DNA of 64,000 nucleotides from Victivallis lenta (GTDB lineage: Bacteria > Verrucomicrobiota > Lentisphaeria > Victivallales > Victivallaceae), in NCBI RefSeq assembly GCF_009695545.1, contig NZ_VUNS01000011.1:93076-157075 (forward strand), given 5' to 3'. Positions 1-64,000 of the stretch are shown piece by piece. The translations under genes and the position numbers were made by a program. Every line of letters begins with the position of its first letter. The first letter of the stretch is position 1. The notes under the pieces were generated by a model. That model saw only the letters and a program-made list of their open reading frames with translations, was not told where the DNA came from and did no database searches.

Positions 1-1399
1 CGAGCCACCGGGCCGCGCCGGGCGCATAACGGACGGCGGAGAATTCGCCGACATAGATTTCGGCTCCATATTTTTTCTGGAATTCGACCACCGGTTTCAT
101 GAGCATTGCGAGTCGTTTGCGGTCCGTATATATGCCGCCGATCACGCCGGGATATCGAGTTCCGATTTTTGAGTTCCAGAACACTCCCTGGTGGGTATAC
201 TCGCCAGGGTTGTAGAAGTGGGTCTGGTAGACGATGTTTTTAAGCGGCAGCGGAGTGAAATCAAGGAATCCGTCCGGGCCGCCCCAGTGATTCGGACTGA
301 TGATAATCATTCGTTCCGGATCGATTTTGCGGATTTCGCGTGCGGCGTCATATTGAATGGAGAGATAGTCGTGCGGCATATCCAGCGTCTGCATCGGTTC
401 GTTGAAGAGATCGTAACCAGCTATAATCGGATATTTTGAGAAGCGTGCAGCGATTCTTCGCCATGTTTCGAGGTAGGCGCGATAATATTTTTCTTCGGCA
501 AGCGCCCGATTGCCGGCGGCATTTCCGTAGATTGCCGTGGCTTCTTCCCCGGCAGTTCCGAGGGGGCCTGAGCCGTCCAGGCGGCCGCCCGGCAGCAGGT
601 GCATGTCGATGATTACGTTGATTCCATTCCGCTCAAACGCAGGCAGGAGTTTTTCCAGATGGTTTAACTGGCTGTCGATCAGTTTATCGTAGATATCGAG
701 ATCGACTGCCTGCGCATTGCTTCCCTTGAGCTGCCAGCGGATGTTGGTCGCTCCCCAGGAGCCGAGATCGTCTACATCCTTTTCGGTCATCTTCAGGGGA
801 TCGGGACTCATTACGCCGCGCGTCACCGGGCGGGAGAGGAATTCTTTCGTATATTCGCATTTGAAATTCGGCGGCAGCTTCACCGGAGGTTTCAGGAATC
901 CCCCCTGGCTGATCTGGAAATTCCGGAAGGATGCCTTGCCGCTTGCCTCCTGCAGGCCGGCAACAAGCTCGCCGGAAAGTGCATCCCGAGGTATATTGAC
1001 TTCAAAATAGGATTTTTTCCAGTCGAAAGTTCCGCGCATGGCAGGAGCCTGCGGGTAAGACATTCCGCTTTCACTTTTGATGATGAGCATATATTTCAGC
1101 CCGAAATAATATGCCGGGGCTTTTGAGATTTTCTCTCCCTTGACGAAGGTGGTGAACAGCAGCTTTTTGCCGCGCAGGCGCTTCAGGTCCAGCGATTTCA
1201 CTGTCACCCAGTGGGAACCTTTCCTGCTGTTCTCCGGAACGGTTACGACGACCGCTTTGCCGGACTCGGTTTCCTCGACCCGGACGAAATCCCGTTTCGG
1301 CAGTTCATCGAGATCGATCCGGAGCAGATCGACGAGGGAGGAGTCGGCGTACAGGCATGCCGCTGCGGTCAGCAACAATAATAGAATTGTTTTTTTCAT
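1..1399 (-). CDS. GH5-family secreted glycoside hydrolase (cellulase-like), 3' end outside window
   Basis: About 466 codons are visible; the C-terminus runs off the left edge of the window. The start codon at 1399 is followed by a typical signal peptide (MKKTILLLLL then a small-residue cleavage region ending near CLYA), so the enzyme is exported. Residues about 20-170 form an accessory domain of unknown type before the TIM barrel. The GH5 acid/base motif FNEP is at about residue 336 and the nucleophile motif GEFS at about residue 450, near the left edge, so both catalytic glutamates are visible. Expected activity is hydrolysis of a beta-glucan or beta-mannan; the exact substrate cannot be read from the sequence. 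The neighbouring regulator and prepilin genes give no tighter clue. Confidence 0.85.
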   Translation of the reverse strand, partial: MKKTILLLLLTAAACLYADSSLVDLLRIDLDELPKRDFVRVEETESGKAVVVTVPENSRKGSHWVTVKSLDLKRLRGKKLLFTTFVKGEKISKAPAYYFGLKYMLIIKSESGMSYPQAPAMRGTFDWKKSYFEVNIPRDALSGELVAGLQEASGKASFRNFQISQGGFLKPPVKLPPNFKCEYTKEFLSRPVTRGVMSPDPLKMTEKDVDDLGSWGATNIRWQLKGSNAQAVDLDIYDKLIDSQLNHLEKLLPAFERNGINVIIDMHLLPGGRLDGSGPLGTAGEEATAIYGNAAGNRALAEEKYYRAYLETWRRIAARFSKYPIIAGYDLFNEPMQTLDMPHDYLSIQYDAAREIRKIDPERMIIISPNHWGGPDGFLDFTPLPLKNIVYQTHFYNPGEYTHQGVFWNSKIGTRYPGVIGGIYTDRKRLAMLMKPVVEFQKKYGAEIYVGEFSAVRYAPGAARWL

Positions 1400-1422
1400 A
1401 TGGAGTTTTCTATCTGTTGTCG

Positions 1423-2148
1423 TTATTGAATTTTTATCTGCAGACCGTTCGAGCCGGGGAGAACGCAATATGCGCCCTGATAGTTGGCCAAATCATCATA
1501 TCGCTGAAAGGTCCGGTGGATCAAATCGCTGAAGTTTTCTTTTGCGGCGGCCGCCGCATGACCGTCGGCGAAAAGGAGATTTCCGCGGCCGCTGTGACAC
1601 AGACCGAGCTGTCCGAACCGGTAAGTTCCGCAGTCGGCACCGGAAGCAGAGTATTGGATCGTGTCTCCTGCGATGATGAGCTCGCTGGCGCTTTTTATTC
1701 TTTTGAAGTTGATCAGCGAATCGCCGCCGGTGAATGGAGAAGTGCCCGTGGCAAGCGGCTTGGGCAGCGTTCGGGCTGTGTTTCCTGCATAGGTGATTAC
1801 TCCGTAAGGATAACTCCATTCCCAGTTGGCGGCTGGAAGCGCCAGTGCCGGGCAGTACAGAAATGATTTGTTCTTCTGGGGAACGGCGGGTGTGTAACCG
1901 TGCGACGCGAGTCCTCCTGCCCAAGTAGTGAGCTTGCCTGATGAATTTTGCAGGGCGGAGCCGAAAAGGTCTTTGTTTGCATCCCGGTAAAATGTGATGA
2001 TCTGCCCGATCTGCTTGAGATTACCGATACAACTGCTCGCCCGCGCTCTGGTACGCGCCTGATTCAGCGCCGGCAGCAGCATCGAGGCCAGGATCGCGAT
2101 GATGGCAATAACCACCAGAAGCTCGATCAGTGTGAACGGTTTGCGCAT
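1423..2148 (-). CDS. Prepilin-type N-terminal cleavage/methylation protein with H-X9-DG signature
   Basis: A 241-residue protein starting [10 protein letters not shown], a class III/type IV prepilin cleavage site followed by one hydrophobic helix. The C-terminal half has CHSG...FADGH, matching the H-X9-DG signature of prepilin-like proteins common in Lentisphaerota and Planctomycetota. It is probably processed by a prepilin peptidase and placed in the envelope as a pseudopilin or surface protein. The frame stays open upstream to 2553 through a hairpin-rich zone, but the conserved protein begins at 2148. No Shine-Dalgarno sequence precedes this ATG, and the ATG lies inside one arm of a 25-bp inverted repeat (2141-2165), so expression in the present orientation is doubtful. 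Confidence 0.8.
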
Positions 2149-2165
2149 AATACCGGGTATGTGAA
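2141..2165. repeat. Left arm of 25-bp perfect inverted repeat (IR1)
   Basis: The reverse complement of 2141-2165 is identical to 2593-2617. This arm contains the ATG of the prepilin gene (2146-2148) and its second and part of its third codon. The two arms enclose 427 bp. The match stops abruptly on both sides. Confidence 0.9.
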
Positions 2166-2236
2166 ACGAAACAGCATTGCCGCCCGGCGAAAAAGCGCGG
2201 TATGCGCCGCGCAGCGGATGTGAACGGACTGCACGG

Positions 2237-2469
2237 TTCGGCGGCAGCCGAAGCGGGCAGCGAGGAGCAGGTGCGACGAAGGTGAACGCAGCGGAGCGAA
2301 GGCCCTCTGCCGCAGCCCGCGAAGCGGGCGGTGAAGAGTTGGCCGCCGCAGGCGGACAAGTAAGGAGGACAAAGTCCTCCGCCGCGGGCGGTAAGGGCGC
2401 AACCCGCGGGAAATGAAAGCCCGGCACAGAGTAAGAAATGGGGGTGCGGGGGAAATGTATTTCCCCCGC
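2237..2469. repeat. Cluster of short perfect hairpins with 3-4 nt loops
   Basis: At least six tight stem-loops follow each other: 2237-2252 (TTCGGC/GCCGAA), 2315-2329 (GCCCGC gaa GCGGGC), 2343-2355 (CCGCC gca GGCGG), 2364-2380 (7-bp stem, loop aaa), 2379-2391 (CCGCC gcg GGCGG) and 2446-2469 (10-bp stem, loop tgta). The whole cluster lies between the two 25-bp inverted-repeat arms. No convincing gene lies here. The gap 2149-2688 is otherwise the leader region of the prepilin gene and small broken ORFs. Confidence 0.75.
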
Positions 2470-2570
2470 GAATCCCACGGCAATGCAGACGGGCGAGACC
2501 AGGAAGAGCAAACAGAACAATTCTGCCGCCAGAGGCCGAATAGATTCATTCAACGAAAAGGAGTTATATC

Positions 2571-2663
2571 ATGACAGACCGTACAAGGAAACTTCACATA
2601 CCCGGTATTATGCGCAATTGCAGTTATGTAGTGACATATTCGCCGGCAATTCGATCAGCGTGA
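2571..2663 (+). CDS. Possible 30-residue leader peptide / displaced gene start
   Basis: A strong ribosome-binding site, AAAAGGAG at 2556-2563, sits seven bases before ATG 2571. The short frame runs across the right inverted-repeat arm and stops at 2663. Its first 16 codons would read in frame into the prepilin gene if the segment between the two repeat arms were inverted. As it stands it encodes only a short peptide of no known family. It may therefore be a displaced translation start rather than a gene in its own right. Confidence 0.35.
   Translation: MTDRTRKLHIPGIMRNCSYVVTYSPAIRSA
2593..2617. repeat. Right arm of 25-bp perfect inverted repeat (IR2)
   Basis: Inverted copy of 2141-2165 with no mismatches. 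It lies inside the short plus-strand frame 2571-2663 and also supplies the stop codon of the minus-strand prepilin fragment 2608-2676. Confidence 0.9.
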
Positions 2664-2676
2664 ATTTTCTTCCCAT
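2608..2676 (-). pseudogene. Truncated prepilin start fragment
   Basis: The minus strand from 2676 reads MGRKFTLIEL, the start of a second prepilin gene, with a GAAAGGA ribosome-binding site upstream. The similarity ends after ten codons. The frame then stops inside the inverted-repeat arm after 22 codons. It looks like the 5' stub left by a rearrangement with the neighbouring prepilin gene. Confidence 0.6.
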
Positions 2677-2688
2677 GGGTTTTTCCTT

Positions 2689-3699
2689 TCAGCTTTGGCT
2701 ATGGTGGCGGCATAACTTATGTTCCAGAATCCGTTCGAACGGCGGTCGGGCTTCCCTGCATCCGAGAAGCTCCGCCAGCCGGGCGGCGGTCAGCCGGGCG
2801 GCCTCCTGCCGCGGCATGGCCAGATAGAAGCAGTCGGGGAAATCCGGGTAGATGCCGTCGTCGATGGCGACCAGCCGGGGAATGGCGTCCGGACGATTGC
2901 GGCCGAAGAACTTGTGAATGAATGCAATGTTTTTCGAGTGGGTGATGACGCAGTCATGGTCGCCGCCGCGCAGCAGCGGTTCGAGCTCTCCCGCCGGGAC
3001 GGACCCGGAGCTCCCGGAGCAGCGGATACGTCCGTCGTTTTCCAGCGCCTGCCGGAAGCCGTCGATGTTGCGCGAGTCGTTGAGCTGGAGCACCCGCGGA
3101 GAACGGCGCGCGCCGCAGAGGAGTTCCGCCAGCTCCCGTCCGGCCGCCTCTCCCCGAAAGACCACGCTATCCGTTTCCGGGCAGGGATAGCCGATGTTGA
3201 CGGCCGGCATCCGGCTTGCGGCGAATGCGGTCAGTTCCGGTTCGACCGAAACGGTGACGAGGGCGTCGATATGCGAGTGGCGAAGTTCGACGTCGAGCTC
3301 TTCGACGGTCGTGCAGCCCGCGGTCAGCATATGAACATTGCAGGGGAAGGCACTCAATGCGGACATGAGTTCGGCGATCATTTTCATGAGTGTCGCATCG
3401 TAGAAATAGGCGTCCCCCTGATAGAGCTTGATTCCGACCAGCGGCAGCTTGGTTTCCGGGAAGAAATACTGCTTCGGATTCGTGAAAACCCCGACTCCGT
3501 GCCGGGAAACCAGATATCCTTCCCGCTCAAGGCGGTCGAATTCCTGCTTGATGGTGGAGGCCCCCAGACCGAATTCGGCGGAGAGGGTCCGCAGGGAGGG
3601 CAGCTTCACTTTTTTCCCCTCGCTCTGATAGATGATGTTCATGACGAAATGCCGGATTTTCTGCAGTTCCGGCATCACTTGTTTCGCAGGTCTTTTCAT
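2689..3699 (-). CDS. GntR-type transcriptional regulator with LacI-like sensor domain
   Basis: 336 residues. Residues about 1-75 are a GntR winged helix (KLPSLRTLSAEFGLG, then REGYLVSRHGVGVF). The rest resembles a periplasmic-binding/LacI-type ligand domain (LVTVSVE..., VITHSKNIAFIHKFFG, LVAIDDG). Such AraR-like hybrid regulators usually sense a sugar and control nearby carbohydrate genes, which fits the GH5 enzyme and prepilin on its downstream side. The ligand is unknown. The start ATG at 3699 is kept because the winged-helix domain begins a few residues later. Confidence 0.8.
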   Translation of the reverse strand: MKRPAKQVMPELQKIRHFVMNIIYQSEGKKVKLPSLRTLSAEFGLGASTIKQEFDRLEREGYLVSRHGVGVFTNPKQYFFPETKLPLVGIKLYQGDAYFYDATLMKMIAELMSALSAFPCNVHMLTAGCTTVEELDVELRHSHIDALVTVSVEPELTAFAASRMPAVNIGYPCPETDSVVFRGEAAGRELAELLCGARRSPRVLQLNDSRNIDGFRQALENDGRIRCSGSSGSVPAGELEPLLRGGDHDCVITHSKNIAFIHKFFGRNRPDAIPRLVAIDDGIYPDFPDCFYLAMPRQEAARLTAARLAELLGCREARPPFERILEHKLCRHHSQS

Positions 3700-4096
3700 G
3701 GCGGCTCTTGTTTTTTTTATGAACAGTTGTGAACAGTTATAATTATGAAGAACTTTTCTGAAAAAAGCAAGAGGCGGAACATAAAAAAAGCAAAAAAATC
3801 ACCGTTTCGGCTCCGGCAAGGCGGCATCTCCGCCGCCCGGGAGGGCAGGAAGGGGAACCCGCTGAGGGGGCGGAAGAAAACGGCGGCGTGTTTGAAGGGG
3901 CCGGCAGAGGCGATCGGACAGCACAGGATCGACGACGCGGCGGAGGAAAGCTGTTTCGCCGGCCGGGCCGGATTTCTCCGGGTTCGTTCCGGCAGCAGCC
4001 GTTCCGCGCCGGGAGTGTGGGGGGGGATGCCCGGATACCTCCCCCTCCGCCGCACCGGCAGCGCCGGCGCGGCGGAGAGCCGATGCCGGGCCGCGT
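3700..4096. other. Intergenic stretch without a recognisable gene
   Basis: About 400 bases lie between the regulator start and the end of the phage-type gene 4097-4390. Bases 3733-3800 are A-rich and probably hold the regulator promoter; the rest is very G+C-rich. Open frames on both strands are present but have low-complexity, Arg/Pro-rich translations and no family resemblance. I see no gene here. Confidence 0.5.
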
Positions 4097-4390
4097 TCAG
4101 CAGACGGTGCAGCGCAGCGCCCGGATCGTTCCGTCCAGGTCGCGGCACGGTTTTACCGCTGCGACATCGTAGGTCGTGCCGCGCCAGGTCAGCCGGCTCC
4201 CCGGCGGGAGCCGGAATCTGCCCGGCAGCAGGAATTCAAACGCGGCTGAGGCGCCGTCCTCCGGCCGGTAGCCGCGACTTTCGATGACGACCGCCGTTGC
4301 GCTGCGCTCTTCGTAACGGACCTCGCCATCCGCAAAGCCCGGCTGAAGAATCCGCAGCGTGACCGGTTCGGTACAGCGGAATTCATCCAT
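4097..4390 (-). CDS. Phage head-tail joining (head closure)-like protein
   Basis: 97 residues ending with a WRGTTYDVAAVKPCRDLDG pattern typical of small phage head-closure/stopper proteins, where a beta-barrel ends in a strand that restates the residue-to-ligand distance. It starts at 4390, overlapping the last bases of the portal gene (stop at 4383), so the two are translationally coupled. This order, portal then head-tail connector, is normal in tailed phages, but capsid, terminase and tail genes are missing on both sides. It is either a prophage remnant or a retained pair with a host role. The family call rests on pattern and context only. Confidence 0.5.
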   Translation of the reverse strand: MDEFRCTEPVTLRILQPGFADGEVRYEERSATAVVIESRGYRPEDGASAAFEFLLPGRFRLPPGSRLTWRGTTYDVAAVKPCRDLDGTIRALRCTVC

Positions 4391-5804
4391 TGTCCACCTC
4401 CTGCCGCAGCGACTGCCAGGATTCGATCTCGCGCCGGATCAGTTCGCGTCGCGCCGGATCGATCTTTCTGACCTTTTCGAGCAGGAAGAGCGCGGTTCGC
4501 GCGACTTCGCGGCGGTATTCGATGCCGCCCGAGAAACGCTTGAGTTCGACCAGCGATTCGATGGAGGACTTGAGGTCGGTCACCGCGAATTCGCGGTTGT
4601 AGGCGATGCGCGGGACCCGGATGCTGCGGTCGTAGCGGCGCATGAGCTCCCAGCAGTGAAGTTCGGCCTGCTCGAGCTGGTCGACCCGGCTGGCGAGGAA
4701 TTGCTTGATCTGGTGGTGGTCCCACGCTTTCGCCTCGGCGGTCTGGGCGGCGCGCGAGGGCTGGATCAGCGCCATGCCGACCACGTCGAAAAGCTCGCGT
4801 TTCAGCGCGTCGTTCTCAGCCCGGATCGCAGCGGAGTCCGCGCCGGAGGGGGAGATGTAACGGCTGATGCCCTTCTCCTCCGGGCTCTCCCAGATTGCGG
4901 CGGAGCGGGCGAGCAGGTGGCTGAACTTCTCCCGGCCGTCCGCGTTTTCTCCTCCGGCCGGGTGTGCGCCGCGGGCGAAGCTGTCGGAGATGACCAGAAG
5001 CCCGAACATCTGCTTGACCACATTCATCTGCGCCTCGGACTCGTTGTTCAGAATCGCGTCGGAGATGCGCACGACGTCCTCGAAGTAGTGTCCGCCGTCG
5101 ATGCCGAACCCGTCCGGTTCGAACGAGAGCAGCGCCGGGACGCAGCCGAGCTTGTGTCCGGCGCGCGAGAGCAGCATGGTCCGCCCGGTCCCGGCCTCCC
5201 GCTCGAAGATCATCGTTTCGGTCCGCGTGAAAAGTTTGCGCCGCAGCGCAGGGGAGGGCGGCTGGAACGGGCCGTTGTCGGAAAGAATCCGTTCCTCGAA
5301 GATGATCCAGTCGAGCTGCCCGTCCGCGCCGCAGGACCAGTCGGCGACCTCAAGCGGCGACCAGGCGCGGACGGCGGGGCGGATGCGTTCGAGCTTTTTG
5401 CGTTCGCAGTCGATTTCTCCCGAGAAGTACGGCATCTCGACCGACAGGGCCGCACCGCCGTAGATGTTGAGCAGGGTCGAGAACTGTCTCATGACCTCAT
5501 TGGCGCGAAGCCCGGTGCGGGAGAAGTCCTCGACGAGCTCCGGTTCCGCCCCGTCGCGCTGCGGCTCGACCGACAGGATGAACTGCGTGATGAGCCGCGC
5601 GAGCTTGCGCGGATAGTTGAAATAATATGCGCGGCGCAACCGCTCCTCGAACTCTGGTTCGACCTCCGACACGTGCCGCACCAGAGCACGGCGGATGTAC
5701 GCCTCGCCGCCGTAGTAGGCGGCGCGGGAACGTTCCCATACCTCGCGGTTCTCCCGGTGCAGCGCATGGCGCCGCCGGAACAGATAGTCGTAATCCTGCT
5801 CCAT
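4383..5804 (-). CDS. Phage portal-like protein (DUF4055/SPP1 gp6-like)
   Basis: 473 residues. The N-terminus (YYGGEAYIRR, then HVSEVEPEFEERLRRAYYFN) and the C-terminal AQTAEAKAWDHHQIKQFL helix followed by LEQAELHCWELM match the stem and clip helices of phage portal proteins that form the DNA-entry ring of the capsid. The frame is intact, with no internal stops and codon use like its neighbours, so it is not a fresh decayed prophage. Only the connector gene 4097-4390 accompanies it. AMMECR1 lies upstream. The role in this chromosome is unknown; gene-transfer-agent or domesticated-phage functions are possibilities, not conclusions. Confidence 0.6.
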   Translation of the reverse strand: MEQDYDYLFRRRHALHRENREVWERSRAAYYGGEAYIRRALVRHVSEVEPEFEERLRRAYYFNYPRKLARLITQFILSVEPQRDGAEPELVEDFSRTGLRANEVMRQFSTLLNIYGGAALSVEMPYFSGEIDCERKKLERIRPAVRAWSPLEVADWSCGADGQLDWIIFEERILSDNGPFQPPSPALRRKLFTRTETMIFEREAGTGRTMLLSRAGHKLGCVPALLSFEPDGFGIDGGHYFEDVVRISDAILNNESEAQMNVVKQMFGLLVISDSFARGAHPAGGENADGREKFSHLLARSAAIWESPEEKGISRYISPSGADSAAIRAENDALKRELFDVVGMALIQPSRAAQTAEAKAWDHHQIKQFLASRVDQLEQAELHCWELMRRYDRSIRVPRIAYNREFAVTDLKSSIESLVELKRFSGGIEYRREVARTALFLLEKVRKIDPARRELIRREIESWQSLRQEVDNG

Positions 5805-5889
5805 CCCATATCCTTTCCGTTTGCGCTTCCGGCGTGAATTTCCGGAAGCTGCAAACAGCGGGATATGTCAACTTTTCCGTTCCGTGCGG

Positions 5890-6438
5890 CTATTCTCCGA
5901 ACACTTCGGCGCGGAAGGTCTGGAAAACGGTTCCGGGCTGCTGCCAGCCGTTGGCCGGGAGTCCGGCTTTGCGCGAAAGGTATTCGAGCGTGGTCCGCTG
6001 GTCCCAACCCTGTTCAAGCGCGACCTGCGGCAGAAACACCGCGCCGCGCGACCCCTGCCGCAGGATGATGCCGTCGACGCCGATCAGAAAGGCCGTCGGG
6101 TCTTCGATCGGGCGCGGCGGCGTCAGGATCGACAGTTCGATCAGCGTTTCGCCGAGTTCATCCGGTTCAAGCGGCGGAAAGCGCGGATCGGAGAACGCCG
6201 CATTCAGCGCATTGCGCCTGAGATTTTCCCCGAGCGGCTCGAACGCCTCGATGTTGCCGATGCAGCCGCGGAGCCCCCCGGAGCAGTCGTGCAGCGTGAC
6301 GAAGCAGGCACGTTCGACGGCAAGCTGGGGAATGGCCGGAGCCGCCGGCTGTTCCGCATTGCTGAATTCGCCTGCGATGACTTTACGGACGAACGCGAGC
6401 AGCTCGCGCCGTTCCCGAGGAGTGAATTCCGCCGTCAT
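5890..6438 (-). CDS. AMMECR1 domain protein (AmmeMemoRadiSam system protein A-type)
   Basis: 182 residues covering the complete AMMECR1 fold. The diagnostic LRGCIGN motif is near residue 56, followed by NALNAAFSDPRFPPL, which is also conserved in the family. AMMECR1 often occurs with a MEMO protein and a radical SAM protein; neither is in this window. The biochemical role is unresolved in bacteria, with an amino-acid or radical-chemistry function suspected. It lies 25 bp downstream of the LptF/G gene and is probably co-transcribed with it. Confidence 0.88.
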   Translation of the reverse strand: MTAEFTPRERRELLAFVRKVIAGEFSNAEQPAAPAIPQLAVERACFVTLHDCSGGLRGCIGNIEAFEPLGENLRRNALNAAFSDPRFPPLEPDELGETLIELSILTPPRPIEDPTAFLIGVDGIILRQGSRGAVFLPQVALEQGWDQRTTLEYLSRKAGLPANGWQQPGTVFQTFRAEVFGE

Positions 6439-6463
6439 ATGCCGTCCTCCCGTCTCTGCTGAA

Positions 6464-7786
6464 TCAGTTCCTGTCGTGATAGATGCGCCATGCGCCGCAG
6501 GCGATGAATGCCGCCGTCGGCGCCAGCCCCGCGAACATCGGGTTCAGAATGCCGGCTTTGCCGAGCACGAGAAACACCTGCGCCACGACGATATAGACCA
6601 CGATGATCACCATTGCCGTGATGATCGCGAGCAGACTGCCGGTCCGCTCGTTCTTGGTCGCCAGCGGGATGCCGAGGAACACCGCCAGAAAGCAGGCCCA
6701 CGGAAACGCCAGCCGGTAGTAGAACACCGTCATATAGATCGACTTGACCCGCTCCGCCATGTTCGGCGAACGCTGCACCAGGTCCCAGATCACCCAGGTC
6801 GGCAGGTCGTCTTTCTCCTTGACGGCGTTCAGGATATCGTTCGTGGCCTCCGGAATTTCGTTCTTCGGAAAGCGCAGCTCCGTCAGCGGAATCTGCTCGT
6901 GGATTGCGGAGGTGCCGGTGCTGGCCGAGAAACGCGTGTCATCGTTCCGGTCGTAGGAGATGAAGTTGCCGTTGCGGAAAATCCACGTTTCGTTTTCCGG
7001 ATCGTACGCGGCTTCGCGGCCGTAGAAGTCGACCTTGCGGCCGACCAGCTCCCGGCGCACCTGCTTCTCCATCTCGGCGCGCGAGAGCGACAGGAGCCGC
7101 TCCGCTTTGCCCGGGAAAATTTCGAGGATCATTCTCCGGCGTGCCGCTTCATCCGGCACAAGGACAAGCGAATCGATCATGCCGTCGGTCCAGAAGGTTT
7201 TCAGCGTCACGTCGTTCTGGATGTTGCCGGTTGTGAAATTGTTGAACAGCCAGTGACGCTGCTGGTCGTTGCTGCGGTAGGTCAGCAGCCCGCGGACGTA
7301 CCGCCGCCGCTCCGTCGCGTTGGAACGGATGATTTCAGCCGAACGCTCCGTGAACGGCACCAGCGCCTCGTTGAAGTAGATGTTGATGAAGGTGACTGCG
7401 AGCCCGACCACGAAAATCGACCCGCCGCAGCGGAACAGCGACACGCCGGAGGCGCGCATGGCGGTGATTTCCATATTCTTGCCGAAGGTCGCCATGGTCC
7501 ACATGCAGCCGAGCAGCATCGAAATCGGCAGGATGAAACGGATGTTGCCGGGCTGCTTGTAGGCCAGATAGAGCAGAATGTCGGAGACGGACGCCTTGTT
7601 TTCGAGAAAGTCGGAGATGTCCCGGTATACGTCACCCAGGATGAACAGGATGATGAATACGAGCAGGAGCACGCTGTATTTGATCAGGAACTCCCTCAGA
7701 ATATAGAAATCGAGCCGCGGCAGAGGAAACCACCGGCGCGGCAGCAGAGTCAGGTCTTCGTAACGGGTTTGATGCTTTTTGTCCAT
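6464..7786 (-). CDS. LptF/LptG family permease of the lipopolysaccharide export ABC complex
   Basis: 440 residues. Three N-terminal membrane segments (the first is YSVLLLVFIILFILGDVYRD), a large beta-jellyroll periplasmic domain, and three C-terminal segments (FAGLAPTAAFIACGAW near the end) are the YjgP/YjgQ layout. With LptB2 it extracts LPS from the inner membrane, so an outer membrane is implied. The start at 7786 is chosen over 7816 because AGGGAG lies four bases upstream and the extra ten residues are not part of the family. No second LptF/G paralogue is adjacent. Confidence 0.9.
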   Translation of the reverse strand: MDKKHQTRYEDLTLLPRRWFPLPRLDFYILREFLIKYSVLLLVFIILFILGDVYRDISDFLENKASVSDILLYLAYKQPGNIRFILPISMLLGCMWTMATFGKNMEITAMRASGVSLFRCGGSIFVVGLAVTFINIYFNEALVPFTERSAEIIRSNATERRRYVRGLLTYRSNDQQRHWLFNNFTTGNIQNDVTLKTFWTDGMIDSLVLVPDEAARRRMILEIFPGKAERLLSLSRAEMEKQVRRELVGRKVDFYGREAAYDPENETWIFRNGNFISYDRNDDTRFSASTGTSAIHEQIPLTELRFPKNEIPEATNDILNAVKEKDDLPTWVIWDLVQRSPNMAERVKSIYMTVFYYRLAFPWACFLAVFLGIPLATKNERTGSLLAIITAMVIIVVYIVVAQVFLVLGKAGILNPMFAGLAPTAAFIACGAWRIYHDRN

Positions 7787-7842
7787 AATACTCCCTAATA
7801 TACACCGGGAACGCAAACAAGGAAAGTTCCGAATTCATATTT

Positions 7843-8520
7843 TTAAGGAATTGTTGCTTCTGCAAAGGGGCGGAAGGCCGCAAGCAGCGAATCCGGCGTG
7901 AGCAGCGGCTCGAGCTTCAGCAGCCTGACCCAGTCCGCTTCGCGCGAAATGGTGACGAGCCCGGCACGGGCGAGCAGATGCCGCAGCACGGTTTTCCGGT
8001 CCGGACCCAGCGCTTCCGCCGTCAGCAGGTAATCGAGGTCGAGGTCGAAGATGAACCCCTCCTCCGGCGCGAACTCCGCTTCCGCCAGCCGGGTTGCGAG
8101 GAAATCGTCCTCGAAGACGCGCCGGGCCAGCGGTGCGAAGCGGACCGGATCGTTGAGCAGAAGCTGCAGGTCCGGCCAGCTCCGGTCGCAGACCACCCGG
8201 ATGCGGTCGTTTGCGCAGCCGGGGTGGTCCGCATGGGCGACGATGACCGCCCGGCTGACCACTCCGCCGCGGAGCGCCAGGTCGATATGCTCGTCATGGC
8301 GCAGCCGGGAGAGCGCTTCCGTTACGGAGTCGTCGCGGCGAAAATCGAAGGCGGCGACCAGCTCCCGCCGCTCCGGTTCGCTCTTTGCGGCGCGCCCGAA
8401 AGCCGGCAGCGTGTCGGTGTGGTGGTCGAAAGTCAGCAGGGACGGCGGAGACGGAAGCGTCCGGCGGTAGCGGGACCACTCCGCAAGGGCCTCGTGATGT
8501 TCGTCGACGATCCGGATCAA
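7843..8520 (-). CDS. UPF0489-like protein (arginase/deacetylase-like fold)
   Basis: 225 residues. The N-terminus reads VDEHHEALAEW, then LLTFDHHTDTLPAF; a D-x-H-x-D-type metal site and a second acidic patch (FIFDLDLDYL) fit the UPF0489 family, related to ureohydrolase or deacetylase folds. No enzyme activity is established for this family. Its last codons lie in the gap before LptF/G, and its start overlaps the stop of the sensor kinase gene (8517-8520), so the two are coupled. A link between kinase signal and this protein is possible but not shown. Confidence 0.6.
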   Translation of the reverse strand: MIRIVDEHHEALAEWSRYRRTLPSPPSLLTFDHHTDTLPAFGRAAKSEPERRELVAAFDFRRDDSVTEALSRLRHDEHIDLALRGGVVSRAVIVAHADHPGCANDRIRVVCDRSWPDLQLLLNDPVRFAPLARRVFEDDFLATRLAEAEFAPEEGFIFDLDLDYLLTAEALGPDRKTVLRHLLARAGLVTISREADWVRLLKLEPLLTPDSLLAAFRPFAEATIP

Positions 8521-10439
8521 GATTTCACCTTCCCCTGGCCGGCAGGCAGGAAGAGGTAGAACGTCGTTCCCTCACCCGGCGCGCTTTCGAGCTGAATCCA
8601 GCCCTGATGATTCGTGACGGTTCCGTAGACCATGGCCAGCCCCATGCCGGTTCCCTTGCCGACCGGCTTGGTGGTGAAGAACGGCTCGAACAGCTTCCGC
8701 TGCGTCGCTTCGGTCATGCCGCAGCCGTTGTCGGAGACGCGGATGAAGAGGTAGTCGGCGGGATTGATGCCGGCCCGTTCCGGCGGCGGCTCAAGCGGAA
8801 CCGGCGAGGCGTCGGCCGGCCCGGCCGTGATGGTCAGAATCTGTTCGCCCTTGTTGTTCGCCATCGCGTCGATCGCGTTGATCATCAGATTCAGCATGAC
8901 CTGCTGGAGCTGGAGCGAATCGGCGCGGACCGGTTTCAAATCGTCCGGCACGTCGACCGAAACCGAGAGGTCGCGCTGCTTGCGCGGCCCGAGCAGCCCG
9001 AGGCTGTTTTCGAGGAGCTGCCGCAGGTCGAGGTCGGTGACCTGGTATTTCCCTTTCCGCGCGAAACCGAGCAACTGGCTGGTCAGGTGCCCGGCCTGTT
9101 CGGCGATGGTCGAGATTTTTTCCAGATGGTTCAGCACTTCGGGATCATCCGGCTGGTGCAGATAATTGATGACGTCGATGTGTCCGAGGATCGCATGAAT
9201 ATAGTTGTTGAAGTCGTGTGCGATGCCTCCGGCGAGCATGCCGAGCGCTTCGATGCGCTGCGAATGCACGAGCTGTTCGGCCAGCCGCGCCTTCTCTTCG
9301 GCGAGCTTGCTCTCTTCGGTGACGTCGCGGCCGATCAGGACCAGCAGCAGCTGCCCGCGAATCCGCATCGGCGAAAGCGAGCAGCTGAGGAGCTTGCTCT
9401 CCGGCGATTTCTCGTCCAGCCGGCACTGGAACCGCACCGGGCCGTCGAGTTCCGCGCCGAGCGTCAGGCCGGGCCGGTCGAGGACGCGCATGCGCGGAAA
9501 GAGCCGCCGGTTGGTCAGCTCGCCCGGATTCGCGCTGCCGAGCAGCCGGGCCGCGGAGAAATTCGCGTCGATGATCCGCCCGTCGCTGGTCAGCATGACG
9601 ATCATCTCGCCGGCGTTCTCGAGCACGAGGCGGTAGCGGTCGGTCCACTCCCGCAGGTTCGCTTCGAGCTCTTTCGAACGGCTGTAGCTGCCGACGAAGG
9701 CGAACAGGATGTCCAGCGGACTTTTGCCGCCGGAACGGATGTCCACTTCGATTTTTGCAAGATAGATTCCGAGCATGACTGCCAGCCAGAACCCGGCGAT
9801 CAGCCGCGCGATGAAATTGCCGTTGAAGAACGAGGCGGGCAGCCCGTAGATGAGCGCGATGATCTGGCTCAGCAGCGCGCCGAGCAGCAGCGCGGTCAGC
9901 AGCGCACCGAGAATGCAGAAGAAGCGCCCGAGGCCGAAGTTTTTGAAACGGGTATAGGCGATCGGCAGCACCAGGAAGTCGAAGAGGTGCGAAAGCGCCA
10001 CGAGGTTCATCGAATTGCGGCTGCCGCCGAGCAGATTGTCCAGCGTGACGGCTTCGGTTCCGCTGGTCAGCGAGAAGCCGTACCAGTTGCATTGCAGCCG
10101 GGTCAGTTCGCCGAGATACAGGTAAAGCCCGAACAGCACGGCCGCGCCGATGATGATCCGCTGCGCCGCCAGCGTTCCCTCCGTAATGTACACCATGAGG
10201 TAGGCGGTCAGGATCGGCAGGAAGATCACGATGCGGCCGACCTCGAAATCGATGGTGCCGAAGAGGACCGTGCGGATTTCGGCAGCACTGACGAAGTGCG
10301 AGAAGAGGAACAACAGCCCGAGGGCCATGTAGAAGGGCGCTTTGCCGATGGCGCGCCGCTGGCTGTACAGCATGCCGAGGCCGACGAAAATGAAGGTCAT
10401 TTCGAGAAAGGTCAGCAGCAGCGCGTGGAAATGTTCCAT
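8517..10439 (-). CDS. Membrane-bound PAS sensor histidine kinase
   Basis: 640 residues. About seven membrane segments fill residues 1-240, followed by a PAS domain at about 265-385 (YRLVLENAGEMIVML, then IDANFSAARLLG). The HisKA phospho-acceptor motif AGGIAHDFNN is near residue 405. The ATPase domain has N box NLMINAIDAM near 518, G1 DNGCGM and G2 GTGMGLAMV near 595. It lacks a receiver domain, and no response regulator is adjacent, so its partner is encoded elsewhere. The signal is unknown. The gene precedes the UPF0489-like gene with a 4-bp overlap. Confidence 0.9.
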   Translation of the reverse strand: MEHFHALLLTFLEMTFIFVGLGMLYSQRRAIGKAPFYMALGLLFLFSHFVSAAEIRTVLFGTIDFEVGRIVIFLPILTAYLMVYITEGTLAAQRIIIGAAVLFGLYLYLGELTRLQCNWYGFSLTSGTEAVTLDNLLGGSRNSMNLVALSHLFDFLVLPIAYTRFKNFGLGRFFCILGALLTALLLGALLSQIIALIYGLPASFFNGNFIARLIAGFWLAVMLGIYLAKIEVDIRSGGKSPLDILFAFVGSYSRSKELEANLREWTDRYRLVLENAGEMIVMLTSDGRIIDANFSAARLLGSANPGELTNRRLFPRMRVLDRPGLTLGAELDGPVRFQCRLDEKSPESKLLSCSLSPMRIRGQLLLVLIGRDVTEESKLAEEKARLAEQLVHSQRIEALGMLAGGIAHDFNNYIHAILGHIDVINYLHQPDDPEVLNHLEKISTIAEQAGHLTSQLLGFARKGKYQVTDLDLRQLLENSLGLLGPRKQRDLSVSVDVPDDLKPVRADSLQLQQVMLNLMINAIDAMANNKGEQILTITAGPADASPVPLEPPPERAGINPADYLFIRVSDNGCGMTEATQRKLFEPFFTTKPVGKGTGMGLAMVYGTVTNHQGWIQLESAPGEGTTFYLFLPAGQGKVKS

Positions 10440-10449
10440 TCTTTATCCC

Positions 10450-11397
10450 TCAGTCGTTGGTTTCCCGTTCCTGCGGCGGATTCATCCGCTGTGCCTGCTT
10501 CAGCCGGATCTCCCGCAGGTGGCGCCTTCTGCCGTACCGGTGCAGCTGCCAGGTGTTCCAGCCGTTGTGCCAGAGCACGTAGAAGGTCGGGCCGAGTGCC
10601 ACGAGCGGGTTCGCGTTGGCCAGCGCGAGATAGATGGTCAGCGTCGTGTTTTTCTGGCCCAGCACCTGACTCGACTCCCGGCGGAATTTCTTCCCGCCGA
10701 GGAACTGCCCGAACCAGAAGTTGAAAGCGCAGATCGCCAGCGAAATTGCCGCGATTTCGAGCAGTACGGTTTTGGGCAGGTGGCTCTGGCCGTGCAGGAA
10801 CGCCGAAGCATTTGCGATGATCAGGAAGATCGCTCCGACCCAGAGGAAGAATGAGAAATTCTTGAGTTTTTTCGGCAGCTCCGTCGCTTTTTTACAGAAG
10901 AGCCGGATCGGAACCGCCGCCGCCAGCGGAATTCCGATGACGACGAGCAGACTCCGGATGACGTCCGCAAAAACGGTCGGCGCCGGATTGCCGATCGCGA
11001 CCGGGATCAGGAACGGGAGCAGCAGCGCCATGCCGAGATTTGTGGTCAGGAACGCGCTGACCGCATATTCGACCCTGCCGCCGAGCAGGTGGACGATGAC
11101 CGCCGCCGCCGTCGCCGTCGGCGTGATGCCGGTGAAAAAGGCGGCCATGGCCAGTTCGCTGCTCCCGAAAATCCTGCACAGGAACCAGCTGCCCATGCCG
11201 ATTCCGATGTTGGCGAGCAGGATGTTCAGGTGCCCGAGCCGCAGCGTCCGCCAGGAGACCCTGACCTGCAGGAAAACGAGGAACATCATGATGACGATAA
11301 GCCAGCGGATCAGTCCGTTCAGCGCCGAAGCCCACGGACAAAGATAACCGAGCACGAAGGCCGCGATCATCGCAGAGGTGCGCAGGTGCTGCATCAT
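10450..11397 (-). CDS. Bile-acid:sodium-symporter-like (SBF/BASS) transporter
   Basis: 315 residues with about nine or ten hydrophobic segments. The segment AFFTGITPTATAAAVIVHLL and the later QKNTTLTIYLALAN correspond to the two broken-helix crossover motifs of the BASS fold, where Na+ and substrate bind. Substrate is unknown; bacterial members carry bile acids, pantoate or other organic anions. The start at 11397 gives an ATGA overlap with the upstream GmhB gene. A longer in-frame extension upstream is antisense to GmhB and was discarded. The C-terminus ends in a basic cytoplasmic tail. Confidence 0.75.
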   Translation of the reverse strand: MMQHLRTSAMIAAFVLGYLCPWASALNGLIRWLIVIMMFLVFLQVRVSWRTLRLGHLNILLANIGIGMGSWFLCRIFGSSELAMAAFFTGITPTATAAAVIVHLLGGRVEYAVSAFLTTNLGMALLLPFLIPVAIGNPAPTVFADVIRSLLVVIGIPLAAAVPIRLFCKKATELPKKLKNFSFFLWVGAIFLIIANASAFLHGQSHLPKTVLLEIAAISLAICAFNFWFGQFLGGKKFRRESSQVLGQKNTTLTIYLALANANPLVALGPTFYVLWHNGWNTWQLHRYGRRRHLREIRLKQAQRMNPPQERETND

Positions 11398-11951
11398 TCC
11401 GCATCCTGCTCCAGTTTCAGGAAGCGGTTCACCGCGTCCTCCAGGTCTTCGGCCACCTCGATGCCGCTGACGTCCTCGTTGCGGAGAACTTCGGCGCCGT
11501 AGCCGGTTTTGACCAGGTAGCAGGCCCGGCAGCCGGCGGCCCGCCCGGCCGCGATGTCGCTCAGCCGGTCGCCGACCATGGCTGAACGGGCCGGGTCGAT
11601 GTCGAAGTCGCGGCAGCCGGCCAGCAGCATGCCGGGTTCCGGCTTGCGACAGCCGCACGGGGAGCCGTATTTCGGGTGGTGCGGACAGTGGTAGAAGCCG
11701 TCCACCCCGGCACCTTCGGCGGCCAGCAGCTCCCGGATTCGTTCATGCACCGCATGCACGTCCTCTTCCGCATACATGCCGCGCGCCACGCCGGACTGAT
11801 TCGTGACCACGACCGCCAGGAACCCGTGTTCGCGCATGCGCTTCAATGCCGGGACGACCCCGGGGAGAATCACGACCTTGTCGGGTTCGAAGAGGTAATC
11901 GACCTCCGCGTTGATCACGCCGTCGCGGTCCAGAAAAAATGCTTTGTTCAT
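11394..11951 (-). CDS. gmhB: D-glycero-beta-D-manno-heptose-1,7-bisphosphate 7-phosphatase
   Basis: 185 residues of the HAD superfamily. The nucleophile motif FLDRDGVIN is at the N-terminus, VVTNQSG gives motif II, and CPHHP...CGCRKP is the zinc-binding loop that separates GmhB and HisB-type phosphatases from other HADs; GDRLSDI is motif IV. It removes the 7-phosphate during ADP-heptose synthesis for the LPS inner core, which fits the LptF/G gene in the same strand run. The start at 11951 has AAGGAA upstream; the longer frame to 12017 overlaps DciA and is not needed. Confidence 0.88.
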   Translation of the reverse strand: MNKAFFLDRDGVINAEVDYLFEPDKVVILPGVVPALKRMREHGFLAVVVTNQSGVARGMYAEEDVHAVHERIRELLAAEGAGVDGFYHCPHHPKYGSPCGCRKPEPGMLLAGCRDFDIDPARSAMVGDRLSDIAAGRAAGCRACYLVKTGYGAEVLRNEDVSGIEVAEDLEDAVNRFLKLEQDAE

Positions 11952-11958
11952 CGTCGTT

Positions 11959-12375
11959 CTATTTCCTTCTTGAGAGGCTGCCGGCCGGAACCAGCCGGAT
12001 CTCCCTGATCTCATCACTGCCCACCGCCGCCGCGATCCGCGCCAGAAACAGATCCAGCGACGGCGTCAGTTCGCGCACCAGCGCGCTGTGGCGCACCTCG
12101 AGAAAGAGCACACCCTCCCGGCAGCGCGCCGGCCTGGCGCATGCCGCGAGCTTGCCGGGAATGATCTCCTTCCAGCGCGTTTCGAGCGTGATGTAGAGCG
12201 CCACATCGCGGTCGATCAGATTCTCGCAAAGCTCCTTCATGACCTCGGCGGCGCTGACCGGCCCGGCGGAGTGGGCCGACAGCTCGAGCGTGCCGCGTTC
12301 GCGCCCGTACCAGCTGCGGAACAGCGGCAGCAGCGTCCGGCGCTGCCGGAACTGTTCTTTGCGCGACTCGGCCAT
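11959..12375 (-). CDS. dciA: DciA (DUF721) replicative helicase operator
   Basis: 138 residues. The core runs from about residue 40 (AAEVMKELCENLIDRDVA, then WKEIIPGKLAACARPARCREGVL) and ends in a basic tail, matching the DUF721 KH-like domain. DciA is the ancestral loader or operator of DnaB helicase in bacteria without DnaC or DnaI. The N-terminal 30 residues are basic and probably unstructured. It sits between a small membrane protein gene and gmhB with 7- and 9-bp gaps. Confidence 0.75.
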   Translation of the reverse strand: MAESRKEQFRQRRTLLPLFRSWYGRERGTLELSAHSAGPVSAAEVMKELCENLIDRDVALYITLETRWKEIIPGKLAACARPARCREGVLFLEVRHSALVRELTPSLDLFLARIAAAVGSDEIREIRLVPAGSLSRRK

Positions 12376-12384
12376 GCTTTCTCT

Positions 12385-12747
12385 CTAGATGTTGATGTTG
12401 ACGCCGAACAGCATGACCGGCAGGAGCAGCGTGTGGACTATGAGCTTTGCAGGCGCTATTCCGCCTTTTATGACATAGACCAGGCCGTGCTTCATGCTGC
12501 CGAAGCACATGTAGCCCAGCCCGTACGGCAGGTAGAAGATCTGAAAGACGTCCTTGCCCATCTGAAGCAGGCATTTCCCGGCGTTGTAGACGCCGCGGTA
12601 GATGTAAGGCGCGGTTTTTTCGGCCGCCTTGATGGCGATGGGGGCGAGGATCGCCAGCGTGACCGGGTCGATCGCTTTCGCTTCGGGCATCGGAAATGCG
12701 ACGGTTACCATGGCGACCAGCAGACAGATTGTGATGATTCTTCTCAT
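12385..12747 (-). CDS. Small exported/membrane protein of unknown function
   Basis: 120 residues. A clear signal peptide (MRRIITICLLVAMVTVAFP, cleavage likely after EAKA) is followed by two moderately hydrophobic stretches, one with FYLPYGLGYMCFGSMKHG and one at the C-terminus (LIVHTLLLPVMLFGVNINI). I do not recognise a family. It lies between murG and dciA on the same strand with gaps of 48 and 9 bases, so an envelope role is plausible from context only. Confidence 0.6.
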   Translation of the reverse strand: MRRIITICLLVAMVTVAFPMPEAKAIDPVTLAILAPIAIKAAEKTAPYIYRGVYNAGKCLLQMGKDVFQIFYLPYGLGYMCFGSMKHGLVYVIKGGIAPAKLIVHTLLLPVMLFGVNINI

Positions 12748-12795
12748 GATCTTCCTGAAATTACGGTTTCATATCGTTCACTATGTCAATAACAC

Positions 12796-13926
12796 TCACG
12801 GCTGCGGCGACAGCCGGGTTGCGATTTCTGCGAGCAGCCGTTCGGCGGCGGCCGGTCTGGCGAGCTCCGCGGCGAGGGCTCCGCGCTGTTTCAGCCGCTC
12901 CGGCTCCGCGAGGAGCCCGGCGAGCAGCCGCTCGATCCGTTCCGGCGTGCATTCGGCGTTCGGGAGCAGTTCCGCCGCACCGTGTCCGGCCAGAACCCGG
13001 GCATTGTCGTACTGATGATTCTCGGCCGCGTACGGGTACGGAATCAGGACCGAAGCTTTGCCGAACCGCGCGAGTTCCGCGACCGTGCTGCCGCCGGAGC
13101 GCGAGAAAACGAGGTCGGCGGCGCCGAGGAACAGCTCCATTTTTTCGCTGCTTTCAAGCAGGAGCGACGGGAAGACGACGTCGCCGTAGGCGTCTCTGAC
13201 CTCGGCCAGCTTCTTCGGCCCGGCCAGATGGAGCACCTGAAACTCGGTTTTCTCCTGCAGCTTCCGAAGCGCCTTCGGCACCGTTTCGTTGAAGATCGAA
13301 GCGCCCTGACTGCCTCCGAAGATCAGCAGCGTCGGGATCGCGGTGTCGAGCTCAACGCCGAATTCGCGGTTGAGCCCGGCGATCGCCTCTGCCCGCGTGA
13401 TTCCGGCCGCCTGTTCGAGCTCCGGACGCAGCGGCATGCCGGTGACCAGCAGCTCGCCGCGGCATTTTTCCGCATTGCACGTTGGAAACGCCGTGGCCAG
13501 CAGCTTTGCATGCCTGCTGAAAAAGCGGTTCGCCTTGCCGACCCGCGCGTTGCCGTCATGCAGGAATACCGGAATTCCGCTCCGGCGCGCCGCCAGAATC
13601 GCCGGCAGCGATGTGAAGGAGCCCATGCCGAGCAGCGCCTGCGGCCGCAGCGTGCGAAGCTCGCGCCGCGCCGCATGGTAACCGCCGAGCGCGCCGCAGC
13701 CGAATTCAAAGAGCGTGCCGATTCCGCGCGGAGACGGCATGCGCGGCAGCGCCACGGCCGGGACGCCGAACGAGGCGGCGATGCTTTTCTGTCTGGCGGC
13801 ATTGGTGCCGGAGAGCAGCAGCAGCGCCCTGCCGCCCCGCTTCTGCAATACGCGCGCCACGGAGAGCCCGGGGTAGAAATGTCCGCCGGTTCCGCCGCAG
13901 GTGATGGCCAGTGTCAGTTCGGGCAT
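12796..13926 (-). CDS. murG: UDP-GlcNAc--lipid I N-acetylglucosaminyltransferase MurG
   Basis: 376 residues of the GT28 fold. The N-terminal glycine-rich loop CGGTGGHFYPGLSVA, the second G loop MGSFTSLPAILAA, the donor-site GGSQGASIFN and the SRSGGSTVAELA plus YPYAAENHQYDNA motifs are all present. It makes lipid II at the inner face of the membrane. Its ATG shares one base with the ftsW stop, so the two division/peptidoglycan genes are coupled. The C-terminus ends normally. Confidence 0.95.
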   Translation of the reverse strand: MPELTLAITCGGTGGHFYPGLSVARVLQKRGGRALLLLSGTNAARQKSIAASFGVPAVALPRMPSPRGIGTLFEFGCGALGGYHAARRELRTLRPQALLGMGSFTSLPAILAARRSGIPVFLHDGNARVGKANRFFSRHAKLLATAFPTCNAEKCRGELLVTGMPLRPELEQAAGITRAEAIAGLNREFGVELDTAIPTLLIFGGSQGASIFNETVPKALRKLQEKTEFQVLHLAGPKKLAEVRDAYGDVVFPSLLLESSEKMELFLGAADLVFSRSGGSTVAELARFGKASVLIPYPYAAENHQYDNARVLAGHGAAELLPNAECTPERIERLLAGLLAEPERLKQRGALAAELARPAAAERLLAEIATRLSPQP

Positions 13927-15170
13927 CACAGCTCCTCCTTGCGCTTCCGGTACTGGCGGAACCAGGGCAGGAAGGAGAGCTTCGCCCGGATCGAATTCTG
14001 ATACTGCATGTTGTAATTCGGGTATGCGTTGTCGAAGGCGATGGAGGCCAGGATTCCGACCGCGATCAGGCTGGCCATGATGTTGCTGCCGCCGTAGCTG
14101 ATGAAGGCTGCCGGCATTCCCTTGGTCGGCGCCGACCCGGTGACCACCGCGATGTTGATCGCCGCCTGGACTGTGATGCCGAGCGTGAGCCCGCACCCGA
14201 GCAGCATGCCGAGGCGCGACCGCGAATTCATGCTGATCCGGAGCCCGTACCAGGTGAAAAAGGTATAGAGCGCCAGGACGCCGAGCATGCCGATGAGGCC
14301 GAGCTCTTCGCCGACGATCGAAAGAATGAAGTCCGTGTGCTGCTCGGGCAGGTACTTCTGTTTCAGGCGGCTCTCCATGAAGCCGACGCCGGTCCAGCCG
14401 CCGGAACCGAAGGCGAGCAGCGAGTTCCAGAGCTGGTATCCGCCGCCTTCGCGCATCTCCTCCGGCCGCAGGAAGGTCGTGACCCGCCCGAGCCGGTTCG
14501 CATCGAAGAAGACGACGTAAAGCCCGGCCAGCACGACGAGCGTTCCCGGAATGGCCAGATAGTACCAGCGCAGCCCGGCCATGACCGAGATGGCGACGGC
14601 GACGGTCAGCACGAGCGCCGTCGTCCCGAAGTCGCGGCCGATCAGGATGCCGCAGATGACCGCCCCCGCGATGCCGACCAGCGGCAGGACGCCGCGGCGG
14701 CCGAGGAAGTTGTTGAAGGTCCGGATATTCTCCGAGCAGTATTTCGCCACGAAGAGCGCCACGGCTATCTTCGCGAATTCGGAGGGCTGCAGCGTCATGA
14801 CCAGACCCGGCAGCCGGATCTTGATCCAGCGGTTCGCCCCGTTGATTTCGGGAAAGCAGAAGGCGGCGATGAGGAGCAGCAGGAAGACGCCGCCCATCAG
14901 GAAGAGACTCCACGACGCGAGCTTGCGGTAGCCGATGACGAAAGCCGCCGCCCCCCCCAGGCCGCCCATGGCGGCCCAGATGATCTGGTTGCGGAAATAC
15001 TTGAGCCCATCGGTGTTGTAGCTGGCCGAATAGAGCATGGTCAACCCGAAGACGACGATCAGCGTCACGACCAGCAGCAGCCCGTGCATCGCGTTGACCG
15101 ATGCCGCGCTCTCCCGCGTATCGAGCTCCACCGGGGCGGCGGGCTCATCGTTCAGGAAAATGCTCCTCAA
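13926..15170 (-). CDS. ftsW: FtsW/RodA/SpoVE (SEDS) peptidoglycan polymerase
   Basis: 414 residues with about ten membrane segments. SEDS landmarks are visible: LYSASYNTDG in the first periplasmic turn, LQPSEFAKIA, GRDFGTTALV, the long loop with EQHTDFILSIVGEELG, and the C-terminal PTKGMPAAFISYGGSN. It polymerises lipid II at the division site, directly upstream of murG and 12 bp downstream of the UDP-GlcNAc pyrophosphorylase gene, so precursor synthesis and septal polymerisation are linked here. FtsW rather than RodA is chosen from the murG neighbour. Confidence 0.93.
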   Translation of the reverse strand: MRSIFLNDEPAAPVELDTRESAASVNAMHGLLLVVTLIVVFGLTMLYSASYNTDGLKYFRNQIIWAAMGGLGGAAAFVIGYRKLASWSLFLMGGVFLLLLIAAFCFPEINGANRWIKIRLPGLVMTLQPSEFAKIAVALFVAKYCSENIRTFNNFLGRRGVLPLVGIAGAVICGILIGRDFGTTALVLTVAVAISVMAGLRWYYLAIPGTLVVLAGLYVVFFDANRLGRVTTFLRPEEMREGGGYQLWNSLLAFGSGGWTGVGFMESRLKQKYLPEQHTDFILSIVGEELGLIGMLGVLALYTFFTWYGLRISMNSRSRLGMLLGCGLTLGITVQAAINIAVVTGSAPTKGMPAAFISYGGSNIMASLIAVGILASIAFDNAYPNYNMQYQNSIRAKLSFLPWFRQYRKRKEEL

Positions 15171-15182
15171 GGGCCGCCTCCG

Positions 15183-16610
15183 TCAATCCAGCGAGAGTTC
15201 CGCGCCGCGGGCGATCTCGGTGAGCCCGTGCGAGGCGACGTAAGCGGCTGCGTCCTCGTCGTCGAAGACCGCCAGCGGCGAAAGCTCGATTTTCGCATCG
15301 ACTCTGCCGTCGGCCGTGCGCGGAATCCGGACGCCGGCCGCTTCGAGCCGCTTCGCGTCGCGCTCGATCAGCATTTCTCGGCAGCTTTCGACCGAATCGA
15401 CCCCGGTCGGATTCTTGGTCGGAGCGAAAACGGAGCTGCGGTCGCCTTCGAGCACCATGGTCCGCTTCGCGAGCGGCATTGCATCGAAGATGAACGATTC
15501 GAGCTTGACCGCATTCGGTGCATCCGGCTTGATCAGGCAGCCGGTGTCGTCCACGTACGGGACCTTCTTGTCGGCACGGTGCCACGGCAGCTTCAGGCTG
15601 CCGCCCACGGTCAGCTGCTCGATGAAGCTGCGCGAAATCATATGGATCGCCGGGCTGCCGGCGATGAAACGCAGCGATCCGTCCGGATTCCGGCTTTCGG
15701 CGAGGGCGGCCGGCAGGTCGCTGTACTCGATGATTTCGAGCCGGCCGTTGGTCACGCAGAAGTTGCCGAGCTTTTCGAACGGGCCGGTTTTGGCCAGCAT
15801 GATGGCGGACATTTCGGACTGTTCAAGGTCATGCAGCCCGAGGAACAGCGGGGAGACCACCGGAACCAGCGGATTGTCGACCTGGAAGTAGGAGAGATAA
15901 TCGACTCCCTCGGATGCCATCCGGTCGAGCGCGCCGGATTTGCGCAGCGCGAGCAGCGTGCCGCCGTGTCCGTCCGGAGAAAGCGAGAGCGACGACTTCG
16001 AAGCGAGCAGCAGCTTGCCGTCGTAACCGCAGGCCGGCATGGTTCCCTGCGTGAAGAAGAACACCTGCTCCGGCGCGAGCCCGAAAAATCCGTTCTCTTT
16101 GAAAAACGCCTCGGTCGCTTCGCGGTTCAGCAAACTGGTCATGATGTACCAGGTCAGCGGCCGGCCGAATTTTTCGCCGGCGCGCCGGATCGACTCGGCG
16201 AAGTACGCGAAAAGCGGCCGGCCGGTGACCGGGCCGATCGGGTAAGTCCCCTTCGGACCGTCGAAGCCGAGCCGGGTGCCCTGGCCGCCCGCGACGGTCA
16301 GGCAGCTGACCTTGCCGGCTTTCAGGAGCTCGACGCCGCGTTCGGCGGCGCGCTTGTAAAGCGCGGCCTGTTCCGCGTCGCGCGGCTTCAGCGGGAAATA
16401 GGGAGCCGGGCCGAGATCGTCCGGAATCGCCGTTTTCGGCTTGCTGAGCACGTAATCGCGGATCAGGTTCGTCATTTCGGGGAAATCGATCGCTTCGATC
16501 TGCCCGGCGAGTTCATCCTTCTCCGCGGCGGAAAGCTCGTTCCAGAAGCGCAGGAGCTGATCCTGCCCGGCGGCCGCGGTTATGTTCAAAAGTTTCTGAT
16601 AGGCGTCCAT
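15183..16610 (-). CDS. UDP-N-acetylglucosamine pyrophosphorylase, UDPGP (eukaryote-like) family
   Basis: 475 residues. The nucleotide-binding signature VAGGQGTRLG followed by PKGTYPIG, the uridine-contact FFTQGTMPAC, and the substrate loop around SYFQVDNPLVP match the UDPGP/UAP1 family rather than bacterial GlmU. It probably forms UDP-GlcNAc from UTP and GlcNAc-1-phosphate; a UDP-Gal/GalNAc preference cannot be excluded. It heads the ftsW-murG group, which fits supply of peptidoglycan and LPS precursors. The promoter lies in the divergent gap before 16821. Confidence 0.88.
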   Translation of the reverse strand: MDAYQKLLNITAAAGQDQLLRFWNELSAAEKDELAGQIEAIDFPEMTNLIRDYVLSKPKTAIPDDLGPAPYFPLKPRDAEQAALYKRAAERGVELLKAGKVSCLTVAGGQGTRLGFDGPKGTYPIGPVTGRPLFAYFAESIRRAGEKFGRPLTWYIMTSLLNREATEAFFKENGFFGLAPEQVFFFTQGTMPACGYDGKLLLASKSSLSLSPDGHGGTLLALRKSGALDRMASEGVDYLSYFQVDNPLVPVVSPLFLGLHDLEQSEMSAIMLAKTGPFEKLGNFCVTNGRLEIIEYSDLPAALAESRNPDGSLRFIAGSPAIHMISRSFIEQLTVGGSLKLPWHRADKKVPYVDDTGCLIKPDAPNAVKLESFIFDAMPLAKRTMVLEGDRSSVFAPTKNPTGVDSVESCREMLIERDAKRLEAAGVRIPRTADGRVDAKIELSPLAVFDDEDAAAYVASHGLTEIARGAELSLD

Positions 16611-16820
16611 GTTTCAAGTGCTCCTTCGTATGAAAACGTCGTCGAAAACGTGTATGATGAAGCGGCTGAAGCCGCCGGATACAATATAGCCCGCCTCGGC
16701 GTTCTCCGCCACTGTTTTTACGATAATTTTGTCATCTTTTGCCGGAGCGGATTGCAAGATGCCCGGATGACGTGTATCTTTAACCGGCAGAAGCGGAAAC
16801 AAATTCGGGGGGACGGGCCT

Positions 16821-17543
16821 GTGGCGAAGAAAACGGAAACGGATGGAAAGAGGAAAAAACGGCTGTGGATCATTCTGCTGCCGGTTCTCGGAGTATTTGC
16901 GGCGCTGTTCGTCGCGGCGTTCTGGATCGCGGCGCTCCTGTTCGGCGGCGAACCGCAGCTTCCGGTCGAACCGCTCAGGCCGGAGGATTTCAAGCTGATC
17001 AGCAAGCTGACCGCCCGCTTTTCAAACGAGTTCCTGAACGGGAAGCCGGAGGAATCCGAGCTGGTCCTCACTCCCGGGGAGATCGCTTCGCTGATCCGCG
17101 TCTCCGACAACGGCGCGCTGCTGAGGATGTTCGGCGGCGGCAGCGGCGGTGGCAAGACGAAGAATTACGACGCGCGTTTCGAGAACGGACGGTTCGAGAT
17201 TCTTTCGCCGGTCCGGACCGGGCTGACCTGGCTGCGGGGCGGCGTCATCATGGTGGATATGAGCGTGCGGCCGGAGAAGGACGGCGACGAACTCACGCTC
17301 GATATTTCGCGGATCAAAGCCGGTTCGATCGCGCTGCCCGGCTTTCTCGTCGACCGGATGCGCCGCCAGTCGCTCGAAGAGGCGCGGAACCTGGAGGAGT
17401 ACCGGCTGTTCGACCGCTGCGTGAAAAGCCTCCGCATCGACGAAGAAAACAATCTGCGGATCGTCTATCGCCCGGCGGAACTGCTGAAGCTGATGCCTCC
17501 CAAAGTGCAGCAGTTCCAGCAGATGATGCGCCGGGGGCGGTGA
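16821..17543 (+). CDS. Membrane-anchored protein of unknown function
   Basis: 240 residues from GTG 16821, which follows a G-rich ribosome-binding stretch (GGGGGGAC); an ATG at 16768 is an alternative. A basic N-terminus and one membrane segment (LWIILLPVLGVFAALFVAAF) anchor it, and the remainder is predicted outside. The body has LTPGEIASLIRV and repeated short beta-rich stretches, without a family I recognise. It is divergent from the UDP-GlcNAc pyrophosphorylase gene, so the two share a promoter region. An envelope role is the only hint. Confidence 0.65.
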   Translation: MAKKTETDGKRKKRLWIILLPVLGVFAALFVAAFWIAALLFGGEPQLPVEPLRPEDFKLISKLTARFSNEFLNGKPEESELVLTPGEIASLIRVSDNGALLRMFGGGSGGGKTKNYDARFENGRFEILSPVRTGLTWLRGGVIMVDMSVRPEKDGDELTLDISRIKAGSIALPGFLVDRMRRQSLEEARNLEEYRLFDRCVKSLRIDEENNLRIVYRPAELLKLMPPKVQQFQQMMRRGR

Positions 17544-17578
17544 GGCGGCGCCGGACGCCTCACCCTGGCCGGAGCGGG

Positions 17579-18313
17579 TCAGTATTTCTTGTAGAAGCTC
17601 TTGAAGGATTTCTCCGCATTTTTGAGCATGGCGGCCTGTTCGGTGTTCACGTGGCCGTCCAGATAGCAGACGTTGGCGAGATTGTTTCCGCCGTGGCGGT
17701 AGGCGACATAGTTCGATGCGGCGGGGCTGGCGTCCCAGTAGCCGTATTCGTTGACCTTGAGGTAGGTGCTCGGGTCATCCCCTTTGCGGTAGACGGCCCA
17801 GTCGCAGCTGTCGATGAAGCCGATGCGGGTGCCGGGTTCGACCACGCGCGGAAGCTTCCAGGCCAGGATTTTGTCGCTGGAGTCGCTGGCCCAGGCGCCG
17901 ATGGCGAAGTCGTGGGCCGGGATTCCGTAGCTGCGGGTGAGATCGTGCAGCCCGCCGCTCGTGTGCCTGGGGGAGAAGGCCGACGCCGCGTTCGGACAGA
18001 TCAGCCCGGATGACGTGTAGCCGTCCTGCATATTGTCGGCTTCGCTGGCGCCTTTATAGGCTCCGCCGAGATACTTCATCCAGGTCAGGTTCCGGTACCA
18101 GGTGATGTTCATGTGCCCGGGCACCCAGTAGTCGTCGTTCGCGCCGGCGTACAGGTGCGATGCGGTTCCGAACTGTTTCAGAATGCCGGTGCATTTGATC
18201 TTCTTCGCGGTTTCCCTCGCCTGGTTCAGCGCGGGCAGGAGCATCGAGGCCAGAATGGCGATGATCGCAATCACGACCAGAAGCTCAATCAAAGTGAATC
18301 CGTGCTTTTTCAA
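17579..18313 (-). CDS. Prepilin-type N-terminal cleavage/methylation protein
   Basis: 244 residues starting [11 protein letters not shown] with the same helix as the other two prepilins in the window ([20 protein letters not shown]). The C-terminal part has RHGG...YLDGH, a variant of the H-X9-DG signature with two extra residues. It is convergent with the gene ending at 17543 and divergent from the reductase at 18521. The 207-bp gap 18314-18520 holds both promoters. A pseudopilin or surface display role is likely; the ligand, if any, is unknown. Confidence 0.85.
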
Positions 18314-18520
18314 TTCTCTTTCCTCCTCCGGGTAGTGAAATTACTGGTCAAGGAGCGGTTAATGCGTTAACCGGCTTTCTTTAAATATTATACCAAAAAA
18401 ATTCCGGAAAGCCAACCCTCTTTTGCCGGAAAGCGGAAAATTATTGCCAAAACGATTGAATCGCGGGTCGTTTACCGATACATTATAGATAGTGTTCACT
18501 GTTTTACCGGGGAGGATCGA

Positions 18521-19099
18521 ATGTCGAAAAAATTGCTGTTTGTCATTGCCGGCCCGCGTCTGGCGGGCTGCACCGCGTTTGCGGCCCGCACGGCGGCGGA
18601 AGCCGCCCGCGCCGCGGGCAGCGAGGTCACCATCGTCGAATTGCCGAAGGTCAAAGGCGGCACGACCGGGTGCATTAGCTGTTACGGCTGCCAGCGCTCG
18701 GCAGAGTACCGGTGCGTACTCGATGACGGGATGAGCGAGCTGGTCGCTTCCGTGCCGCAATATGATGCAGTCGTGATTGCGAGCCCGGTGTTCTTCTTTT
18801 CGATCTCCTGCCAGGCCAAGGCGTTCCTGGACCGCTTCTTCTGCCTGATCAAGCATCGGGAGGACGGTTCGATCGCAACGCCGCTCGGCCGGGTCGGACT
18901 CGCGTTCATCACGACCTCGGGCGGGGATGAGGACGACAGCGGCGTCAGGAACATTTATGGCACGATGCGCGACTGCGCGGCCTTTCTGGGCTCCGGCGAG
19001 CCGAAGTTTCTCTATTACGGGCTTTGCGGAGACCCGGCCGTTTTCAAGGCCGACCCGGCCAACGCTGAAAAAGCGGCGGCGTTCGGCCGCTCGCTCTGA
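18521..19099 (+). CDS. Flavodoxin-fold NAD(P)H-dependent FMN oxidoreductase
   Basis: 192 residues. The N-terminal IAGPRLAGCTAFAA loop binds the FMN phosphate, IASPVFFFSISCQAKAFLDR is the conserved second half of the NADPH-dependent FMN reductase/WrbA-like fold, and GCISCYGCQ provides Cys residues typical of the iron-sulfur flavoprotein branch. It may carry electrons to a cluster or reduce quinones. AGGAGG-like GGGGAGG lies before ATG 18521. It is followed after 20 bp by the Dus gene, probably co-transcribed; a functional link is not obvious. Confidence 0.85.
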   Translation: MSKKLLFVIAGPRLAGCTAFAARTAAEAARAAGSEVTIVELPKVKGGTTGCISCYGCQRSAEYRCVLDDGMSELVASVPQYDAVVIASPVFFFSISCQAKAFLDRFFCLIKHREDGSIATPLGRVGLAFITTSGGDEDDSGVRNIYGTMRDCAAFLGSGEPKFLYYGLCGDPAVFKADPANAEKAAAFGRSL

Positions 19100-19119
19100 G
19101 GAAGCGGGAGGAACGCGCC

Positions 19120-19998
19120 GTGGAATATTGGCCGGGGCCGATGGAGGGAGTCATGACTCCCGCGCTGATTCGCGCCGCGAATGAATTGGAGCTGGTTTCC
19201 CGCTGGATGACTCCGTTTCTGCGGATCACCGCCGGGGCGCCGAAGCGGCGCATTCTCGACGCTTTCCTTGCGCCGTTTTCCGGGACGGTTCCGGTGACGG
19301 TTCAGTTGATGGGGACCGATCCGGCGGCAGTGGCGGCTTCCGCCGCTGCACTGGCCGGGCTCGGCATCCGGGCGTTCAACCTGAATTTCGGCTGCCCGAG
19401 CCGTCAGGTGACGTCGGGCGGCGCCGGGGGCGGTGCGCTGCGCGATCCGGCCGGAATGCTGCGGATGGCGGAGGCGGTCAAGGCGGCGGCGCCGTCGCTT
19501 CCGCTTTCCGCCAAGCTCCGGACCGGCTGGAGCGATCCGGCGGAGCAGGAGACGTTTCTGCCCATGCTGGCCCGCAGCGGATGCGTCGATCTGTTTTTCA
19601 TACATTTCCGGACGGTGGCGGAGCAGTACCGTCCGGTCGGAGGACGGCTCGAACGGCTCGGGCGCGCCGTGGAGCTGGCCGGGGAGGTGCCGGTCGTGCT
19701 GAACGGCGACGTCGATACGCTTGAGGATGCGGAGCAGCTTTCCGCCGCGCTGCCGGGAGCAGCCGGAATCATGTGCGCACGCGGCTGGCTGCGCGACCCG
19801 TACCTGCTGCGGAGGCTGGAAGGGCATTCCGCGCCGGAGCCGGAAACCGGGCGGGAACGGTTTTTCCGCACGGTCGTCGGGAACGGATTTCCGGTCAATA
19901 AATCGATCGAGCTTTCGAATTTCATCTGGGGCCGGGAACGGAATCCATACTTCCGGCACCTGGTCACCCTGCCGCCGCACACGCAGTTTCGCCCCTGA
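19120..19998 (+). CDS. tRNA-dihydrouridine synthase family protein
   Basis: 292 residues. WPGPMEGVMTP at the start, FNLNFGCPSRQV with the catalytic Cys, KLRTGW, and NGDVDTLEDA all fit the FMN-dependent Dus TIM barrel; the C-terminal helical tRNA-binding domain is shorter than in DusA. It reduces uridines in the tRNA D loop. The class (A, B or C) is not decided by these motifs. It follows the flavin reductase gene and converges with serS. Confidence 0.88.
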   Translation: MEYWPGPMEGVMTPALIRAANELELVSRWMTPFLRITAGAPKRRILDAFLAPFSGTVPVTVQLMGTDPAAVAASAAALAGLGIRAFNLNFGCPSRQVTSGGAGGGALRDPAGMLRMAEAVKAAAPSLPLSAKLRTGWSDPAEQETFLPMLARSGCVDLFFIHFRTVAEQYRPVGGRLERLGRAVELAGEVPVVLNGDVDTLEDAEQLSAALPGAAGIMCARGWLRDPYLLRRLEGHSAPEPETGRERFFRTVVGNGFPVNKSIELSNFIWGRERNPYFRHLVTLPPHTQFRP

Positions 19999-20046
19999 AA
20001 ACGCGAGAGAGCGGTGCCGGCGAATCCCGCACCGCTGCCGGAAGCG

Positions 20047-21294
20047 TTATTTACCCGCCGGGGATATGCGGTCGAAGCCGCAGAGCGGGCGGAGCACTTC
20101 CGGGATGACGACGGTGCCGTCTTCCTGCTGGAAGTTCTCCATGATCGCGATCAGGACGCGGTCGGTGACGGCCGTGGCGCTGATGGTGTGGACATAGTCG
20201 CGGGTGTCGCCGTCCTTGTAGCGGATGTTCAGCCGGCGGCTCTGGAACGAGGTCAGGTTTGTATTGCTGGTGACTTCGCGGTAGCCGCCGAAACCGGCGA
20301 ACCAGGCTTCGATGTCATACTTCTTGTACCCGGGCGCGCCGAGATCGCCGACACAGACGTTGACGACGTGGTACGGGATGCCGAGCTGCTGGAGGATATA
20401 CTCCTCGTTGGCCAGGCACATCTCATGGTATTTCACCGAATCCTCCGGCTTGCAGAAGACGATCTGCTCGACCTTGTGGAACTGGTGGACGCGGAAGATG
20501 CCGCGCGACGCCTTGCCGTAGCTGCCGGCTTCGGTGCGGAAGCAGGGCGTGAAAGCCGTGTAGCAGAGCGGCAGCGAGGCGCCGTCGAGCACGTCGTCGG
20601 CATGGTAGCCGACCAGGGTCTGCTCGGAGGTGCCGATGAGCGCGAGGTCTTCGCCTTCGAGGTTGTAGGTCTGGTCTGCGAAAAACGGCAGGTAGCCGGT
20701 GCCGAAGAGCGTGCGTTCCTTGGCGACGCACGGGGTCATGAACATCGTGAAGCCGCGTTCGACGAGGACGCGCTGGACCCAGAAGTAGAGAGCCTGCGCG
20801 AGCATGGCGCCCTTGCCCTTCCAATAGTAGAAGCCGGCGCCGGCGACTTTCGTGCCGCGCGGGATGTCGAGGATGCCGAGCAGCTCCCCGAGCTCCTGAT
20901 GGTCGCGCACCTTGAAGTCGAAGGTCGGGATCGTGCCCTCTTTGCGGAGTTCGACGTTGCCCGAGTCGTCGAGCCCGTCCGGCACGTCCGGAGCGAGCAT
21001 GTTCGGCATGCGGATGACGACCTGATGGATCTTGTTCTGGATTCTGGCAAGCATCTCCTCCTTCGAGCTGAGGACCTCCTTGAGCTGCTTGACCTTGTCG
21101 CGGGCGGACGGGTCCTTGGCGCACTCCTTGCTGAGCCGGTTGCGTTCGGCGCGGAGCGCCTCGGCTTCCTGCGAAAGCTGCCGCGAGTCGGCGTCGAGTT
21201 TCAGGAGTCCTTCCAGGTCGATCGGGAAACCGCGCCGGACGCAGTTCGCCTTGACTTCCTCCGCATGTTCACGGATAAATTTGATGTCGATCAT
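20047..21294 (-). CDS. serS: Seryl-tRNA synthetase
   Basis: 415 residues, a normal length. An N-terminal coiled-coil arm (residues about 30-100) is followed by the class II core. Motif 2 is FRTEAGSYGKASRGIFRVHQF-like (FRTEAG...RGIFRVHQF), and motif 3 is in the SNTNLTSFQSRR stretch. It charges tRNA-Ser and, through selenocysteine biology, tRNA-Sec if present. Gene spacing to the RpiB-GlyA fusion upstream is 23 bp, so serS follows a gene for the enzyme that interconverts serine and glycine. Confidence 0.97.
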   Translation of the reverse strand: MIDIKFIREHAEEVKANCVRRGFPIDLEGLLKLDADSRQLSQEAEALRAERNRLSKECAKDPSARDKVKQLKEVLSSKEEMLARIQNKIHQVVIRMPNMLAPDVPDGLDDSGNVELRKEGTIPTFDFKVRDHQELGELLGILDIPRGTKVAGAGFYYWKGKGAMLAQALYFWVQRVLVERGFTMFMTPCVAKERTLFGTGYLPFFADQTYNLEGEDLALIGTSEQTLVGYHADDVLDGASLPLCYTAFTPCFRTEAGSYGKASRGIFRVHQFHKVEQIVFCKPEDSVKYHEMCLANEEYILQQLGIPYHVVNVCVGDLGAPGYKKYDIEAWFAGFGGYREVTSNTNLTSFQSRRLNIRYKDGDTRDYVHTISATAVTDRVLIAIMENFQQEDGTVVIPEVLRPLCGFDRISPAGK

Positions 21295-21317
21295 TTTCTC
21301 AAATCCTTACAGATTAT

Positions 21318-23036
<1,719 letters not shown>

Positions 23037-23076
23037 GATGTCTGCTCCTTAAAGAAATATAGAATGATGCAATCGA

Positions 23077-23517
23077 TTATGCTTTATCTCCTGAAACCGC
23101 GCGGAACAGGGCGTCGAGCGCGGGCTTCATCGCTTCGAAGACCCGGGTGTAATGCCCGACGCTGCCGCCGAACGGGTCCGGCACGTCGCCGTCGGCCAGA
23201 AGCCGGATTTTACCGGCTGCGGACGGGGCGATTTCGACCATCGCCTGCCGATGGGATTCGGTCATGGCGACGAGAAGGTCGTATTCGCGGGCGAGCTCCG
23301 GCGTGAAACGGGCGGAACGGAAGCCGGAGGAGTCGATGCTGTATTCCGCCATGACCGCGGCGGCCTGCCGGGAGATCGGAGAACCGTCCCAGGCGAAAAT
23401 TCCGGCCGAACCGGCCTCGAGGTCGTCGCGCCCGGCCTGCCGGCAGAGGGCGTTGAAATAGAGGTCCGCCATCGGGCTGCGGCAGCTGTTGCCGGTGCAA
23501 ACAAATAAAATCCGCAT
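23077..23517 (-). CDS. Low-molecular-weight protein-tyrosine phosphatase family protein
   Basis: 146 residues beginning MRILFVCTGNSCRS, the C-x5-R phosphate loop at the N-terminus, with the general-acid DPFGG near residue 113. It can act on protein phosphotyrosine or arginine phosphate, or belong to arsenate reductase-like members; the Asp loop favours the phosphatase. The longer frame to 23595 is discarded because the family starts at this methionine and GGAGG lies just upstream. It precedes rpiB-glyA by 40 bp. Confidence 0.9.
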   Translation of the reverse strand: MRILFVCTGNSCRSPMADLYFNALCRQAGRDDLEAGSAGIFAWDGSPISRQAAAVMAEYSIDSSGFRSARFTPELAREYDLLVAMTESHRQAMVEIAPSAAGKIRLLADGDVPDPFGGSVGHYTRVFEAMKPALDALFRAVSGDKA

Positions 23518-23609
23518 ATCGACCTCCTTGTTCAGAAAGCGGTAATATACACCCATCTCCCCTGTATTGAAAGTCTTTCCACGGGCAATCTTCAAAAAAA
23601 GCCCGATGC

Positions 23610-24419
23610 TCAGGTCAGGCTGATCCGTTCGACACGGCCGGGAGGGGCTCCGAGAAAGCGGGTCGCATGGCGGTGGAACTCTCCCGGCAGGTCGGTCACG
23701 AAGCAGCCGAACGAAGGGGTGTTGTCCGGCCGCGCGGCCATTTTTTGCTCCTCGAGGAAGCGCGCGGTATAGGCGGCGCAGGCAGTCGCGCTGTCGAGAA
23801 TCCTGACTTTGCCGGAGAAATAGTCCGCGAGCGCCGCCGCGAAGAGCGGATAGTGCGTGCAGCCGAGCAGCAGCGCATCGGGCGGATCGTCCCTGAGCCT
23901 GCCGAGATAGGTGTCGAACACTTCGCGGGCGATGACGCCGCCGGTGATCCCCTCTTCGGCCAGCGGCACGAGCAGCGGACAGGCGATGCTTTCGACCCGG
24001 ATCGAGCGGTCGACGGCATGGATGCCCCGCCGGTATGCGTCGCTGTTGATCGTCGCGCGCGTTCCGATGACCGCGACGCGCTCGGCGCCGGAGTCGATGA
24101 CCGCGCGGACGCCGGAGTCGATCATGCCGAGGATGATTTCATCCGGATAGTCGCGTTTCAGGCTGTCGAGGGCGACCGCCGACACCGTGTTGCAGGCGGC
24201 CACGATCAGCTTCACGCCGCGCGACAGCATGAATTCGACGTCCTGGTGCGCGAAGCGGATGATCGAATCGACCGATTTGTCCCCGTACGGCACGCGCGCC
24301 GTGTCTCCGAGATAGGCGACCGCTTCGCCCGGAAGCGTGCGGCGCAGCGCGGCCGCGACGGTGAGCCCGCCGAGGCCGGAGTCGAAAATGCCGATGGGCC
24401 GGTTGTCGAATGGTTTCAT
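23610..24419 (-). CDS. murI: Glutamate racemase
   Basis: 269 residues. IGIFDSGLGGLTV at the N-terminus, the catalytic Cys motifs AACNTVSA and LGCTHYPL, and GDTARVPYG are all in place. It makes D-glutamate for peptidoglycan. The start at 24419 is the family start; the longer upstream frame is antisense to the riboswitch region. It is divergent from the cobalamin operon. Confidence 0.95.
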   Translation of the reverse strand: MKPFDNRPIGIFDSGLGGLTVAAALRRTLPGEAVAYLGDTARVPYGDKSVDSIIRFAHQDVEFMLSRGVKLIVAACNTVSAVALDSLKRDYPDEIILGMIDSGVRAVIDSGAERVAVIGTRATINSDAYRRGIHAVDRSIRVESIACPLLVPLAEEGITGGVIAREVFDTYLGRLRDDPPDALLLGCTHYPLFAAALADYFSGKVRILDSATACAAYTARFLEEQKMAARPDNTPSFGCFVTDLPGEFHRHATRFLGAPPGRVERISLT

Positions 24420-24559
24420 GAACTGTTTCCCCCGTCCGGCTAATATATCGCGTAAAATCCGGCATTGCAAGGGGGAGTCCGCTTGAAAGCGGGCGGAAAG
24501 ATCGGTATATTGAAAAAGCGGCGAAATTAAAATAAAGCAAGAGCAGGACAAGTAAAAGA

Positions 24560-24717
24560 AACCGGCTCCGGCATTTGCCGCTATATTATTTCGTATACCG
24601 GCCGCTTGAAACGGTGAATCACGGTGAAAATCCGTGGCTGTCGCGCAACCGTAAAAGCCGGACCCCGTGGCGGCCGGTCGAGTGGACAATTGTGCGCGCA
24701 ACACAAAGGACTGAAAA
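24560..24717 (+). promoter_or_regulatory. Cobalamin (B12) riboswitch
   Basis: The conserved core is plain: CGGTGAAAATCCG at 24622-24634 followed by GGCTG and CGCAACCGTAA at 24644-24654, the B12-box/J-region pattern of cobalamin riboswitches. A hairpin TTGTG/CACAA at 24690-24706 with loop CGCGCAA overlaps the AAAGGA ribosome-binding site (24705-24710) of the next gene, so B12 binding probably blocks translation initiation. Outer limits are approximate. It heads the cobalamin operon. The rest of the 24420-24717 gap holds the divergent promoters. Confidence 0.85.
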
Positions 24718-25560
24718 ATGCAAGCTTTCCGCCGGTTCCTCCGTCTCCGAACGTTCACCCTCATCGAGCTCCTCGTCGTCATCGCGATCATCGCGATTCT
24801 CGCGTCGATGCTGCTGCCCGCGCTGAACCAGGCGCGCGAGAAGGCCAGGACGACCACCTGCCTCGGCAACCTGCGCCAGATCGGCGCCGCGAACCAGATG
24901 TATGCGAACGACAACGACGACATGTTCGTGATCTACTGCAGCAGCGCGACCGCGACGAATGCGAAGAACGCCGATTACTGGCTCGGATATCTCGGCGCGA
25001 AGAATTACGACCTGACGAAGAGCAATCTGCTCGGCCGTTATTACGGCGGTTCGCCCCGGGTCATGGTCTGCCCCGGCGTGATGCTGAAGAGCAAGCAGGG
25101 CAACAACGGCAGCGGAGACGAGCTGACCGGCGATCTGACCGACCTGGCCGGGGGCGGCGGTTACGGTTACAACGGCAACTGGCTCGGGCAGTATATTCTG
25201 GACGGCGTCCGCTACAGTTTCAAGCGGAGCCGCATGAAGCAGACCTCGAACACGGTCGCTTTTGCGGACTGCGCCCGTTCGAAGATGGGCAGCACGATGT
25301 ACAATCCGGTACGGGTGACCCCGCTTCTGTACTGCAAGATGAAGCCGAATGGCGACGAGTACGAGGCCGAATCGAGCGGGACGACCCACTTCCGCCACGG
25401 CAAGATGGCGAATGTCTCCTGGGTCGACGGGCATGCGGGCACGGAGCACCCGGGGTCGATCAACGACGACAACGCCGCGCAGGCGGATCTGGTCGGCTAC
25501 GTCGGCATGCTGAAGCAGGATCTGTACAATCCGATGCGTGACAAGGATGAACTGGAGTAG
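24718..25560 (+). CDS. Prepilin-type H-X9-DG protein, first gene behind the cobalamin riboswitch
   Basis: 280 residues: a short basic leader, FTLIELLVV with the shared prepilin helix, then a large globular part ending in [15 protein letters not shown], an exact H-X9-DG match. It is the first gene under the cobalamin riboswitch and is followed after 3 bp by the next operon gene. A pseudopilin for pilus or type II secretion assembly would not normally be B12-controlled; a surface protein that helps capture corrinoids is a possible reading, but nothing in the sequence proves ligand binding. Confidence 0.85.
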
Positions 25561-25563
25561 ACG

Positions 25564-25965
25564 ATGAAAAAGCTTCTGATCATCGCCGCGGTTCTGGCGG
25601 TTTGCGCCGGAGTCTGGTTCATCTGCTCGCGGGAAAAAGTGCCGGCCGCGGCCGAAACGCAGGCGGCTCCGGCGGCCGAAGCGGAGAGAGCGGCCGCGTT
25701 CGTTTCGGAATTCCGGGCTGTCCTGGCCGCGAACGATCTTGTGAAATTGAAGGCGCTCTGCGACAATCCGAAATCGGGGGACCTTGCGGCACAGCTTGAA
25801 CTGCTGCGCGGCGCCGAATTGCCGGAGAAGCCGGAACGGGTCGAATTCCGCACCGCCCGCAGCGACAGCTGGTCGCTCTGTTACCCGGTTGACGGCGGCA
25901 TGATTCAAATTGTGCTGCGCCGGGTGGACGACGGTTCATTCCGTTTCAAGAGCGCATACCGGTGA
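25564..25965 (+). CDS. Small membrane-anchored protein of unknown function
   Basis: 133 residues. One N-terminal hydrophobic segment (LLIIAAVLAVCAGVWFIC) acts as signal or anchor, followed by an Ala/Glu-rich linker and a compact domain of about 80 residues (FVSEFRAVLAANDLVKLKALC, then SWSLCYPVDGGMIQIVLRRV). I recognise no family. Position between the riboswitch-led prepilin and a radical SAM enzyme suggests a role at the envelope in corrinoid or tetrapyrrole acquisition. Confidence 0.65.
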   Translation: MKKLLIIAAVLAVCAGVWFICSREKVPAAAETQAAPAAEAERAAAFVSEFRAVLAANDLVKLKALCDNPKSGDLAAQLELLRGAELPEKPERVEFRTARSDSWSLCYPVDGGMIQIVLRRVDDGSFRFKSAYR

Positions 25966-25979
25966 AGGGAAGGGCGGCC

Positions 25980-27260
25980 ATGATGAAGCAGACGGTACTG
26001 CGCGGCATGATGGGGTTCCCCTGCCGGGAGCTGCCGGAGCCGCCCCGGGTGTGGGAGGAGGCGCTGGCGGCCGACACCGCCACGCGGCGGACGCTCTATA
26101 TCCATATTCCATATTGCCGGAGCCGCTGCCCGTTCTGCCCGTTTTATTTCGGCGGCGCGGGAGAAGAGGAGACGGCGGAGTATGTCCGGCTCCTGCGGCT
26201 CGAACTTGAGCGGTGGGGAGAACTTGCCGGGCGTTTTCCGGTCAACGCGGTTTACTTCGGAGGCGGTACGCCGAGCGACCTCGGCGCGGAGTCGCTTGTG
26301 TCGCTGCTTGACGCGGTGCGGAAGAATTACCGCCTCGCGGCCGACTGCGAGATCACCGTCGAGGGGCGGATTGACGGTTTTGAACCGGAAAAGGCCAGGC
26401 GGCTTGCCGCACACGGCGCGAACCGGCTCTCGATCGGAATCCAGACCTTCGACACGGAACTGCGGCGCAGGCTCGGGCGGGTTTCGGACCGCCGCGCGAT
26501 TCTCGGGCGGCTCGAAGCGCTGGCGGCGATCAATGAATTTTCGCTGGTCATCGATTTGCTCTACGCCCTGCCGGGGCAGACGGCAGCCCGGTGGGAGGCG
26601 GATCTTGCGACGCTGCTTGCCGCGACCCGGGTTTCGGGGCTGGACCTCTACCGGCTTAAAGTTTCGGACACCCTGCCGCTTGCGGCGGCGATCCGCGCCG
26701 GAAAACTGCCGCCGGTGCCGGACGATGAAACGGCCTATGCGATGCATCTGGCCGGTGTGGAGGCGATGCGTTCGGCCGGGGCTGTGCGGATTTCTCCGGT
26801 CCACTTCGCGTTCGAGGCGCGGGAGCGGAATCTGAATAACACGGTTTCGAGCTCGAAACAGGTCTGTCTGCAGTTCGGCATGAAGGCGGTCGGCCGCCTG
26901 GCCGGACGCCGCTTTATGCAGCACAGTGAGTTCCGGTCCTACCGTGAGCTGGTTTCCGCCGGGAGGAAGCCGGTGAAGAGCGCCGGGCTGCTGCCGCCGG
27001 ACTTCGCGGCCTGCGGCGAATTGGCCGGGCAGATCTACCGCCCGATGCGGATTTTTCCGGGCCGGGTGGCGGCCGCCGCTCCGGCCACGGTCCGGGAACG
27101 GGTCGAAACTGCCGTCCGGAGCGGGGCGGAACATTGGGCGGAGCGCGGATTCCTGACGGCGGAGCCGGGGGGAGGATTCGCGTTGACCGAACGGGCGAAT
27201 TTTTCGCATCGGGAGATGGCGTCGGACTTGATGGAACGAATAGCGGAGGCGTATTCATGA
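25980..27260 (+). CDS. HemN/HutW-like radical SAM enzyme (anaerobic heme/tetrapyrrole processing)
   Basis: 426 residues. The radical SAM motif is YCRSRCPFCPF (C-x3-C-x2-C), preceded by YIHIP as in HemN and HutW/ChuW proteins; YFGGGTPS and IGIQTFD follow. The spacing and its place beside a siderophore/heme/B12-type ABC importer favour the HutW/ChuW branch, which opens heme anaerobically, over true HemN. ATG 25980 is preferred because AAGGG runs just upstream; a GTG at 25962 overlapping the previous stop is the alternative. The substrate here could be heme or a corrinoid. Confidence 0.75.
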   Translation: MMKQTVLRGMMGFPCRELPEPPRVWEEALAADTATRRTLYIHIPYCRSRCPFCPFYFGGAGEEETAEYVRLLRLELERWGELAGRFPVNAVYFGGGTPSDLGAESLVSLLDAVRKNYRLAADCEITVEGRIDGFEPEKARRLAAHGANRLSIGIQTFDTELRRRLGRVSDRRAILGRLEALAAINEFSLVIDLLYALPGQTAARWEADLATLLAATRVSGLDLYRLKVSDTLPLAAAIRAGKLPPVPDDETAYAMHLAGVEAMRSAGAVRISPVHFAFEARERNLNNTVSSSKQVCLQFGMKAVGRLAGRRFMQHSEFRSYRELVSAGRKPVKSAGLLPPDFAACGELAGQIYRPMRIFPGRVAAAAPATVRERVETAVRSGAEHWAERGFLTAEPGGGFALTERANFSHREMASDLMERIAEAYS

Positions 27261-28186
27261 GACGGGTTCTGCTGCTGGCTGCGGCGCTGCTGCCGCTCTG
27301 CGGTTTGTTTGCCGAAGTGCTTTCGGAGAGTGCCGGGGCGGTCGTGTTCCGCCAGCCGGACGGAAAGGCGGTGACCCTGCGCAAGAAGCCGGAGCGGGTG
27401 GTGGCCTGCTACGCCTCTTTCGTTCAGGTCTGGTACGCGGCCGGAGGAAAGGTGGTCGGCATTCCGCTGGTCCGGAGCCGGGAGGCGCTTCCCGAGGCGG
27501 CGCGGAAGCTCCCTGTGGTCGGCGGCCTGACCACTCCGAATCCCGAAAAGGTGCTTGCGCTCAAGCCGGACCTTGTGCTGCTGCTCGACAAGTTCGAGAA
27601 GCATCGGGCGGTAAGTGAGGTGCTGAACCGGGCCGGCGTCGAAACGGTGCTGCTCGAGTGCGGCAACTACACCGACTTCTCCGGTCTGCTCGACCTCTTC
27701 TGCCGTTTGAACGGGACGACCGTTGCCGCGCACCCGGAGGGGAAGCGGATCACGGACGAGGTCGCCGCCGTCTGCCGTGAAGTTTCCGCCCTGCCGCCGC
27801 CTTCCGCCGCGATCGTCTTCGCCGCGACCCACGGGTTCAAGCTCGAGGGCGACGAATCGAATACCGGAACCATGCTGAAGATGCTCGGCGCCGGAAACAT
27901 CGCTTCCGGCATCCGGGGTGTCCGGGCCGGATTCAGCTTCGAGCGGCTGCTGGTCGAGAATCCGGATGTGATTCTGGTGGTCACCATGGGCGATGCCGAG
28001 GCGCTGAAGGAGAAGTTCCGGCGTGAAATCATGTCGCAGGAGGCGTGGAAGGCGTTGAAGGCCGAGAAGGAGAAGCGGGTCCACTTTCTGCCCGCCGACC
28101 TGTTTCTGTATCAGCCCGGCACGCGCTATCCGGAGGCGTTCCGTTATCTGGCGAAGCTGCTTTATCCGGGATGGGAGGATAAATGA
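27257..28186 (+). CDS. BtuF/HmuT-like periplasmic binding protein of an ABC importer
   Basis: 309 residues. Signal peptide MRRVLLLAAALLPLCG, then the PERVVACYASFVQVWYAAGG start of class III (helix-backbone) binding proteins; ALKPDLVLLLD and ENPDVILVVTMGD are the other conserved parts. Proteins of this class carry B12, heme or ferric siderophores. The ATG overlaps the radical SAM stop by ATGA. Position under the B12 riboswitch and directly upstream of a permease and ATPase argues for corrinoid or tetrapyrrole import. Confidence 0.85.
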   Translation: MRRVLLLAAALLPLCGLFAEVLSESAGAVVFRQPDGKAVTLRKKPERVVACYASFVQVWYAAGGKVVGIPLVRSREALPEAARKLPVVGGLTTPNPEKVLALKPDLVLLLDKFEKHRAVSEVLNRAGVETVLLECGNYTDFSGLLDLFCRLNGTTVAAHPEGKRITDEVAAVCREVSALPPPSAAIVFAATHGFKLEGDESNTGTMLKMLGAGNIASGIRGVRAGFSFERLLVENPDVILVVTMGDAEALKEKFRREIMSQEAWKALKAEKEKRVHFLPADLFLYQPGTRYPEAFRYLAKLLYPGWEDK

Positions 28187-29193
28187 CGCGCGTTTTTTCT
28201 TCTCTCCGCACGACTGCCGGCCGCTTTGCGGTGAACTTCGCGCTGCTGGCGCTGCTGGCGCTCGTCATGCTGGTCAGCATGCGCTTCGGTTCGCTGAAAC
28301 TGACTTTCGCGGAGATCGTCGGGACGCTCTGGAACCGGCCGGACGGAATCAACGGCCAGATCATCTTCAATATCCGGCTGCCGCGCATCCTGCTCGGCGC
28401 GCTGGTCGGCGGCAGCCTTGCCGCGGCCGGCACGATTCTGCAGGGGGTCATGCGCAATCCGCTCGCGTCGCCCGGGATCATCGGCGTTTCGGCCGGCGGC
28501 GGACTCGGCGGTATTCTGGTCATGCTCGTGCTGCCGCAGTTCGGTTATCTGCTGGTTCCCGCCGCGTTCGGCGGGGCGCTGGTCACGGCGGTACTCGTCT
28601 ATCTGCTGGCCTGGAAGCGCGGCGTGAACCCGGTGCGGCTGATTCTGGCCGGCGTGGCGGTATCGGCCATGCTCGGCGCGTTCAGCAGCACGATCCTGAT
28701 TCTGAACGCCGAGAAGGCGGGCGGCGTGCTCGATTTCACGATCGGTTCGCTTTCGGCCCGGAGCTGGCCGCAGATCGAACAGGTCGCGCCGTATATGGCG
28801 GCCGGTTTCGCCGTCGCGCTGATGCTCGGGCAGAAACTCAATATCCTGACCCTCGGCGATGAGGTTGCGACCGGGCTCGGCATGCGGGTCGAGCGGACAC
28901 GCTTCCTCCTGCTCGCCGTCGCGGCGCTGCTGGCGGCGTCGGCAGTCAGCGTGGCCGGACTGCTCGGCTTCGTCGGGCTCATCGCTCCGCACATCGTCCG
29001 GATCGTGATCGGCTCCGACAACCGGTTCCTGATTCCGGCCTCGGCGCTGTTCGGCGGAATCATGGTGGTCGGCTGCGACACGGTCGGCCGCATGGCGATG
29101 GACCCTTCCGAACTGCCGGTCGGCGTCATCATGTCGCTGCTCGGGCCGCCCTTCTTTCTCTGGCTGTTGAGGAGGCACAGCTATGAAGCTTGA
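28183..29193 (+). CDS. BtuC/HmuU-like (FecCD) ABC permease
   Basis: 336 residues, about ten membrane helices. RLPRILLGALVGGSLAAAG and NPLASPGIIGVSAGG are the FecCD hallmark; the coupling-helix region before GLLGFVGLIAPHIVRI is also typical. It starts with ATGACG overlapping the binding-protein stop by 4 bp and ends 11 bp inside the ATPase gene. It forms the channel of the importer. Confidence 0.93.
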   Translation: MTRVFSSLRTTAGRFAVNFALLALLALVMLVSMRFGSLKLTFAEIVGTLWNRPDGINGQIIFNIRLPRILLGALVGGSLAAAGTILQGVMRNPLASPGIIGVSAGGGLGGILVMLVLPQFGYLLVPAAFGGALVTAVLVYLLAWKRGVNPVRLILAGVAVSAMLGAFSSTILILNAEKAGGVLDFTIGSLSARSWPQIEQVAPYMAAGFAVALMLGQKLNILTLGDEVATGLGMRVERTRFLLLAVAALLAASAVSVAGLLGFVGLIAPHIVRIVIGSDNRFLIPASALFGGIMVVGCDTVGRMAMDPSELPVGVIMSLLGPPFFLWLLRRHSYEA

Positions 29194-29974
29194 TGTGAAA
29201 TCCGTTTCAGCCGGCTACGGCGGCAAGCTCGTGCTCGACGGCGTCGACCTGACCGTCCCGGAGGGCGGCATCCTGACGCTGGTCGGCGCGAACGGCAGCG
29301 GCAAATCGACGCTGCTGAAGGTCATCGGCCGGCTGCTCGAACCGCGCGCCGGGGAGATCGTGCTGGACGGCAGGGCGATCCGCTCCTACGGCACAACCGA
29401 GCTGGCCCGGAAGATGGCGATCCTGCCTCAGCTGCACCATGCTGCGGGGGAGATCACGGTGGGCGAACTGGTCGGTTACGGCCGTTTTCCGCACCGGCGC
29501 GGCTTCGGGCAGCTGAGTGCGGATGACCGCGCGGTGGTCGACGAGACGCTGAAGCTGACCCGGCTCGAGCCGTTCCGCAACCGTCCGGTCGGCACGCTGT
29601 CGGGCGGAGAGCGCCAGCGGGCGTGGATCGCCATGACGCTTGCGCAGCAGCCTCGGTTCCTGCTGCTCGACGAGCCGACGACGTTTCTCGACGTGCGCTG
29701 TCAGTTCGACATCATCGAACTGGTCTGCGACCTGAACCGGCGGCTCGGCATTACGGTGCTGATGGTGCTGCACGACCTGAATCTCGCGGCGCGCTGTTCG
29801 GATATTCTGGTTACGCTGAAGGAGCGGAAGATCCGTCACATCGGAACTCCGGCGGAGATCCTGCGGCCGGAAATCCTGCGGGATATTTTCGGCATCGAAG
29901 CGGAAATCAGCACCGGAACGGACGGCATCCCCTACTGCATTCCGACCGGAAGCGTAAAGGAGGATCAAAGATGA
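29183..29974 (+). CDS. BtuD/HmuV-like ABC ATPase
   Basis: 263 residues with Walker A GANGSGKST, signature LSGGERQR, Walker B FLLLDEPT and the H-loop VLHDLN. This is the FepC/BtuD class that energises class II importers. GAGGAGG precedes ATG 29183, and its stop overlaps the next gene by ATGA. Together with 27257-29193 it makes a complete importer. Confidence 0.95.
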   Translation: MKLDVKSVSAGYGGKLVLDGVDLTVPEGGILTLVGANGSGKSTLLKVIGRLLEPRAGEIVLDGRAIRSYGTTELARKMAILPQLHHAAGEITVGELVGYGRFPHRRGFGQLSADDRAVVDETLKLTRLEPFRNRPVGTLSGGERQRAWIAMTLAQQPRFLLLDEPTTFLDVRCQFDIIELVCDLNRRLGITVLMVLHDLNLAARCSDILVTLKERKIRHIGTPAEILRPEILRDIFGIEAEISTGTDGIPYCIPTGSVKEDQR

Positions 29975-31236
29975 AATGCCTGGTGGTTTACACGAGCCGG
30001 AGCGGCAATACGGAAAAGCTCGCCCGGGCGATTGCGGCGGCGCTGGGGCCGGAGTGCGTTCTTGCGGCGGCCGCCGATGCGCCGCCGCCGGAGAATTTCG
30101 ATTTCATCGCGCTCGGGTTCGGCGTGTACGGCGGCTGGCCGGACGGCGATCTGCGCAGCTATATGAAACGCTGCCGCCGGAAGAACGTCGGCCTTTTCAT
30201 GACGCTCGGCGCATGGCCCGATTCGGAACACGCCTTCCTCTGCATGGGGCGCGCCGAGGGACTGCTGGAAAACTGCACGACGCGGGTGAAATTCATCTGC
30301 CAGGGCGGTTACACGCCCGAACACCTCGCGCGGATGAAGAGCCGCCCGGCCGATTCCCCTCACGCCTGGGACGCCGGGCGCGAGGCGCGCGTCGCCGAAG
30401 CGATGAAGCATCCGGACGAAACGGATCTCCGCATCGCCGCCGACCGTTTCCGGGCCGCCGCGGAGAAGCTGCGGAACGCGCCGCCGCGCCCGGCGAAGCC
30501 GCCGAAGCGGGCGCAGGTGCTCGCCGTGTTCGGCAGCACCGTGCCGGGGGCCGAAGCCTCCTATCGCGCGATCGAAGACGCGATGCGCGAACGGCACCCG
30601 GAGCTGCCGCTCTTCCGGGCCTGCACCTCGTACGCGGTCCGTTCGAAGTGCGCCGCCGCCGCGCCGTCGCTGTCGGGCGTATTGATGCGCCTGGTGCGCG
30701 AAGGGTATGCGGCCGCGAATCTCGTCGTCGGCTTTTTGTCGGCGGGGGAGGAATATCACAAGGTCCGGAGCGAGGCTGCGGCGTTCGGCCCGCAATTGGA
30801 GCTCTGCGTCACACGGCCGCCGCTGTCGGACCGGGCCGGACTGCGGCGCTTTCTCGGTGCGGTGCTCGCGGGGCTGCCGGAGCGCGCGCCGGACGAATGT
30901 GTGCTCTTCATGGGCCACGGCCACGCCGGCGGCCGTTCGGATTTTCAGTACATGGCGGCCGCGTCGGAACTTGCCGGGCTCGACCCGGCGCTGCATCTGG
31001 CCTGCGTCGAGGGGGAGCCCTCCTTCGACCCGGTGCTGCCGGAACTCCGGGGGAAACGGGTCCGCCTGGTCCCGTTCATGCTCGTCGCGGGCGACCATGC
31101 GCTGAACGATATGGCGGGCGACGGGCCGGAGTCGTGGAAAAGCCGCCTCGAAGCGGCCGGATATGAAACGGAATGCGTTCTGCACGGTCTCGGGGAGAAT
31201 CCGGCCGTCGCGCGCTACTTTGCGGAGCTGGTATGA
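29971..31236 (+). CDS. cbiK: Flavodoxin-CbiK fusion: flavodoxin domain + anaerobic sirohydrochlorin cobaltochelatase
   Basis: 421 residues. Residues about 1-165 are a flavodoxin-like domain (YTSRSGNTEKLARAI phosphate loop, then FMTLGAWPDSEHA as in flavodoxin-like partners of anaerobic heme-degrading enzymes). Residues about 185-421 are CbiK: FGSTVPGAE, the metal-site His in MGHGHAGG, and CVEGEPSF. CbiK inserts cobalt into sirohydrochlorin. The fusion of a redox carrier to a chelatase is unusual, and the flavodoxin part may serve the radical SAM enzyme encoded three genes upstream. AAAGGAGG precedes the ATG. Confidence 0.85.
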   Translation: MKCLVVYTSRSGNTEKLARAIAAALGPECVLAAAADAPPPENFDFIALGFGVYGGWPDGDLRSYMKRCRRKNVGLFMTLGAWPDSEHAFLCMGRAEGLLENCTTRVKFICQGGYTPEHLARMKSRPADSPHAWDAGREARVAEAMKHPDETDLRIAADRFRAAAEKLRNAPPRPAKPPKRAQVLAVFGSTVPGAEASYRAIEDAMRERHPELPLFRACTSYAVRSKCAAAAPSLSGVLMRLVREGYAAANLVVGFLSAGEEYHKVRSEAAAFGPQLELCVTRPPLSDRAGLRRFLGAVLAGLPERAPDECVLFMGHGHAGGRSDFQYMAAASELAGLDPALHLACVEGEPSFDPVLPELRGKRVRLVPFMLVAGDHALNDMAGDGPESWKSRLEAAGYETECVLHGLGENPAVARYFAELV

Positions 31237-31928
31237 AAAAAGGAATGTTTTACGGTGTCGGGCTCGGTCCCGGCGACCCGGAGCTCGTCACTTTGAAGGC
31301 GCTCCGCGTGCTGCAGGGGGTCGGCCGGATTTACGCCGTCGCCTCGCGCCAGTCGGACAGGAGCGTCTCGGGGGCGGTCATCGCGGCGCTGCCCGGCATC
31401 ACGGCGGAGCTCGTCGAGCTTGAATTCACGATGTCCACCGACTGGGGCGAACGGCTTGCCCGGATCGACGCGCATGCGTCCGCGATCCATGCCGAACTCG
31501 CATGCGGCGCCGACTGCGCCTTCGTCTCGATCGGAGACCCGATGACTTACAGCACCTGCTCCTATCTGCTGCGGAGCCTCCGCCGGCTCGACCCCGGCCT
31601 CGCGTTCGAAATCGTGCCCGGCGTGAACTCCTGGAGCGCGCTCGCCGCAAAGTGCGGTGAACCGCTCTGCGAGGATCGCGAAATCCTGCGCATCGTGCCG
31701 AGCTACTCGATCGCGGAGGGAGAAGCGCCGGAACTGCCGGAGTGCAGCACGACCGTGCTGCTCAAGACCTACCGGACGCGGAACCGGCTGCTCGAAGCAT
31801 TGCCGCCGGAGGCCCGGGTGCTCTACGGAGCGAACCTCGGGCTGGACAACGAAACGTACAGCTCCCGGCGGGATGAGATCGACGCTCTGCCGGAGGCGTA
31901 TCTGTCGATGCTCGCGGTAAAGAAGTGA
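31233..31928 (+). CDS. cbiL: Cobalt-factor II / precorrin-2 C20-methyltransferase
   Basis: 231 residues of the SAM-dependent tetrapyrrole methylase fold: VGLGPGDPELVTLKA at the start, the SAM loop SIGDPMTYSTCSYL, and VPGVNSWSAL. These match CbiL/CobI, which methylates C20. The start at 31233 overlaps the CbiK stop by ATGA; a longer frame upstream is not used. Next step after cobalt insertion in the anaerobic route. Confidence 0.92.
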   Translation: MKKGMFYGVGLGPGDPELVTLKALRVLQGVGRIYAVASRQSDRSVSGAVIAALPGITAELVELEFTMSTDWGERLARIDAHASAIHAELACGADCAFVSIGDPMTYSTCSYLLRSLRRLDPGLAFEIVPGVNSWSALAAKCGEPLCEDREILRIVPSYSIAEGEAPELPECSTTVLLKTYRTRNRLLEALPPEARVLYGANLGLDNETYSSRRDEIDALPEAYLSMLAVKK

Positions 31929-32911
31929 AGAAGCGCGCCGGCATCATCCTCTCAGTTGCTGCGACGGCGGGCGCCGTGGCATGCACGCCGCCGGCAGAGC
32001 TGCCGCGCGCGTTCCTGTCGCTGGGCGGCATCATTGCGATGGTGCTGGCGATCTGCGTTGCGGCCGGGGTGCTTGAATACCGCTGCTGGCTGCACCGGAT
32101 TGCGGTGCTGGTCCGGCCGCTCATGCGTTTTTCGCGGCTGCCGGAGCCGTGCGCGCTCGCCTTCGTCGCCTCCTTCGCCTCCGGCAACGTCGCGGCGCTG
32201 ATGCTGGCCGACAGCCGGAAGGAAGGGGCCATCGACCGCCGGGAAATGATTCTCGGGGCGCTCTGCAACTCGGTTCCGTCGGCTTTCATGTTCACCTGCT
32301 ATCTGGCGCTTCCGGTCATCGGCATTCTCGGGCGGGCCGGAGTGCTTTACTTTGCGGTATCGTTCGCGATCATGGCGGCGGCGCTGTCGGTTTTTCTCGT
32401 CCTCTCCCGCCGGCTGGCGCGCGGGAGGGTGCCCGCGGGAGGCGTCGCGGCTGCCGCTCCGCCGCTCGCGTGGAGCGAGGTCCGGCGCAAGGTGCGGCGC
32501 CGGGCCTGGAGCTTTCTCGTCCGGCTGCTGCTGCTGACCGTGCCGTTCTACCTGTGGACCTCGTGTGCGATCCGGCACGGCTGGCTGAATTTCACGGCGC
32601 CGAAAAACTTCGAGGCGTTCCTGTCGCCCGCCGCGCTGACCGTGATCGGTTCGCGCGTCGGCGGGCTGCTCGCCTCGTCCGGCACCGCTGCTGAATTGCT
32701 GAAACAACAGCAAATTACCGTAATTCAGCTTGTAATTGCGCTTCTGGTCGGCAATATTTTAAACGGGTTTACGCGCCTGGTCCGCCGCGGTCTGCCGGTT
32801 TCGATGGGAATCTATCCGCGCTGTGACGGCGCGGTGATCGCGGTGGCCGGCGTCGGCACGCGGATGGTGCTGACTGCGGCGGCGGTCGTGATTTTATGGA
32901 GATTGCAGTGA
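31925..32911 (+). CDS. Nucleoside-recognition (Gate) domain membrane protein in cobalamin operon
   Basis: 328 residues with about eight membrane helices starting from GTG 31925 (GTGA overlap). FASGNVAALMLADSRKEG and GNILNGFTRLVRRGLP are characteristic of the nucleoside-recognition/Gate membrane family, also seen in SpmA/B-like proteins. Function is unknown. In this operon it may carry a small substrate such as cobalt, a lower-ligand base or a corrinoid intermediate; that is inference from position. The stop overlaps the ATG of the next gene. Confidence 0.7.
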   Translation: MKKRAGIILSVAATAGAVACTPPAELPRAFLSLGGIIAMVLAICVAAGVLEYRCWLHRIAVLVRPLMRFSRLPEPCALAFVASFASGNVAALMLADSRKEGAIDRREMILGALCNSVPSAFMFTCYLALPVIGILGRAGVLYFAVSFAIMAAALSVFLVLSRRLARGRVPAGGVAAAAPPLAWSEVRRKVRRRAWSFLVRLLLLTVPFYLWTSCAIRHGWLNFTAPKNFEAFLSPAALTVIGSRVGGLLASSGTAAELLKQQQITVIQLVIALLVGNILNGFTRLVRRGLPVSMGIYPRCDGAVIAVAGVGTRMVLTAAAVVILWRLQ

Positions 32912-35445
32912 TGATCGAACATGGCGGAAACCTTGCGAAACTGGCGGAACTGGCCGGGTGCGAACCCGGGGAAATTCTCGACTTCAGCGTGAATTTGAAT
33001 CCGCTCGGGCCTCCGCCCGGCGTTTTCGAACCCTGCTTCCGCAGCTTCGACCGGCTCGGGGAATATCCGGAGCCGTATGCGGAGTCGCTGGTTGCGATGC
33101 TGGCGGAGCGGTGGCGCCTCCCCGCGGCGCGCATCGTCGCCGGGAACGGGTCGAACCTGCTTTTGAACCTGCTGCCGCCGCTCACCGGCGCGAAGCGGGC
33201 GCTGATTGTGACGCCGGGGTATCTCGGGTATGCGGAGGCGTGCCGGAACGGCGGTCTGCCGGTTGTCGAATTCCGGCTGCGGGAGGAGGAGGACTTCATC
33301 CTCGATCCGGCGCGGCTCGGCGACGCGGTCGAGCCGGGAGATCTGGTCATTCTCGGCAACCCGGACAATCCGACCGGTTATGCGCTGCCGCGCGCGGAAC
33401 TCGAGCCGTTCGTCGCGGCTCATCCCGGAGCGCTGTTTCTCATCGACGAGGCGTTCATCGAATTTTACGGCGAGGCGGAGTCGCTGGCGGGCGTCATGCT
33501 GCCGAATCTGGTCGTCAGCCGTTCGTTCACGAAAATCTACGCCGTTCCGGGGCTCCGCATGGGGGCGATGAGCGGGCCGGAGGAGCTGATGGCTCGTCTC
33601 CGGGCGCGGCAGGGGGAGTGGGTGCTCTCCGCGCCCGCCGTCGAAACGGCGAAGTTCCTGCTGGCGCTGCCCGGCGGATTTCCGGAAGAAACCCGCCGGG
33701 AGACGGAGCGGTTGCGCGGCGAACTGGCCGCCGGGCTGGACGGCCTGCCCGGTTTCAAAACTTATCCGTCCTGCGCGAACTATCTGCTGTTCCGGGCGCC
33801 CTGCGCCGATCTGCCGGAACGGCTGCTGGCGGAGCACCGCATCGCGCTGCGGAGCTGCGCCGCCTATCCGGGGCTCGGGCCGGAGTTCTGCCGCGTTGCG
33901 GTGCGCCCCGCGGAGGAGCGTGAACGGCTGCTGGCGGCCCTGCGGGGGAAGGGGCCGTACCTGCCGAAGAAGCGGAAGACGCCGGCCCTCATGCTGCAGG
34001 GAACCTGCTCGAATGCCGGGAAAAGCGTGCTTGCGGCGGCCTTCTGCCGGATTCTGCTTGAAGACGGTTTTTCTGTCGCTCCGTTCAAGGCGCAGAATAT
34101 GGCGCTCAACTCGTATGTGACGCCGGACGGGGGAGAGATCGGCCGTGCGCAGGCCGTGCAGGCCGAGGCGTGTCGCCTCGACCCCGATGTGCGGATGAAT
34201 CCGATCCTGCTCAAGCCGGACAGCGATCTCGGCAGCCAGGTCGTCCTGAACGGCCGCGCGATCGGCAACTTCAAGGTGCGCGAATATTTCCAGCGCAAGC
34301 CGGAGCTCTGGGGCGAGGTCGCAAAGGCCTACGATTCGCTCGCCTCCGAACATGACGTGATCGTGCTCGAGGGAGCGGGCAGCCCCGGTGAAATCAACCT
34401 CAAAAGCGGCGACCTGGTGAATATGCGCATGGCGCGCCATGCCGGCGCGCGGGTCCTGCTGGCCGGGGATATCGACCGCGGCGGGGTCTACGCTTCGTTC
34501 GTCGGCACCTACGCGACGCTTGAGCCGTGGGAGCGCGCGCTGCTCTCCGGCTTTCTGGTCAACAAATTCCGCGGCGACCCGACGCTGCTGGCCGATGCGC
34601 ATGCATATGTCGAGCGCATGACCGGCCGGCCGGTGCGCGGCGTGATCGACTACCAGCGGGACCTCGGGCTGCCGGAGGAGGATTCGGTCAGCTTCTCGTT
34701 CGTCCGCCCGGCGGAGAAGGAGGCGAAGACGCTTGACATCGTGCTGATCCGGCTCGGGTACATCGCGAACTTCACGGATTTCACGCCGTTCGAGATCGAG
34801 CCGGATGTGACGCTGCGCAAGGTTTCGTCGCCGGCCGATTTCGGCGCGCCGGATGCAGTGATCCTGCCCGGCAGCAAGAGCGTCGCGGCCGACCTCGCGC
34901 GGTTGCGGGAGAGCGGGCTTGCCGCGAAGGTGGCCGAAGCGGCGGAGAGCGGCGTTGCGGTCGCCGGCATCTGCGGCGGGCTCCAGCTGCTCGGAGAGCG
35001 TTTGCTTGACCCGGACGGGATCGAATCCGCCGAGCGCGAGGTGCGGTGCCTCGGCCTTCTGCCGCTCGAGACAGTCATGCGCCGAAGGAAGACCCTGCGG
35101 AGGACGCGCGGATTCCGGCCGGACGGCACGGAAATTTCAGGTTACGAAATTCATCACGGCGAAACGGTGCCGACCGGGCCCGGACTCGGAATCATGCGCG
35201 ATACGGAGGGGCGCATGATCGGTTTCGAACGCGGCGGCCTCTTTGCGAGTTATCTGCACGGCATTTTCGATGACGACCGTTTCCGGCGGCTCTGGCTCGA
35301 CGGCCTGCGGCGGAAGAAGGGATGGGCGCCGAAGGGAGGCGTTACGGCCTCGTACGGCGTGGAGGAGGCTTTGAACCGGCTGGCGGCGCATGTCCGCAGC
35401 CGTGTCGATATCGACGGATTGTACAGAGAGTTGGGGGTGCGCTGA
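32911..35445 (+). CDS. cbiP: CobD-CbiP fusion: threonine-phosphate decarboxylase + cobyric acid synthase
   Basis: 844 residues. Residues about 1-350 are a PLP aminotransferase-fold CobD (HGGNLAKLAELAG, GNPDNPTGY, Lys motif SFTKIYAVPG), which makes aminopropanol phosphate. Residues about 355-844 are CbiP: ATP loop QGTCSNAGKS, APFKAQNMALNSYVT, and glutaminase Cys GICGGLQLLG with LHGIF His. Both active sites are intact. The ATG at 32911 overlaps the preceding stop and is typical for the CobD start; ATG 32896 is the alternative. Fusion brings the side-chain donor and amidation in one chain. Confidence 0.92.
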   Translation: MIEHGGNLAKLAELAGCEPGEILDFSVNLNPLGPPPGVFEPCFRSFDRLGEYPEPYAESLVAMLAERWRLPAARIVAGNGSNLLLNLLPPLTGAKRALIVTPGYLGYAEACRNGGLPVVEFRLREEEDFILDPARLGDAVEPGDLVILGNPDNPTGYALPRAELEPFVAAHPGALFLIDEAFIEFYGEAESLAGVMLPNLVVSRSFTKIYAVPGLRMGAMSGPEELMARLRARQGEWVLSAPAVETAKFLLALPGGFPEETRRETERLRGELAAGLDGLPGFKTYPSCANYLLFRAPCADLPERLLAEHRIALRSCAAYPGLGPEFCRVAVRPAEERERLLAALRGKGPYLPKKRKTPALMLQGTCSNAGKSVLAAAFCRILLEDGFSVAPFKAQNMALNSYVTPDGGEIGRAQAVQAEACRLDPDVRMNPILLKPDSDLGSQVVLNGRAIGNFKVREYFQRKPELWGEVAKAYDSLASEHDVIVLEGAGSPGEINLKSGDLVNMRMARHAGARVLLAGDIDRGGVYASFVGTYATLEPWERALLSGFLVNKFRGDPTLLADAHAYVERMTGRPVRGVIDYQRDLGLPEEDSVSFSFVRPAEKEAKTLDIVLIRLGYIANFTDFTPFEIEPDVTLRKVSSPADFGAPDAVILPGSKSVAADLARLRESGLAAKVAEAAESGVAVAGICGGLQLLGERLLDPDGIESAEREVRCLGLLPLETVMRRRKTLRRTRGFRPDGTEISGYEIHHGETVPTGPGLGIMRDTEGRMIGFERGGLFASYLHGIFDDDRFRRLWLDGLRRKKGWAPKGGVTASYGVEEALNRLAAHVRSRVDIDGLYRELGVR

Positions 35446-35976
35446 ATGCTGAAGGAAGAGGACAGGACGAAGGGGCTGCTGCTGAACCTGACCGGCGACG
35501 GAAAGGGAAAGAGTTCGAGCGCCTTCGGGATCGCGGTTCGTGCGCTCGGCTGGGAGTGGCGCGTGGCCGTGCTGCAGTTCATCAAGGGGGGACGGCCGAC
35601 CGGGGAACGCAACTTTTTCCGGAAATATGTTCCGGGGATGATGTTCGAGAGCTGCGGGCTCGGGCTCACGAAGGGGCCCGGCGACCACGCTTCCGCCGCC
35701 GCAGCCGGCTGGGAGCGGGCGAAGGAGCTGCTGCGCGGCTTCGACGGCGAACTTCTGATTCTCGACGAATTGAATATCGCAGTCCGCCACGGTTATCTCG
35801 ATGCGGCGGAGGTCGCGGCCGCCCTGTCCGGACGGCGGGCCGGGCTCAATGTGATCGTGACCGGGCGCGGTGCCGCGCCGGAACTGCTGGAGATTGCGGA
35901 CCTCGTATCCGAAATCCGTGCGGTCAGGCATCCGTTCCTGAACGGGGAACCCGCCAGAAAGGGGCTGGACTACTGA
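35446..35976 (+). CDS. btuR: Cob(I)alamin / cob(I)yrinic acid a,c-diamide adenosyltransferase
   Basis: 176 residues with the unusual P-loop TGDGKGKSSSAFG of the CobA/CobO/BtuR family, QFIKGG and LLILDELN (Walker B-like). It adds the 5'-deoxyadenosyl ligand to Co(I). It starts directly after the CobD-CbiP stop. Length is close to the family norm. Confidence 0.95.
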   Translation: MLKEEDRTKGLLLNLTGDGKGKSSSAFGIAVRALGWEWRVAVLQFIKGGRPTGERNFFRKYVPGMMFESCGLGLTKGPGDHASAAAAGWERAKELLRGFDGELLILDELNIAVRHGYLDAAEVAAALSGRRAGLNVIVTGRGAAPELLEIADLVSEIRAVRHPFLNGEPARKGLDY

Positions 35977-36641
35977 TGAATCCTTTTGACTCCATCGTCT
36001 GGGACCGCGACGGCGGCGCGATCGAAAGCGAGAGTTTCCGCCGCATCGATGCGGAAGCCGATCCGCGCATGCGCGGCCGTTTTTCCGACGCCGAGTGGCG
36101 CGTCGCCCGGCGGCTGGTCCACACGACGGCCGATTTTTCGATCCTGCCGGAGCTCGAATTTTCCGGCGGGGCGGTGGAGGCGGGCCTCGCCGCGCTGCGG
36201 CGCGGAGCCCGGATCTACTCCGATTCGAACATGATCAAATCCGGACTCTCGATTCCGAAGCTGAAGCGTTTTTTCCCGGGGTACGAGCGTGAATCGATCC
36301 TCTGCCCGGTGGCCGATCCGGAGGTCCGGGAATACGCTGCCGCGCGCGGCATCACCCGCGCGCTCGCGGCGGTCGAACTGCATGCGCCGGAGCTGGAGGG
36401 CGCGGTTTTCCTTTGCGGCAACGCGCCGCTGGCGCTGGCCGGCGTGGTCCGGCTCGCGGTCGAACGCGGCGTCGTTCCGGCGCTGATCGTCGGCATGCCG
36501 GTCGGCTTTGTGAATGTGGTCGAGTCGAAAAAACTGCTCGATCTGGTCGATATCCCGTTTGTGCGGATCAACGGCCGTCGCGGGGGCAGTCCGCTCGCCG
36601 TTGCGGCGCTGCACGGCATGATGGAGGGAGAGCTGCAATGA
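35976..36641 (+). CDS. cbiC: Cobalt-precorrin-8 methylmutase
   Basis: 221 residues. The catalytic His is in RRLVHTTADFS, DSNMIKSGLS and GMPVGFVNVVESKK are also conserved in CbiC/CobH. It moves the C11 methyl to C12 to make cobyrinate. TGATG overlap with btuR, ATGA overlap with cbiD. Confidence 0.95.
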   Translation: MNPFDSIVWDRDGGAIESESFRRIDAEADPRMRGRFSDAEWRVARRLVHTTADFSILPELEFSGGAVEAGLAALRRGARIYSDSNMIKSGLSIPKLKRFFPGYERESILCPVADPEVREYAAARGITRALAAVELHAPELEGAVFLCGNAPLALAGVVRLAVERGVVPALIVGMPVGFVNVVESKKLLDLVDIPFVRINGRRGGSPLAVAALHGMMEGELQ

Positions 36642-37702
36642 AGACGGCCGGGGAACTGCGGTCGGGTTTCACGACCGGGAGCGCGATGACGGCGGCGGCC
36701 GTCGCCGCCTATCTCGATCTCCGCGACCGGGTCGCGATTCTGCTGCCGGGCGGCGGAACGCTCGACATTCCGATCGCGCGGCGGTGGCCGGACGGCGCCG
36801 CGGTCGTCAAGGACGGCGGCGACGACCCGGATGTGACCAGCGGCTGCGAAGTCGCGGTGACGCTTTGTCCGTTCGACGGACCGGAGACGGAGGCCGACCA
36901 TGTCGAACCGTGCGGCGGCGGAACGCTCGTCGTCCGCGGCGCCGCCGGGGTCGGCCGGGTGACCCGGCCCGGCCTGGCGTTGCCGGTCGGCAAAAGCTCG
37001 ATCAACGCCGGGCCGCGCCGCATGCTGGCCGAGAACATGGCGCATGCCGGTTTCGGCCGCCGCGAAGGCGAGCGGCTGCTCCTCTCCGTATCGGTCACGG
37101 GCGGGGAGGAGATCGCCCGGAAGACCCTGAATCCGTCGCTCGGCATCGAGGGCGGAATTTCGATTCTCGGGCACAGCGGGATCGTCCGCCCGTTCTCGAA
37201 TGCGGCCTATGCCAGAACGATCGTGCTGCAGCTGCGGAGCATCGCCGCCAACGGCGGCCGCATGGCAGCGCTGACGACCGGCAACCGGACGACCGGGGCG
37301 GTCCGGCGCGACTACCCGGAGCTCGTGCCGGAGGGGATCGTGCCGATTGCGGATTTCATCCGCATCGCGGTCCGTGCGGCGGCCGCGGCGAAACTCGAGA
37401 CGCTGGTGGTCGGCTGCATGGCGGGCAAGCTGTTCAAATATGCGTGCGGGCTCTGGAACACGCACGCGCACCGGAACCGGCTCATGTTGTCGCAGCTGCG
37501 CGATTTCGGCATCGGGCTCGACGGCCTGCCGCTGGAGGAGATGGAGACGATGGGGGAACTCGCCTCGCGCCTGACGCCGGAGCGTTACCGCGAAATTCTC
37601 GATGCGGTCTACGAACGGGCCCGGCAGGTCCTGCAGGAGTGGGCCGGCGACACCCGGATTGTGCTCGCGCTCTACGACAGCGAAGGGAGGCGGCTTCGAT
37701 GA
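36638..37702 (+). CDS. cbiD: Cobalt-precorrin-5B C1-methyltransferase
   Basis: 354 residues. RSGFTTGSAMTAAA at the N-terminus is the family hallmark, with KSSINAGPRRM, GISILGHSGIVRPFS and CMAGKLFKYACG following. CbiD methylates C1 in the anaerobic, early-cobalt route and does not occur in the aerobic one, so the pathway type is fixed. Coupled at both ends. Confidence 0.95.
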   Translation: MKTAGELRSGFTTGSAMTAAAVAAYLDLRDRVAILLPGGGTLDIPIARRWPDGAAVVKDGGDDPDVTSGCEVAVTLCPFDGPETEADHVEPCGGGTLVVRGAAGVGRVTRPGLALPVGKSSINAGPRRMLAENMAHAGFGRREGERLLLSVSVTGGEEIARKTLNPSLGIEGGISILGHSGIVRPFSNAAYARTIVLQLRSIAANGGRMAALTTGNRTTGAVRRDYPELVPEGIVPIADFIRIAVRAAAAAKLETLVVGCMAGKLFKYACGLWNTHAHRNRLMLSQLRDFGIGLDGLPLEEMETMGELASRLTPERYREILDAVYERARQVLQEWAGDTRIVLALYDSEGRRLR

Positions 37703-38934
37703 ATCCGGTATATGTGATCGGCTGCTGCGGCTCCGGTTTCTCCGAAGAGGCGCGGGAGATTCTGCGCGGTGCGGAGCTGGTGTTCGGCGGGAAACGGCTG
37801 CTTGCGGCCGCCGCGCCGCTTCTTCCGGAGAAGGCCGAATGCGTTGAACTCGGCGCCGGCCTGGTCGATGCGCTTGAACGGGGACTGGCGGCGCGCGGCC
37901 GCCGCCGGACGGCGGTTCTCGCCTCGGGCGACCCGCTCTGCTGCGGCATCGGCGGCACGCTGCGGCGGATTGCGCCGGGAGCGGAACTTCGTTTTCTGCC
38001 GTCTCCGACGGCGTTTCAGCTTTTCTTTGCGCGGCTCGGGGAGCCGTGGGAGCGGGCCCGGTTCTTTTCGCTGCACGGCGATGCGGCTTCGCTGCCGTTC
38101 CGCGCGCTGCTGCGTTCGCCGCTGGCCGTGGTGTACGGCGATGCGAAGCGGAGCGCCCGCGCGATTGCGGCGGAGCTTGTTGAACGTTTTCCCGCCGCCG
38201 CCGGCCGGCGCGCCGCGGCCGGCTGCAATCTCGGGCTCGACGGTGAATATATCGCTGCCGGGACGCTTGAAAGCGTGGCGGCCGACGCCGCGGCGGAGTG
38301 TTCGCTTTCGATGCTTGCGCTGCTGCCGGACCGGACTGCCCCGGTTCCGGAGCTGCCGCTTGGGCTGCCGGACGGCACATACCGGCATTCGAAGAATATG
38401 ATCACCCACCCGGAGGTGCGTGCGATCGTGCTGGCCAAGCTGCGGCCCGTCCCGGGGGTGCTCTGGGATCTCGGCGCCGGGAGCGGTTCGGTCGGGCTTG
38501 AAGCGGCCGGGCTCTGTCCGGAGCTTGAGGTCCACGCCGTCGAGCGGAATCCGGAACGGCTGGCGGAACTCGAAGCCAATTTCAGGCACGAGGGATTGCG
38601 GAATCTCCATGCCCATGCCGGAAGCGCGCCCGACCGGATTCCGGAGCTGCCGGAACCGGACCGGGTCTTCGTCGGCGGCGGCGGCCGGGAGCTGCCGGAG
38701 ATTCTTGCCGCCGCTTTCGCCCGGCTGCGTCCGGGCGGCGTGCTCGTCGCCACGGCCGTGCTGGCCGAGAGTGCTGCGGCGCTGGTGAATGCGCTCGCCC
38801 CGTATCGGTGCGAGCTTCTGACCGTCAACATCAGCCGCGGGGAACCCCTCGGCGGCCAGACACTGCTGCGGGCGGAGAACCCGATCACGATCGCGGTCTA
38901 CCGCAAGCCGGAGAAGGAAACAAGGTTGTCATGA
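37699..38934 (+). CDS. cbiET: CbiE-CbiT fusion: cobalt-precorrin-7 C5-methyltransferase / precorrin-6 C15-methyltransferase and decarboxylase
   Basis: 411 residues. Residues about 1-205 form the CbiE tetrapyrrole methylase (VIGCCGSGF, ASGDPLCCGIGG). Residues about 220-411 form CbiT, a Rossmann methyltransferase (KNMITHPEVRA, WDLGAGSGSVGLEAA, VFVGGGGRELPEIL). The same fusion is CobL in the aerobic pathway. ATG 37699 overlaps the cbiD stop. Confidence 0.95.
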   Translation: MNPVYVIGCCGSGFSEEAREILRGAELVFGGKRLLAAAAPLLPEKAECVELGAGLVDALERGLAARGRRRTAVLASGDPLCCGIGGTLRRIAPGAELRFLPSPTAFQLFFARLGEPWERARFFSLHGDAASLPFRALLRSPLAVVYGDAKRSARAIAAELVERFPAAAGRRAAAGCNLGLDGEYIAAGTLESVAADAAAECSLSMLALLPDRTAPVPELPLGLPDGTYRHSKNMITHPEVRAIVLAKLRPVPGVLWDLGAGSGSVGLEAAGLCPELEVHAVERNPERLAELEANFRHEGLRNLHAHAGSAPDRIPELPEPDRVFVGGGGRELPEILAAAFARLRPGGVLVATAVLAESAAALVNALAPYRCELLTVNISRGEPLGGQTLLRAENPITIAVYRKPEKETRLS

Positions 38935-40727
38935 ACGGAAAAATCACATTTGTCGGGGCCGGTCCCGGCGCGGTCGACCTGATTACGCTGCGCGGCGCCG
39001 CCGCGCTCGACGAGGCGGAGCTGGTCGTCTACGCCGGTTCACTGGTCAATGAGAAACTGCTTGAACGCGCCGCGAAGGCCGAGCTGGTCAACAGTGCGAA
39101 GCTCTCTCTGCCGGAGGTCATCGAGATCATGGCGGCGGCCTGCCGGGCCGGGAAGCGGGTCGTGCGGCTGCATACCGGGGACCCGGCGATCTACGGCGCG
39201 GTCTCCGAGCAGTTCCGCGAGCTCGACAGGCTCGGCATCCCGTACGAAGTCGTTCCGGGGGTTTCGAGCGCGTTTGCGGCGGCGGCCGAGCTGAAGGTCG
39301 AGCTGACCATGCCGGAGCTTTCGCAGAGCGTGATCCTGACCCGCATGGCCGGGCGTACTCCGGTGCCGGAAAAAGAGGCCCTCGAACGCCTCGCGGAACA
39401 TGGCGCGACGCTCTGCATCTACCTGAGCGCCGGAGATCTGGACGGGCTGGTCGAAAAGCTCGCTTCCGCCGGGCTGCCGCCGGAGACTCCGGCGGCTGTC
39501 GTCTACCGCGCGAGCTGGCCGAACCAGAAGATCGTGCGCGGCACGCTGAACGATATCGCAGGCCGGGTCCGGGAGGCCGGCATCAAGCGCCAGGCGATGA
39601 TCGTGGTCGGCCGTGTGCTCGGCCGCGACGGCGCGCTGTCGAAGCTCTATGACGAGAGCTTTTCGACCGGATTCCGCGCGGCACGGAAGAGCGACGGTTT
39701 TCGCGGCCGCACCGCGATTTTCGCGCTGACCGCCGCCGCCGCGCACAAAGCGGCCGAGATCGCGGCCGGGCTGGACGAGGCGATGGTGATCCTGCCCGAA
39801 AAGCATGCCGGCGCGGTCCATGCCGCGCGGCTGGTCACCTACCCGGAGGGGGATTTCGCCGGCGCGCTCGGCCGGGCGTGGAATGAGTACGACGGCCTGG
39901 TCATGGTCATGGCCGCCGGAATCGTCGTCCGCCATATCGGGACGCTCTGCCGGAGCAAGAGTTCGGACCCGGCCGTGGTGGTCTGCGACGAGGCCGGGAA
40001 CTACGCGGTCAGCTTGCTTTCGGGGCACCTCGGCGGCGCGAACCGGCTTGCGGCCGACGTGGCGCGCATCACAGGCGGCCGGCCGGTCGTCACGACGGCG
40101 ACCGACGTGCAGGGGGTCATGGCGTTCGACGAGCTCGCCGCGCGGCGCGGCTACCGTATCGTGACGCCGGGAACGCTGAAGCGGGCCGCTTCGGCGCTGC
40201 TCGACGGTGTTCCGCTCGAGCTTGAGATGCCGGGCGCGCTCTACGAGGAGTTCTACGCCGGGAATCCGCGTTTTCATCTCGCGGCCGATACGCCGGACAT
40301 CACGGTGAAGCTGCCGGGAGGCGGCGTGTTCCGCATGGTCCGGCGGAGGTATGCGCTCGGCGTCGGCTGCCGCCGGAATGTTCCGGCGGAGCGGATCGAA
40401 GCGGCCGTTTCGGCTCTTCTGGCCCGCTATGGCATCGACTGGGAGCAGCTCGTTTCGATCGGCACGGCGGAGCTGAAGCGGGAGGAAGCCGGGCTGCTCG
40501 CCTTTGCGGCGGAGCATGGCCGGGAGCTCCGGTTCTTCGGTGCGGATGAGTTGAATGCGGTCGAGGTTCCGAACCCGTCCCGCATGGCGGAGGAGCATGT
40601 CGGCATCCGGTCGGTTTCCGAAGCGGCGGCGCTGCTGGCCGCCGGGCCGGGTGCGGTTCTGGTGGCGGAAAAGGCCGCGGCGGAGTGTGTGACCGCGGCG
40701 ATTGCGGAGGTGAAGGCGGATGAGTAA
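38931..40727 (+). CDS. cbiFG: CbiF-CbiG fusion: cobalt-precorrin-4 C11-methyltransferase + cobalt-precorrin-5A hydrolase
   Basis: 598 residues. Residues about 1-255 are CbiF (VGAGPGAVDLITLRG, HTGDPAIYG, VPGVSSAF). Residues about 262-598 are CbiG: MVMAAGIVVRHIG, LSGHLGGANRLA and the C-terminal LGVGCRRNVP. CbiF methylates C11 and CbiG opens the delta-lactone at the next step, so consecutive reactions are in one polypeptide. ATGA overlap upstream and an 8-bp overlap with cbiH downstream. Confidence 0.93.
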   Translation: MNGKITFVGAGPGAVDLITLRGAAALDEAELVVYAGSLVNEKLLERAAKAELVNSAKLSLPEVIEIMAAACRAGKRVVRLHTGDPAIYGAVSEQFRELDRLGIPYEVVPGVSSAFAAAAELKVELTMPELSQSVILTRMAGRTPVPEKEALERLAEHGATLCIYLSAGDLDGLVEKLASAGLPPETPAAVVYRASWPNQKIVRGTLNDIAGRVREAGIKRQAMIVVGRVLGRDGALSKLYDESFSTGFRAARKSDGFRGRTAIFALTAAAAHKAAEIAAGLDEAMVILPEKHAGAVHAARLVTYPEGDFAGALGRAWNEYDGLVMVMAAGIVVRHIGTLCRSKSSDPAVVVCDEAGNYAVSLLSGHLGGANRLAADVARITGGRPVVTTATDVQGVMAFDELAARRGYRIVTPGTLKRAASALLDGVPLELEMPGALYEEFYAGNPRFHLAADTPDITVKLPGGGVFRMVRRRYALGVGCRRNVPAERIEAAVSALLARYGIDWEQLVSIGTAELKREEAGLLAFAAEHGRELRFFGADELNAVEVPNPSRMAEEHVGIRSVSEAAALLAAGPGAVLVAEKAAAECVTAAIAEVKADE

Positions 40728-41469
40728 AGTATTTGCGGTCGGCATCGGGCCCGGCAGCCCGGAGCTGCTGACTTTTCAGGCCCGGCGGGTGCTCGAACAG
40801 TGTACGGCGGTGGCCGGTTACCGGCTCTACCTCGATCAGATCCGGGAGCTGCTCGACGGGAAGAGGCTGATTCCGGGGGCGATGCGGCAGGAGATCGCGC
40901 GCTGCCGCGAGGCGCTCGAAGCCGCGCTGGCCGGAGAGACGGTCGCGGTGGTCTCCTCCGGCGACGCCGGGGTCTACGGCATGGCCGGACTGCTGCTCGA
41001 ACTGACCGAACTCGAACGCTATCGTTCCGTCGAGATCGAGGTGGTCCCCGGCATCACGGCGGCGCTGGCGGCGGCGGCGCTGATCGGGGCGCCGTTCATG
41101 AACGACTTCGCGGTGTTGAGCTTGTCGGATCTCATGACGCCGAAAGAGCTGATTCAAAAGCGGCTCTATGCGGTCGCCTCCTGCGATATGCCGGCGGCGC
41201 TCTACAACCCGCGCAGCACCAGGCGCCATGAACTCCTCGAAGAGGCGGTCTCCGTTTTCCGCGACGCCGGCGGGGATCTGCCCTGCGCGCTGATTCATGA
41301 CGCCTGCCGCGATAAGCAGCGAATCGAGCTGACCACGCTCGGAACGTTTCCGTTTGAACATGTCTGGATGACCACGATCGTCATCATCGGCAACTCCGCA
41401 ACCATCGTCCGGGACGGCCGTTTCTACTGCCGCCGCGGTTACCGGGAGAAACATGAGTTCGAAGCGTAG
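40720..41469 (+). CDS. cbiH: Cobalt-factor III / precorrin-3B C17-methyltransferase
   Basis: 249 residues. VGIGPGSPELLTFQA, SSGDAGVYGMAGLLLE, VPGITAALAAAALIGAP and YNPRS are CbiH/CobJ hallmarks. It methylates C17 and contracts the ring. No extra ferredoxin-like or CbiJ domain is attached. The cbiA start lies inside its last codons. Confidence 0.95.
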   Translation: MSKVFAVGIGPGSPELLTFQARRVLEQCTAVAGYRLYLDQIRELLDGKRLIPGAMRQEIARCREALEAALAGETVAVVSSGDAGVYGMAGLLLELTELERYRSVEIEVVPGITAALAAAALIGAPFMNDFAVLSLSDLMTPKELIQKRLYAVASCDMPAALYNPRSTRRHELLEEAVSVFRDAGGDLPCALIHDACRDKQRIELTTLGTFPFEHVWMTTIVIIGNSATIVRDGRFYCRRGYREKHEFEA

Positions 41470-42847
41470 CATGTCGCGTTTCCTGATCGCGGGGACCAAT
41501 TCCGGCAGCGGAAAAACCACGCTGACGCTCGGTATCCTGCGTGCGTTCGGCGCGCGCGGCCTTACGGTTGCGCCGTTCAAATGCGGGCCGGATTACATCG
41601 ACCCGCTGTTTCACCGGCAGGCTGCGAAACGGACCTCGGTCAATCTCGACGGATTCCTGGCCGGTGCGGAAGGGGTCCGCAGCAGCTTCGCACGTCATGC
41701 GGCCGGTGCGGATGCCGCCGTGGTCGAGGGGGTCATGGGGCTCTTCGACGGGAATGCGGCGGCCGCGCTCGAAGGCAGCAGCGCGGAGATCGCCGCGCTG
41801 CTCGAACTGCCGGTCATCCTCGTCGTCAACGCGCGCGGCATGGCCGGGTCGATTGCGCCGCTTGTACGCGGTTTTGCCGGATGGCATCCGGCCGTCCGGA
41901 TCGCGGGGGTGATCGCGAACAACGTCGGCTCCGCGCGGCATACGGAACTGCTGCGCGGTTCGCTCGCGGCGGCCGGGCTGCCGCCGTTGCTCGGCGGCGT
42001 GCCGCGCGACGAACGGCTGACTTTGCCGGAGCGCCACCTCGGCCTCGCCACCGGTACGCTCGAAGCGTCATGGCTCGACCTGCTCGGCGATACGGTCGGG
42101 GGAGCCGTCGACCTTGACCGGCTTCTTGAGCTGACCCGCGAACCGCTGCCGGAGTCCGGGCCGTGCCGGCGCGAACCGCTGCCGGAGTCCGGGCCGTGCC
42201 GGCGCGAACCGCTGCCGGAGCCGGAGCTGCGCCTCGGCGTGGCCTGCGACGAAGCTTTCAATTTCCACTATCGCGAGAACTTCGATCTTCTGCTGCAGCT
42301 CGGCGTCGAGCCGGTCGGCTTTTCGCCGCTGCGCCAGCCGGAGCTGCCCGGCGACCTCGACGGACTCTGGTTCGGCGGCGGTTTCCCGGAGCTCTATGCG
42401 CAGGAGCTTGCGGCGAATGCGGCCATGCTCGATTCGATCCGGAGTTTCGCCGCGTCAGGCCGTCCGGTCTACGGCGAATGCGGCGGCTACCTCTATTTGC
42501 TCGAGGCGCTGACCGGTTTTGACGGTGTCCGTCATCCGCTGCTCGGTCTGCTGCCGGGCGAGGCGGTCATGCGCGACAGGCTCGCTTCGCTCGGTTACCG
42601 CGAGGTCGAAACCGTTTCCGATACCGTGTTCGGTCCGGCCGGGACCCGGCTGCGCGGCCACGAGTTCCACTATTCGGCGCTGGTGGCGGAGCCGGGCGGG
42701 AAACCGTTGTTTGCCGCGAAGGATCTGCGCGGGAACGTGCGTCCGGCAGGTTCGGCGCGCGGAAACGTCTGCGGCAGCTATATCCATCTGTATTTCGGGT
42801 CGAACCCGGCCGCCGCGGCGGCGTTTGCGGAGGGCATGAGGCGATGA
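41453..42847 (+). CDS. cbiA: Cobyrinate a,c-diamide synthase with tandem-repeat linker
   Basis: 464 residues. P-loop AGTNSGSGKTTLT, FKCGPDYIDP and VEGVMGLFDG mark the ATPase half; GECGGYLYL with the glutaminase Cys and the C-terminal GSYIHLYF mark the amidotransferase half. Between the halves is a linker made of an 11-residue unit (REPLPESGPCR) repeated two and a half times, the product of a 33-bp tandem repeat. ATG 41453 is chosen because GGGAG lies seven bases upstream, whereas ATG 41471 has none. Confidence 0.95.
   Translation: MSSKRSMSRFLIAGTNSGSGKTTLTLGILRAFGARGLTVAPFKCGPDYIDPLFHRQAAKRTSVNLDGFLAGAEGVRSSFARHAAGADAAVVEGVMGLFDGNAAAALEGSSAEIAALLELPVILVVNARGMAGSIAPLVRGFAGWHPAVRIAGVIANNVGSARHTELLRGSLAAAGLPPLLGGVPRDERLTLPERHLGLATGTLEASWLDLLGDTVGGAVDLDRLLELTREPLPESGPCRREPLPESGPCRREPLPEPELRLGVACDEAFNFHYRENFDLLLQLGVEPVGFSPLRQPELPGDLDGLWFGGGFPELYAQELAANAAMLDSIRSFAASGRPVYGECGGYLYLLEALTGFDGVRHPLLGLLPGEAVMRDRLASLGYREVETVSDTVFGPAGTRLRGHEFHYSALVAEPGGKPLFAAKDLRGNVRPAGSARGNVCGSYIHLYFGSNPAAAAAFAEGMRR
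42137..42220 (+). repeat. 33-bp tandem repeat inside cbiA (2.5 copies)
   Basis: Units at 42137-42169 and 42170-42202 are identical; a third, partial unit runs from 42203 to about 42220. The unit is a multiple of three, so copy-number change keeps the frame. It encodes the inter-domain linker. Confidence 0.95.
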
Positions 42848-43818
42848 CGATGCTGTTTGCCGTGATTGTGCTCGCGTTTGTGCTTGATGCGCTGCTGGGA
42901 GATCCGCACGGGCGGTTTCACCCGGTTGCATTGTTCGGTTCCGCCGCCGCAGAGGTCGAGCGTTTCTGCCGGGCTTCGGCCGGGGACGGCGTCGGTTCCG
43001 GTCTGATCGGCTGGCTGCTGATGACCGGCAGCACGGCGGCGGGCGCCTGGGCGCTCGTGCGATTGCTGCTGGCGGTTCATCCGTGTGCGGGGCTGTTTGC
43101 CGCCGCCGGAATCGTCTATCTGACCATCGCGCTCCGCAGCCTCGTTTCGCATGCCGAAGCGATCCGCCGCCCGCTTTTGCGCGGAGAGCCGGCTGCGGCG
43201 CGCCGGGCGCTCTCGATGATCGTGAGCCGCGACACCGCGGCGCTCGGGGAGTCGGAGATCGTGCGCGGCGGCATCGAGAGCCTCGGAGAAAACCTGATCG
43301 ACGCGGTGAACAGCGCGGTATTCTTCGCCGTGCTGGGCTTTCTCTTCGGCGGCCTCCCCGGTGCGGCTGCGGGCGCCGTGTTCCTGCGGGCGGCCAATAC
43401 GCTCGACGCCTGCTGGGGATATCGAAACGCGCGTTATCTGCATTTCGGCCGGATTGCGGCGCGGGCGGACGACGTGCTGCATTTCGTTCCGGCCCGGCTG
43501 ACGCTGTTTGCCGTTGCTCTGGGCGCGCTGTTCTGCGGCATGCGTTCCGGCGCGGCGCTCCGGGATGGAATCCGCCACCGGAACGACCACCCGAGCCCGA
43601 ATTCGTGCTGGGGCATGGCCGCGTTCGCCGGGGCGCTCGGCGTCCGGCTCGGCGGCCCGACCGTCTACGGCGGGGAGGCGGAGGCGTATCCGTACTGGGG
43701 AAACGGGCGGGCGGTGCTGAGGCCGAATGATCTGCTTCGGGCGGAACGGCTTGCCGTCGTATCCGCTCTGGTGTTTGCGGCAATTGTCACGGGAGTCGGA
43801 GCCTTATGTCTGCAATGA
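42844..43818 (+). CDS. cbiB: Adenosylcobinamide-phosphate synthase
   Basis: 324 residues, a polytopic membrane protein. DALLGDPHGRFHPVALFG, RDTAALGESEIVRGGIESLGEN and DHPSPNSCWGMAAFAGALG are conserved in CbiB/CobD. It joins aminopropanol phosphate, made by the CobD part of the 32911 gene, to adenosylcobyric acid. ATGA-type overlap with cbiA. Confidence 0.95.
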   Translation: MTMLFAVIVLAFVLDALLGDPHGRFHPVALFGSAAAEVERFCRASAGDGVGSGLIGWLLMTGSTAAGAWALVRLLLAVHPCAGLFAAAGIVYLTIALRSLVSHAEAIRRPLLRGEPAAARRALSMIVSRDTAALGESEIVRGGIESLGENLIDAVNSAVFFAVLGFLFGGLPGAAAGAVFLRAANTLDACWGYRNARYLHFGRIAARADDVLHFVPARLTLFAVALGALFCGMRSGAALRDGIRHRNDHPSPNSCWGMAAFAGALGVRLGGPTVYGGEAEAYPYWGNGRAVLRPNDLLRAERLAVVSALVFAAIVTGVGALCLQ

Positions 43819-44390
43819 AAATTCTGCTGATCCGGCACGGCGAAGTCGGGGATGCGTACCGGGGGCGGTTCATCGGCATTACCGATCCGCCTCTTTCGGA
43901 GTCGGGGCGCGCCGGCTGCCTGGCGCTGCGGGAACGGGTGGCGGCCCTGTCGCCCGCAAGATTTTTCGCAAGTCCGCTGCGGCGCGCGGCCGAGACGCTG
44001 GAGCTGGTGATGCCTTCCGGCGCGGAGGCGCGGTTCGACCGCCGCCTCGCCGAGATCGATTTCGGCGAGTGGGAGAATCTGCCGTTCGACGATATTTCAC
44101 GGAAAGCGTCGCCGGAGGAGCTGCGCATCTGGGCCGAGGAGCCTGAAAAGATGGTGTTTCCGCGCGGCGAGTCGTTCGCAGCGTTTGCCGCGCGGGTCGA
44201 TGCGTTCGGGCGCGAACTTCTGGCCGATCCGTCCCCGGCCGTCGCGGTCGTGACTCACGGCGGCGTGCTGATGCGGCTGATCTCGGTCTGGAAGAATCTG
44301 CCGGTTTCGCGCCAGCACGAGGTGCTGCCGCCGCGCGGATCGCTCACGGTGTTTGAATTTGAAAATGGAGAGCTGCATCATGTCGAATAG
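43806..44390 (+). CDS. cobC: Alpha-ribazole-5'-phosphate phosphatase
   Basis: 194 residues of the histidine phosphatase family: LLIRHGEV with the catalytic His, SPLRRAAETLE, EIDFGEWE and VVTHGGVLMRLI. In a cobalamin cluster this is the phosphatase that removes phosphate from alpha-ribazole phosphate or adenosylcobalamin phosphate. The start at 43806 overlaps cbiB by 13 bp; an ATG at 43815 is the alternative. Confidence 0.9.
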   Translation: MSAMKILLIRHGEVGDAYRGRFIGITDPPLSESGRAGCLALRERVAALSPARFFASPLRRAAETLELVMPSGAEARFDRRLAEIDFGEWENLPFDDISRKASPEELRIWAEEPEKMVFPRGESFAAFAARVDAFGRELLADPSPAVAVVTHGGVLMRLISVWKNLPVSRQHEVLPPRGSLTVFEFENGELHHVE

Positions 44391-44913
44391 AATTGTCCTG
44401 GTCACCGGCGGCGCCCGCAGCGGAAAGAGCCGCTTTTCGGAGGGGCTGGTGCTGCAGTCGGAAGGGAATCCGTTTTACATCGCCACCTGCCCGGTCCTCG
44501 ACGACGAGACGGCCGACCGGGTCCGCCGCCACCGCCTTCGCCGCGAAGCTGCGAACTGGACCACGATTGAAGAGGAGCGCAATCTCGTCGGAGCGGTCCG
44601 CCTCGCGGCGGCGGAGGATGCCGGAGCCGTGCTGATCGACTGCCTGACGCTCTGGATCAACAACCTTCTGTTCGAAGACCCGGGACTCTCCGAGGACGGC
44701 ATGGCGCGGAAGGCGGAAGAGCTTGTCGCCGCGCTGCGTGAGGGGCCGCCGGTCTGTGTTCTCGTCATCAACGAAGTCGGGCTCGGCATCGTGCCGGAGT
44801 CGCCGCTCAGCCGTCGTTTCCGCGATCTTTCGGGGAGGTGTGCGCAGATTGTCGCCGCCGCCGCCGATGAAGTTTATTTTACCGTGGCCGGTATTGCAAA
44901 AAGGATCAAATGA
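44380..44913 (+). CDS. cobU: Adenosylcobinamide kinase / guanylyltransferase
   Basis: 177 residues. P-loop VTGGARSGKSRFSE, the conserved IDCLTLWINNLL and VINEVGLGIVPE are CobU/CobP hallmarks. It activates cobinamide with GTP for lower-ligand addition and also permits salvage of imported cobinamide. ATG 44380 lies inside the cobC end with GGAG upstream; the longer frame is rejected. Confidence 0.95.
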   Translation: MSNRIVLVTGGARSGKSRFSEGLVLQSEGNPFYIATCPVLDDETADRVRRHRLRREAANWTTIEEERNLVGAVRLAAAEDAGAVLIDCLTLWINNLLFEDPGLSEDGMARKAEELVAALREGPPVCVLVINEVGLGIVPESPLSRRFRDLSGRCAQIVAAAADEVYFTVAGIAKRIK

Positions 44914-44914
44914 C

Positions 44915-45985
44915 ATGAAACTGCTCGAAGAAACCCTGGCCGGAATCGAACCGGCGGACAGTGCGTGCCGCGAGGAAGCGCGGCGCTACATCGATACGCT
45001 GACCATGCCGCGCCGGGCGCTCGGCCGGCTGCTCGACTTGGCCGAAGAGCTCGCCGCCATGAACCGGACGCTGAAATTTTCTGCCGCGCGCAAGGAGATC
45101 GTGTTGATGGCCGGCGACCACGGCATCGTCGCGCAGAAGGTCTGTCCGCAGCCGTCGAGCGTGACGACACAGATGGTCTACAACTTCGTGCGGGGCGGGG
45201 CCGGGATCAATGTTCTGAGCCGCGTCGCGCGCGCTCATGTTTCGATCGTCGACATGGGGGTCGCGTCGGATCTGTCCGGACTGGTGCAGGCCGGAGCCGT
45301 GATCGACTGCAAGATCGCTCCCGGGACCGCCGATTTTTCCCGGGGGCCGGCCATGAGCCGCGAGCAGGCGGTCGCCGCGCTTGAGGCCGGAATCCGGGTC
45401 GCGCAGCAACTGGCGCCGAAGGTCGATGTGTTCGCCACCGGCGAGATGGGGATCGGCAACACGTCGCCCTCGTCCGCGATCGTCGCCGTGCTCTCCGGCC
45501 TCACCGACCCGGCGCCGTTCGTCGGGCGCGGAGCCGGGCTCGACCCGTCGAAACTCGCGCACAAGGCGGCCGTGATCCGGCGCGGCATCGAGCTGAACCG
45601 GCCGGACCCCGCTGACGGCGTCGATGTGCTGGCGAAGGTCGGCGGCTTCGAGATCGGCGGCATCGCCGGCCTGGTGCTCGGGGCGGCGCGGCTGCATAAG
45701 CCGGTCGTGGTTGACGGCTTCATTTCAAGCGCCGGGGCATTGATCGCCGCGGCGCTCTCCCCGGCCTCGCGCGATTACATGATCCTCGGTCACGGCAGCG
45801 CCGAACCGGGTCATGTCGCGATGGCGAAGCTGCTCGGCAAGCAGCCGCTGCTGGATCTCGGCATGCGACTCGGGGAGGGGACCGGCGCCGCGCTCGCGCT
45901 GAACCTGCTCGACGCCGCGTCGGCGATCATGAATGAAATGGCGACCTTCGAATCGGCCCGGGTGACCGAGGAGGGGCTGAAGTGA
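44915..45985 (+). CDS. cobT: Nicotinate-nucleotide--dimethylbenzimidazole phosphoribosyltransferase
   Basis: 356 residues. MAGDHGIVAQ, SSVTTQMVYNFVRGGAGINVL, GEMGIGNTSPSSAI and the C-terminal GEGTGAALALNLLDAA are CobT hallmarks. It activates the lower-ligand base to alpha-ribazole phosphate. The base cannot be told from the sequence; no bza or bluB gene for dimethylbenzimidazole synthesis is in the window. It starts 2 bp after the cobU stop. Confidence 0.96.
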   Translation: MKLLEETLAGIEPADSACREEARRYIDTLTMPRRALGRLLDLAEELAAMNRTLKFSAARKEIVLMAGDHGIVAQKVCPQPSSVTTQMVYNFVRGGAGINVLSRVARAHVSIVDMGVASDLSGLVQAGAVIDCKIAPGTADFSRGPAMSREQAVAALEAGIRVAQQLAPKVDVFATGEMGIGNTSPSSAIVAVLSGLTDPAPFVGRGAGLDPSKLAHKAAVIRRGIELNRPDPADGVDVLAKVGGFEIGGIAGLVLGAARLHKPVVVDGFISSAGALIAAALSPASRDYMILGHGSAEPGHVAMAKLLGKQPLLDLGMRLGEGTGAALALNLLDAASAIMNEMATFESARVTEEGLK

Positions 45986-46713
45986 GGACTTTTCTCGCCG
46001 CCGTCTCGATGCTGAGCGCACTGCCGCTCGGGCGATTCTGCCCGACCGAAACGGAGCTGCGGCGGTCGCTGAATCTGTTCCCGGCCGCCGGGCTTCTCTT
46101 CGGGGCGCTCTTTTACGGGATCGGCTGGTGTCTCGCCGGATATTGCGCGCTGCTGCCGGCGGCAATGCTTCTCGCGCTGCTGCCGGAGGCGCTGACCAAG
46201 GGACTGCATCTCGATGGACTGGCCGATACGGCCGACGGTTTCCTGTCGGGCCGTTCGCGGGAGCGGAAGCTCGAGATCATGCGCGACAGCCGGACCGGCT
46301 CGATGGGCGTCGCGGCGATCTTCGCGCTGCTCGGCATGAAGTTCGCGCTCTTTGCATCGCTGCCGCCGGAGCTGCTGCCGGCGGCGGCAGGGCTCATGAT
46401 GCTCGGCGGCCGCTCCGGGATCGTGCTCTACATCGGCATGAGCCGTTATGCCCGTCCGGACGGCATGGGGGCGATCTGGTACCGGGAGAAGCCTTTCGCG
46501 GGGATTCTGCTCGCTCTCCTGCTGCCTTCGGCGGCAGGCTGGTTTTTCTTCGGCGTTCCGGGCTGCTTTGCGGGGCTGGCGCTTGCCGTGTTCGCGTTCG
46601 TCTGGAGCCGCATTACGAAGCGGGTCATCGGCGGCGCGACCGGGGATACGATCGGCTGCTGCGAGGAGCTCTCCGAACTGCTGATTCTGGCCGGGGCGCT
46701 GGCCGTATGCTGA
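45982..46713 (+). CDS. cobS: Adenosylcobinamide-GDP ribazoletransferase (cobalamin synthase)
   Basis: 243 residues, about six membrane segments. GLHLDGLADTADGF and the following RDSRTGSMGV hold the metal-binding Asp residues of the family; GGATGDTIGCCEELSE closes it. It joins AdoCbi-GDP and alpha-ribazole phosphate at the membrane. GTG start overlapping the cobT stop by GTGA. Confidence 0.95.
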   Translation: MRTFLAAVSMLSALPLGRFCPTETELRRSLNLFPAAGLLFGALFYGIGWCLAGYCALLPAAMLLALLPEALTKGLHLDGLADTADGFLSGRSRERKLEIMRDSRTGSMGVAAIFALLGMKFALFASLPPELLPAAAGLMMLGGRSGIVLYIGMSRYARPDGMGAIWYREKPFAGILLALLLPSAAGWFFFGVPGCFAGLALAVFAFVWSRITKRVIGGATGDTIGCCEELSELLILAGALAVC

Positions 46714-47201
46714 AACCGAAGGTCGGCATCAGCGCCTGTCTGCTCGGGCGGCGGGTCCGCTACGACGGCCGGGATAAGTTCGACCCGCTGCCGGCGGAGG
46801 TGCTGGCCGGCCGGATCGAATGGGTGCCGGTCTGTCCCGAGGTCGAATCCGGGCTGCCGGTGCCGCGCGAACCGATTCAGCTCGAGGGGGACCCGGCTGC
46901 CCCGGAGCTGCGCGGCGTGCGGTCGCATGCGGAGCTGACCGGCATGATGTGCGCCTTCTGCGAACGCCGCGCGGCGGAGCTGGATGGGCTCTCCGGTTTC
47001 GTTTTCAAGAGCCGCTCTCCCTCCTGCGGGCTGGCGGTGCCGGTTTACGGCGCGGACGGCGCTGCGGCGGGTTCCGCCCCGGGCTTTTTCGCCGCCGCCT
47101 GGCGGAAGCGGTATCCCGGACTGCCCGCCGTCGAGGCCGAGGCGCTGCATGACGAAACATGCCTGCGGCGGTTTCTGGCGGCTTTACAGATCGAGAAGTG
47201 A
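46707..47201 (+). CDS. DUF523 family protein, last gene of the cobalamin operon
   Basis: 164 residues. VGISACLLGRRVRYDG at the N-terminus, VPVCPEVESGLPVPREPIQL, and FKSRSPSCGL with a conserved Cys are all typical of DUF523, whose function is unknown. It overlaps the cobS stop by 7 bp, so it belongs to the operon. Its 3' end overlaps the convergent six-hairpin gene by 18 bp, leaving no space for a separate terminator. Confidence 0.85.
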   Translation: MLKPKVGISACLLGRRVRYDGRDKFDPLPAEVLAGRIEWVPVCPEVESGLPVPREPIQLEGDPAAPELRGVRSHAELTGMMCAFCERRAAELDGLSGFVFKSRSPSCGLAVPVYGADGAAAGSAPGFFAAAWRKRYPGLPAVEAEALHDETCLRRFLAALQIEK

Positions 47202-48401
47202 ACCGTTCCGCGATTCGAGCAGGAGCCCGAGCGCGATCGGTGCATTGGTCCAGCCTGTGTAGATGCTGCCTGCGCCGCCCTCGTAACAGTCGCCGCCGCC
47301 CCATCTCCCGGCATGAAGATCGAACATGCCGCGCCAGCAGCCGTGGAAGAAGGCGCTTTCGCTCCGGTCCTGAATTGAGAGCAGGAGTTCGAGCTGTTTC
47401 TCCTTCGCCGCGGCGATCTGTGCGTCTCCGGTCAGTTTCGCCGCCATCTGCAGCGCGAGGAACGACCAGTTGACCGTATAGACCGTATCGACCAGGTGCG
47501 TTCCCTTCGGTGCCTCGTAGTGTTCGGCCGGAATGTTCCCGGTCTCCGGGTCGAGCTTCGAGAGGATCAGGTTCGCGGCCCGTTCCGCAAGCGCGCGGTC
47601 GGCCGCTTCGCCGAAGGCGCGGAACGCCGTTGCCGCCCCGAGCAGGGCATAAGCGTGCTCGCTGACCGTGAATGCTTCGAGCGTTTCCGCCAGATAGTCG
47701 TGATAGCGCCGCACCTGCTCCCGATAGTCCGGGGCCGGTCTGCACAGGAAGGCGCGCGAGAGCGCCATCGCCGCAAGCGACCCCCAGTGCGGCAGTTCGA
47801 GCCTGCCGTGCCAGCGCTGCTCGGGGTCGCGCCAGGTGCCGGGCTCCTGCGGGTTCTCCGCGCCGAATGTGCGCCGCATGGCCGGGACAAGCGAGTCGGC
47901 CAGTATGAGCGCCCAGTTCCGCAAATCGTATTTCGCATCGAACTCCGGGCTGCGGTCGGCCAGCGCGAGCGGGATGAAGATGCACCAGGCGTTGTCGTCG
48001 AAGTAGACCACATCGCGCCATTTGATGTGCGACCAGTTCCAGCTTCCCGCCGGGAACGCCGGATCGCAGCGGTTCAGCAGCCCGCTGCGGAAATAGAGGT
48101 AATCGAGCAGCTTCTCCCCGATTCGGCCGGCCTCTTCCGCAATGCCGTACTCCGCCGCAATGCGGAAGAGCAGCGCGGCTTCGAAATTGCAGTCGGCCCG
48201 GCGCTGTTCAAGCACATAGCCTTCCGGCTTCCGGCTCCACGCCGGGAACTCATTCAGCATCTTTTCCAGCGCCGGACCCTCCGCAACGCTCAGCCGTTCG
48301 GCGACCCCCCAGCCGCCGTCGGCCGGGTCCATGACGCCGGAGCGTTCGAACCACTTGAGATTCCGTCTTGCCGCTTCGGCGATTCGGGCATTCCGTTCCA
48401 T
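47184..48401 (-). CDS. Six-hairpin (alpha/alpha)6 glycosidase-like protein
   Basis: 405 residues without a signal peptide, so cytoplasmic. Repeated helical hairpins such as WSHIKWRDVVYFDDNAWC and YTVNWSFLALQMAAKL are typical of six-hairpin glycosidases (GH88/GH105/GH127-like and AGE-type folds); catalytic residues cannot be fixed by eye. A divergent LacI regulator lies directly upstream, which suggests a sugar-induced gene. The exact substrate is unknown. Confidence 0.6.
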   Translation of the reverse strand: MERNARIAEAARRNLKWFERSGVMDPADGGWGVAERLSVAEGPALEKMLNEFPAWSRKPEGYVLEQRRADCNFEAALLFRIAAEYGIAEEAGRIGEKLLDYLYFRSGLLNRCDPAFPAGSWNWSHIKWRDVVYFDDNAWCIFIPLALADRSPEFDAKYDLRNWALILADSLVPAMRRTFGAENPQEPGTWRDPEQRWHGRLELPHWGSLAAMALSRAFLCRPAPDYREQVRRYHDYLAETLEAFTVSEHAYALLGAATAFRAFGEAADRALAERAANLILSKLDPETGNIPAEHYEAPKGTHLVDTVYTVNWSFLALQMAAKLTGDAQIAAAKEKQLELLLSIQDRSESAFFHGCWRGMFDLHAGRWGGGDCYEGGAGSIYTGWTNAPIALGLLLESRNGSLLDL

Positions 48402-48477
48402 CGTATTTTGTCTCCTGAATGTTGCTGAATCATTTTAGTTTTATTTTGTTACCATAGCCCCGATAACCGCAAAATGC

Positions 48478-48487
48478 AAGCCGGCTT
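48478..48487. promoter_or_regulatory. Possible LacI-type operator palindrome in divergent promoter
   Basis: AAGCCGGCTT is a perfect 10-bp palindrome with outer arms TGC and a displaced TGCA, lying in the 150-bp gap between the divergent six-hairpin and LacI genes. LacI-family operators usually are palindromes with a central CG. Weak evidence. Confidence 0.3.
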
Positions 48488-48551
48488 CTTGCAAAAACGG
48501 GACGGAAGGATTATTTTAGTAAAACGGCAACTGCGGAAGGGGAGGTGTTTC

Positions 48552-49532
48552 ATGGCGAACAAACGGGCGAAACTCAGCGATATCGCGCGGGAGGCCGGCG
48601 TTTCGCTGACCGCCGCCTCGTTTTATATCAACGGCAAGGCGAAGCAGTACAAGCTTTCGCCCGCGACCTGCGAGCGGCTCGAGGCCGCCGTCCGCAAGTA
48701 TGACTACGTGCCGAATCTGTTTGCCCGGGCGATGCAGCAGAACCGGACGTTCCTGATCGGGCTTCTGGTCCGCGACCGGATCAACTCGTCGTTCTGGAGC
48801 GACATCATCGCCGGAATCGAAAACGGCATCGCGGCATCGGGCTGTCATCTCGTGCTGGCCGGTTCTCATGTCGATGCGGCCGGCGAGCTTGACGCGATCC
48901 GGCAGATGCGTGCCAAGGGGGTGGACGGCTATGTCGTCAGTCCGGTCATCGGCGGTGACGGCGGTTTTCCGAATCTCTCCGAATTGCAGGAGCTCGCCGC
49001 CTTCCGCCCTGTGGTCGGGCTCAATGCGGAACTGCCCGGCATTCCGTCGGTCTACAACGACGACGTCATCGGCGGACGGCTTGTTGCCGAGTGTTTCCGG
49101 CGGCATGGCCATCGGCGGGTGGCGCTCCTCGGGAGCGGCGGATATTTCGCTCTGCCCCGTTTTCGCGCCTTCGAAGCGTTCTTTGCGGAGCGCGGCATTG
49201 CGCCGCTGCGGTTGTCCACCCCGGCCGAAGCGCTGGAGCGGTGCAGCGAATTTTCAGCGGTCTTCTGCGGCAACGACTATCTGGCCGCCGCACTCTGCAG
49301 CAATGCCGCCTCCGCCGGAATCCGCATCCCGGAACGTTTCTCCGTGATCGGCTACGACGGACTCGACTGGCTGAAGCTCCTCTCGCCGCGCCCGGGGACC
49401 GTCGTTCAGCACAAGGGCGAACTCGGCGAAGCGATTGCGGCCCAGCTCCTGCGGGCGTTTGATTGCGGCAGTTGCGAATCCGTTCGTTTCGTTCCGCAGC
49501 TTGAAATCGGCGATACGGTCGGCCCTGCCTGA
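48552..49532 (+). CDS. LacI-family transcriptional regulator
   Basis: 326 residues. The N-terminal helix-turn-helix is LSDIAREAGVSLTAASFYING, then a hinge near residue 55 and a periplasmic-binding-like sensor domain (LLVRDRINSSFWSDIIAGIE, FSVIGYDGLDWLKLLSP). It is divergent from the six-hairpin enzyme and lies next to the ADP-ribosylglycohydrolase gene, both likely targets. GGGGAGG precedes ATG 48552; the longer frame upstream is rejected. Confidence 0.9.
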   Translation: MANKRAKLSDIAREAGVSLTAASFYINGKAKQYKLSPATCERLEAAVRKYDYVPNLFARAMQQNRTFLIGLLVRDRINSSFWSDIIAGIENGIAASGCHLVLAGSHVDAAGELDAIRQMRAKGVDGYVVSPVIGGDGGFPNLSELQELAAFRPVVGLNAELPGIPSVYNDDVIGGRLVAECFRRHGHRRVALLGSGGYFALPRFRAFEAFFAERGIAPLRLSTPAEALERCSEFSAVFCGNDYLAAALCSNAASAGIRIPERFSVIGYDGLDWLKLLSPRPGTVVQHKGELGEAIAAQLLRAFDCGSCESVRFVPQLEIGDTVGPA

Positions 49533-49662
49533 TCGGTCTCGCCGATAGGCCGTGCGGGCCGGCGGGGCGTTTCACCCCCCGGTTCCTCCCGCGCCGCATC
49601 AGGGACTTATCCCGAATCATGAAATCGTTCTTCCCGCGTTAAACTCACGCTCGTCCTTCCGG

Positions 49663-51615
49663 TCAGGCCAGAAACTCCAGCCCGACCACGTGAGCATCCA
49701 TGCGCTCTCCGGGGCGGAAGCTGCATTTGTAGTTGATGCTGAGGGTCGTTCCGGCCCCCTGGCGCACGACTTTGAACACCGCGCGATGTTTTCCCGCCGG
49801 GAGCTCGACGATATCCAGGTTCAGATTTTCCGGTGTGCGGAAGGTTTCGAATTCCGCACGGGCCAGCTCCCGGCCGTCGAGCCAGAAGACCAGCGGGCAG
49901 CTCCGGCCGATAGAGATCGGCATTTTCATCGGCTCCTTCGTTATGAATTCCGAAACCAGGTAGAAGACGGCCGGCCCCTGAAAGCCGAACGCCTCGTCCA
50001 CCGGGATCAGGTCGTCAAACGCATTGATCCTGCCGTGCGGCGCCGGTTCGAAGGTCCCGGCCGCGAGTCCGGCTTCGTCCGGTCCCTGAAGATCGAGCCC
50101 GGCCCGCATGTTCAGATGGTAGTTGCGAATCGCCGTGGAGCGGTTCCGGAAGCAGCCGGCCGGAATGTGCTGCTGATACGGTTCTTCGCCGAGCCTGACC
50201 TGCGGAACGGTCGCGAAATTGCCCCAGTAAGGCCCGTAGATCCGCCACGGGGTCGCCGCCGCGAATCCGAACTCATAAACCGCGCCGCAGAATTCAGCTT
50301 TGATCGGATCGCCGTCGAGAATCCGTTCCGGGTTGAGATGGCGGACCCGGACCGGCACTCCGGCATTGCCGCCGGCAGGAATTTCGACCGTTCCGTCATA
50401 TTCCAGCGCGAAATTTCCGCTGCCCGTCAGGCGAAGTTCGCCCCGGCGGGTCTGGCCGGAGAGGTTGCAGATGCGGAGCACACATCTCGCTTCTCCTCCG
50501 GCGGCGATCGCCGGGAGCCCCTCGTATTCGACTTCGAAACGGAAATCACGTTTGCGGACCGGAAGCCGGAAAGCTTCCACTTCGGCCGGAACCCCGGTCA
50601 GCCGCAGCTGCCGGTTCCAGAACCGGCCGGCTTCGGGCCCCAGCCTCGCGATGTCGGCGGCCAGGTCACGGATTCGGTCGGAGCGGCGGTGCACGTCGAA
50701 ATTAGTGACGTAACCTGTGTCGATCACGCCGTAGTTCCGCTGGAGTGCTTCCGCCCCCATCACGGTGCCGAGGATCGCACCGGCAATGCCGCAGGTGCAA
50801 TCGGTGTCGAAGCCGCTGTTGAGCGCGATCAGCGTCGCCTGCTCGAGATCGCCGCCGCTTTTGAGCAGAGCCATCAGCGTAATGCCGATGTTCTCGAACA
50901 TATTCGTACAATCCGGATGGCCGTAGTGGCGGAGAATCCGCTCGTGGACGACACGCCAGTCGGCCTCTTCCCGGCAGAAGCGCCGGGTGTCGCGGACCAG
51001 CCGCGCCAGTTTCGACTGCTCCGGAATGACCCGCAGCCCCGCATCGATCAGCCGGTCGATGTCGCTCTCCGCAAAAGCCTCGGCTTCCATCGCCGCGATG
51101 AAGGCTTCGGAATAGACCGATTCCGCCGAGTGGTCGATCTGTCCGTCCCGGCGGCAGATGCGCCCGGCCAGCTCCGGATCTCCGGCAGCGAGACACGCCC
51201 AGATTTCCGCCCGGATGCAGCAGCCCATGCCTTCATGATAGAAGTGATTGTTGTAGGTTCCCGAGGCCGGCGGATGGATGCCGCGGCGGAAGTTGCGCTT
51301 GAAGTAAGCATATTCGCCGGGATTGTAGGGGACTTCGGCGAGGAACGCCTGCGCCAGATCGTCCGCGTCGAAGTCGAGCCCGATCGTTTCGAGCACATTG
51401 AGCCAGAGAATCTGCAGTTCGAGATCGTCGTTCGGCTCCGTGATCAGCCAGAATGCGGGATCGAACGCATAATCGAAAAGCTGCTTGCAGCCCTCCAGCG
51501 GGGCGCCGATCGACCCGCAGATGCACTTGCCGAGCCAGCAGCCGTAAACTTTATCGAAATAGGTGGCATAATCCATTTGCCGGACGGTTTTTTCCGCCGT
51601 ATTGTCAGTGTTCAT
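49663..51615 (-). CDS. ADP-ribosylglycohydrolase-family protein with C-terminal beta domain
   Basis: 650 residues. Residues about 1-350 are the ADP-ribosyl-(glyco)hydrolase fold: GCWLGKCICGSIGAPLEG at the start, NDDLELQILW and GFDTDCTCGIAGAILG carrying the paired Asp metal ligands. Residues about 360-650 form beta-sandwich-like modules ending in LPAGKHRAVFKVV, not part of the usual enzyme. ATG 51615 has AAAGGA upstream and is preferred to 51660. Members near sugar genes may hydrolyse N-glycosidic or sugar linkages rather than ADP-ribose. Confidence 0.75.
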   Translation of the reverse strand: MNTDNTAEKTVRQMDYATYFDKVYGCWLGKCICGSIGAPLEGCKQLFDYAFDPAFWLITEPNDDLELQILWLNVLETIGLDFDADDLAQAFLAEVPYNPGEYAYFKRNFRRGIHPPASGTYNNHFYHEGMGCCIRAEIWACLAAGDPELAGRICRRDGQIDHSAESVYSEAFIAAMEAEAFAESDIDRLIDAGLRVIPEQSKLARLVRDTRRFCREEADWRVVHERILRHYGHPDCTNMFENIGITLMALLKSGGDLEQATLIALNSGFDTDCTCGIAGAILGTVMGAEALQRNYGVIDTGYVTNFDVHRRSDRIRDLAADIARLGPEAGRFWNRQLRLTGVPAEVEAFRLPVRKRDFRFEVEYEGLPAIAAGGEARCVLRICNLSGQTRRGELRLTGSGNFALEYDGTVEIPAGGNAGVPVRVRHLNPERILDGDPIKAEFCGAVYEFGFAAATPWRIYGPYWGNFATVPQVRLGEEPYQQHIPAGCFRNRSTAIRNYHLNMRAGLDLQGPDEAGLAAGTFEPAPHGRINAFDDLIPVDEAFGFQGPAVFYLVSEFITKEPMKMPISIGRSCPLVFWLDGRELARAEFETFRTPENLNLDIVELPAGKHRAVFKVVRQGAGTTLSINYKCSFRPGERMDAHVVGLEFLA

Positions 51616-51677
51616 TGTTGATCCTTTCGCCTGTTTTCCGGTTTCTGTCATATCATACACCCGTTTCCGGAAAATAA

Positions 51678-52281
51678 TTGTACGGGATCACCGATAATTT
51701 GTACGATTCGACGATATCGGCCGCTTTCCCCGCCGCCGGGAAGGCTGAAATTGTTCGATCGAGTGCAGAAACGATTGCTGAGGCGATTTCAATTATCCGA
51801 AATAAACAGCAGGAAGAACGTTCGCGGAGGCAGCCGGAAATCGATCGGGTTGAAGCGGCGATTCGGCAATGTGAAAAAGAAAAGTCTGCTTTGCTGGATA
51901 CTCTGATCGCATCCAGAAGCAACCTCAATGCTGAATTCCTGAGTGTGCTGAATGAAAAAACAGAACGTGTTTCTGTCGAGATGGAGCGCTTGCCGGCGAA
52001 GCGCGATATTCTGAATCAAGAACTGCCGCCGGAAGAAGATTTTTAATAGTCGAGCGATTGAGATTCTTCGTCAGCTGCGTTACGTTTCAGACAATCTGGT
52101 AACAGCAAACGATCCGTTTGCGCTTCGACAGGTCTTGCTTGCTGAAATTGAAAGAATTCAGCTGACCCGCGACGGTGATTTCCAAATATACGGCAGTTCG
52201 CCTGATTGTAAAGGATGGTACCCGGGACGTGAGACGTCACCGGTGCCGTTTTTTACCTCAAGATTGGCTGCAACAGATTGA
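51678..52281 (+). pseudogene. Decayed C-terminal part of a large serine recombinase
   Basis: The first frame (51678-52046) has a long charged coiled coil (RRQPEIDRVEAAIRQCEKEK) like the C-terminal region of large serine recombinases. After the stop a frameshifted continuation (about 52052-52281) reads IEILRQLRYVSDNL and VLLAEIERIQLTRDGD, typical of the extreme C-terminus. The catalytic N-terminal domain is missing. It marks the left side of the integrated element, next to the ADP-ribosylglycohydrolase gene. Confidence 0.6.
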
Positions 52282-52340
52282 TGCACAATAAAAAACTATC
52301 GTTCTGATCCGATCCCATGCAAGGCATCTTGAATTGTCAA

Positions 52341-52389
52341 AACGGCACTTTTTGGCACATTTTCATCTTCAAACGGCACAAAACGGCAC
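52341..52389 (+). repeat. Helically phased GGCAC boxes upstream of hipBA
   Basis: AACGGCAC occurs at 52341, 52372 and 52382, and a degenerate TTTGGCAC at 52351. The GGCAC cores start at 52344, 52354, 52375 and 52385, spacings of 10, 21 and 10 bp, so they lie on one face of the helix. The rest of 52282-52567 holds the hipBA promoter; no other gene is seen. Confidence 0.5.
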
Positions 52390-52512
52390 CATTGAAACGT
52401 GTGGTACCCCGGCTCCAATCCTGAAATCAAACAACTGATTTACTATAACTCTTCATGTTCGTCATTGCAAGCCGGTTTTTAATATTTTCTTTTGAAATAA
52501 TGTAAAATATTA

Positions 52513-52541
52513 TTGACATTCATCATGATCTGTGATAGTTT
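52513..52541 (+). promoter_or_regulatory. Sigma-70-like promoter of hipBA
   Basis: TTGACA at 52513-52518 and TAGTTT at 52536-52541 are separated by 17 bp. AAAGGA lies before the hipB ATG at 52568. Confidence 0.55.
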
Positions 52542-52567
52542 AAATTGGCATAACAAAGGAGAAAACA

Positions 52568-52888
52568 ATGGCGAAGCGTACCACAGTGCTGTTTCCGAAA
52601 ACAATTGAGCTGCTGCAGGAGTTCGGCGAGAACCTGCGCTTGGCGCGTTTGCGCCGCAATATCACCTCTGCGCTTCAGGCGGAACGGGCCGGAATCAGCC
52701 GGGCTACGCTGTCGCAGATAGAGAAAGGCTCGCCCTCCGTTTCGCTTGGCAGCTATGTGCAGGTGCTGGTTTCACTCGGATTGGAACACGATCTGCTGAA
52801 GGTTGCGGCCGACGATGAGCTTGGCCGCAAGTTGCAGGATGCCGGACTATCCGTCCGCAAGCGTGTCACGTCCAAAAGGAACAAGTGA
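52568..52888 (+). CDS. hipB: HipB-like XRE-family antitoxin
   Basis: 106 residues with a central helix-turn-helix (ERAGISRATLSQIEKGSPSVSL). It pairs with the HipA-like kinase gene that begins at its stop (GTGA overlap), so it is the antitoxin and likely autorepressor of the pair. It has a longer N-terminus than E. coli HipB, and a basic C-terminal tail. Part of the integrated element. Confidence 0.85.
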   Translation: MAKRTTVLFPKTIELLQEFGENLRLARLRRNITSALQAERAGISRATLSQIEKGSPSVSLGSYVQVLVSLGLEHDLLKVAADDELGRKLQDAGLSVRKRVTSKRNK

Positions 52889-54138
52889 AGATGGAACGAA
52901 AAACCGTTTATGTTTACAGTGACTGGCATGCCGATGCGACTCCTCAACTGATGGGTGAATTGCAAATTCAGATTGTCCGAAGGAAAGAGATTTTTGCGTT
53001 TGAGTTCAATCCGGCCTGGTTGAAGTCGAATGACACGCGCATCCTCGATCCTGATCTTCAACTGTTCGCCGGTCCGCAATACGCTGCCGGTGACAAGAAC
53101 AATTTCGGCCTGTTTCTCGACTCGTCCCCGGACCGCTGGGGGCGGCAATTGATGCGGCGGCGGGAGGCGATCCGGGCACGCAATGAAGAGCGTTCACCGT
53201 CGCCATTGCAGGAGTCCGATTATCTGCTGGGCGTTTACGATGAAACCCGCATGGGAGCGATCCGCTTCAAGGTATCACCCGATGGAGAGTTTGTCAACAA
53301 TGACCGGGCGATGGCGGCTCCGCCCTGGACCAGTCTGCGCGAACTGGAAGCCGCCAGCCGTAATTATGAGGATGAATCGCAATCCGACAACGAACATGAG
53401 AGATGGCTGTCGATGCTGCTTGCTCCCGGCTCTTCATTGGGAGGCGCACGTCCGAAGGCGAATGTACTCGATCCGGAAGGCAATCTCTGGATTGCCAAGT
53501 TTCCGAGCAAGGCGGATTCCGCCGACACGGGAGCCTGGGAAATGGTCGCACACCAACTGGCAAGGCAAGTCGGCCTCCGCCTGCCGGAGTGTCGGCTTGA
53601 GAAGTTTTCCAGGAATGGCTCTACTTTCCTGACCAGGCGTTTCGACCGCAACGGCAACCGCCGTATCCATTTCGCTTCGGCCATGACGCTGCTCGGCAAA
53701 ACCGATGGGGCCGATTATCAGGACGGAACCAGTTATCTTGATATTGCCAAATTCATCATGCAGTACGGCGCTCAGCCTGAAGCCGACTTGCGGGAACTCT
53801 GGAAACGGATCGTCTTCAGCATAGGAGTAAAGAATACCGACGACCATCTCCGCAACCACGGTTTCCTGCTGACGCCTCAAGGCTGGATACTCTCTCCGGC
53901 CTACGACATCAATCCCAATCCGAATGGCACCGGTCTTGCTCTCAATATCTCGGAAAACGACAATGCCCTTGATTTCGATCTCGCGCGGGAAGTCGCGCCG
54001 CTTTTCCGAACTGACACAGACACGGCCGATTCTTTCATTAAGCAGACCGAAGAAAGCATTCTAAACTGGCGTAAGATCGCCGATCGCTGTGCGCTCAGCC
54101 GTTCCGCGCAAGACGATATGGCCTCGGCATTCGATTAG
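52885..54138 (+). CDS. hipA: HipA-like serine/threonine kinase toxin
   Basis: 417 residues. Conserved HipA parts are LLDSSPDRWGRQLM, GGARPKANV (nucleotide loop), GVKNTDDHLRNHGFLL with the catalytic Asp, and SPAYDINPNP (DFG equivalent). HipA kinases phosphorylate aminoacyl-tRNA synthetases and slow translation. GTG 52885 gives a 4-bp overlap; ATG 52891 is the alternative. Active-site residues are intact, so the toxin is probably functional. Confidence 0.9.
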   Translation: MKMERKTVYVYSDWHADATPQLMGELQIQIVRRKEIFAFEFNPAWLKSNDTRILDPDLQLFAGPQYAAGDKNNFGLFLDSSPDRWGRQLMRRREAIRARNEERSPSPLQESDYLLGVYDETRMGAIRFKVSPDGEFVNNDRAMAAPPWTSLRELEAASRNYEDESQSDNEHERWLSMLLAPGSSLGGARPKANVLDPEGNLWIAKFPSKADSADTGAWEMVAHQLARQVGLRLPECRLEKFSRNGSTFLTRRFDRNGNRRIHFASAMTLLGKTDGADYQDGTSYLDIAKFIMQYGAQPEADLRELWKRIVFSIGVKNTDDHLRNHGFLLTPQGWILSPAYDINPNPNGTGLALNISENDNALDFDLAREVAPLFRTDTDTADSFIKQTEESILNWRKIADRCALSRSAQDDMASAFD

Positions 54139-54223
54139 ATAAGCGATGAATTGCAAAATTATTTAGTCTTATTTGTATTAGATGCAATGTAATTCTTTAT
54201 CATAACTGCGAGAGGAGAATATC

Positions 54224-56572
54224 ATGGGACAAAAAATTCATAGAGAAATCCAATTGCAACCTCAAGAAGCATTCTGGTTGGATTTGATGCAACTGCCTCA
54301 CTGCATTGAGCTCGAAAAAGAAATAATACTTGATGCCAAGTTGCAATTGCTATTTTCACCGCCTTATCTCGGTATCGATCTTGAGAAAATTTTTCAAACC
54401 ACTTTGGAAGATGGCTGGCTACTTCCCATCAATGGGACTCGATTTGCGGTAAAAGAGAAAACGATTTATGTTGAAGTACACGATTCTGTCGCAGAAAAAT
54501 TAACGATCTTGCAAAAGCAGAAGAAAGAGTTAGAGCGCGAGATTATCCAATTAACAAATTTAATCTGTACACAAAACTCTAAAAGAATCCGTGCCAAAAG
54601 AATAGAAGAAAACCAAGATTCAAATTCCTTAAACTCAATTGGTAGTAGTAATATCTCTTATACAAATATTCCATCCATGAGAGCTGCGGATATCAGTACC
54701 TTGGAAACTTATCGGAATGAAAAAGCAAATGAACTTCAGCAACTGCAAGTTTCAATCAATCAGTATAAAAATAGTTTAAATTCCTGCCAAATCAATAAAG
54801 TTGCTTTCGTTTTTCCGCTTGGATGCAGCGTTCCCAATAATTATGAACAGATTTTAAAATGCCTTTACGTTCATCATAATTATTGTCAAGACAATTGTTG
54901 TTCTTACAAGCGAGATTGTGCATATTTGCAGACACTTGCCAATATAAACCTCGGAGTTTCCACATCTGCAGATGTCTTACATCAGCAGAAAGTTTCACTT
55001 TATAATCTCTGGCACCAAAACTATCCACATATCAGTGATCGAGCGCAGAAAGCCAAAGAATGGGGAATCGATATTGATCATCCAGAAAAATTGTCAAATA
55101 AAACAAGCTATTGTTATCAAATATTTAATAGCAATCCCAATGTCAATCAGGGGTCAATTATATTCAATACGACAAAGAATCAACCTTTTTCTACCGTAAA
55201 TTTTGGGAGCAAAGGAACTTACAAAATTGCAAACGTTATTTCTGTTGTAAACAACCAATTCCAAGAACTTCCTATAATTCCTGCAAAATTATTAAATCTT
55301 GACAAAATTGCTGAAAATCGTGACGTACCAATATGCTTTACTGATAGTTTGGAACTCGCTCGTGTTGCCCCGCAGGCTCTCATAGGCCCTTGCATCTTTA
55401 CTTCGTACTACGGAGCGCAGTTTGATGGATTTGAAATAGATTTTTATCCTTTCCGCGATCGCACTGTGTATTATGTAATAGTGGAACATTCAGGTTTAAC
55501 GCGAGAACAGGTGATGGATAGGGTACATGCCAATTACCTGCAGATGAAAGCTCAAGTAAAAAATATCAATTTAAATTTTGTTGAACTCAATGGATTTCGG
55601 AAGGAGGAAGATTCTTGGCATTTTTCCATGCAGAGAATTTCAGAACAAAATTTTTGTGAACGTTATTTTTCCTCTTCCGCACCTGATAAAGTAGAACCTC
55701 CTTCTGTGTCATTGTCTCGTCCGACCAAAGAATCAAAATCCTCAACACCTCCTTTATTGGGTCCGCTGATTGAAGCCGGTCGTTATATTTTGCTGGTAGG
55801 CGGTAAACATAGTGGAAAAACAAAGTTTGCAATCGCGGTTGCTGCGGCAGTCGCCTCCGGAAAAGAGTTAGTGCAGATATTACGTCCGGAGAGAACAATG
55901 AAGCATGATGTGCTTTATTTAGATTTTGAGTTGGGAGAAAAAACTTTCGAAAATGATACTCAAAAAATCTTGAAAAATTTCTTTGGTGATGTTGCCAATC
56001 ATCCGTTTCTTCACATAGAGCACCTGAATGGTCAAGGTATAAATATCCACTCGCCTGACGGAATCGAAAAAGTTCGCAATGTAGTTGAGAAGTATCGAGA
56101 AAAGGATTTGAAACTTTTGATCATCGATAATATTACTGCTGTATCCGGCCATGCGGTGGCTGATAATTCAGGCTGGAACCAGTATACCTATCCCTTTATC
56201 ACCGAGCTGACCAATGCTGGAATGACCGTGATTGTGATTGCACATATTGATGCGGGTTCTCTGCGTGGAGGCAAACAAAAATTTTACAACGGAACGGAAT
56301 GTATTCTTCTGTCCAAGACACCTGGGAAGAAAATTCCCAAACAATATTGGATTACGATAGAGCGCCCATATGTCATTTCCAAATATCCATACGCAGAACA
56401 TCACCCGATGACGATCTGCATAAACGAGGAAAATGAACGTGCTAAAATAAGTTTTGACAAATCTTATTTAGAAAATATTTTATCTAATAAATCCATCTCA
56501 GCTCATGACTTGGGATTCTGGTTTAATGTTACTCAGAAAACAATTCGAGAATGGCAGAAAAAACTAACGTGA
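54224..56572 (+). CDS. TOPRIM-like / AAA (RepA-like) ATPase of unknown family
   Basis: 782 residues, markedly A+T-rich compared with everything around it, a sign of transfer. N-terminal about 1-240: a coiled coil (about 88-200) and a Cys-rich patch (CLYVHHNYCQDNCCSYKRDC). About 370: CFTDSLELARVAPQ, similar in shape to a TOPRIM nucleotide site. About 525: Walker A GGKHSGKTK; about 564: VLYLDFELGE; about 630: Walker B LLIIDN; about 669: VIVIAHID, the pattern of RepA/RecA-like hexameric helicases. The C-terminus ends in a helix-turn-helix (LGFWFNVTQKTIREW). Probably a replication primase-helicase of the element; exact family not recognised. Confidence 0.65.
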   Translation: MGQKIHREIQLQPQEAFWLDLMQLPHCIELEKEIILDAKLQLLFSPPYLGIDLEKIFQTTLEDGWLLPINGTRFAVKEKTIYVEVHDSVAEKLTILQKQKKELEREIIQLTNLICTQNSKRIRAKRIEENQDSNSLNSIGSSNISYTNIPSMRAADISTLETYRNEKANELQQLQVSINQYKNSLNSCQINKVAFVFPLGCSVPNNYEQILKCLYVHHNYCQDNCCSYKRDCAYLQTLANINLGVSTSADVLHQQKVSLYNLWHQNYPHISDRAQKAKEWGIDIDHPEKLSNKTSYCYQIFNSNPNVNQGSIIFNTTKNQPFSTVNFGSKGTYKIANVISVVNNQFQELPIIPAKLLNLDKIAENRDVPICFTDSLELARVAPQALIGPCIFTSYYGAQFDGFEIDFYPFRDRTVYYVIVEHSGLTREQVMDRVHANYLQMKAQVKNINLNFVELNGFRKEEDSWHFSMQRISEQNFCERYFSSSAPDKVEPPSVSLSRPTKESKSSTPPLLGPLIEAGRYILLVGGKHSGKTKFAIAVAAAVASGKELVQILRPERTMKHDVLYLDFELGEKTFENDTQKILKNFFGDVANHPFLHIEHLNGQGINIHSPDGIEKVRNVVEKYREKDLKLLIIDNITAVSGHAVADNSGWNQYTYPFITELTNAGMTVIVIAHIDAGSLRGGKQKFYNGTECILLSKTPGKKIPKQYWITIERPYVISKYPYAEHHPMTICINEENERAKISFDKSYLENILSNKSISAHDLGFWFNVTQKTIREWQKKLT

Positions 56573-56597
56573 GGCCGGTTACTTCTCAACCGTAAAC

Positions 56598-56664
56598 ACG
56601 TTTATTTTGATCTGAGAAACGTTTATCTTTACCGGAAGAACGTTTATTCTTCAAAGATAAACGT
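56598..56664. repeat. Iteron-like repeats: three ACGTTTAT at exact 21-bp spacing plus one inverted copy
   Basis: ACGTTTAT occurs at 56598-56605, 56619-56626 and 56640-56647, each 21 bp apart (two helical turns). An inverted copy ATAAACGT lies at 56657-56664. They follow the stop of the RepA-like gene in the 56573-56880 gap and resemble plasmid iterons or a multi-operator for the adjacent AlpA-type regulator. Confidence 0.7.
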
Positions 56665-56804
56665 TCCTTTCTTGTTTTTGTAATAAAATGTTTATTAACA
56701 AGTAATTGCATTCGTTCGTGCGTAGTTTTGACTGCTATAAAAGTACAGTTCTTCCATGTTTCTTGCGTATATAAAAAATATTCTTTGATATTTATTGTTT
56801 TAGC

Positions 56805-56847
56805 CAGTTTGGTGGATTCGAGAATAAACCTCGAATCCACCAAACTG
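56805..56847. repeat. Perfect 18-bp inverted repeat with 7-nt loop
   Basis: Arms 56805-56822 and 56830-56847 are exact reverse complements around AATAAAC. No T-run follows on either strand, so it is not a classic terminator. It lies between convergent genes ending at 56572 and 56881. It may be a replication or attachment structure, or simply stop read-through. Confidence 0.7.
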
Positions 56848-56880
56848 CAATATGCTTTGGGGCTAGATAATCATTTACTG

Positions 56881-57216
56881 TTATTCTACTTCTTCGCTTG
56901 TTAAAATAAATCTGATAATATCGGAATTACGATATCTGACGCTGGTGCCGACCATCTTCCGCTTGAATGGGAAATAGCCTTCCCGCTCAAGCCGTTTAAA
57001 GTTGGCAAGACTGATACCGAGCATGGTTGCGGCTTCGGTCTGGTCAACCAATTTAGGAATTACCGTCGGCAACGGAGTTCCTTTGTCAGCCAGATGTTTG
57101 AGCTGAGCGATGATTTCCCGGTATTCCGGAATCGTAATCAGATTGGATTCAGTCAGTGGATGAAGTAATTTTCCGATGAGGCGGACGGTCTGATAGCGGA
57201 TGGGATTCTGATCCAT
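56881..57216 (-). CDS. AlpA/excisionase-type helix-turn-helix DNA-binding protein
   Basis: 111 residues. VDQTEAATMLGISLANFKRLEREGYFP is a winged-helix MerR/AlpA-type motif at residues about 57-85, followed by a short YRNSDIIRFI wing. The N-terminal part is helical. Such proteins direct excision or regulate integrated elements. AAAAGGAGG precedes its ATG at 57216. The neighbouring iteron-like repeats may be its sites. Confidence 0.75.
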   Translation of the reverse strand: MDQNPIRYQTVRLIGKLLHPLTESNLITIPEYREIIAQLKHLADKGTPLPTVIPKLVDQTEAATMLGISLANFKRLEREGYFPFKRKMVGTSVRYRNSDIIRFILTSEEVE

Positions 57217-57491
57217 GTATGCGCCCCTCCTTTTGAGCGCATACGATTGCGGTCTATGAATATTTTTTTACCTTTGACTCTGCATTATCTTATACGATTC
57301 CCTAACTGTAAAATTCCCTCCATTCTGCATTGCCGACAGTCGTCTTATGAAAAGCCGTGGAAATGCGAGCGACAGACAGCTATCTCCAGTTCGGTTATTA
57401 GAAATAGCGAAATAATATCCAACATATAAGCAGCAGTATTTGATCTCCACACTCAGATGACAGCCAGAATAAACAATCCATATTCCCGGAA

Positions 57492-57550
57492 GTTGATTTC
57501 TGATGATTGTTCGAATCCATCATGAGAACAATTACTGAACAGAAATCAAC
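57492..57550 (+). repeat. Nested inverted repeat upstream of the Gp2-like initiator: candidate origin
   Basis: Outer arms GTTGATTTCTG (57492-57502) and CAGAAATCAAC (57540-57550) enclose inner arms ATTGTTC (57506-57512) and GAACAAT (57526-57532). The structure lies 40 bp before the Gp2-like initiator start, within the 374-bp gap 57217-57590 that otherwise holds only promoter sequence. Confidence 0.55.
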
Positions 57551-57590
57551 CATACTATATTCAACAGGAATTTACTCGAAGGAAGAAACC

Positions 57591-58202
57591 ATGCCGAAAA
57601 GACACCATCACACGGAAAGCCGGTTAAACAATTTATCCGTAAATGCCGATCCGGAACATCCTGTTTATCGTGAAGCAGCCACCGAGATTCAAAAACGATT
57701 GCGATATATGACCGAGAAACACAGCCAGGTATTTGTGGGGCATTTGGAGTTTCGTTTCCCTCCTGAAATGGAACCCCAGAATGACAATCGGCATATTTCC
57801 AATGCGGTACGCAAATGCCGGATGAAGTTGAAGCGGGAGGGGATCGACGCCCAGCTTGTCTGGGCACGGGAACAACGTAATTCCGCTCAACCGCATTATC
57901 ACTGCTACCCGATCTGTGACGGCAATAAAGTACAGCATGTTCAGCGGGTGGCCGGATTCTTCAATGAGATCTGGTCCCGTGAGATTGACGCATCTCCAGA
58001 ATCCAATTATGTACGGTATTGCCCTCCGAAGGAACAGGCGGACAACGATACCGGCATACGGATTCGCCGTCATGGTTCAGATGCGGAAACGCAACTGCAT
58101 AATGCCTCACACTGGATGAGTTATGCCGCGAAAGTGAATGAAAAAGAGAAGACACCGGAGGGATGTCGGATGTTCGGATTTACGCATATACCGAAGGCAT
58201 GA
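57591..58202 (+). CDS. Inovirus Gp2-family / YagK-YfjJ-type replication initiator
   Basis: 203 residues. VFVGHLEFRFPPE and AREQRNSAQPHYHCYPICDG, with an H-Y-H metal-site motif, fit the inovirus Gp2/YagK-YfjJ replication proteins found in filamentous phages and P4-like satellites; AAKVNEKEKTPEGCRMFGFTHIP is the usual C-terminus. It probably nicks or initiates at an origin. ATG 57591 has GAAGGAAG upstream; a longer frame from 57507 is less likely and overlaps the nested repeat. Confidence 0.7.
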   Translation: MPKRHHHTESRLNNLSVNADPEHPVYREAATEIQKRLRYMTEKHSQVFVGHLEFRFPPEMEPQNDNRHISNAVRKCRMKLKREGIDAQLVWAREQRNSAQPHYHCYPICDGNKVQHVQRVAGFFNEIWSREIDASPESNYVRYCPPKEQADNDTGIRIRRHGSDAETQLHNASHWMSYAAKVNEKEKTPEGCRMFGFTHIPKA

Positions 58203-58248
58203 TTGAAACGGCTGTAAAAAAATACAGAGAATCTGCTATGATATGAGA

Positions 58249-58342
58249 GTCCGGCAGGGGCCGGCTGATGATAATTGGATTACCGGCTCGTGTGCGGTAA
58301 AACGCACCGGCCGGACATCCCCAAAAATCTTTTTATTTTTGG
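58249..58342 (+). ncRNA. Candidate structured RNA: three-way junction plus A/U hairpin
   Basis: P1 GTCCGGC/GCCGGAC pairs 58249-58255 with 58310-58316. Inside are P2 GCCGG/CCGGC (58260-58264 with 58283-58287), carrying a CTGATGA bulge and a small TAAT/ATTA stem, and P3 GTGCG/CGCAC (58292-58296 with 58303-58307). A CCAAAAAT/ATTTTTGG hairpin follows at 58321-58342. It precedes the Trp-rich repeat gene by about 65 bp. Confidence 0.5.
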
Positions 58343-58407
58343 AACAACAATATTATGACAGGCATCCTCCTGTCGTTTACTCATAACACTCCAAATGAGG
58401 TAAAATC

Positions 58408-59064
58408 ATGACCAACGCAGAACTGAACACATTTCTCGACCTGGAATGGCACTGTGCCGCTTTTACGCCGGAAGAAGCATCCGTTTCAGCGCCCTTATCC
58501 CCGAAACAGTGGGCGCGCATTCTCTCACGGCATCCGGAGCTTCAGGAGTTTTGTCCGTTTGCGGAGTTCACTCCCGGTGACTGGGTTGTCGTCCTTGAAA
58601 AACAACTGCCCTTTGCATGGCGCTGCTCCTGCTGGAAAGATTTCACCCCGCATCAGTGGCAGCGACTGTTACGGCACCAACCGACTTTGCTCCATTACTG
58701 TGAAATACCGGATCATCCGGCTGTGCGGAGTGGGTTGCTGGCGAGTGACTGGCCTTTTGAAAAAGAGATCGATACGAGTGATTTTACGCTCGGTGACTGG
58801 TTCTGGACCGTCAAGCATAATCCGAGCACGTGGTTTCAATGTCCCTGCCGGGAACAGTTCACGAAACCGATGTGGTGGAGCATCCTGTACAGTTCAGCCG
58901 ACCTGCTGCCGGATTGCCCATGCCTTGACAAATTCAGTGACGAAGACTGGCGTCGTCTTAACATCATTCCGAAATTAAAGGACCGGATACGTACTCGTGA
59001 ACAATTCCGGAAATTGATCGACCTGACCAGGTATCCGTTCCGCAATTCCAGATTCGACGAATGA
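58408..59064 (+). CDS. Trp-rich repeat protein of unknown function
   Basis: 218 residues made of about seven degenerate units of about 24 residues with the pattern F-T-x3-W-x2-L-L-x2-x-P-x5-C, for example FTPHQWQRLLRHQPTLLHYC and FTPGDWVVVLEKQLPFAWRC. Similar Trp/Cys repeats occur in uncharacterised gut-bacterial proteins with W-x2-L-L-x2-Q-P-Q-F units. No signal peptide. GAGG precedes the ATG at 58408. It may be an element accessory protein; the role is unknown. Confidence 0.6.
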   Translation: MTNAELNTFLDLEWHCAAFTPEEASVSAPLSPKQWARILSRHPELQEFCPFAEFTPGDWVVVLEKQLPFAWRCSCWKDFTPHQWQRLLRHQPTLLHYCEIPDHPAVRSGLLASDWPFEKEIDTSDFTLGDWFWTVKHNPSTWFQCPCREQFTKPMWWSILYSSADLLPDCPCLDKFSDEDWRRLNIIPKLKDRIRTREQFRKLIDLTRYPFRNSRFDE

Positions 59065-59090
59065 TCCATCCGATATTCCGGCATGAATCG

Positions 59091-59124
59091 AAAAAAGAGA
59101 TACGCGTCGTTGCTGCGTATCTCT
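59091..59124 (-). terminator. Rho-independent terminator for the minus-strand gene 59140-59451
   Basis: A perfect 10-bp stem AGAGATACGC/GCGTATCTCT (59096-59105 with 59115-59124) with a 9-nt loop is followed on the minus strand by six U residues (59096-59091). It separates convergent genes. Confidence 0.85.
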
Positions 59125-59139
59125 GAAGTCTTCAGTCAT

Positions 59140-59451
59140 CTACGCCTTGAACCGCAGATGACATTTCGGACAGCGATACAGACCGATTACATTTTCATCG
59201 ATCAGTTTGCCAGCCTGAGCGCCGATCACACCCCCAGAAGTGATTCCCCAGAGGAGATTCAACACGGCTCCGGCTGCCGCACCGATGGTCGTGCCGACAA
59301 CTCCCAACGCACTTCCGGCACGTGCACCGCGAACCATGCCGACAATCACGACAGCTCCTCCTGCGGTAATCCCGGTTGCGGTTCCAACCGTACTGGCCTG
59401 ATGAAGCGGGTTCGCAATCGAAGCACAATTCGGACAAAAGACTTTCGCCAT
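59140..59451 (-). CDS. Small zinc-ribbon membrane protein
   Basis: 103 residues. VFCPNCASIANP at the N-terminus and YRCPKCHLRFKA at the C-terminus are two C-x2-C pairs that probably form one zinc ribbon; the middle is a glycine/alanine-rich membrane region (GITAGGAVVIVGMVRGARAG, then GVIGAQAGKLI). No family beyond this can be named. AAGGAG precedes ATG 59451, and a UUCG hairpin lies in its leader (59482-59501). Confidence 0.65.
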   Translation of the reverse strand: MAKVFCPNCASIANPLHQASTVGTATGITAGGAVVIVGMVRGARAGSALGVVGTTIGAAAGAVLNLLWGITSGGVIGAQAGKLIDENVIGLYRCPKCHLRFKA

Positions 59452-59481
59452 AGTAACGACTCCTTCTTTCAAGTGATAAAA

Positions 59482-59501
59482 CCGGCGACCGAAGCCGCCG
59501 G
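59482..59501 (-). promoter_or_regulatory. UUCG-capped leader hairpin
   Basis: On the minus strand an 8-bp stem CCGGCGGC/GTCGCCGG (one G-U pair) is closed by a stable UUCG loop, 31 bases before the start of the zinc-ribbon gene. Confidence 0.55.
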
Positions 59502-59568
59502 GGTGCATGATACTCCGGAAATCGCACCACTTTTTTCCGGAGGGCGTACCAGGGCAGAGCGCCGTGGA

Positions 59569-60294
59569 CTACTTCCAGAGTTCCGCCGGTTTGCCGTCCA
59601 GTCCAAACAGTCGGGTCAGGCTGCGGTAGCACTGGTCGGCACGGGCGGGACTGTACTTTTTGGCGGTTTCGGTGAAGGCGTTCAACAGGCTCCACCGGGT
59701 CGGCTCGACGAACTCCTCATGCCGGGGATGTTTGAACTCCTTCCAGACGGTCAGAATATCACATGACGGAATCGCCTGACGTTCCGCCGCCACCACCAGC
59801 GAAGCACGAACTTCATCATCATTGAGTTCATCGATCTTCAACTCTTCTGCTACGTTTTCCAAAGTCAAAAACTCCAGCTCCAGAGCGTTCACTGCTTCCA
59901 GAACCAGACCGTTCAGTTCGATCCGGGAGGTGTGACGCCGTTTCAGAACCATGCTGCCACCAAGACATAAATTGCTGCAGCAAATGACCGAGAGCCCCGC
60001 CGCCAATCCCACCGCCAGCGTGCGATCATGGCTGTTGCGGATGCCGATACAGCGCGACCACTCCGTGCTTGAAGTCCGATTGATCCGCATGACCCCAAAC
60101 ATCCGCTGACCGTCACGGGCCAGACCGTATTGCTCGTCGAGAATTTGCCAGTTGTGCGCCTTGACCACATCGGTTACGGCGTCGATCACCTCACAGTGCG
60201 GTACCGGTTTCCAACTCGCGGTAGCGGTCGGCGTCGGAACCATTGCGATCTCGTCACGCCCGACGAACTTCCCTTCACTCATCATCAGTCCCAT
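59569..60294 (-). CDS. DUF932 (plasmid/phage-type) protein
   Basis: 241 residues. VPHCEVIDAVTDVVKAHNW, then DGQRMFGVMRIN, RNSHDRTLAVGLAAGLSVICCSNL and RWSLLNAFTETAKKY match the DUF932 family found on plasmids and phages, where anti-restriction or DNA-transfer roles have been suggested. GGAGG lies seven bases before ATG 60294. It is the last gene of a minus-strand group after the nuclease gene, with a 4-bp gap. Confidence 0.75.
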   Translation of the reverse strand: MGLMMSEGKFVGRDEIAMVPTPTATASWKPVPHCEVIDAVTDVVKAHNWQILDEQYGLARDGQRMFGVMRINRTSSTEWSRCIGIRNSHDRTLAVGLAAGLSVICCSNLCLGGSMVLKRRHTSRIELNGLVLEAVNALELEFLTLENVAEELKIDELNDDEVRASLVVAAERQAIPSCDILTVWKEFKHPRHEEFVEPTRWSLLNAFTETAKKYSPARADQCYRSLTRLFGLDGKPAELWK

Positions 60295-60298
60295 GATT

Positions 60299-61102
60299 TC
60301 ACCTCCATTTCTTTAAATGCCACTGTCTGCAACGGTCTCGATACGGACACTCCGCACAGGCGAATGATGTTTCATTCGGCAGGAACACGCCTTTGTTGAT
60401 CGCGTACTGCGCCCGGTTCGCCAGCGCCTCGAAGCGCCGGAAGTCGTGGAATCCGCGACTGGTGTAATGACTCTCACAGCCCGGATTCTTTGTCTTGGTG
60501 ATGACATCGAACCGAAAGAGTGGAGCCGTTCCGTTCTGTTTCTCGTAGGCATAGCTGAACACCGTTGCCTGAAGATCGCGGTCGGCTTTCCCGGCTGGCC
60601 AGCGGTTCGCGGAGGTTTTCCAATCCACGATGCAGACATCCCGTCCATCCTGAACCAGTAAATCCCATTCACCGATCAGGGGCTTGTTCAGTCCGGGAAC
60701 GTCAATCTTGAACGCTTGTGCCACACCTTTGACCGTGTAGTAATCCGACCAGTTCGCCAGCGCCGCATCCAGCATCTTCGTTGCAAGGTCGATCACCGTA
60801 TCGAAGTTCTCGCCCTCCTTGTAGATCAGGTTCGGGGTAGCTTCGGCTTCGATCTTGAACGCCTCTTCAAACTGTCCGACGATCTCATCACGGGTCAGCG
60901 AACCGCCCATCATGCACTCCCACGCCTGAGCGGTCAATGCCGAATGGAATGCCTTGCCGAATGGCAAGCAGACCGAAGTCCGTTCAACCTCGGCCTGATC
61001 CACGTACCGGTACATGAATTGCGCCTGACAGATATTGAGGTACGTATTCAACGCCGAATACGACCAGTGCGGTTCCTGCCGCAGTTTGTCGATGGTCGCC
61101 AT
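60299..61102 (-). CDS. Cas4/AddB-like PD-(D/E)XK nuclease with Fe-S cysteines
   Basis: 267 residues. WSYSALNTYLNICQAQFMYRY opens the PDDEXK_1 fold, GEWDLL and VCIVDWKTS supply the metal-binding Asp and the D-x-K active site, and the C-terminal ACAECPYRDRC with the single N-terminal Cys makes the four-Cys Fe-S clamp of Cas4/AddB-type nucleases. Such enzymes resect DNA ends during phage or plasmid recombination. No cas gene or CRISPR array is nearby. TAATG overlap with the upstream gene. Confidence 0.82.
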   Translation of the reverse strand: MATIDKLRQEPHWSYSALNTYLNICQAQFMYRYVDQAEVERTSVCLPFGKAFHSALTAQAWECMMGGSLTRDEIVGQFEEAFKIEAEATPNLIYKEGENFDTVIDLATKMLDAALANWSDYYTVKGVAQAFKIDVPGLNKPLIGEWDLLVQDGRDVCIVDWKTSANRWPAGKADRDLQATVFSYAYEKQNGTAPLFRFDVITKTKNPGCESHYTSRGFHDFRRFEALANRAQYAINKGVFLPNETSFACAECPYRDRCRQWHLKKWR

Positions 61103-61533
61103 TACGCCGCCCTCCATTCGTCGATCTGATCCGAACACTGCTGCCGGGTCAGATGCTGGATGTCCGGCACCTGAAACCGCGCCGCGATCTGCTGCGGAGT
61201 GATGCCGCGCTGCCGGGCAAGGTCGAGCAGATATGAGAGCTGCTTCGGACTCGCCGGAGCCTCATTCTGACGTACGCCAGACCTGCTGCGTTGAGAACCG
61301 TTTCGCGGCGCTCCGGCAGCCGGACGACCGCCGTAATTCGCGGGGCTTTTTCCATGTAATTCGGCTTCGACGGAATTCCGTACCAGATCGAACGTTTCAT
61401 GAATACGGGTCTGCAACTGATCTTGCGTGAGACCATCCGGCAGCTCCACTTCGACTGACGCATGATAGCTCTGGCTCGAATATTCCTCACCAGCCGGAAC
61501 CTTCTTTGAATATGACGCATTGAGTTTCAACAT
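61102..61533 (-). CDS. Unknown protein of the replication/recombination cassette
   Basis: 143 residues. N-terminal about 60: SYSKKVPAGEEYSSQSYHASVEVEL, a beta-rich stretch; a basic Gly/Arg linker; C-terminal about 45: ASPKQLSYLLDLARQRGIT with LTRQQCSDQID, like the small SPKQ...ASxLI helical modules of phage and plasmid proteins. I cannot name it. Translationally coupled to the Cas4-like nuclease, so a single-strand-binding or annealing role is possible. Confidence 0.6.
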   Translation of the reverse strand: MLKLNASYSKKVPAGEEYSSQSYHASVEVELPDGLTQDQLQTRIHETFDLVRNSVEAELHGKSPANYGGRPAAGAPRNGSQRSRSGVRQNEAPASPKQLSYLLDLARQRGITPQQIAARFQVPDIQHLTRQQCSDQIDEWRAA

Positions 61534-61598
61534 TTTTTCGATTTCCTATTGAAATATTTTGTATTTACGTTATATTGATACCGACGAAGGAGGCGCGA

Positions 61599-61880
61599 AT
61601 GAATTTTGAATGGGATGAAAATAAGGCGGCAACCAATCAGCAAAAACATGGAATCACTTTTCAGGAAGCTGCAACGGTATTTCAGGATGAAGATGCGCTG
61701 CAGATTTTCGACCCCGACCATTCGGAGGGTGAGGACCGTTTCATCCTGTTGGGAATGAGTTCCATTTTGCGGATTTTAGTGGTCTGCCACTGTTATCGCG
61801 CCAATGACGATGTGATTCGGATCATTTCCGCACGGAAAGCAACCCGGAACGAAAGTTCCACCTACAAGAGGAGGAAATGA
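61599..61880 (+). CDS. brnT: BrnT-type ribonuclease toxin
   Basis: 93 residues. FEWDENKAATNQQKHGITFQEAATVF and RIISARKATRNE are the BrnT hallmark; the RelE-like fold has basic catalytic residues near the C-terminus. AAGGAGG precedes the ATG. The antitoxin gene begins 1 bp after its stop. The pair lies on the plus strand between two minus-strand cassette genes. Confidence 0.88.
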   Translation: MNFEWDENKAATNQQKHGITFQEAATVFQDEDALQIFDPDHSEGEDRFILLGMSSILRILVVCHCYRANDDVIRIISARKATRNESSTYKRRK

Positions 61881-61881
61881 A

Positions 61882-62091
61882 ATGAGAGCGGAATACGATT
61901 TTTCCAATGCAGTCAAAAACCCTTATGTGAAGCCTCGGAAAACTGCGGTGACAATCCGGCTTGATCCGGCGACCGTGGAGTATTTCAAATCGCTGGCAAG
62001 CGAAGTGTCACTGCCGTATCAGACGCTTATCAATTCGTTTTTGACTGACTGCGCCAAGCGCAAGGTAAAACCGAATATCAAATGGAGTTGA
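61882..62091 (+). CDS. brnA: BrnA/CopG-type antitoxin
   Basis: 69 residues with a ribbon-helix-helix segment (TAVTIRLDPATVEYFKSLASEVSLPYQTLI), as in BrnA antitoxins. It neutralises BrnT and autoregulates the operon. It is immediately downstream of brnT. Confidence 0.85.
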   Translation: MRAEYDFSNAVKNPYVKPRKTAVTIRLDPATVEYFKSLASEVSLPYQTLINSFLTDCAKRKVKPNIKWS

Positions 62092-62097
62092 TGAATT

Positions 62098-63387
62098 TCA
62101 GATTGCCATTCTGATCCGCTCAATGGCGCGTTTCGCCTGAATGAAATCCCGCTCTTTCTGCTTTTGCGCAAGCTGAACTTCTTTGACCTTGCGTACCAGC
62201 AAGGTCGATTCGTCCAGAGCGAGTTTGAGTTTATTCCGGAACGTATCGATGGTATTGTAGAGTTCATCCAGCGGATTGGTTTCGGGTTCATGGTTCGGGG
62301 CGACCGTCTGCACCTGAGCTGACACCACTTTGTTTTCGACGTTTTCCATTTTGTTTGTTTCCTTTTCTGGTTGATGTTTGGGTAATATGTGAATCGGCAT
62401 CGCAATATACCGGCCGCTGCCGCCCTCGGCGATGACCGGTATCCTGCCGTCCGAATGCGCCCGGAACTTCGTGTAGCCCTGCTGAAGCATCCGCAGCAGG
62501 ATATATTTGTTAAGTGCCAGCACCGCACGGGGCTGAACACCGATTACCGTTGCCTCCAGCCGCAGTTCCATATCCGGGAAGTTGTTCGGAACCACGGCCA
62601 CGCCGCCCGGAACCACGTTCAGCTCGACAGCGTGAAACGGCGGACTGTCGGGAACCGTTTTCAGGAACGTGATGATCCGTTCCGGCTCGTGAATCTCGAT
62701 CCGGTAATCCAGCGTCTTGTCGGCGGGAATCACCTGCTTCCAATCGGGAAAGTTGCCCGGCAATGCCTTGCCCTGCCACTGGAAACCGCCGATTACGATA
62801 CGGAACAGCCGCTCATTCCGGCTGCGCCAAAGGTGCAGCGTTCCAGCTTCTTCCGGTCGAGCGGTCAGCAGCGCCAGCGGAAACGGCAGCGTCATATCTT
62901 CCGGGATTTTCAACGGACACGGCAGGTTGAGCAACTCTTTACCGTTCGTTGCGGTCAGGCCGTCACGGGAGAGGTTGATGCCTCGCAACACGAGCCGTGC
63001 TTCGCGCAGATCCACCACCGGAGCCGCCAGCGCCAGCAGGTTGCCGAAATCCGGCGGCAGTTCGACCGTCACCGCGTCATCCGGGACAACCTCCGTTTCC
63101 GGCCAGTCGAGCCGCTTACCGGTCACTTCGACCTCGCCGCCGCGCGTGGAACGGATCAGTTCACGCAACGCCTTATACTCGACCGCAAAATCCTCCACAT
63201 CCTCGGCCTCGCCAGTCACTTCGACCGTGACGGATTCCACTCCGTCAGTCGCAGTCAGCCAGACCTGTTCCCCGACGCCGAGAAACCGCACCGACCGCTG
63301 AACCTCCACCGGAGAAGTCTGCGACACCACCTTGCCGAGCACCTTCAACGCTTCTTGCAGCACACTCTTTCTGATCTTCATTTTCAT
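62098..63387 (-). CDS. DnaN-like sliding clamp with C-terminal extension, element-borne
   Basis: 429 residues. About 1-345 read as a three-domain beta clamp: VLQEALKVLGKVV at the start, LTATDGVESVTVEV, the domain III start YRIEIHEPERI, LNKYILLRMLQQG, and the terminal IAMPIHIL in place of the chromosomal MPMRL-type end. About 350-429 add a tail rich in charged helix (FRNKLKLALDESTLLVRKVKEV) not found in host clamps. A mobile element with its own clamp suggests its own polymerase recruitment. GGAGG lies before ATG 63387 and a long hairpin is in its leader. Confidence 0.75.
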   Translation of the reverse strand: MKMKIRKSVLQEALKVLGKVVSQTSPVEVQRSVRFLGVGEQVWLTATDGVESVTVEVTGEAEDVEDFAVEYKALRELIRSTRGGEVEVTGKRLDWPETEVVPDDAVTVELPPDFGNLLALAAPVVDLREARLVLRGINLSRDGLTATNGKELLNLPCPLKIPEDMTLPFPLALLTARPEEAGTLHLWRSRNERLFRIVIGGFQWQGKALPGNFPDWKQVIPADKTLDYRIEIHEPERIITFLKTVPDSPPFHAVELNVVPGGVAVVPNNFPDMELRLEATVIGVQPRAVLALNKYILLRMLQQGYTKFRAHSDGRIPVIAEGGSGRYIAMPIHILPKHQPEKETNKMENVENKVVSAQVQTVAPNHEPETNPLDELYNTIDTFRNKLKLALDESTLLVRKVKEVQLAQKQKERDFIQAKRAIERIRMAI

Positions 63388-63412
63388 TACCTCCGTGATG
63401 TTAAAACATAAC

Positions 63413-63444
63413 CGGCCCCGGCAGTCTTACGACCGCCGGAGCCG
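63413..63444 (-). promoter_or_regulatory. 14-bp leader hairpin with GUAA loop before the clamp gene
   Basis: On the minus strand CGGCTCCGGCGGTC pairs with GACTGCCGGGGCCG, all fourteen positions matched with two G-U pairs, closed by GTAA, 26 bases upstream of the clamp ATG. The rest of the 63388-63652 gap holds the left end of the IS. Confidence 0.6.
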
Positions 63445-63574
63445 ATAACGAACAGGATTGTTCTGATTGCACGAAGGTAATATATAAGTGAAAATCCGTT
63501 GAACTACATGAAGCGGAAACTGCTTTCTTGATAAATAACGCCGTGTGCAAGTTTTATTGGTAAAAAACGAAAAA

Positions 63575-63658
63575 GAGCATGCTTGGGCTATTAATAGCCG
63601 AAATATCGATTAAGTTAGGTTAGCTACAACCAACTTAGAAAGGTATTCAAGCATGCTC
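63575..63658 (+). repeat. Inverted repeat covering the transposase start codon
   Basis: GAGCATGCTTG at 63575-63585 and CAAGCATGCTC at 63648-63658 are perfect 11-bp inverted repeats; the second contains the ATG (63653). A 14-nt palindrome, GGCTATTAATAGCC, lies at 63586-63599. Read-through transcripts would fold and hide the start. Confidence 0.65.
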
Positions 63659-64000
63659 ACGGAAGACTATATCACCGAAGTGTATTGTTTCATAGACAAC
63701 ATGATGAAAGAATGTTGGAAAAATATCAGGAAGCGTGGTCCAGGTCCGAAATTATCGGATGCGGAAGTAATAACGATGGAAATTGCGGGAGAGTCGCTGG
63801 GGATGGATTGCGACAAAACCATTCACCGTTACTTTCGAGACCATTGGCGGCACTTGTTTCCGAACCTTGGAACTCGAACCACCTTTTTGCGACAGGCGGC
63901 CAATCTTTGGAGAGTCAAGCAGGAAATTCGGAGAATTCTGCTCACCCGTCTTTTGCCGAATGGCAGCCAAATCAGCATTGTTGATGGGTTTCCGATGCCG
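63653..64000 (+). mobile_element. IS982-family transposase, 5' part (runs off window)
   Basis: 116 codons are visible. KLSDAEVITMEIAGESLGMD, FRDHWRHLFPNLGTRTTF and ISIVDGFPMP, with the first DDE Asp, resemble the N-terminal half of IS982-type transposases. AGAAAGG precedes ATG 63653. The right end and the remaining catalytic residues are outside the window; the left inverted repeat is not identifiable with certainty. Confidence 0.75.

What the first reader, a model, noticed from the sequence alone, without database searches (positions are those of the whole stretch)
25980..31236. HutW-like radical SAM enzyme, tetrapyrrole importer and flavodoxin-CbiK fusion in one block
Anaerobic heme-opening enzymes of the HutW/ChuW/HmuW type work with a flavodoxin and an importer. 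Here the same three parts stand at the head of a B12 operon, and the flavodoxin is fused to the cobalt chelatase. The block may import heme or a corrinoid and process it, possibly feeding or recycling tetrapyrrole for B12.
Basis: inference. Interest (0 to 1): 0.7.

Follow-up and report, generated by a model that had tools for sequence, protein, structure and literature searches.

The report
B12-controlled tetrapyrrole-ring salvage cassette
A bacterium in whose genome four key genes for making tetrapyrrole rings were not found carries, behind a vitamin-B12 riboswitch, genes for an importer, a relative of heme-opening enzymes and a flavodoxin fused to a cobalt-inserting enzyme, and these likely take up a ready-made ring and prepare it for building vitamin B12.

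Summary
At 25980-31236 lie a HutW-related radical SAM enzyme, a binding protein, a FecCD permease, an ATPase and a flavodoxin-CbiK fusion, with overlapping ends, at the head of a cob/cbi operon. Ten of 197 genomes of the class carry this radical SAM clade. It is monophyletic on the HutW side of the tree, directly upstream of the importer in 10 of 10 loci, and riboswitch-controlled in 6 of 10, against 0 of 8 HutW-type loci outside the class. HutW's invariant Tyr is kept in 3 of 85 clade rows. The flavodoxin keeps the FldH heme-ligand His.

HemB, HemC, SUMT, precorrin-2 dehydrogenase and CbiX were not found in the host genome (99.9% complete), while CbiK and later cbi genes are present. It therefore probably cannot make the ring. 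Best reading: a B12-regulated cassette that imports a ready-made tetrapyrrole, edits it and hands it to CbiK. Substrate and reaction are untested. Against it: sister species keep riboswitch and importer but lack enzyme and CbiK, and the enzyme does not track ring-gene loss (8/15 vs 2/5). Main rival: ordinary corrinoid importer.

The parts
24600..24675 (+). AdoCbl-II (cobalamin) riboswitch
   Evidence: Rfam RF01689, 45.7 bits over gathering 36.5; cobalamin-type riboswitches at 6 of 10 rSAM-clade loci
24718..25560 (+). pseudopilin-like protein (prepilin N-terminal motif); conserved first gene of the block
   Evidence: N_methyl just under cut-off, GspG-like 34.5 bits; same-strand homologue upstream of the rSAM in 10 of 10 clade loci, here with one small gene between
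25564..25965 (+). small exported or membrane-anchored protein, no family
   Evidence: no Pfam or NCBIfam hit; homologues (59-63%) at the same place in G192 and G193
25980..27260 (+). HutW-related, class C-type radical SAM enzyme (B12-locus clade); start ATG 25980 or 25983
   Evidence: TIGR04107 337.5 bits; tree; model pLDDT 95.4, nearest PDB fold HemN 1olt, TM 0.81
27257..28186 (+). periplasmic substrate-binding protein, nearer heme-binding IsdE than BtuF
   Evidence: Peripla_BP_2; profile A1 against PDB: Lmo2184 98.8, IsdE 91.5, BtuF 48.2 bits
28183..29193 (+). FecCD-type permease; the only one over cut-off in the host genome
   Evidence: genome-wide PF01032
29183..29974 (+). ABC ATPase of the importer
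   Evidence: ABC_tran, FecE-like
29971..31236 (+). flavodoxin (HmuF/FldH-like) fused to CbiK cobaltochelatase
   Evidence: PF12641 + PF06180; Foldseek 2xvx/1qgo (CbiK) and 8g64 (heme-bound FldH); His131 counted from Met 29971 aligns with FldH His134; model pLDDT 86.9, pTM 0.62, so the placing of the two domains to each other is not reliable
31233..31928 (+). CbiL, C20-methyltransferase
   Evidence: TIGR01467 164.4 bits, just over cut-off
31925..32911 (+). Gate-domain membrane protein, possibly a CbtX-like cobalt transporter (identity with CbtX not tested)
   Evidence: PF07670 31 bits; CbtX clusters with cbiK in PMC545781 (passages)
32896..46713 (+). rest of the cob/cbi operon: cobD-cobQ, cobO, cbiC, cbiD, cbiET, cbiF-cbiG, cbiH, cbiA, cbiB, cobC, cobU, cobT, cobS
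   Evidence: NCBIfam best names; cobO, cbiC and cobC under cut-off

Best explanation
The block is a cobalamin-riboswitch-headed operon start that encodes an importer, a HutW-related radical SAM enzyme and a flavodoxin-CbiK fusion, and it likely serves to take up a ready-made tetrapyrrole ring and turn it into the cobalt-loaded precursor from which this predicted ring auxotroph would build B12. Proposed steps: (1) low B12 opens the riboswitch (inferred from the Rfam match). (2) The SBP-permease-ATPase imports a tetrapyrrole; I think a sirohydrochlorin-level ring such as siroheme most likely, because neither SUMT nor precorrin-2 dehydrogenase was found (inferred). (3) The flavodoxin domain holds the ring against its FMN, as HmuF/FldH hold heme, exchanges it with the radical SAM enzyme and reduces that enzyme's product (inferred from HmuF). 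(4) The radical SAM enzyme, kin to ring-opening HutW but lacking a Tyr that none of 31 HutW rows varies, edits the ring instead of destroying it (speculative). (5) The fused CbiK domain inserts Co2+, and CbiL and the later cbi enzymes finish the corrin (CbiK and CbiL shown by family match; flux untested). If the ring arrives with iron, that iron must first be removed, by a membrane HmuS/CobN-like protein elsewhere in the genome or by the fusion itself (open).
For: Ring auxotrophy: in G000 (99.9% complete) there was no match to HemB PF00490, HemC PF01379, SirC/Met8 TIGR01470 or CbiX PF01903. The best SUMT hit, TIGR01469 173.1 bits against a cut-off of 185, is the CbiF domain of window 38931-40727, which scores 330 for CbiF. 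CbiK and the later cbi genes are present. HemB and HemC were not found in 8 of 10 rSAM-clade genomes (G000, G194, G161, G096, G097, G080, G082, G117; 80-99.9% complete) and are present in G085 and G196. The rSAM sits directly upstream of the SBP in 10 of 10 loci. Cobalamin-type riboswitch at 6 of 10 clade loci against 0 of 8 HutW-type loci outside the class (Fisher p 0.013). The importer is the only FecCD system over cut-off in G000, and its SBP is nearer heme-binding IsdE than BtuF. His131 of the flavodoxin, the FldH heme ligand, is invariant in 8 of 8 fusions. The chelatase keeps the GHG His in 8 of 8 fusions and the second His in 8 of 8, read AGDH in 7 and AGEH in G119. HutW-invariant Tyr kept in 3 of 85 clade rows against 31 of 31 HutW rows; Arg305 in 85 of 85 against 12 of 31. 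Precursor salvagers are a known class, and uroporphyrin III has been reported in stool (PMC6461909, passages).
Against: rSAM presence does not track loss of ring genes: 8 of 15 HemB/HemC-less cob genomes have it against 2 of 5 HemC-positive ones (Fisher p 1.0). G192 and G193, same genus, keep riboswitch, importer and cbi genes in the same order but lack rSAM, CbiK and CbiX, so rSAM and CbiK are dispensable for whatever the importer brings them. Cob loci without the rSAM have the riboswitch too (4 of 6 scanned: G192, G193, G183, G195; not G118, G119), so B12 control belongs to the locus, not to the enzyme. G116, G118 and G119 have importer and CbiK without rSAM; G117 has rSAM with a CbiK that lacks the flavodoxin. 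No assay exists, and no substrate is shown. A B12-element over cbiK-cbiL and btuCDF is known from Desulfovibrio (PMC545781, passages), so an importer beside cbiK can be ordinary. Four of 10 clade loci show no riboswitch over gathering. The tree does not settle whether the clade arose inside HutW or is its sister. HemD, HemA, HemL and CbiJ were not searched. If IsdE's Met78/His229 are the ligands (recalled), the SBP keeps neither.
Confidence: 0.45

Rival explanations
1. The importer is an ordinary BtuFCD-type corrinoid importer placed with cbiK-cbiL under a B12 riboswitch; the ring for B12 enters by another route or the organism mainly salvages corrinoids, and the radical SAM enzyme has an unrelated accessory role.
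For: B12-element over cbiK-cbiL and btuCDF in Desulfovibrio (PMC545781, passages). It is the only FecCD permease over cut-off in G000, G192, G193 and G161, so any corrinoid import by this transporter class must use it. The importer exists without rSAM in G192, G193, G195, G118, G119, G183 (absence of the rSAM), and 4 of these 6 have a cobalamin riboswitch.
Against: SBP profile is nearer heme-binding IsdE (91.5 bits) than BtuF (48.2). It leaves the missing ring genes and the tight rSAM-SBP linkage (10 of 10) unexplained.
Confidence: 0.25
2. It is a heme-iron system: the radical SAM enzyme opens imported heme as HutW does, the flavodoxin domain reduces the bilin, and the link to B12 is incidental.
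For: HutW side of the tree; HmuF/FldH-like flavodoxin with the heme-ligand His; heme-type SBP; HutW-type rSAM with flavodoxin_3 and a doubled ATPase in 4 of 8 loci outside the class.
Against: Cobalamin riboswitch at 6 of 10 loci against 0 of 8 HutW-type loci outside the class; flavodoxin fused to CbiK in 8 genomes; loss of the HutW-invariant Tyr and of the usual Trp; the genome has a separate CobN/HmuS-like protein that could serve heme.
Confidence: 0.13
3. Cobalt salvage: the enzyme opens imported cobalt tetrapyrroles (unusable corrinoids or cobalt porphyrins) and the freed Co2+ is passed to the fused CbiK.
For: rSAM-clade genomes carry CbiK in 9 of 10 (G082, 80% complete, lacks a hit); HutW chemistry frees the metal; B12 control fits.
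Against: The operon has its own candidate cobalt transporter (Gate protein, CbtX-like by context only). A predicted ring auxotroph would be destroying the ring type it needs. G196's CbiK is not next to the block.
Confidence: 0.08
4. The enzyme is a HemN-type coproporphyrinogen oxidase or a HemW heme chaperone.
For: HemN fold (TM 0.81 to 1olt); HemW model 136.5 bits.
Against: HutW model scores 337.5 bits; the tree puts the clade with HutW and HemN/HemW apart at 99/99; the genome has its own HemW-like gene at C7 (183 bits, under the cut-off of 205.4) and no HemB or HemC was found to feed HemN.
Confidence: 0.02

Closest known systems
HutW/ChuW/HmuW anaerobilin synthases with HmuF and HmuTUV (Fusobacterium hmuTRUVWF)
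   Same: Class C-type radical SAM enzyme, flavodoxin of the HmuF/FldH kind and an ABC importer in one block (PMC10404700, abstract, parts 1-2 and passages)
   Different: B12 riboswitch and cob operon instead of a heme-uptake locus; flavodoxin fused to CbiK; enzyme under the TIGR04107 cut-off and without HutW's invariant Tyr; no TonB receptor among the genes named here
Desulfovibrio B12-element locus cbiK-cbiL + btuCDF
   Same: B12 riboswitch over cbiK, cbiL and a BtuCDF-type importer (PMC545781, passages)
   Different: No radical SAM enzyme or flavodoxin fusion mentioned in the passages seen; here four early ring genes were not found
Tetrapyrrole precursor salvagers (Shelton et al. 2018)
   Same: Complete corrin and nucleotide-loop genes, early ring genes missing (PMC6461909, passages)
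   Different: There ALA dependence was shown in culture for three species; in the passages seen no dedicated import or processing cassette is named
HmuS heme de-chelatase (CobN-like)
   Same: A CobN-like protein with hydrophobic ends exists in the same genome
   Different: It is at another locus (G000:C6) and shows no cobalamin riboswitch in the 20 kb scanned

Membership tests
HutW/ChuW anaerobilin synthase (TIGR04107) | Score over the curated equivalog cut-off (400 bits) | tested here: not met
   337.5 bits
HutW/ChuW anaerobilin synthase (TIGR04107) | Common lineage with HutW, apart from HemN/HemW | tested here: met
   Clade 100/100, on one side with the HutW rows, HemN/HemW apart at 99/99; inside or sister to HutW not settled
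HutW/ChuW anaerobilin synthase (TIGR04107) | CX3CX2C cluster motif and residues invariant in HutW | tested here: inconclusive
   Cys45/49/52, GGGTP and RER kept; Tyr of RERNxYN kept in 3 of 85 clade rows against 31 of 31; Trp275 in 0 of 85 against 28 of 31
HutW/ChuW anaerobilin synthase (TIGR04107) | Opens heme and releases iron | not testable with these tools
   needs an anaerobic assay
HmuF/FldH heme-binding flavodoxin | FMN phosphate loop and heme-ligand His in the cap | tested here: met
   Loop S-R-S-G-N-T present; His131 aligns with FldH His134 and is invariant in 8 of 8 fusions; Foldseek hit 8g64, TMt 0.81
HmuF/FldH heme-binding flavodoxin | Binds FMN and heme, reduces bilin | not testable with these tools
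   biochemistry needed
CbiK anaerobic cobaltochelatase | CbiK fold and metal-site histidines | tested here: met
   PF06180 128.5 bits; GHG and AGDH histidines kept (which residues bind metal is recalled); His of the SLH motif replaced; NF047852 126 bits, under its cut-off of 400
BtuFCD corrinoid importer | SBP closest to BtuF | tested here: not met
   Lmo2184 and IsdE rank first, BtuF 48 bits; BtuF model 36.3 bits against cut-off 234
BtuFCD corrinoid importer | Transports corrinoid | not testable with these tools
   uptake assay needed
Tetrapyrrole precursor salvager | Corrin genes present, early ring genes absent | tested here: met
   HemB, HemC, SUMT, SirC not found in G000; cbi genes present; HemA, HemL, HemD and CbiJ not searched
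HemN coproporphyrinogen dehydrogenase | HemN model cut-off and clade | tested here: not met
   101 bits against 325; tree

The most novel reading that the evidence does not exclude
The radical SAM enzyme is a HutW turned builder: it radically C-methylates an imported, already oxidised uroporphyrin III, the fused flavodoxin adds hydride, and the sum, uroporphyrin C40H38N4O16 plus two (CH3 + H), equals sirohydrochlorin C42H46N4O16, which passes straight to the fused CbiK. This would be an oxygen-free bypass of HemA-D, SUMT and precorrin-2 dehydrogenase from a waste porphyrin into B12. Formulas are recalled; a radical methylation at these substituted ring carbons has no precedent that I know of.
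Probability: 0.1. Interest if true: 0.92.

Novelty: new variant of a known kind. Interest (0 to 1): 0.66.

Why it matters
How bacteria that keep the corrin pathway but lack the early ring genes obtain their ring is largely open; the paper that defined precursor salvagers says little further work has explored them (PMC6461909, passages). This cassette names concrete, testable genes for import and processing, in a setting with natural controls: sister species with and without the enzyme and the chelatase. It also suggests that a heme-destroying enzyme and its flavodoxin were taken over for cofactor building, and that B12 supply in a microbial community may depend on tetrapyrroles released by others.

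Tried and rejected
Flavodoxin domain as the missing precorrin-2 dehydrogenase (HemG-like): SirC over cut-off is present in 1 of 8 genomes with the fusion against 15 of 23 with unfused CbiK (counted by hand; 6 further genomes with only short, 26-32-bit matches to the CbiK family were left out; Fisher p 0.0155). But SirC over cut-off is missing in all 15 HemB/HemC-less cob genomes, fused or not (G194 has one sub-cut-off 21-bit match), so the association follows pathway loss and shared descent; not adopted.

rSAM as a radical substitute for CbiL (both act on a meso carbon): CbiL is missing between the fusion and cobD-cobQ in G194, G161, G096 and G097. G194 has CbiL on another contig (63%) and G000, G080 and G117 have both, so a plain replacement fails there. 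For G161, G096 and G097 a CbiL elsewhere was not excluded.

HmuS/CobN-like protein as part of the B12 regulon: present in 14 of 15 HemB/HemC-less cob genomes against 2 of 5 with HemC (p 0.03), but 0 of 8 such loci scanned show a cobalamin riboswitch (L142-L147, L149 and L117; 8 of the 16 CobN-like loci fetched were given to that call). Left as a possible helper. The cob-positive list (21 of 30 handles) was read from the CbiF-like hits; G076 (HemB present, HemC not found, 86% complete) was left out of the 15 against 5 comparisons.

First tree had several rows read on the wrong strand; discarded and rebuilt. Genome-wide RF00174 in G000 found nothing, not even the window's own AdoCbl-II site, so it says nothing about the regulon. 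The genome-contig scan gave only 3 weak loci.


Full report
What is there. The block at 25980-31236 is as described: a HutW-related radical SAM gene, an SBP-permease-ATPase importer and a flavodoxin-CbiK fusion. It reads on into cbiL and a cob/cbi set reaching cobS at 46713 (cobO, cbiC and cobC under their models' cut-offs). Upstream lie an AdoCbl-II riboswitch at 24600-24675, a pseudopilin-like gene and a small exported protein. From the rSAM gene to the Gate gene neighbouring genes overlap by 4-11 bases.

What the enzyme is. TIGR04107 (HutW) is its best family, 337.5 bits, under the cut-off of 400. In a 53-row tree (51 different rows) the B12-locus clade (27 rows) is monophyletic at 100/100 on the HutW side, with HemN and HemW rows apart at 99/99; whether it arose inside HutW or is its sister is not settled, and the two E. 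coli outgroup rows are long. The predicted structure (pLDDT 95.4) has HemN as nearest solved fold. Compared over 85 clade rows and 31 HutW rows, the cluster cysteines, GGGTP and RER are shared. The HutW-invariant Tyr (window Asn285) is kept in 3 of 85; the Trp at 275 (28 of 31 HutW rows) in 0 of 85. Lys292 is found in 83 of 85 against 0 of 31, Arg305 in 85 of 85 against 12 of 31. The rows are those of suitable length among the 120 listed of 863 hits; I drew the line between the groups by rank (P0087 / P0089), so they are the nearest part of the family and not all 31 bear a HutW name.

Where the clade lives. Ten of 197 genomes of the class hold it. In a draw of 387 genomes of the phylum, 17 match at E 1e-60 or better: 8 of this clade, all in the window's own order, 1 distant HutW-type in the same order (G078) and 8 HutW-type outside the class. 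In 10 of 10 clade loci a pseudopilin-like gene lies upstream (in the window with one small gene between) and the SBP and permease follow on the same strand. The contig ends inside the permease in G080, G085 and G097, whose ATPase and fusion lie on other contigs. A cobalamin-type riboswitch passes gathering in 6 of 10 (G000, G194, G082, G096, G085, G196), not in G117, G080, G161, G097. Of the 8 outside loci (20 kb each, one of 5 kb) 0 have such a riboswitch and 0 a CbiK match. Four have an ATPase ORF with two matches and a standalone flavodoxin_3, two an SBP-permease-ATPase about 6 kb away, two neither. G078 and G060 inside the class also show rSAM, doubled ATPase and flavodoxin.

The host probably cannot make the ring. 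G000 is 99.9% complete. HemB: 0 matches (42 of 197 genomes of the class have one). HemC: 0 (12 of 30 handles have one). Precorrin-2 dehydrogenase: 0 (33 of 197 over cut-off). CbiX: 0. SUMT: the best of three TIGR01469 matches, 173.1 bits, is the CbiF domain of the window. E. coli rang among the control genomes for HemB, HemC, precorrin-2 dehydrogenase and SUMT. Among the 10 clade genomes HemB and HemC were not found in 8 and are present in G085 and G196; some of the 8 are only 80-92% complete. HemA, HemL, HemD and CbiJ were not searched.

Natural controls. G192 and G193, same genus, have riboswitch, pseudopilin, small protein, SBP, permease, ATPase, cbiL, cobD-cobQ and the rest in the window's order, without rSAM and without any CbiK hit. 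G118 and G116 have importer and unfused CbiK, G119 importer and fusion, all without this rSAM; G117 has rSAM and unfused CbiK. So importer, chelatase, flavodoxin and enzyme are separable layers. The rSAM was found only with the importer (10 of 10), while the importer also occurs alone, and 4 of 6 such loci scanned have the riboswitch too. Among 20 cob-positive handles the rSAM is in 8 of 15 without HemB/HemC and 2 of 5 with them, which is no association.

The fusion. The flavodoxin part matches 8g64, heme-bound FldH. FldH's heme ligand His134, identified by its neighbours Leu130, Ile133 and Val137 in PMC10404700 (passages), aligns with His131 of the window protein, invariant in 8 of 8 fusions. 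It is also present in standalone partners of HutW-type enzymes (G295, G313, G370, G060; the G078 copy is cut short), but not in the host's second flavodoxin_3. The CbiK part keeps the GHG and AGDH histidines. Of 12 CbiKs encoded next to importer genes, 11 (8 fused, 3 unfused of one genus) lack the His of the usual SLH motif; G183 keeps it. G182, G195, G083, G134 and G076 keep a His there, while G120, G122 and second copies in G083 and G134 lack it without an importer, so the change is not confined to these loci. Which residues bind metal in 1qgo is recalled. The model of the fusion (pLDDT 86.9, pTM 0.62) does not fix the domains to each other.

The importer. The SBP profile ranks Lmo2184 (98.8 bits; heme role recalled) and IsdE (91.5) before BtuF (48.2). 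The IsdE ligands Met78 and His229, as recalled, correspond to a variable position and to an invariant Met244. G000 has one FecCD permease over cut-off.

Reading. HmuF hands heme to HmuW and reduces its product by hydride transfer (PMC10404700). Here the HmuF-like domain is welded to the cobalt chelatase, the radical SAM gene stands behind a B12 riboswitch, and the host appears to lack the early ring genes. The simplest sense is that an imported ring is held, edited and metallated for B12. Ring opening would destroy what such a cell must import, and the enzyme has lost a Tyr that none of the 31 HutW rows varies. With SUMT and precorrin-2 dehydrogenase not found, a sirohydrochlorin-level ring such as siroheme is my favoured import; a CobN/HmuS-like protein in the same genome could remove its iron. 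What the radical SAM step does is not settled; the bold option is in the section on the most novel reading.

Against this. Desulfovibrio has a B12-element over cbiK-cbiL and btuCDF (PMC545781, passages), so the importer may be a plain corrinoid importer. G192 and G193 do without the enzyme and the chelatase. Nothing here shows a substrate.

Literature seen. PMC10404700 abstract, parts 1-2 and passages; PMC10035031 part 1 and one passage; PMC6461909, PMC12583661, PMC7242693 and PMC545781 passages only; others as search listings. Searches for HutW/ChuW/HmuW, CbiK+flavodoxin+radical SAM, cobalamin riboswitch+HemN+radical SAM (no paper), cobalamin degradation/corrin ring set, anaerobilin, tetrapyrrole precursor+cobamide, sirohydrochlorin/siroheme uptake set, Victivallis+cobalamin biosynthesis, CbiK+flavodoxin and a mixed HutW/riboswitch set listed no paper whose title or printed abstract start describes this cassette; I did not read all listed papers, some lists were cut at 10 or 20, and only open-licence papers are held.

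Noticed in passing
24718-25560; L034-L040, L042, L043, L112, L113, L115, L118: A pseudopilin-like protein is upstream of the rSAM in 10 of 10 clade loci and also stands in importer loci without the rSAM, and similar genes stand by several CobN/HmuS-like loci. It could be a surface or periplasmic tetrapyrrole-binding part, but such genes may be numerous in these genomes; the baseline was not tested.
   Followed up: partly
G000:C6:125594-129013 (L142 8249-12499, minus strand): CobN/HmuS-like protein with hydrophobic N- and C-terminal segments (by eye); in a relative (L149) it follows MotA/ExbB and DUF2149 genes. In G182 such a gene ends directly at cbiK (L117 14729-18862 and 18840-19760).
   Followed up: partly
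31925-32911: Gate-domain membrane protein between cbiL and cobD-cobQ; related ORFs sit beside cbiL or cbiK in G194, G076, G083 and G134. Possibly the CbtX-type cobalt transporter.
   Followed up: no
L045, L046, L171, L172, L174, L178: Sets of HutW-type rSAM, an ATPase ORF with two ABC matches (ECF-like by guess) and standalone flavodoxin_3, without cobalamin riboswitch: probably another heme-handling transporter type.
   Followed up: partly
L036 11804-13989: G194 has two tandem SBP genes (50% and 45% to the window SBP), suggesting two substrates for one importer.
   Followed up: no
L045 455-2002: The HutW-type enzyme of G078 has an N-terminal PCP_red domain, as do many HutW-type hits; meaning unknown.
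   Followed up: no
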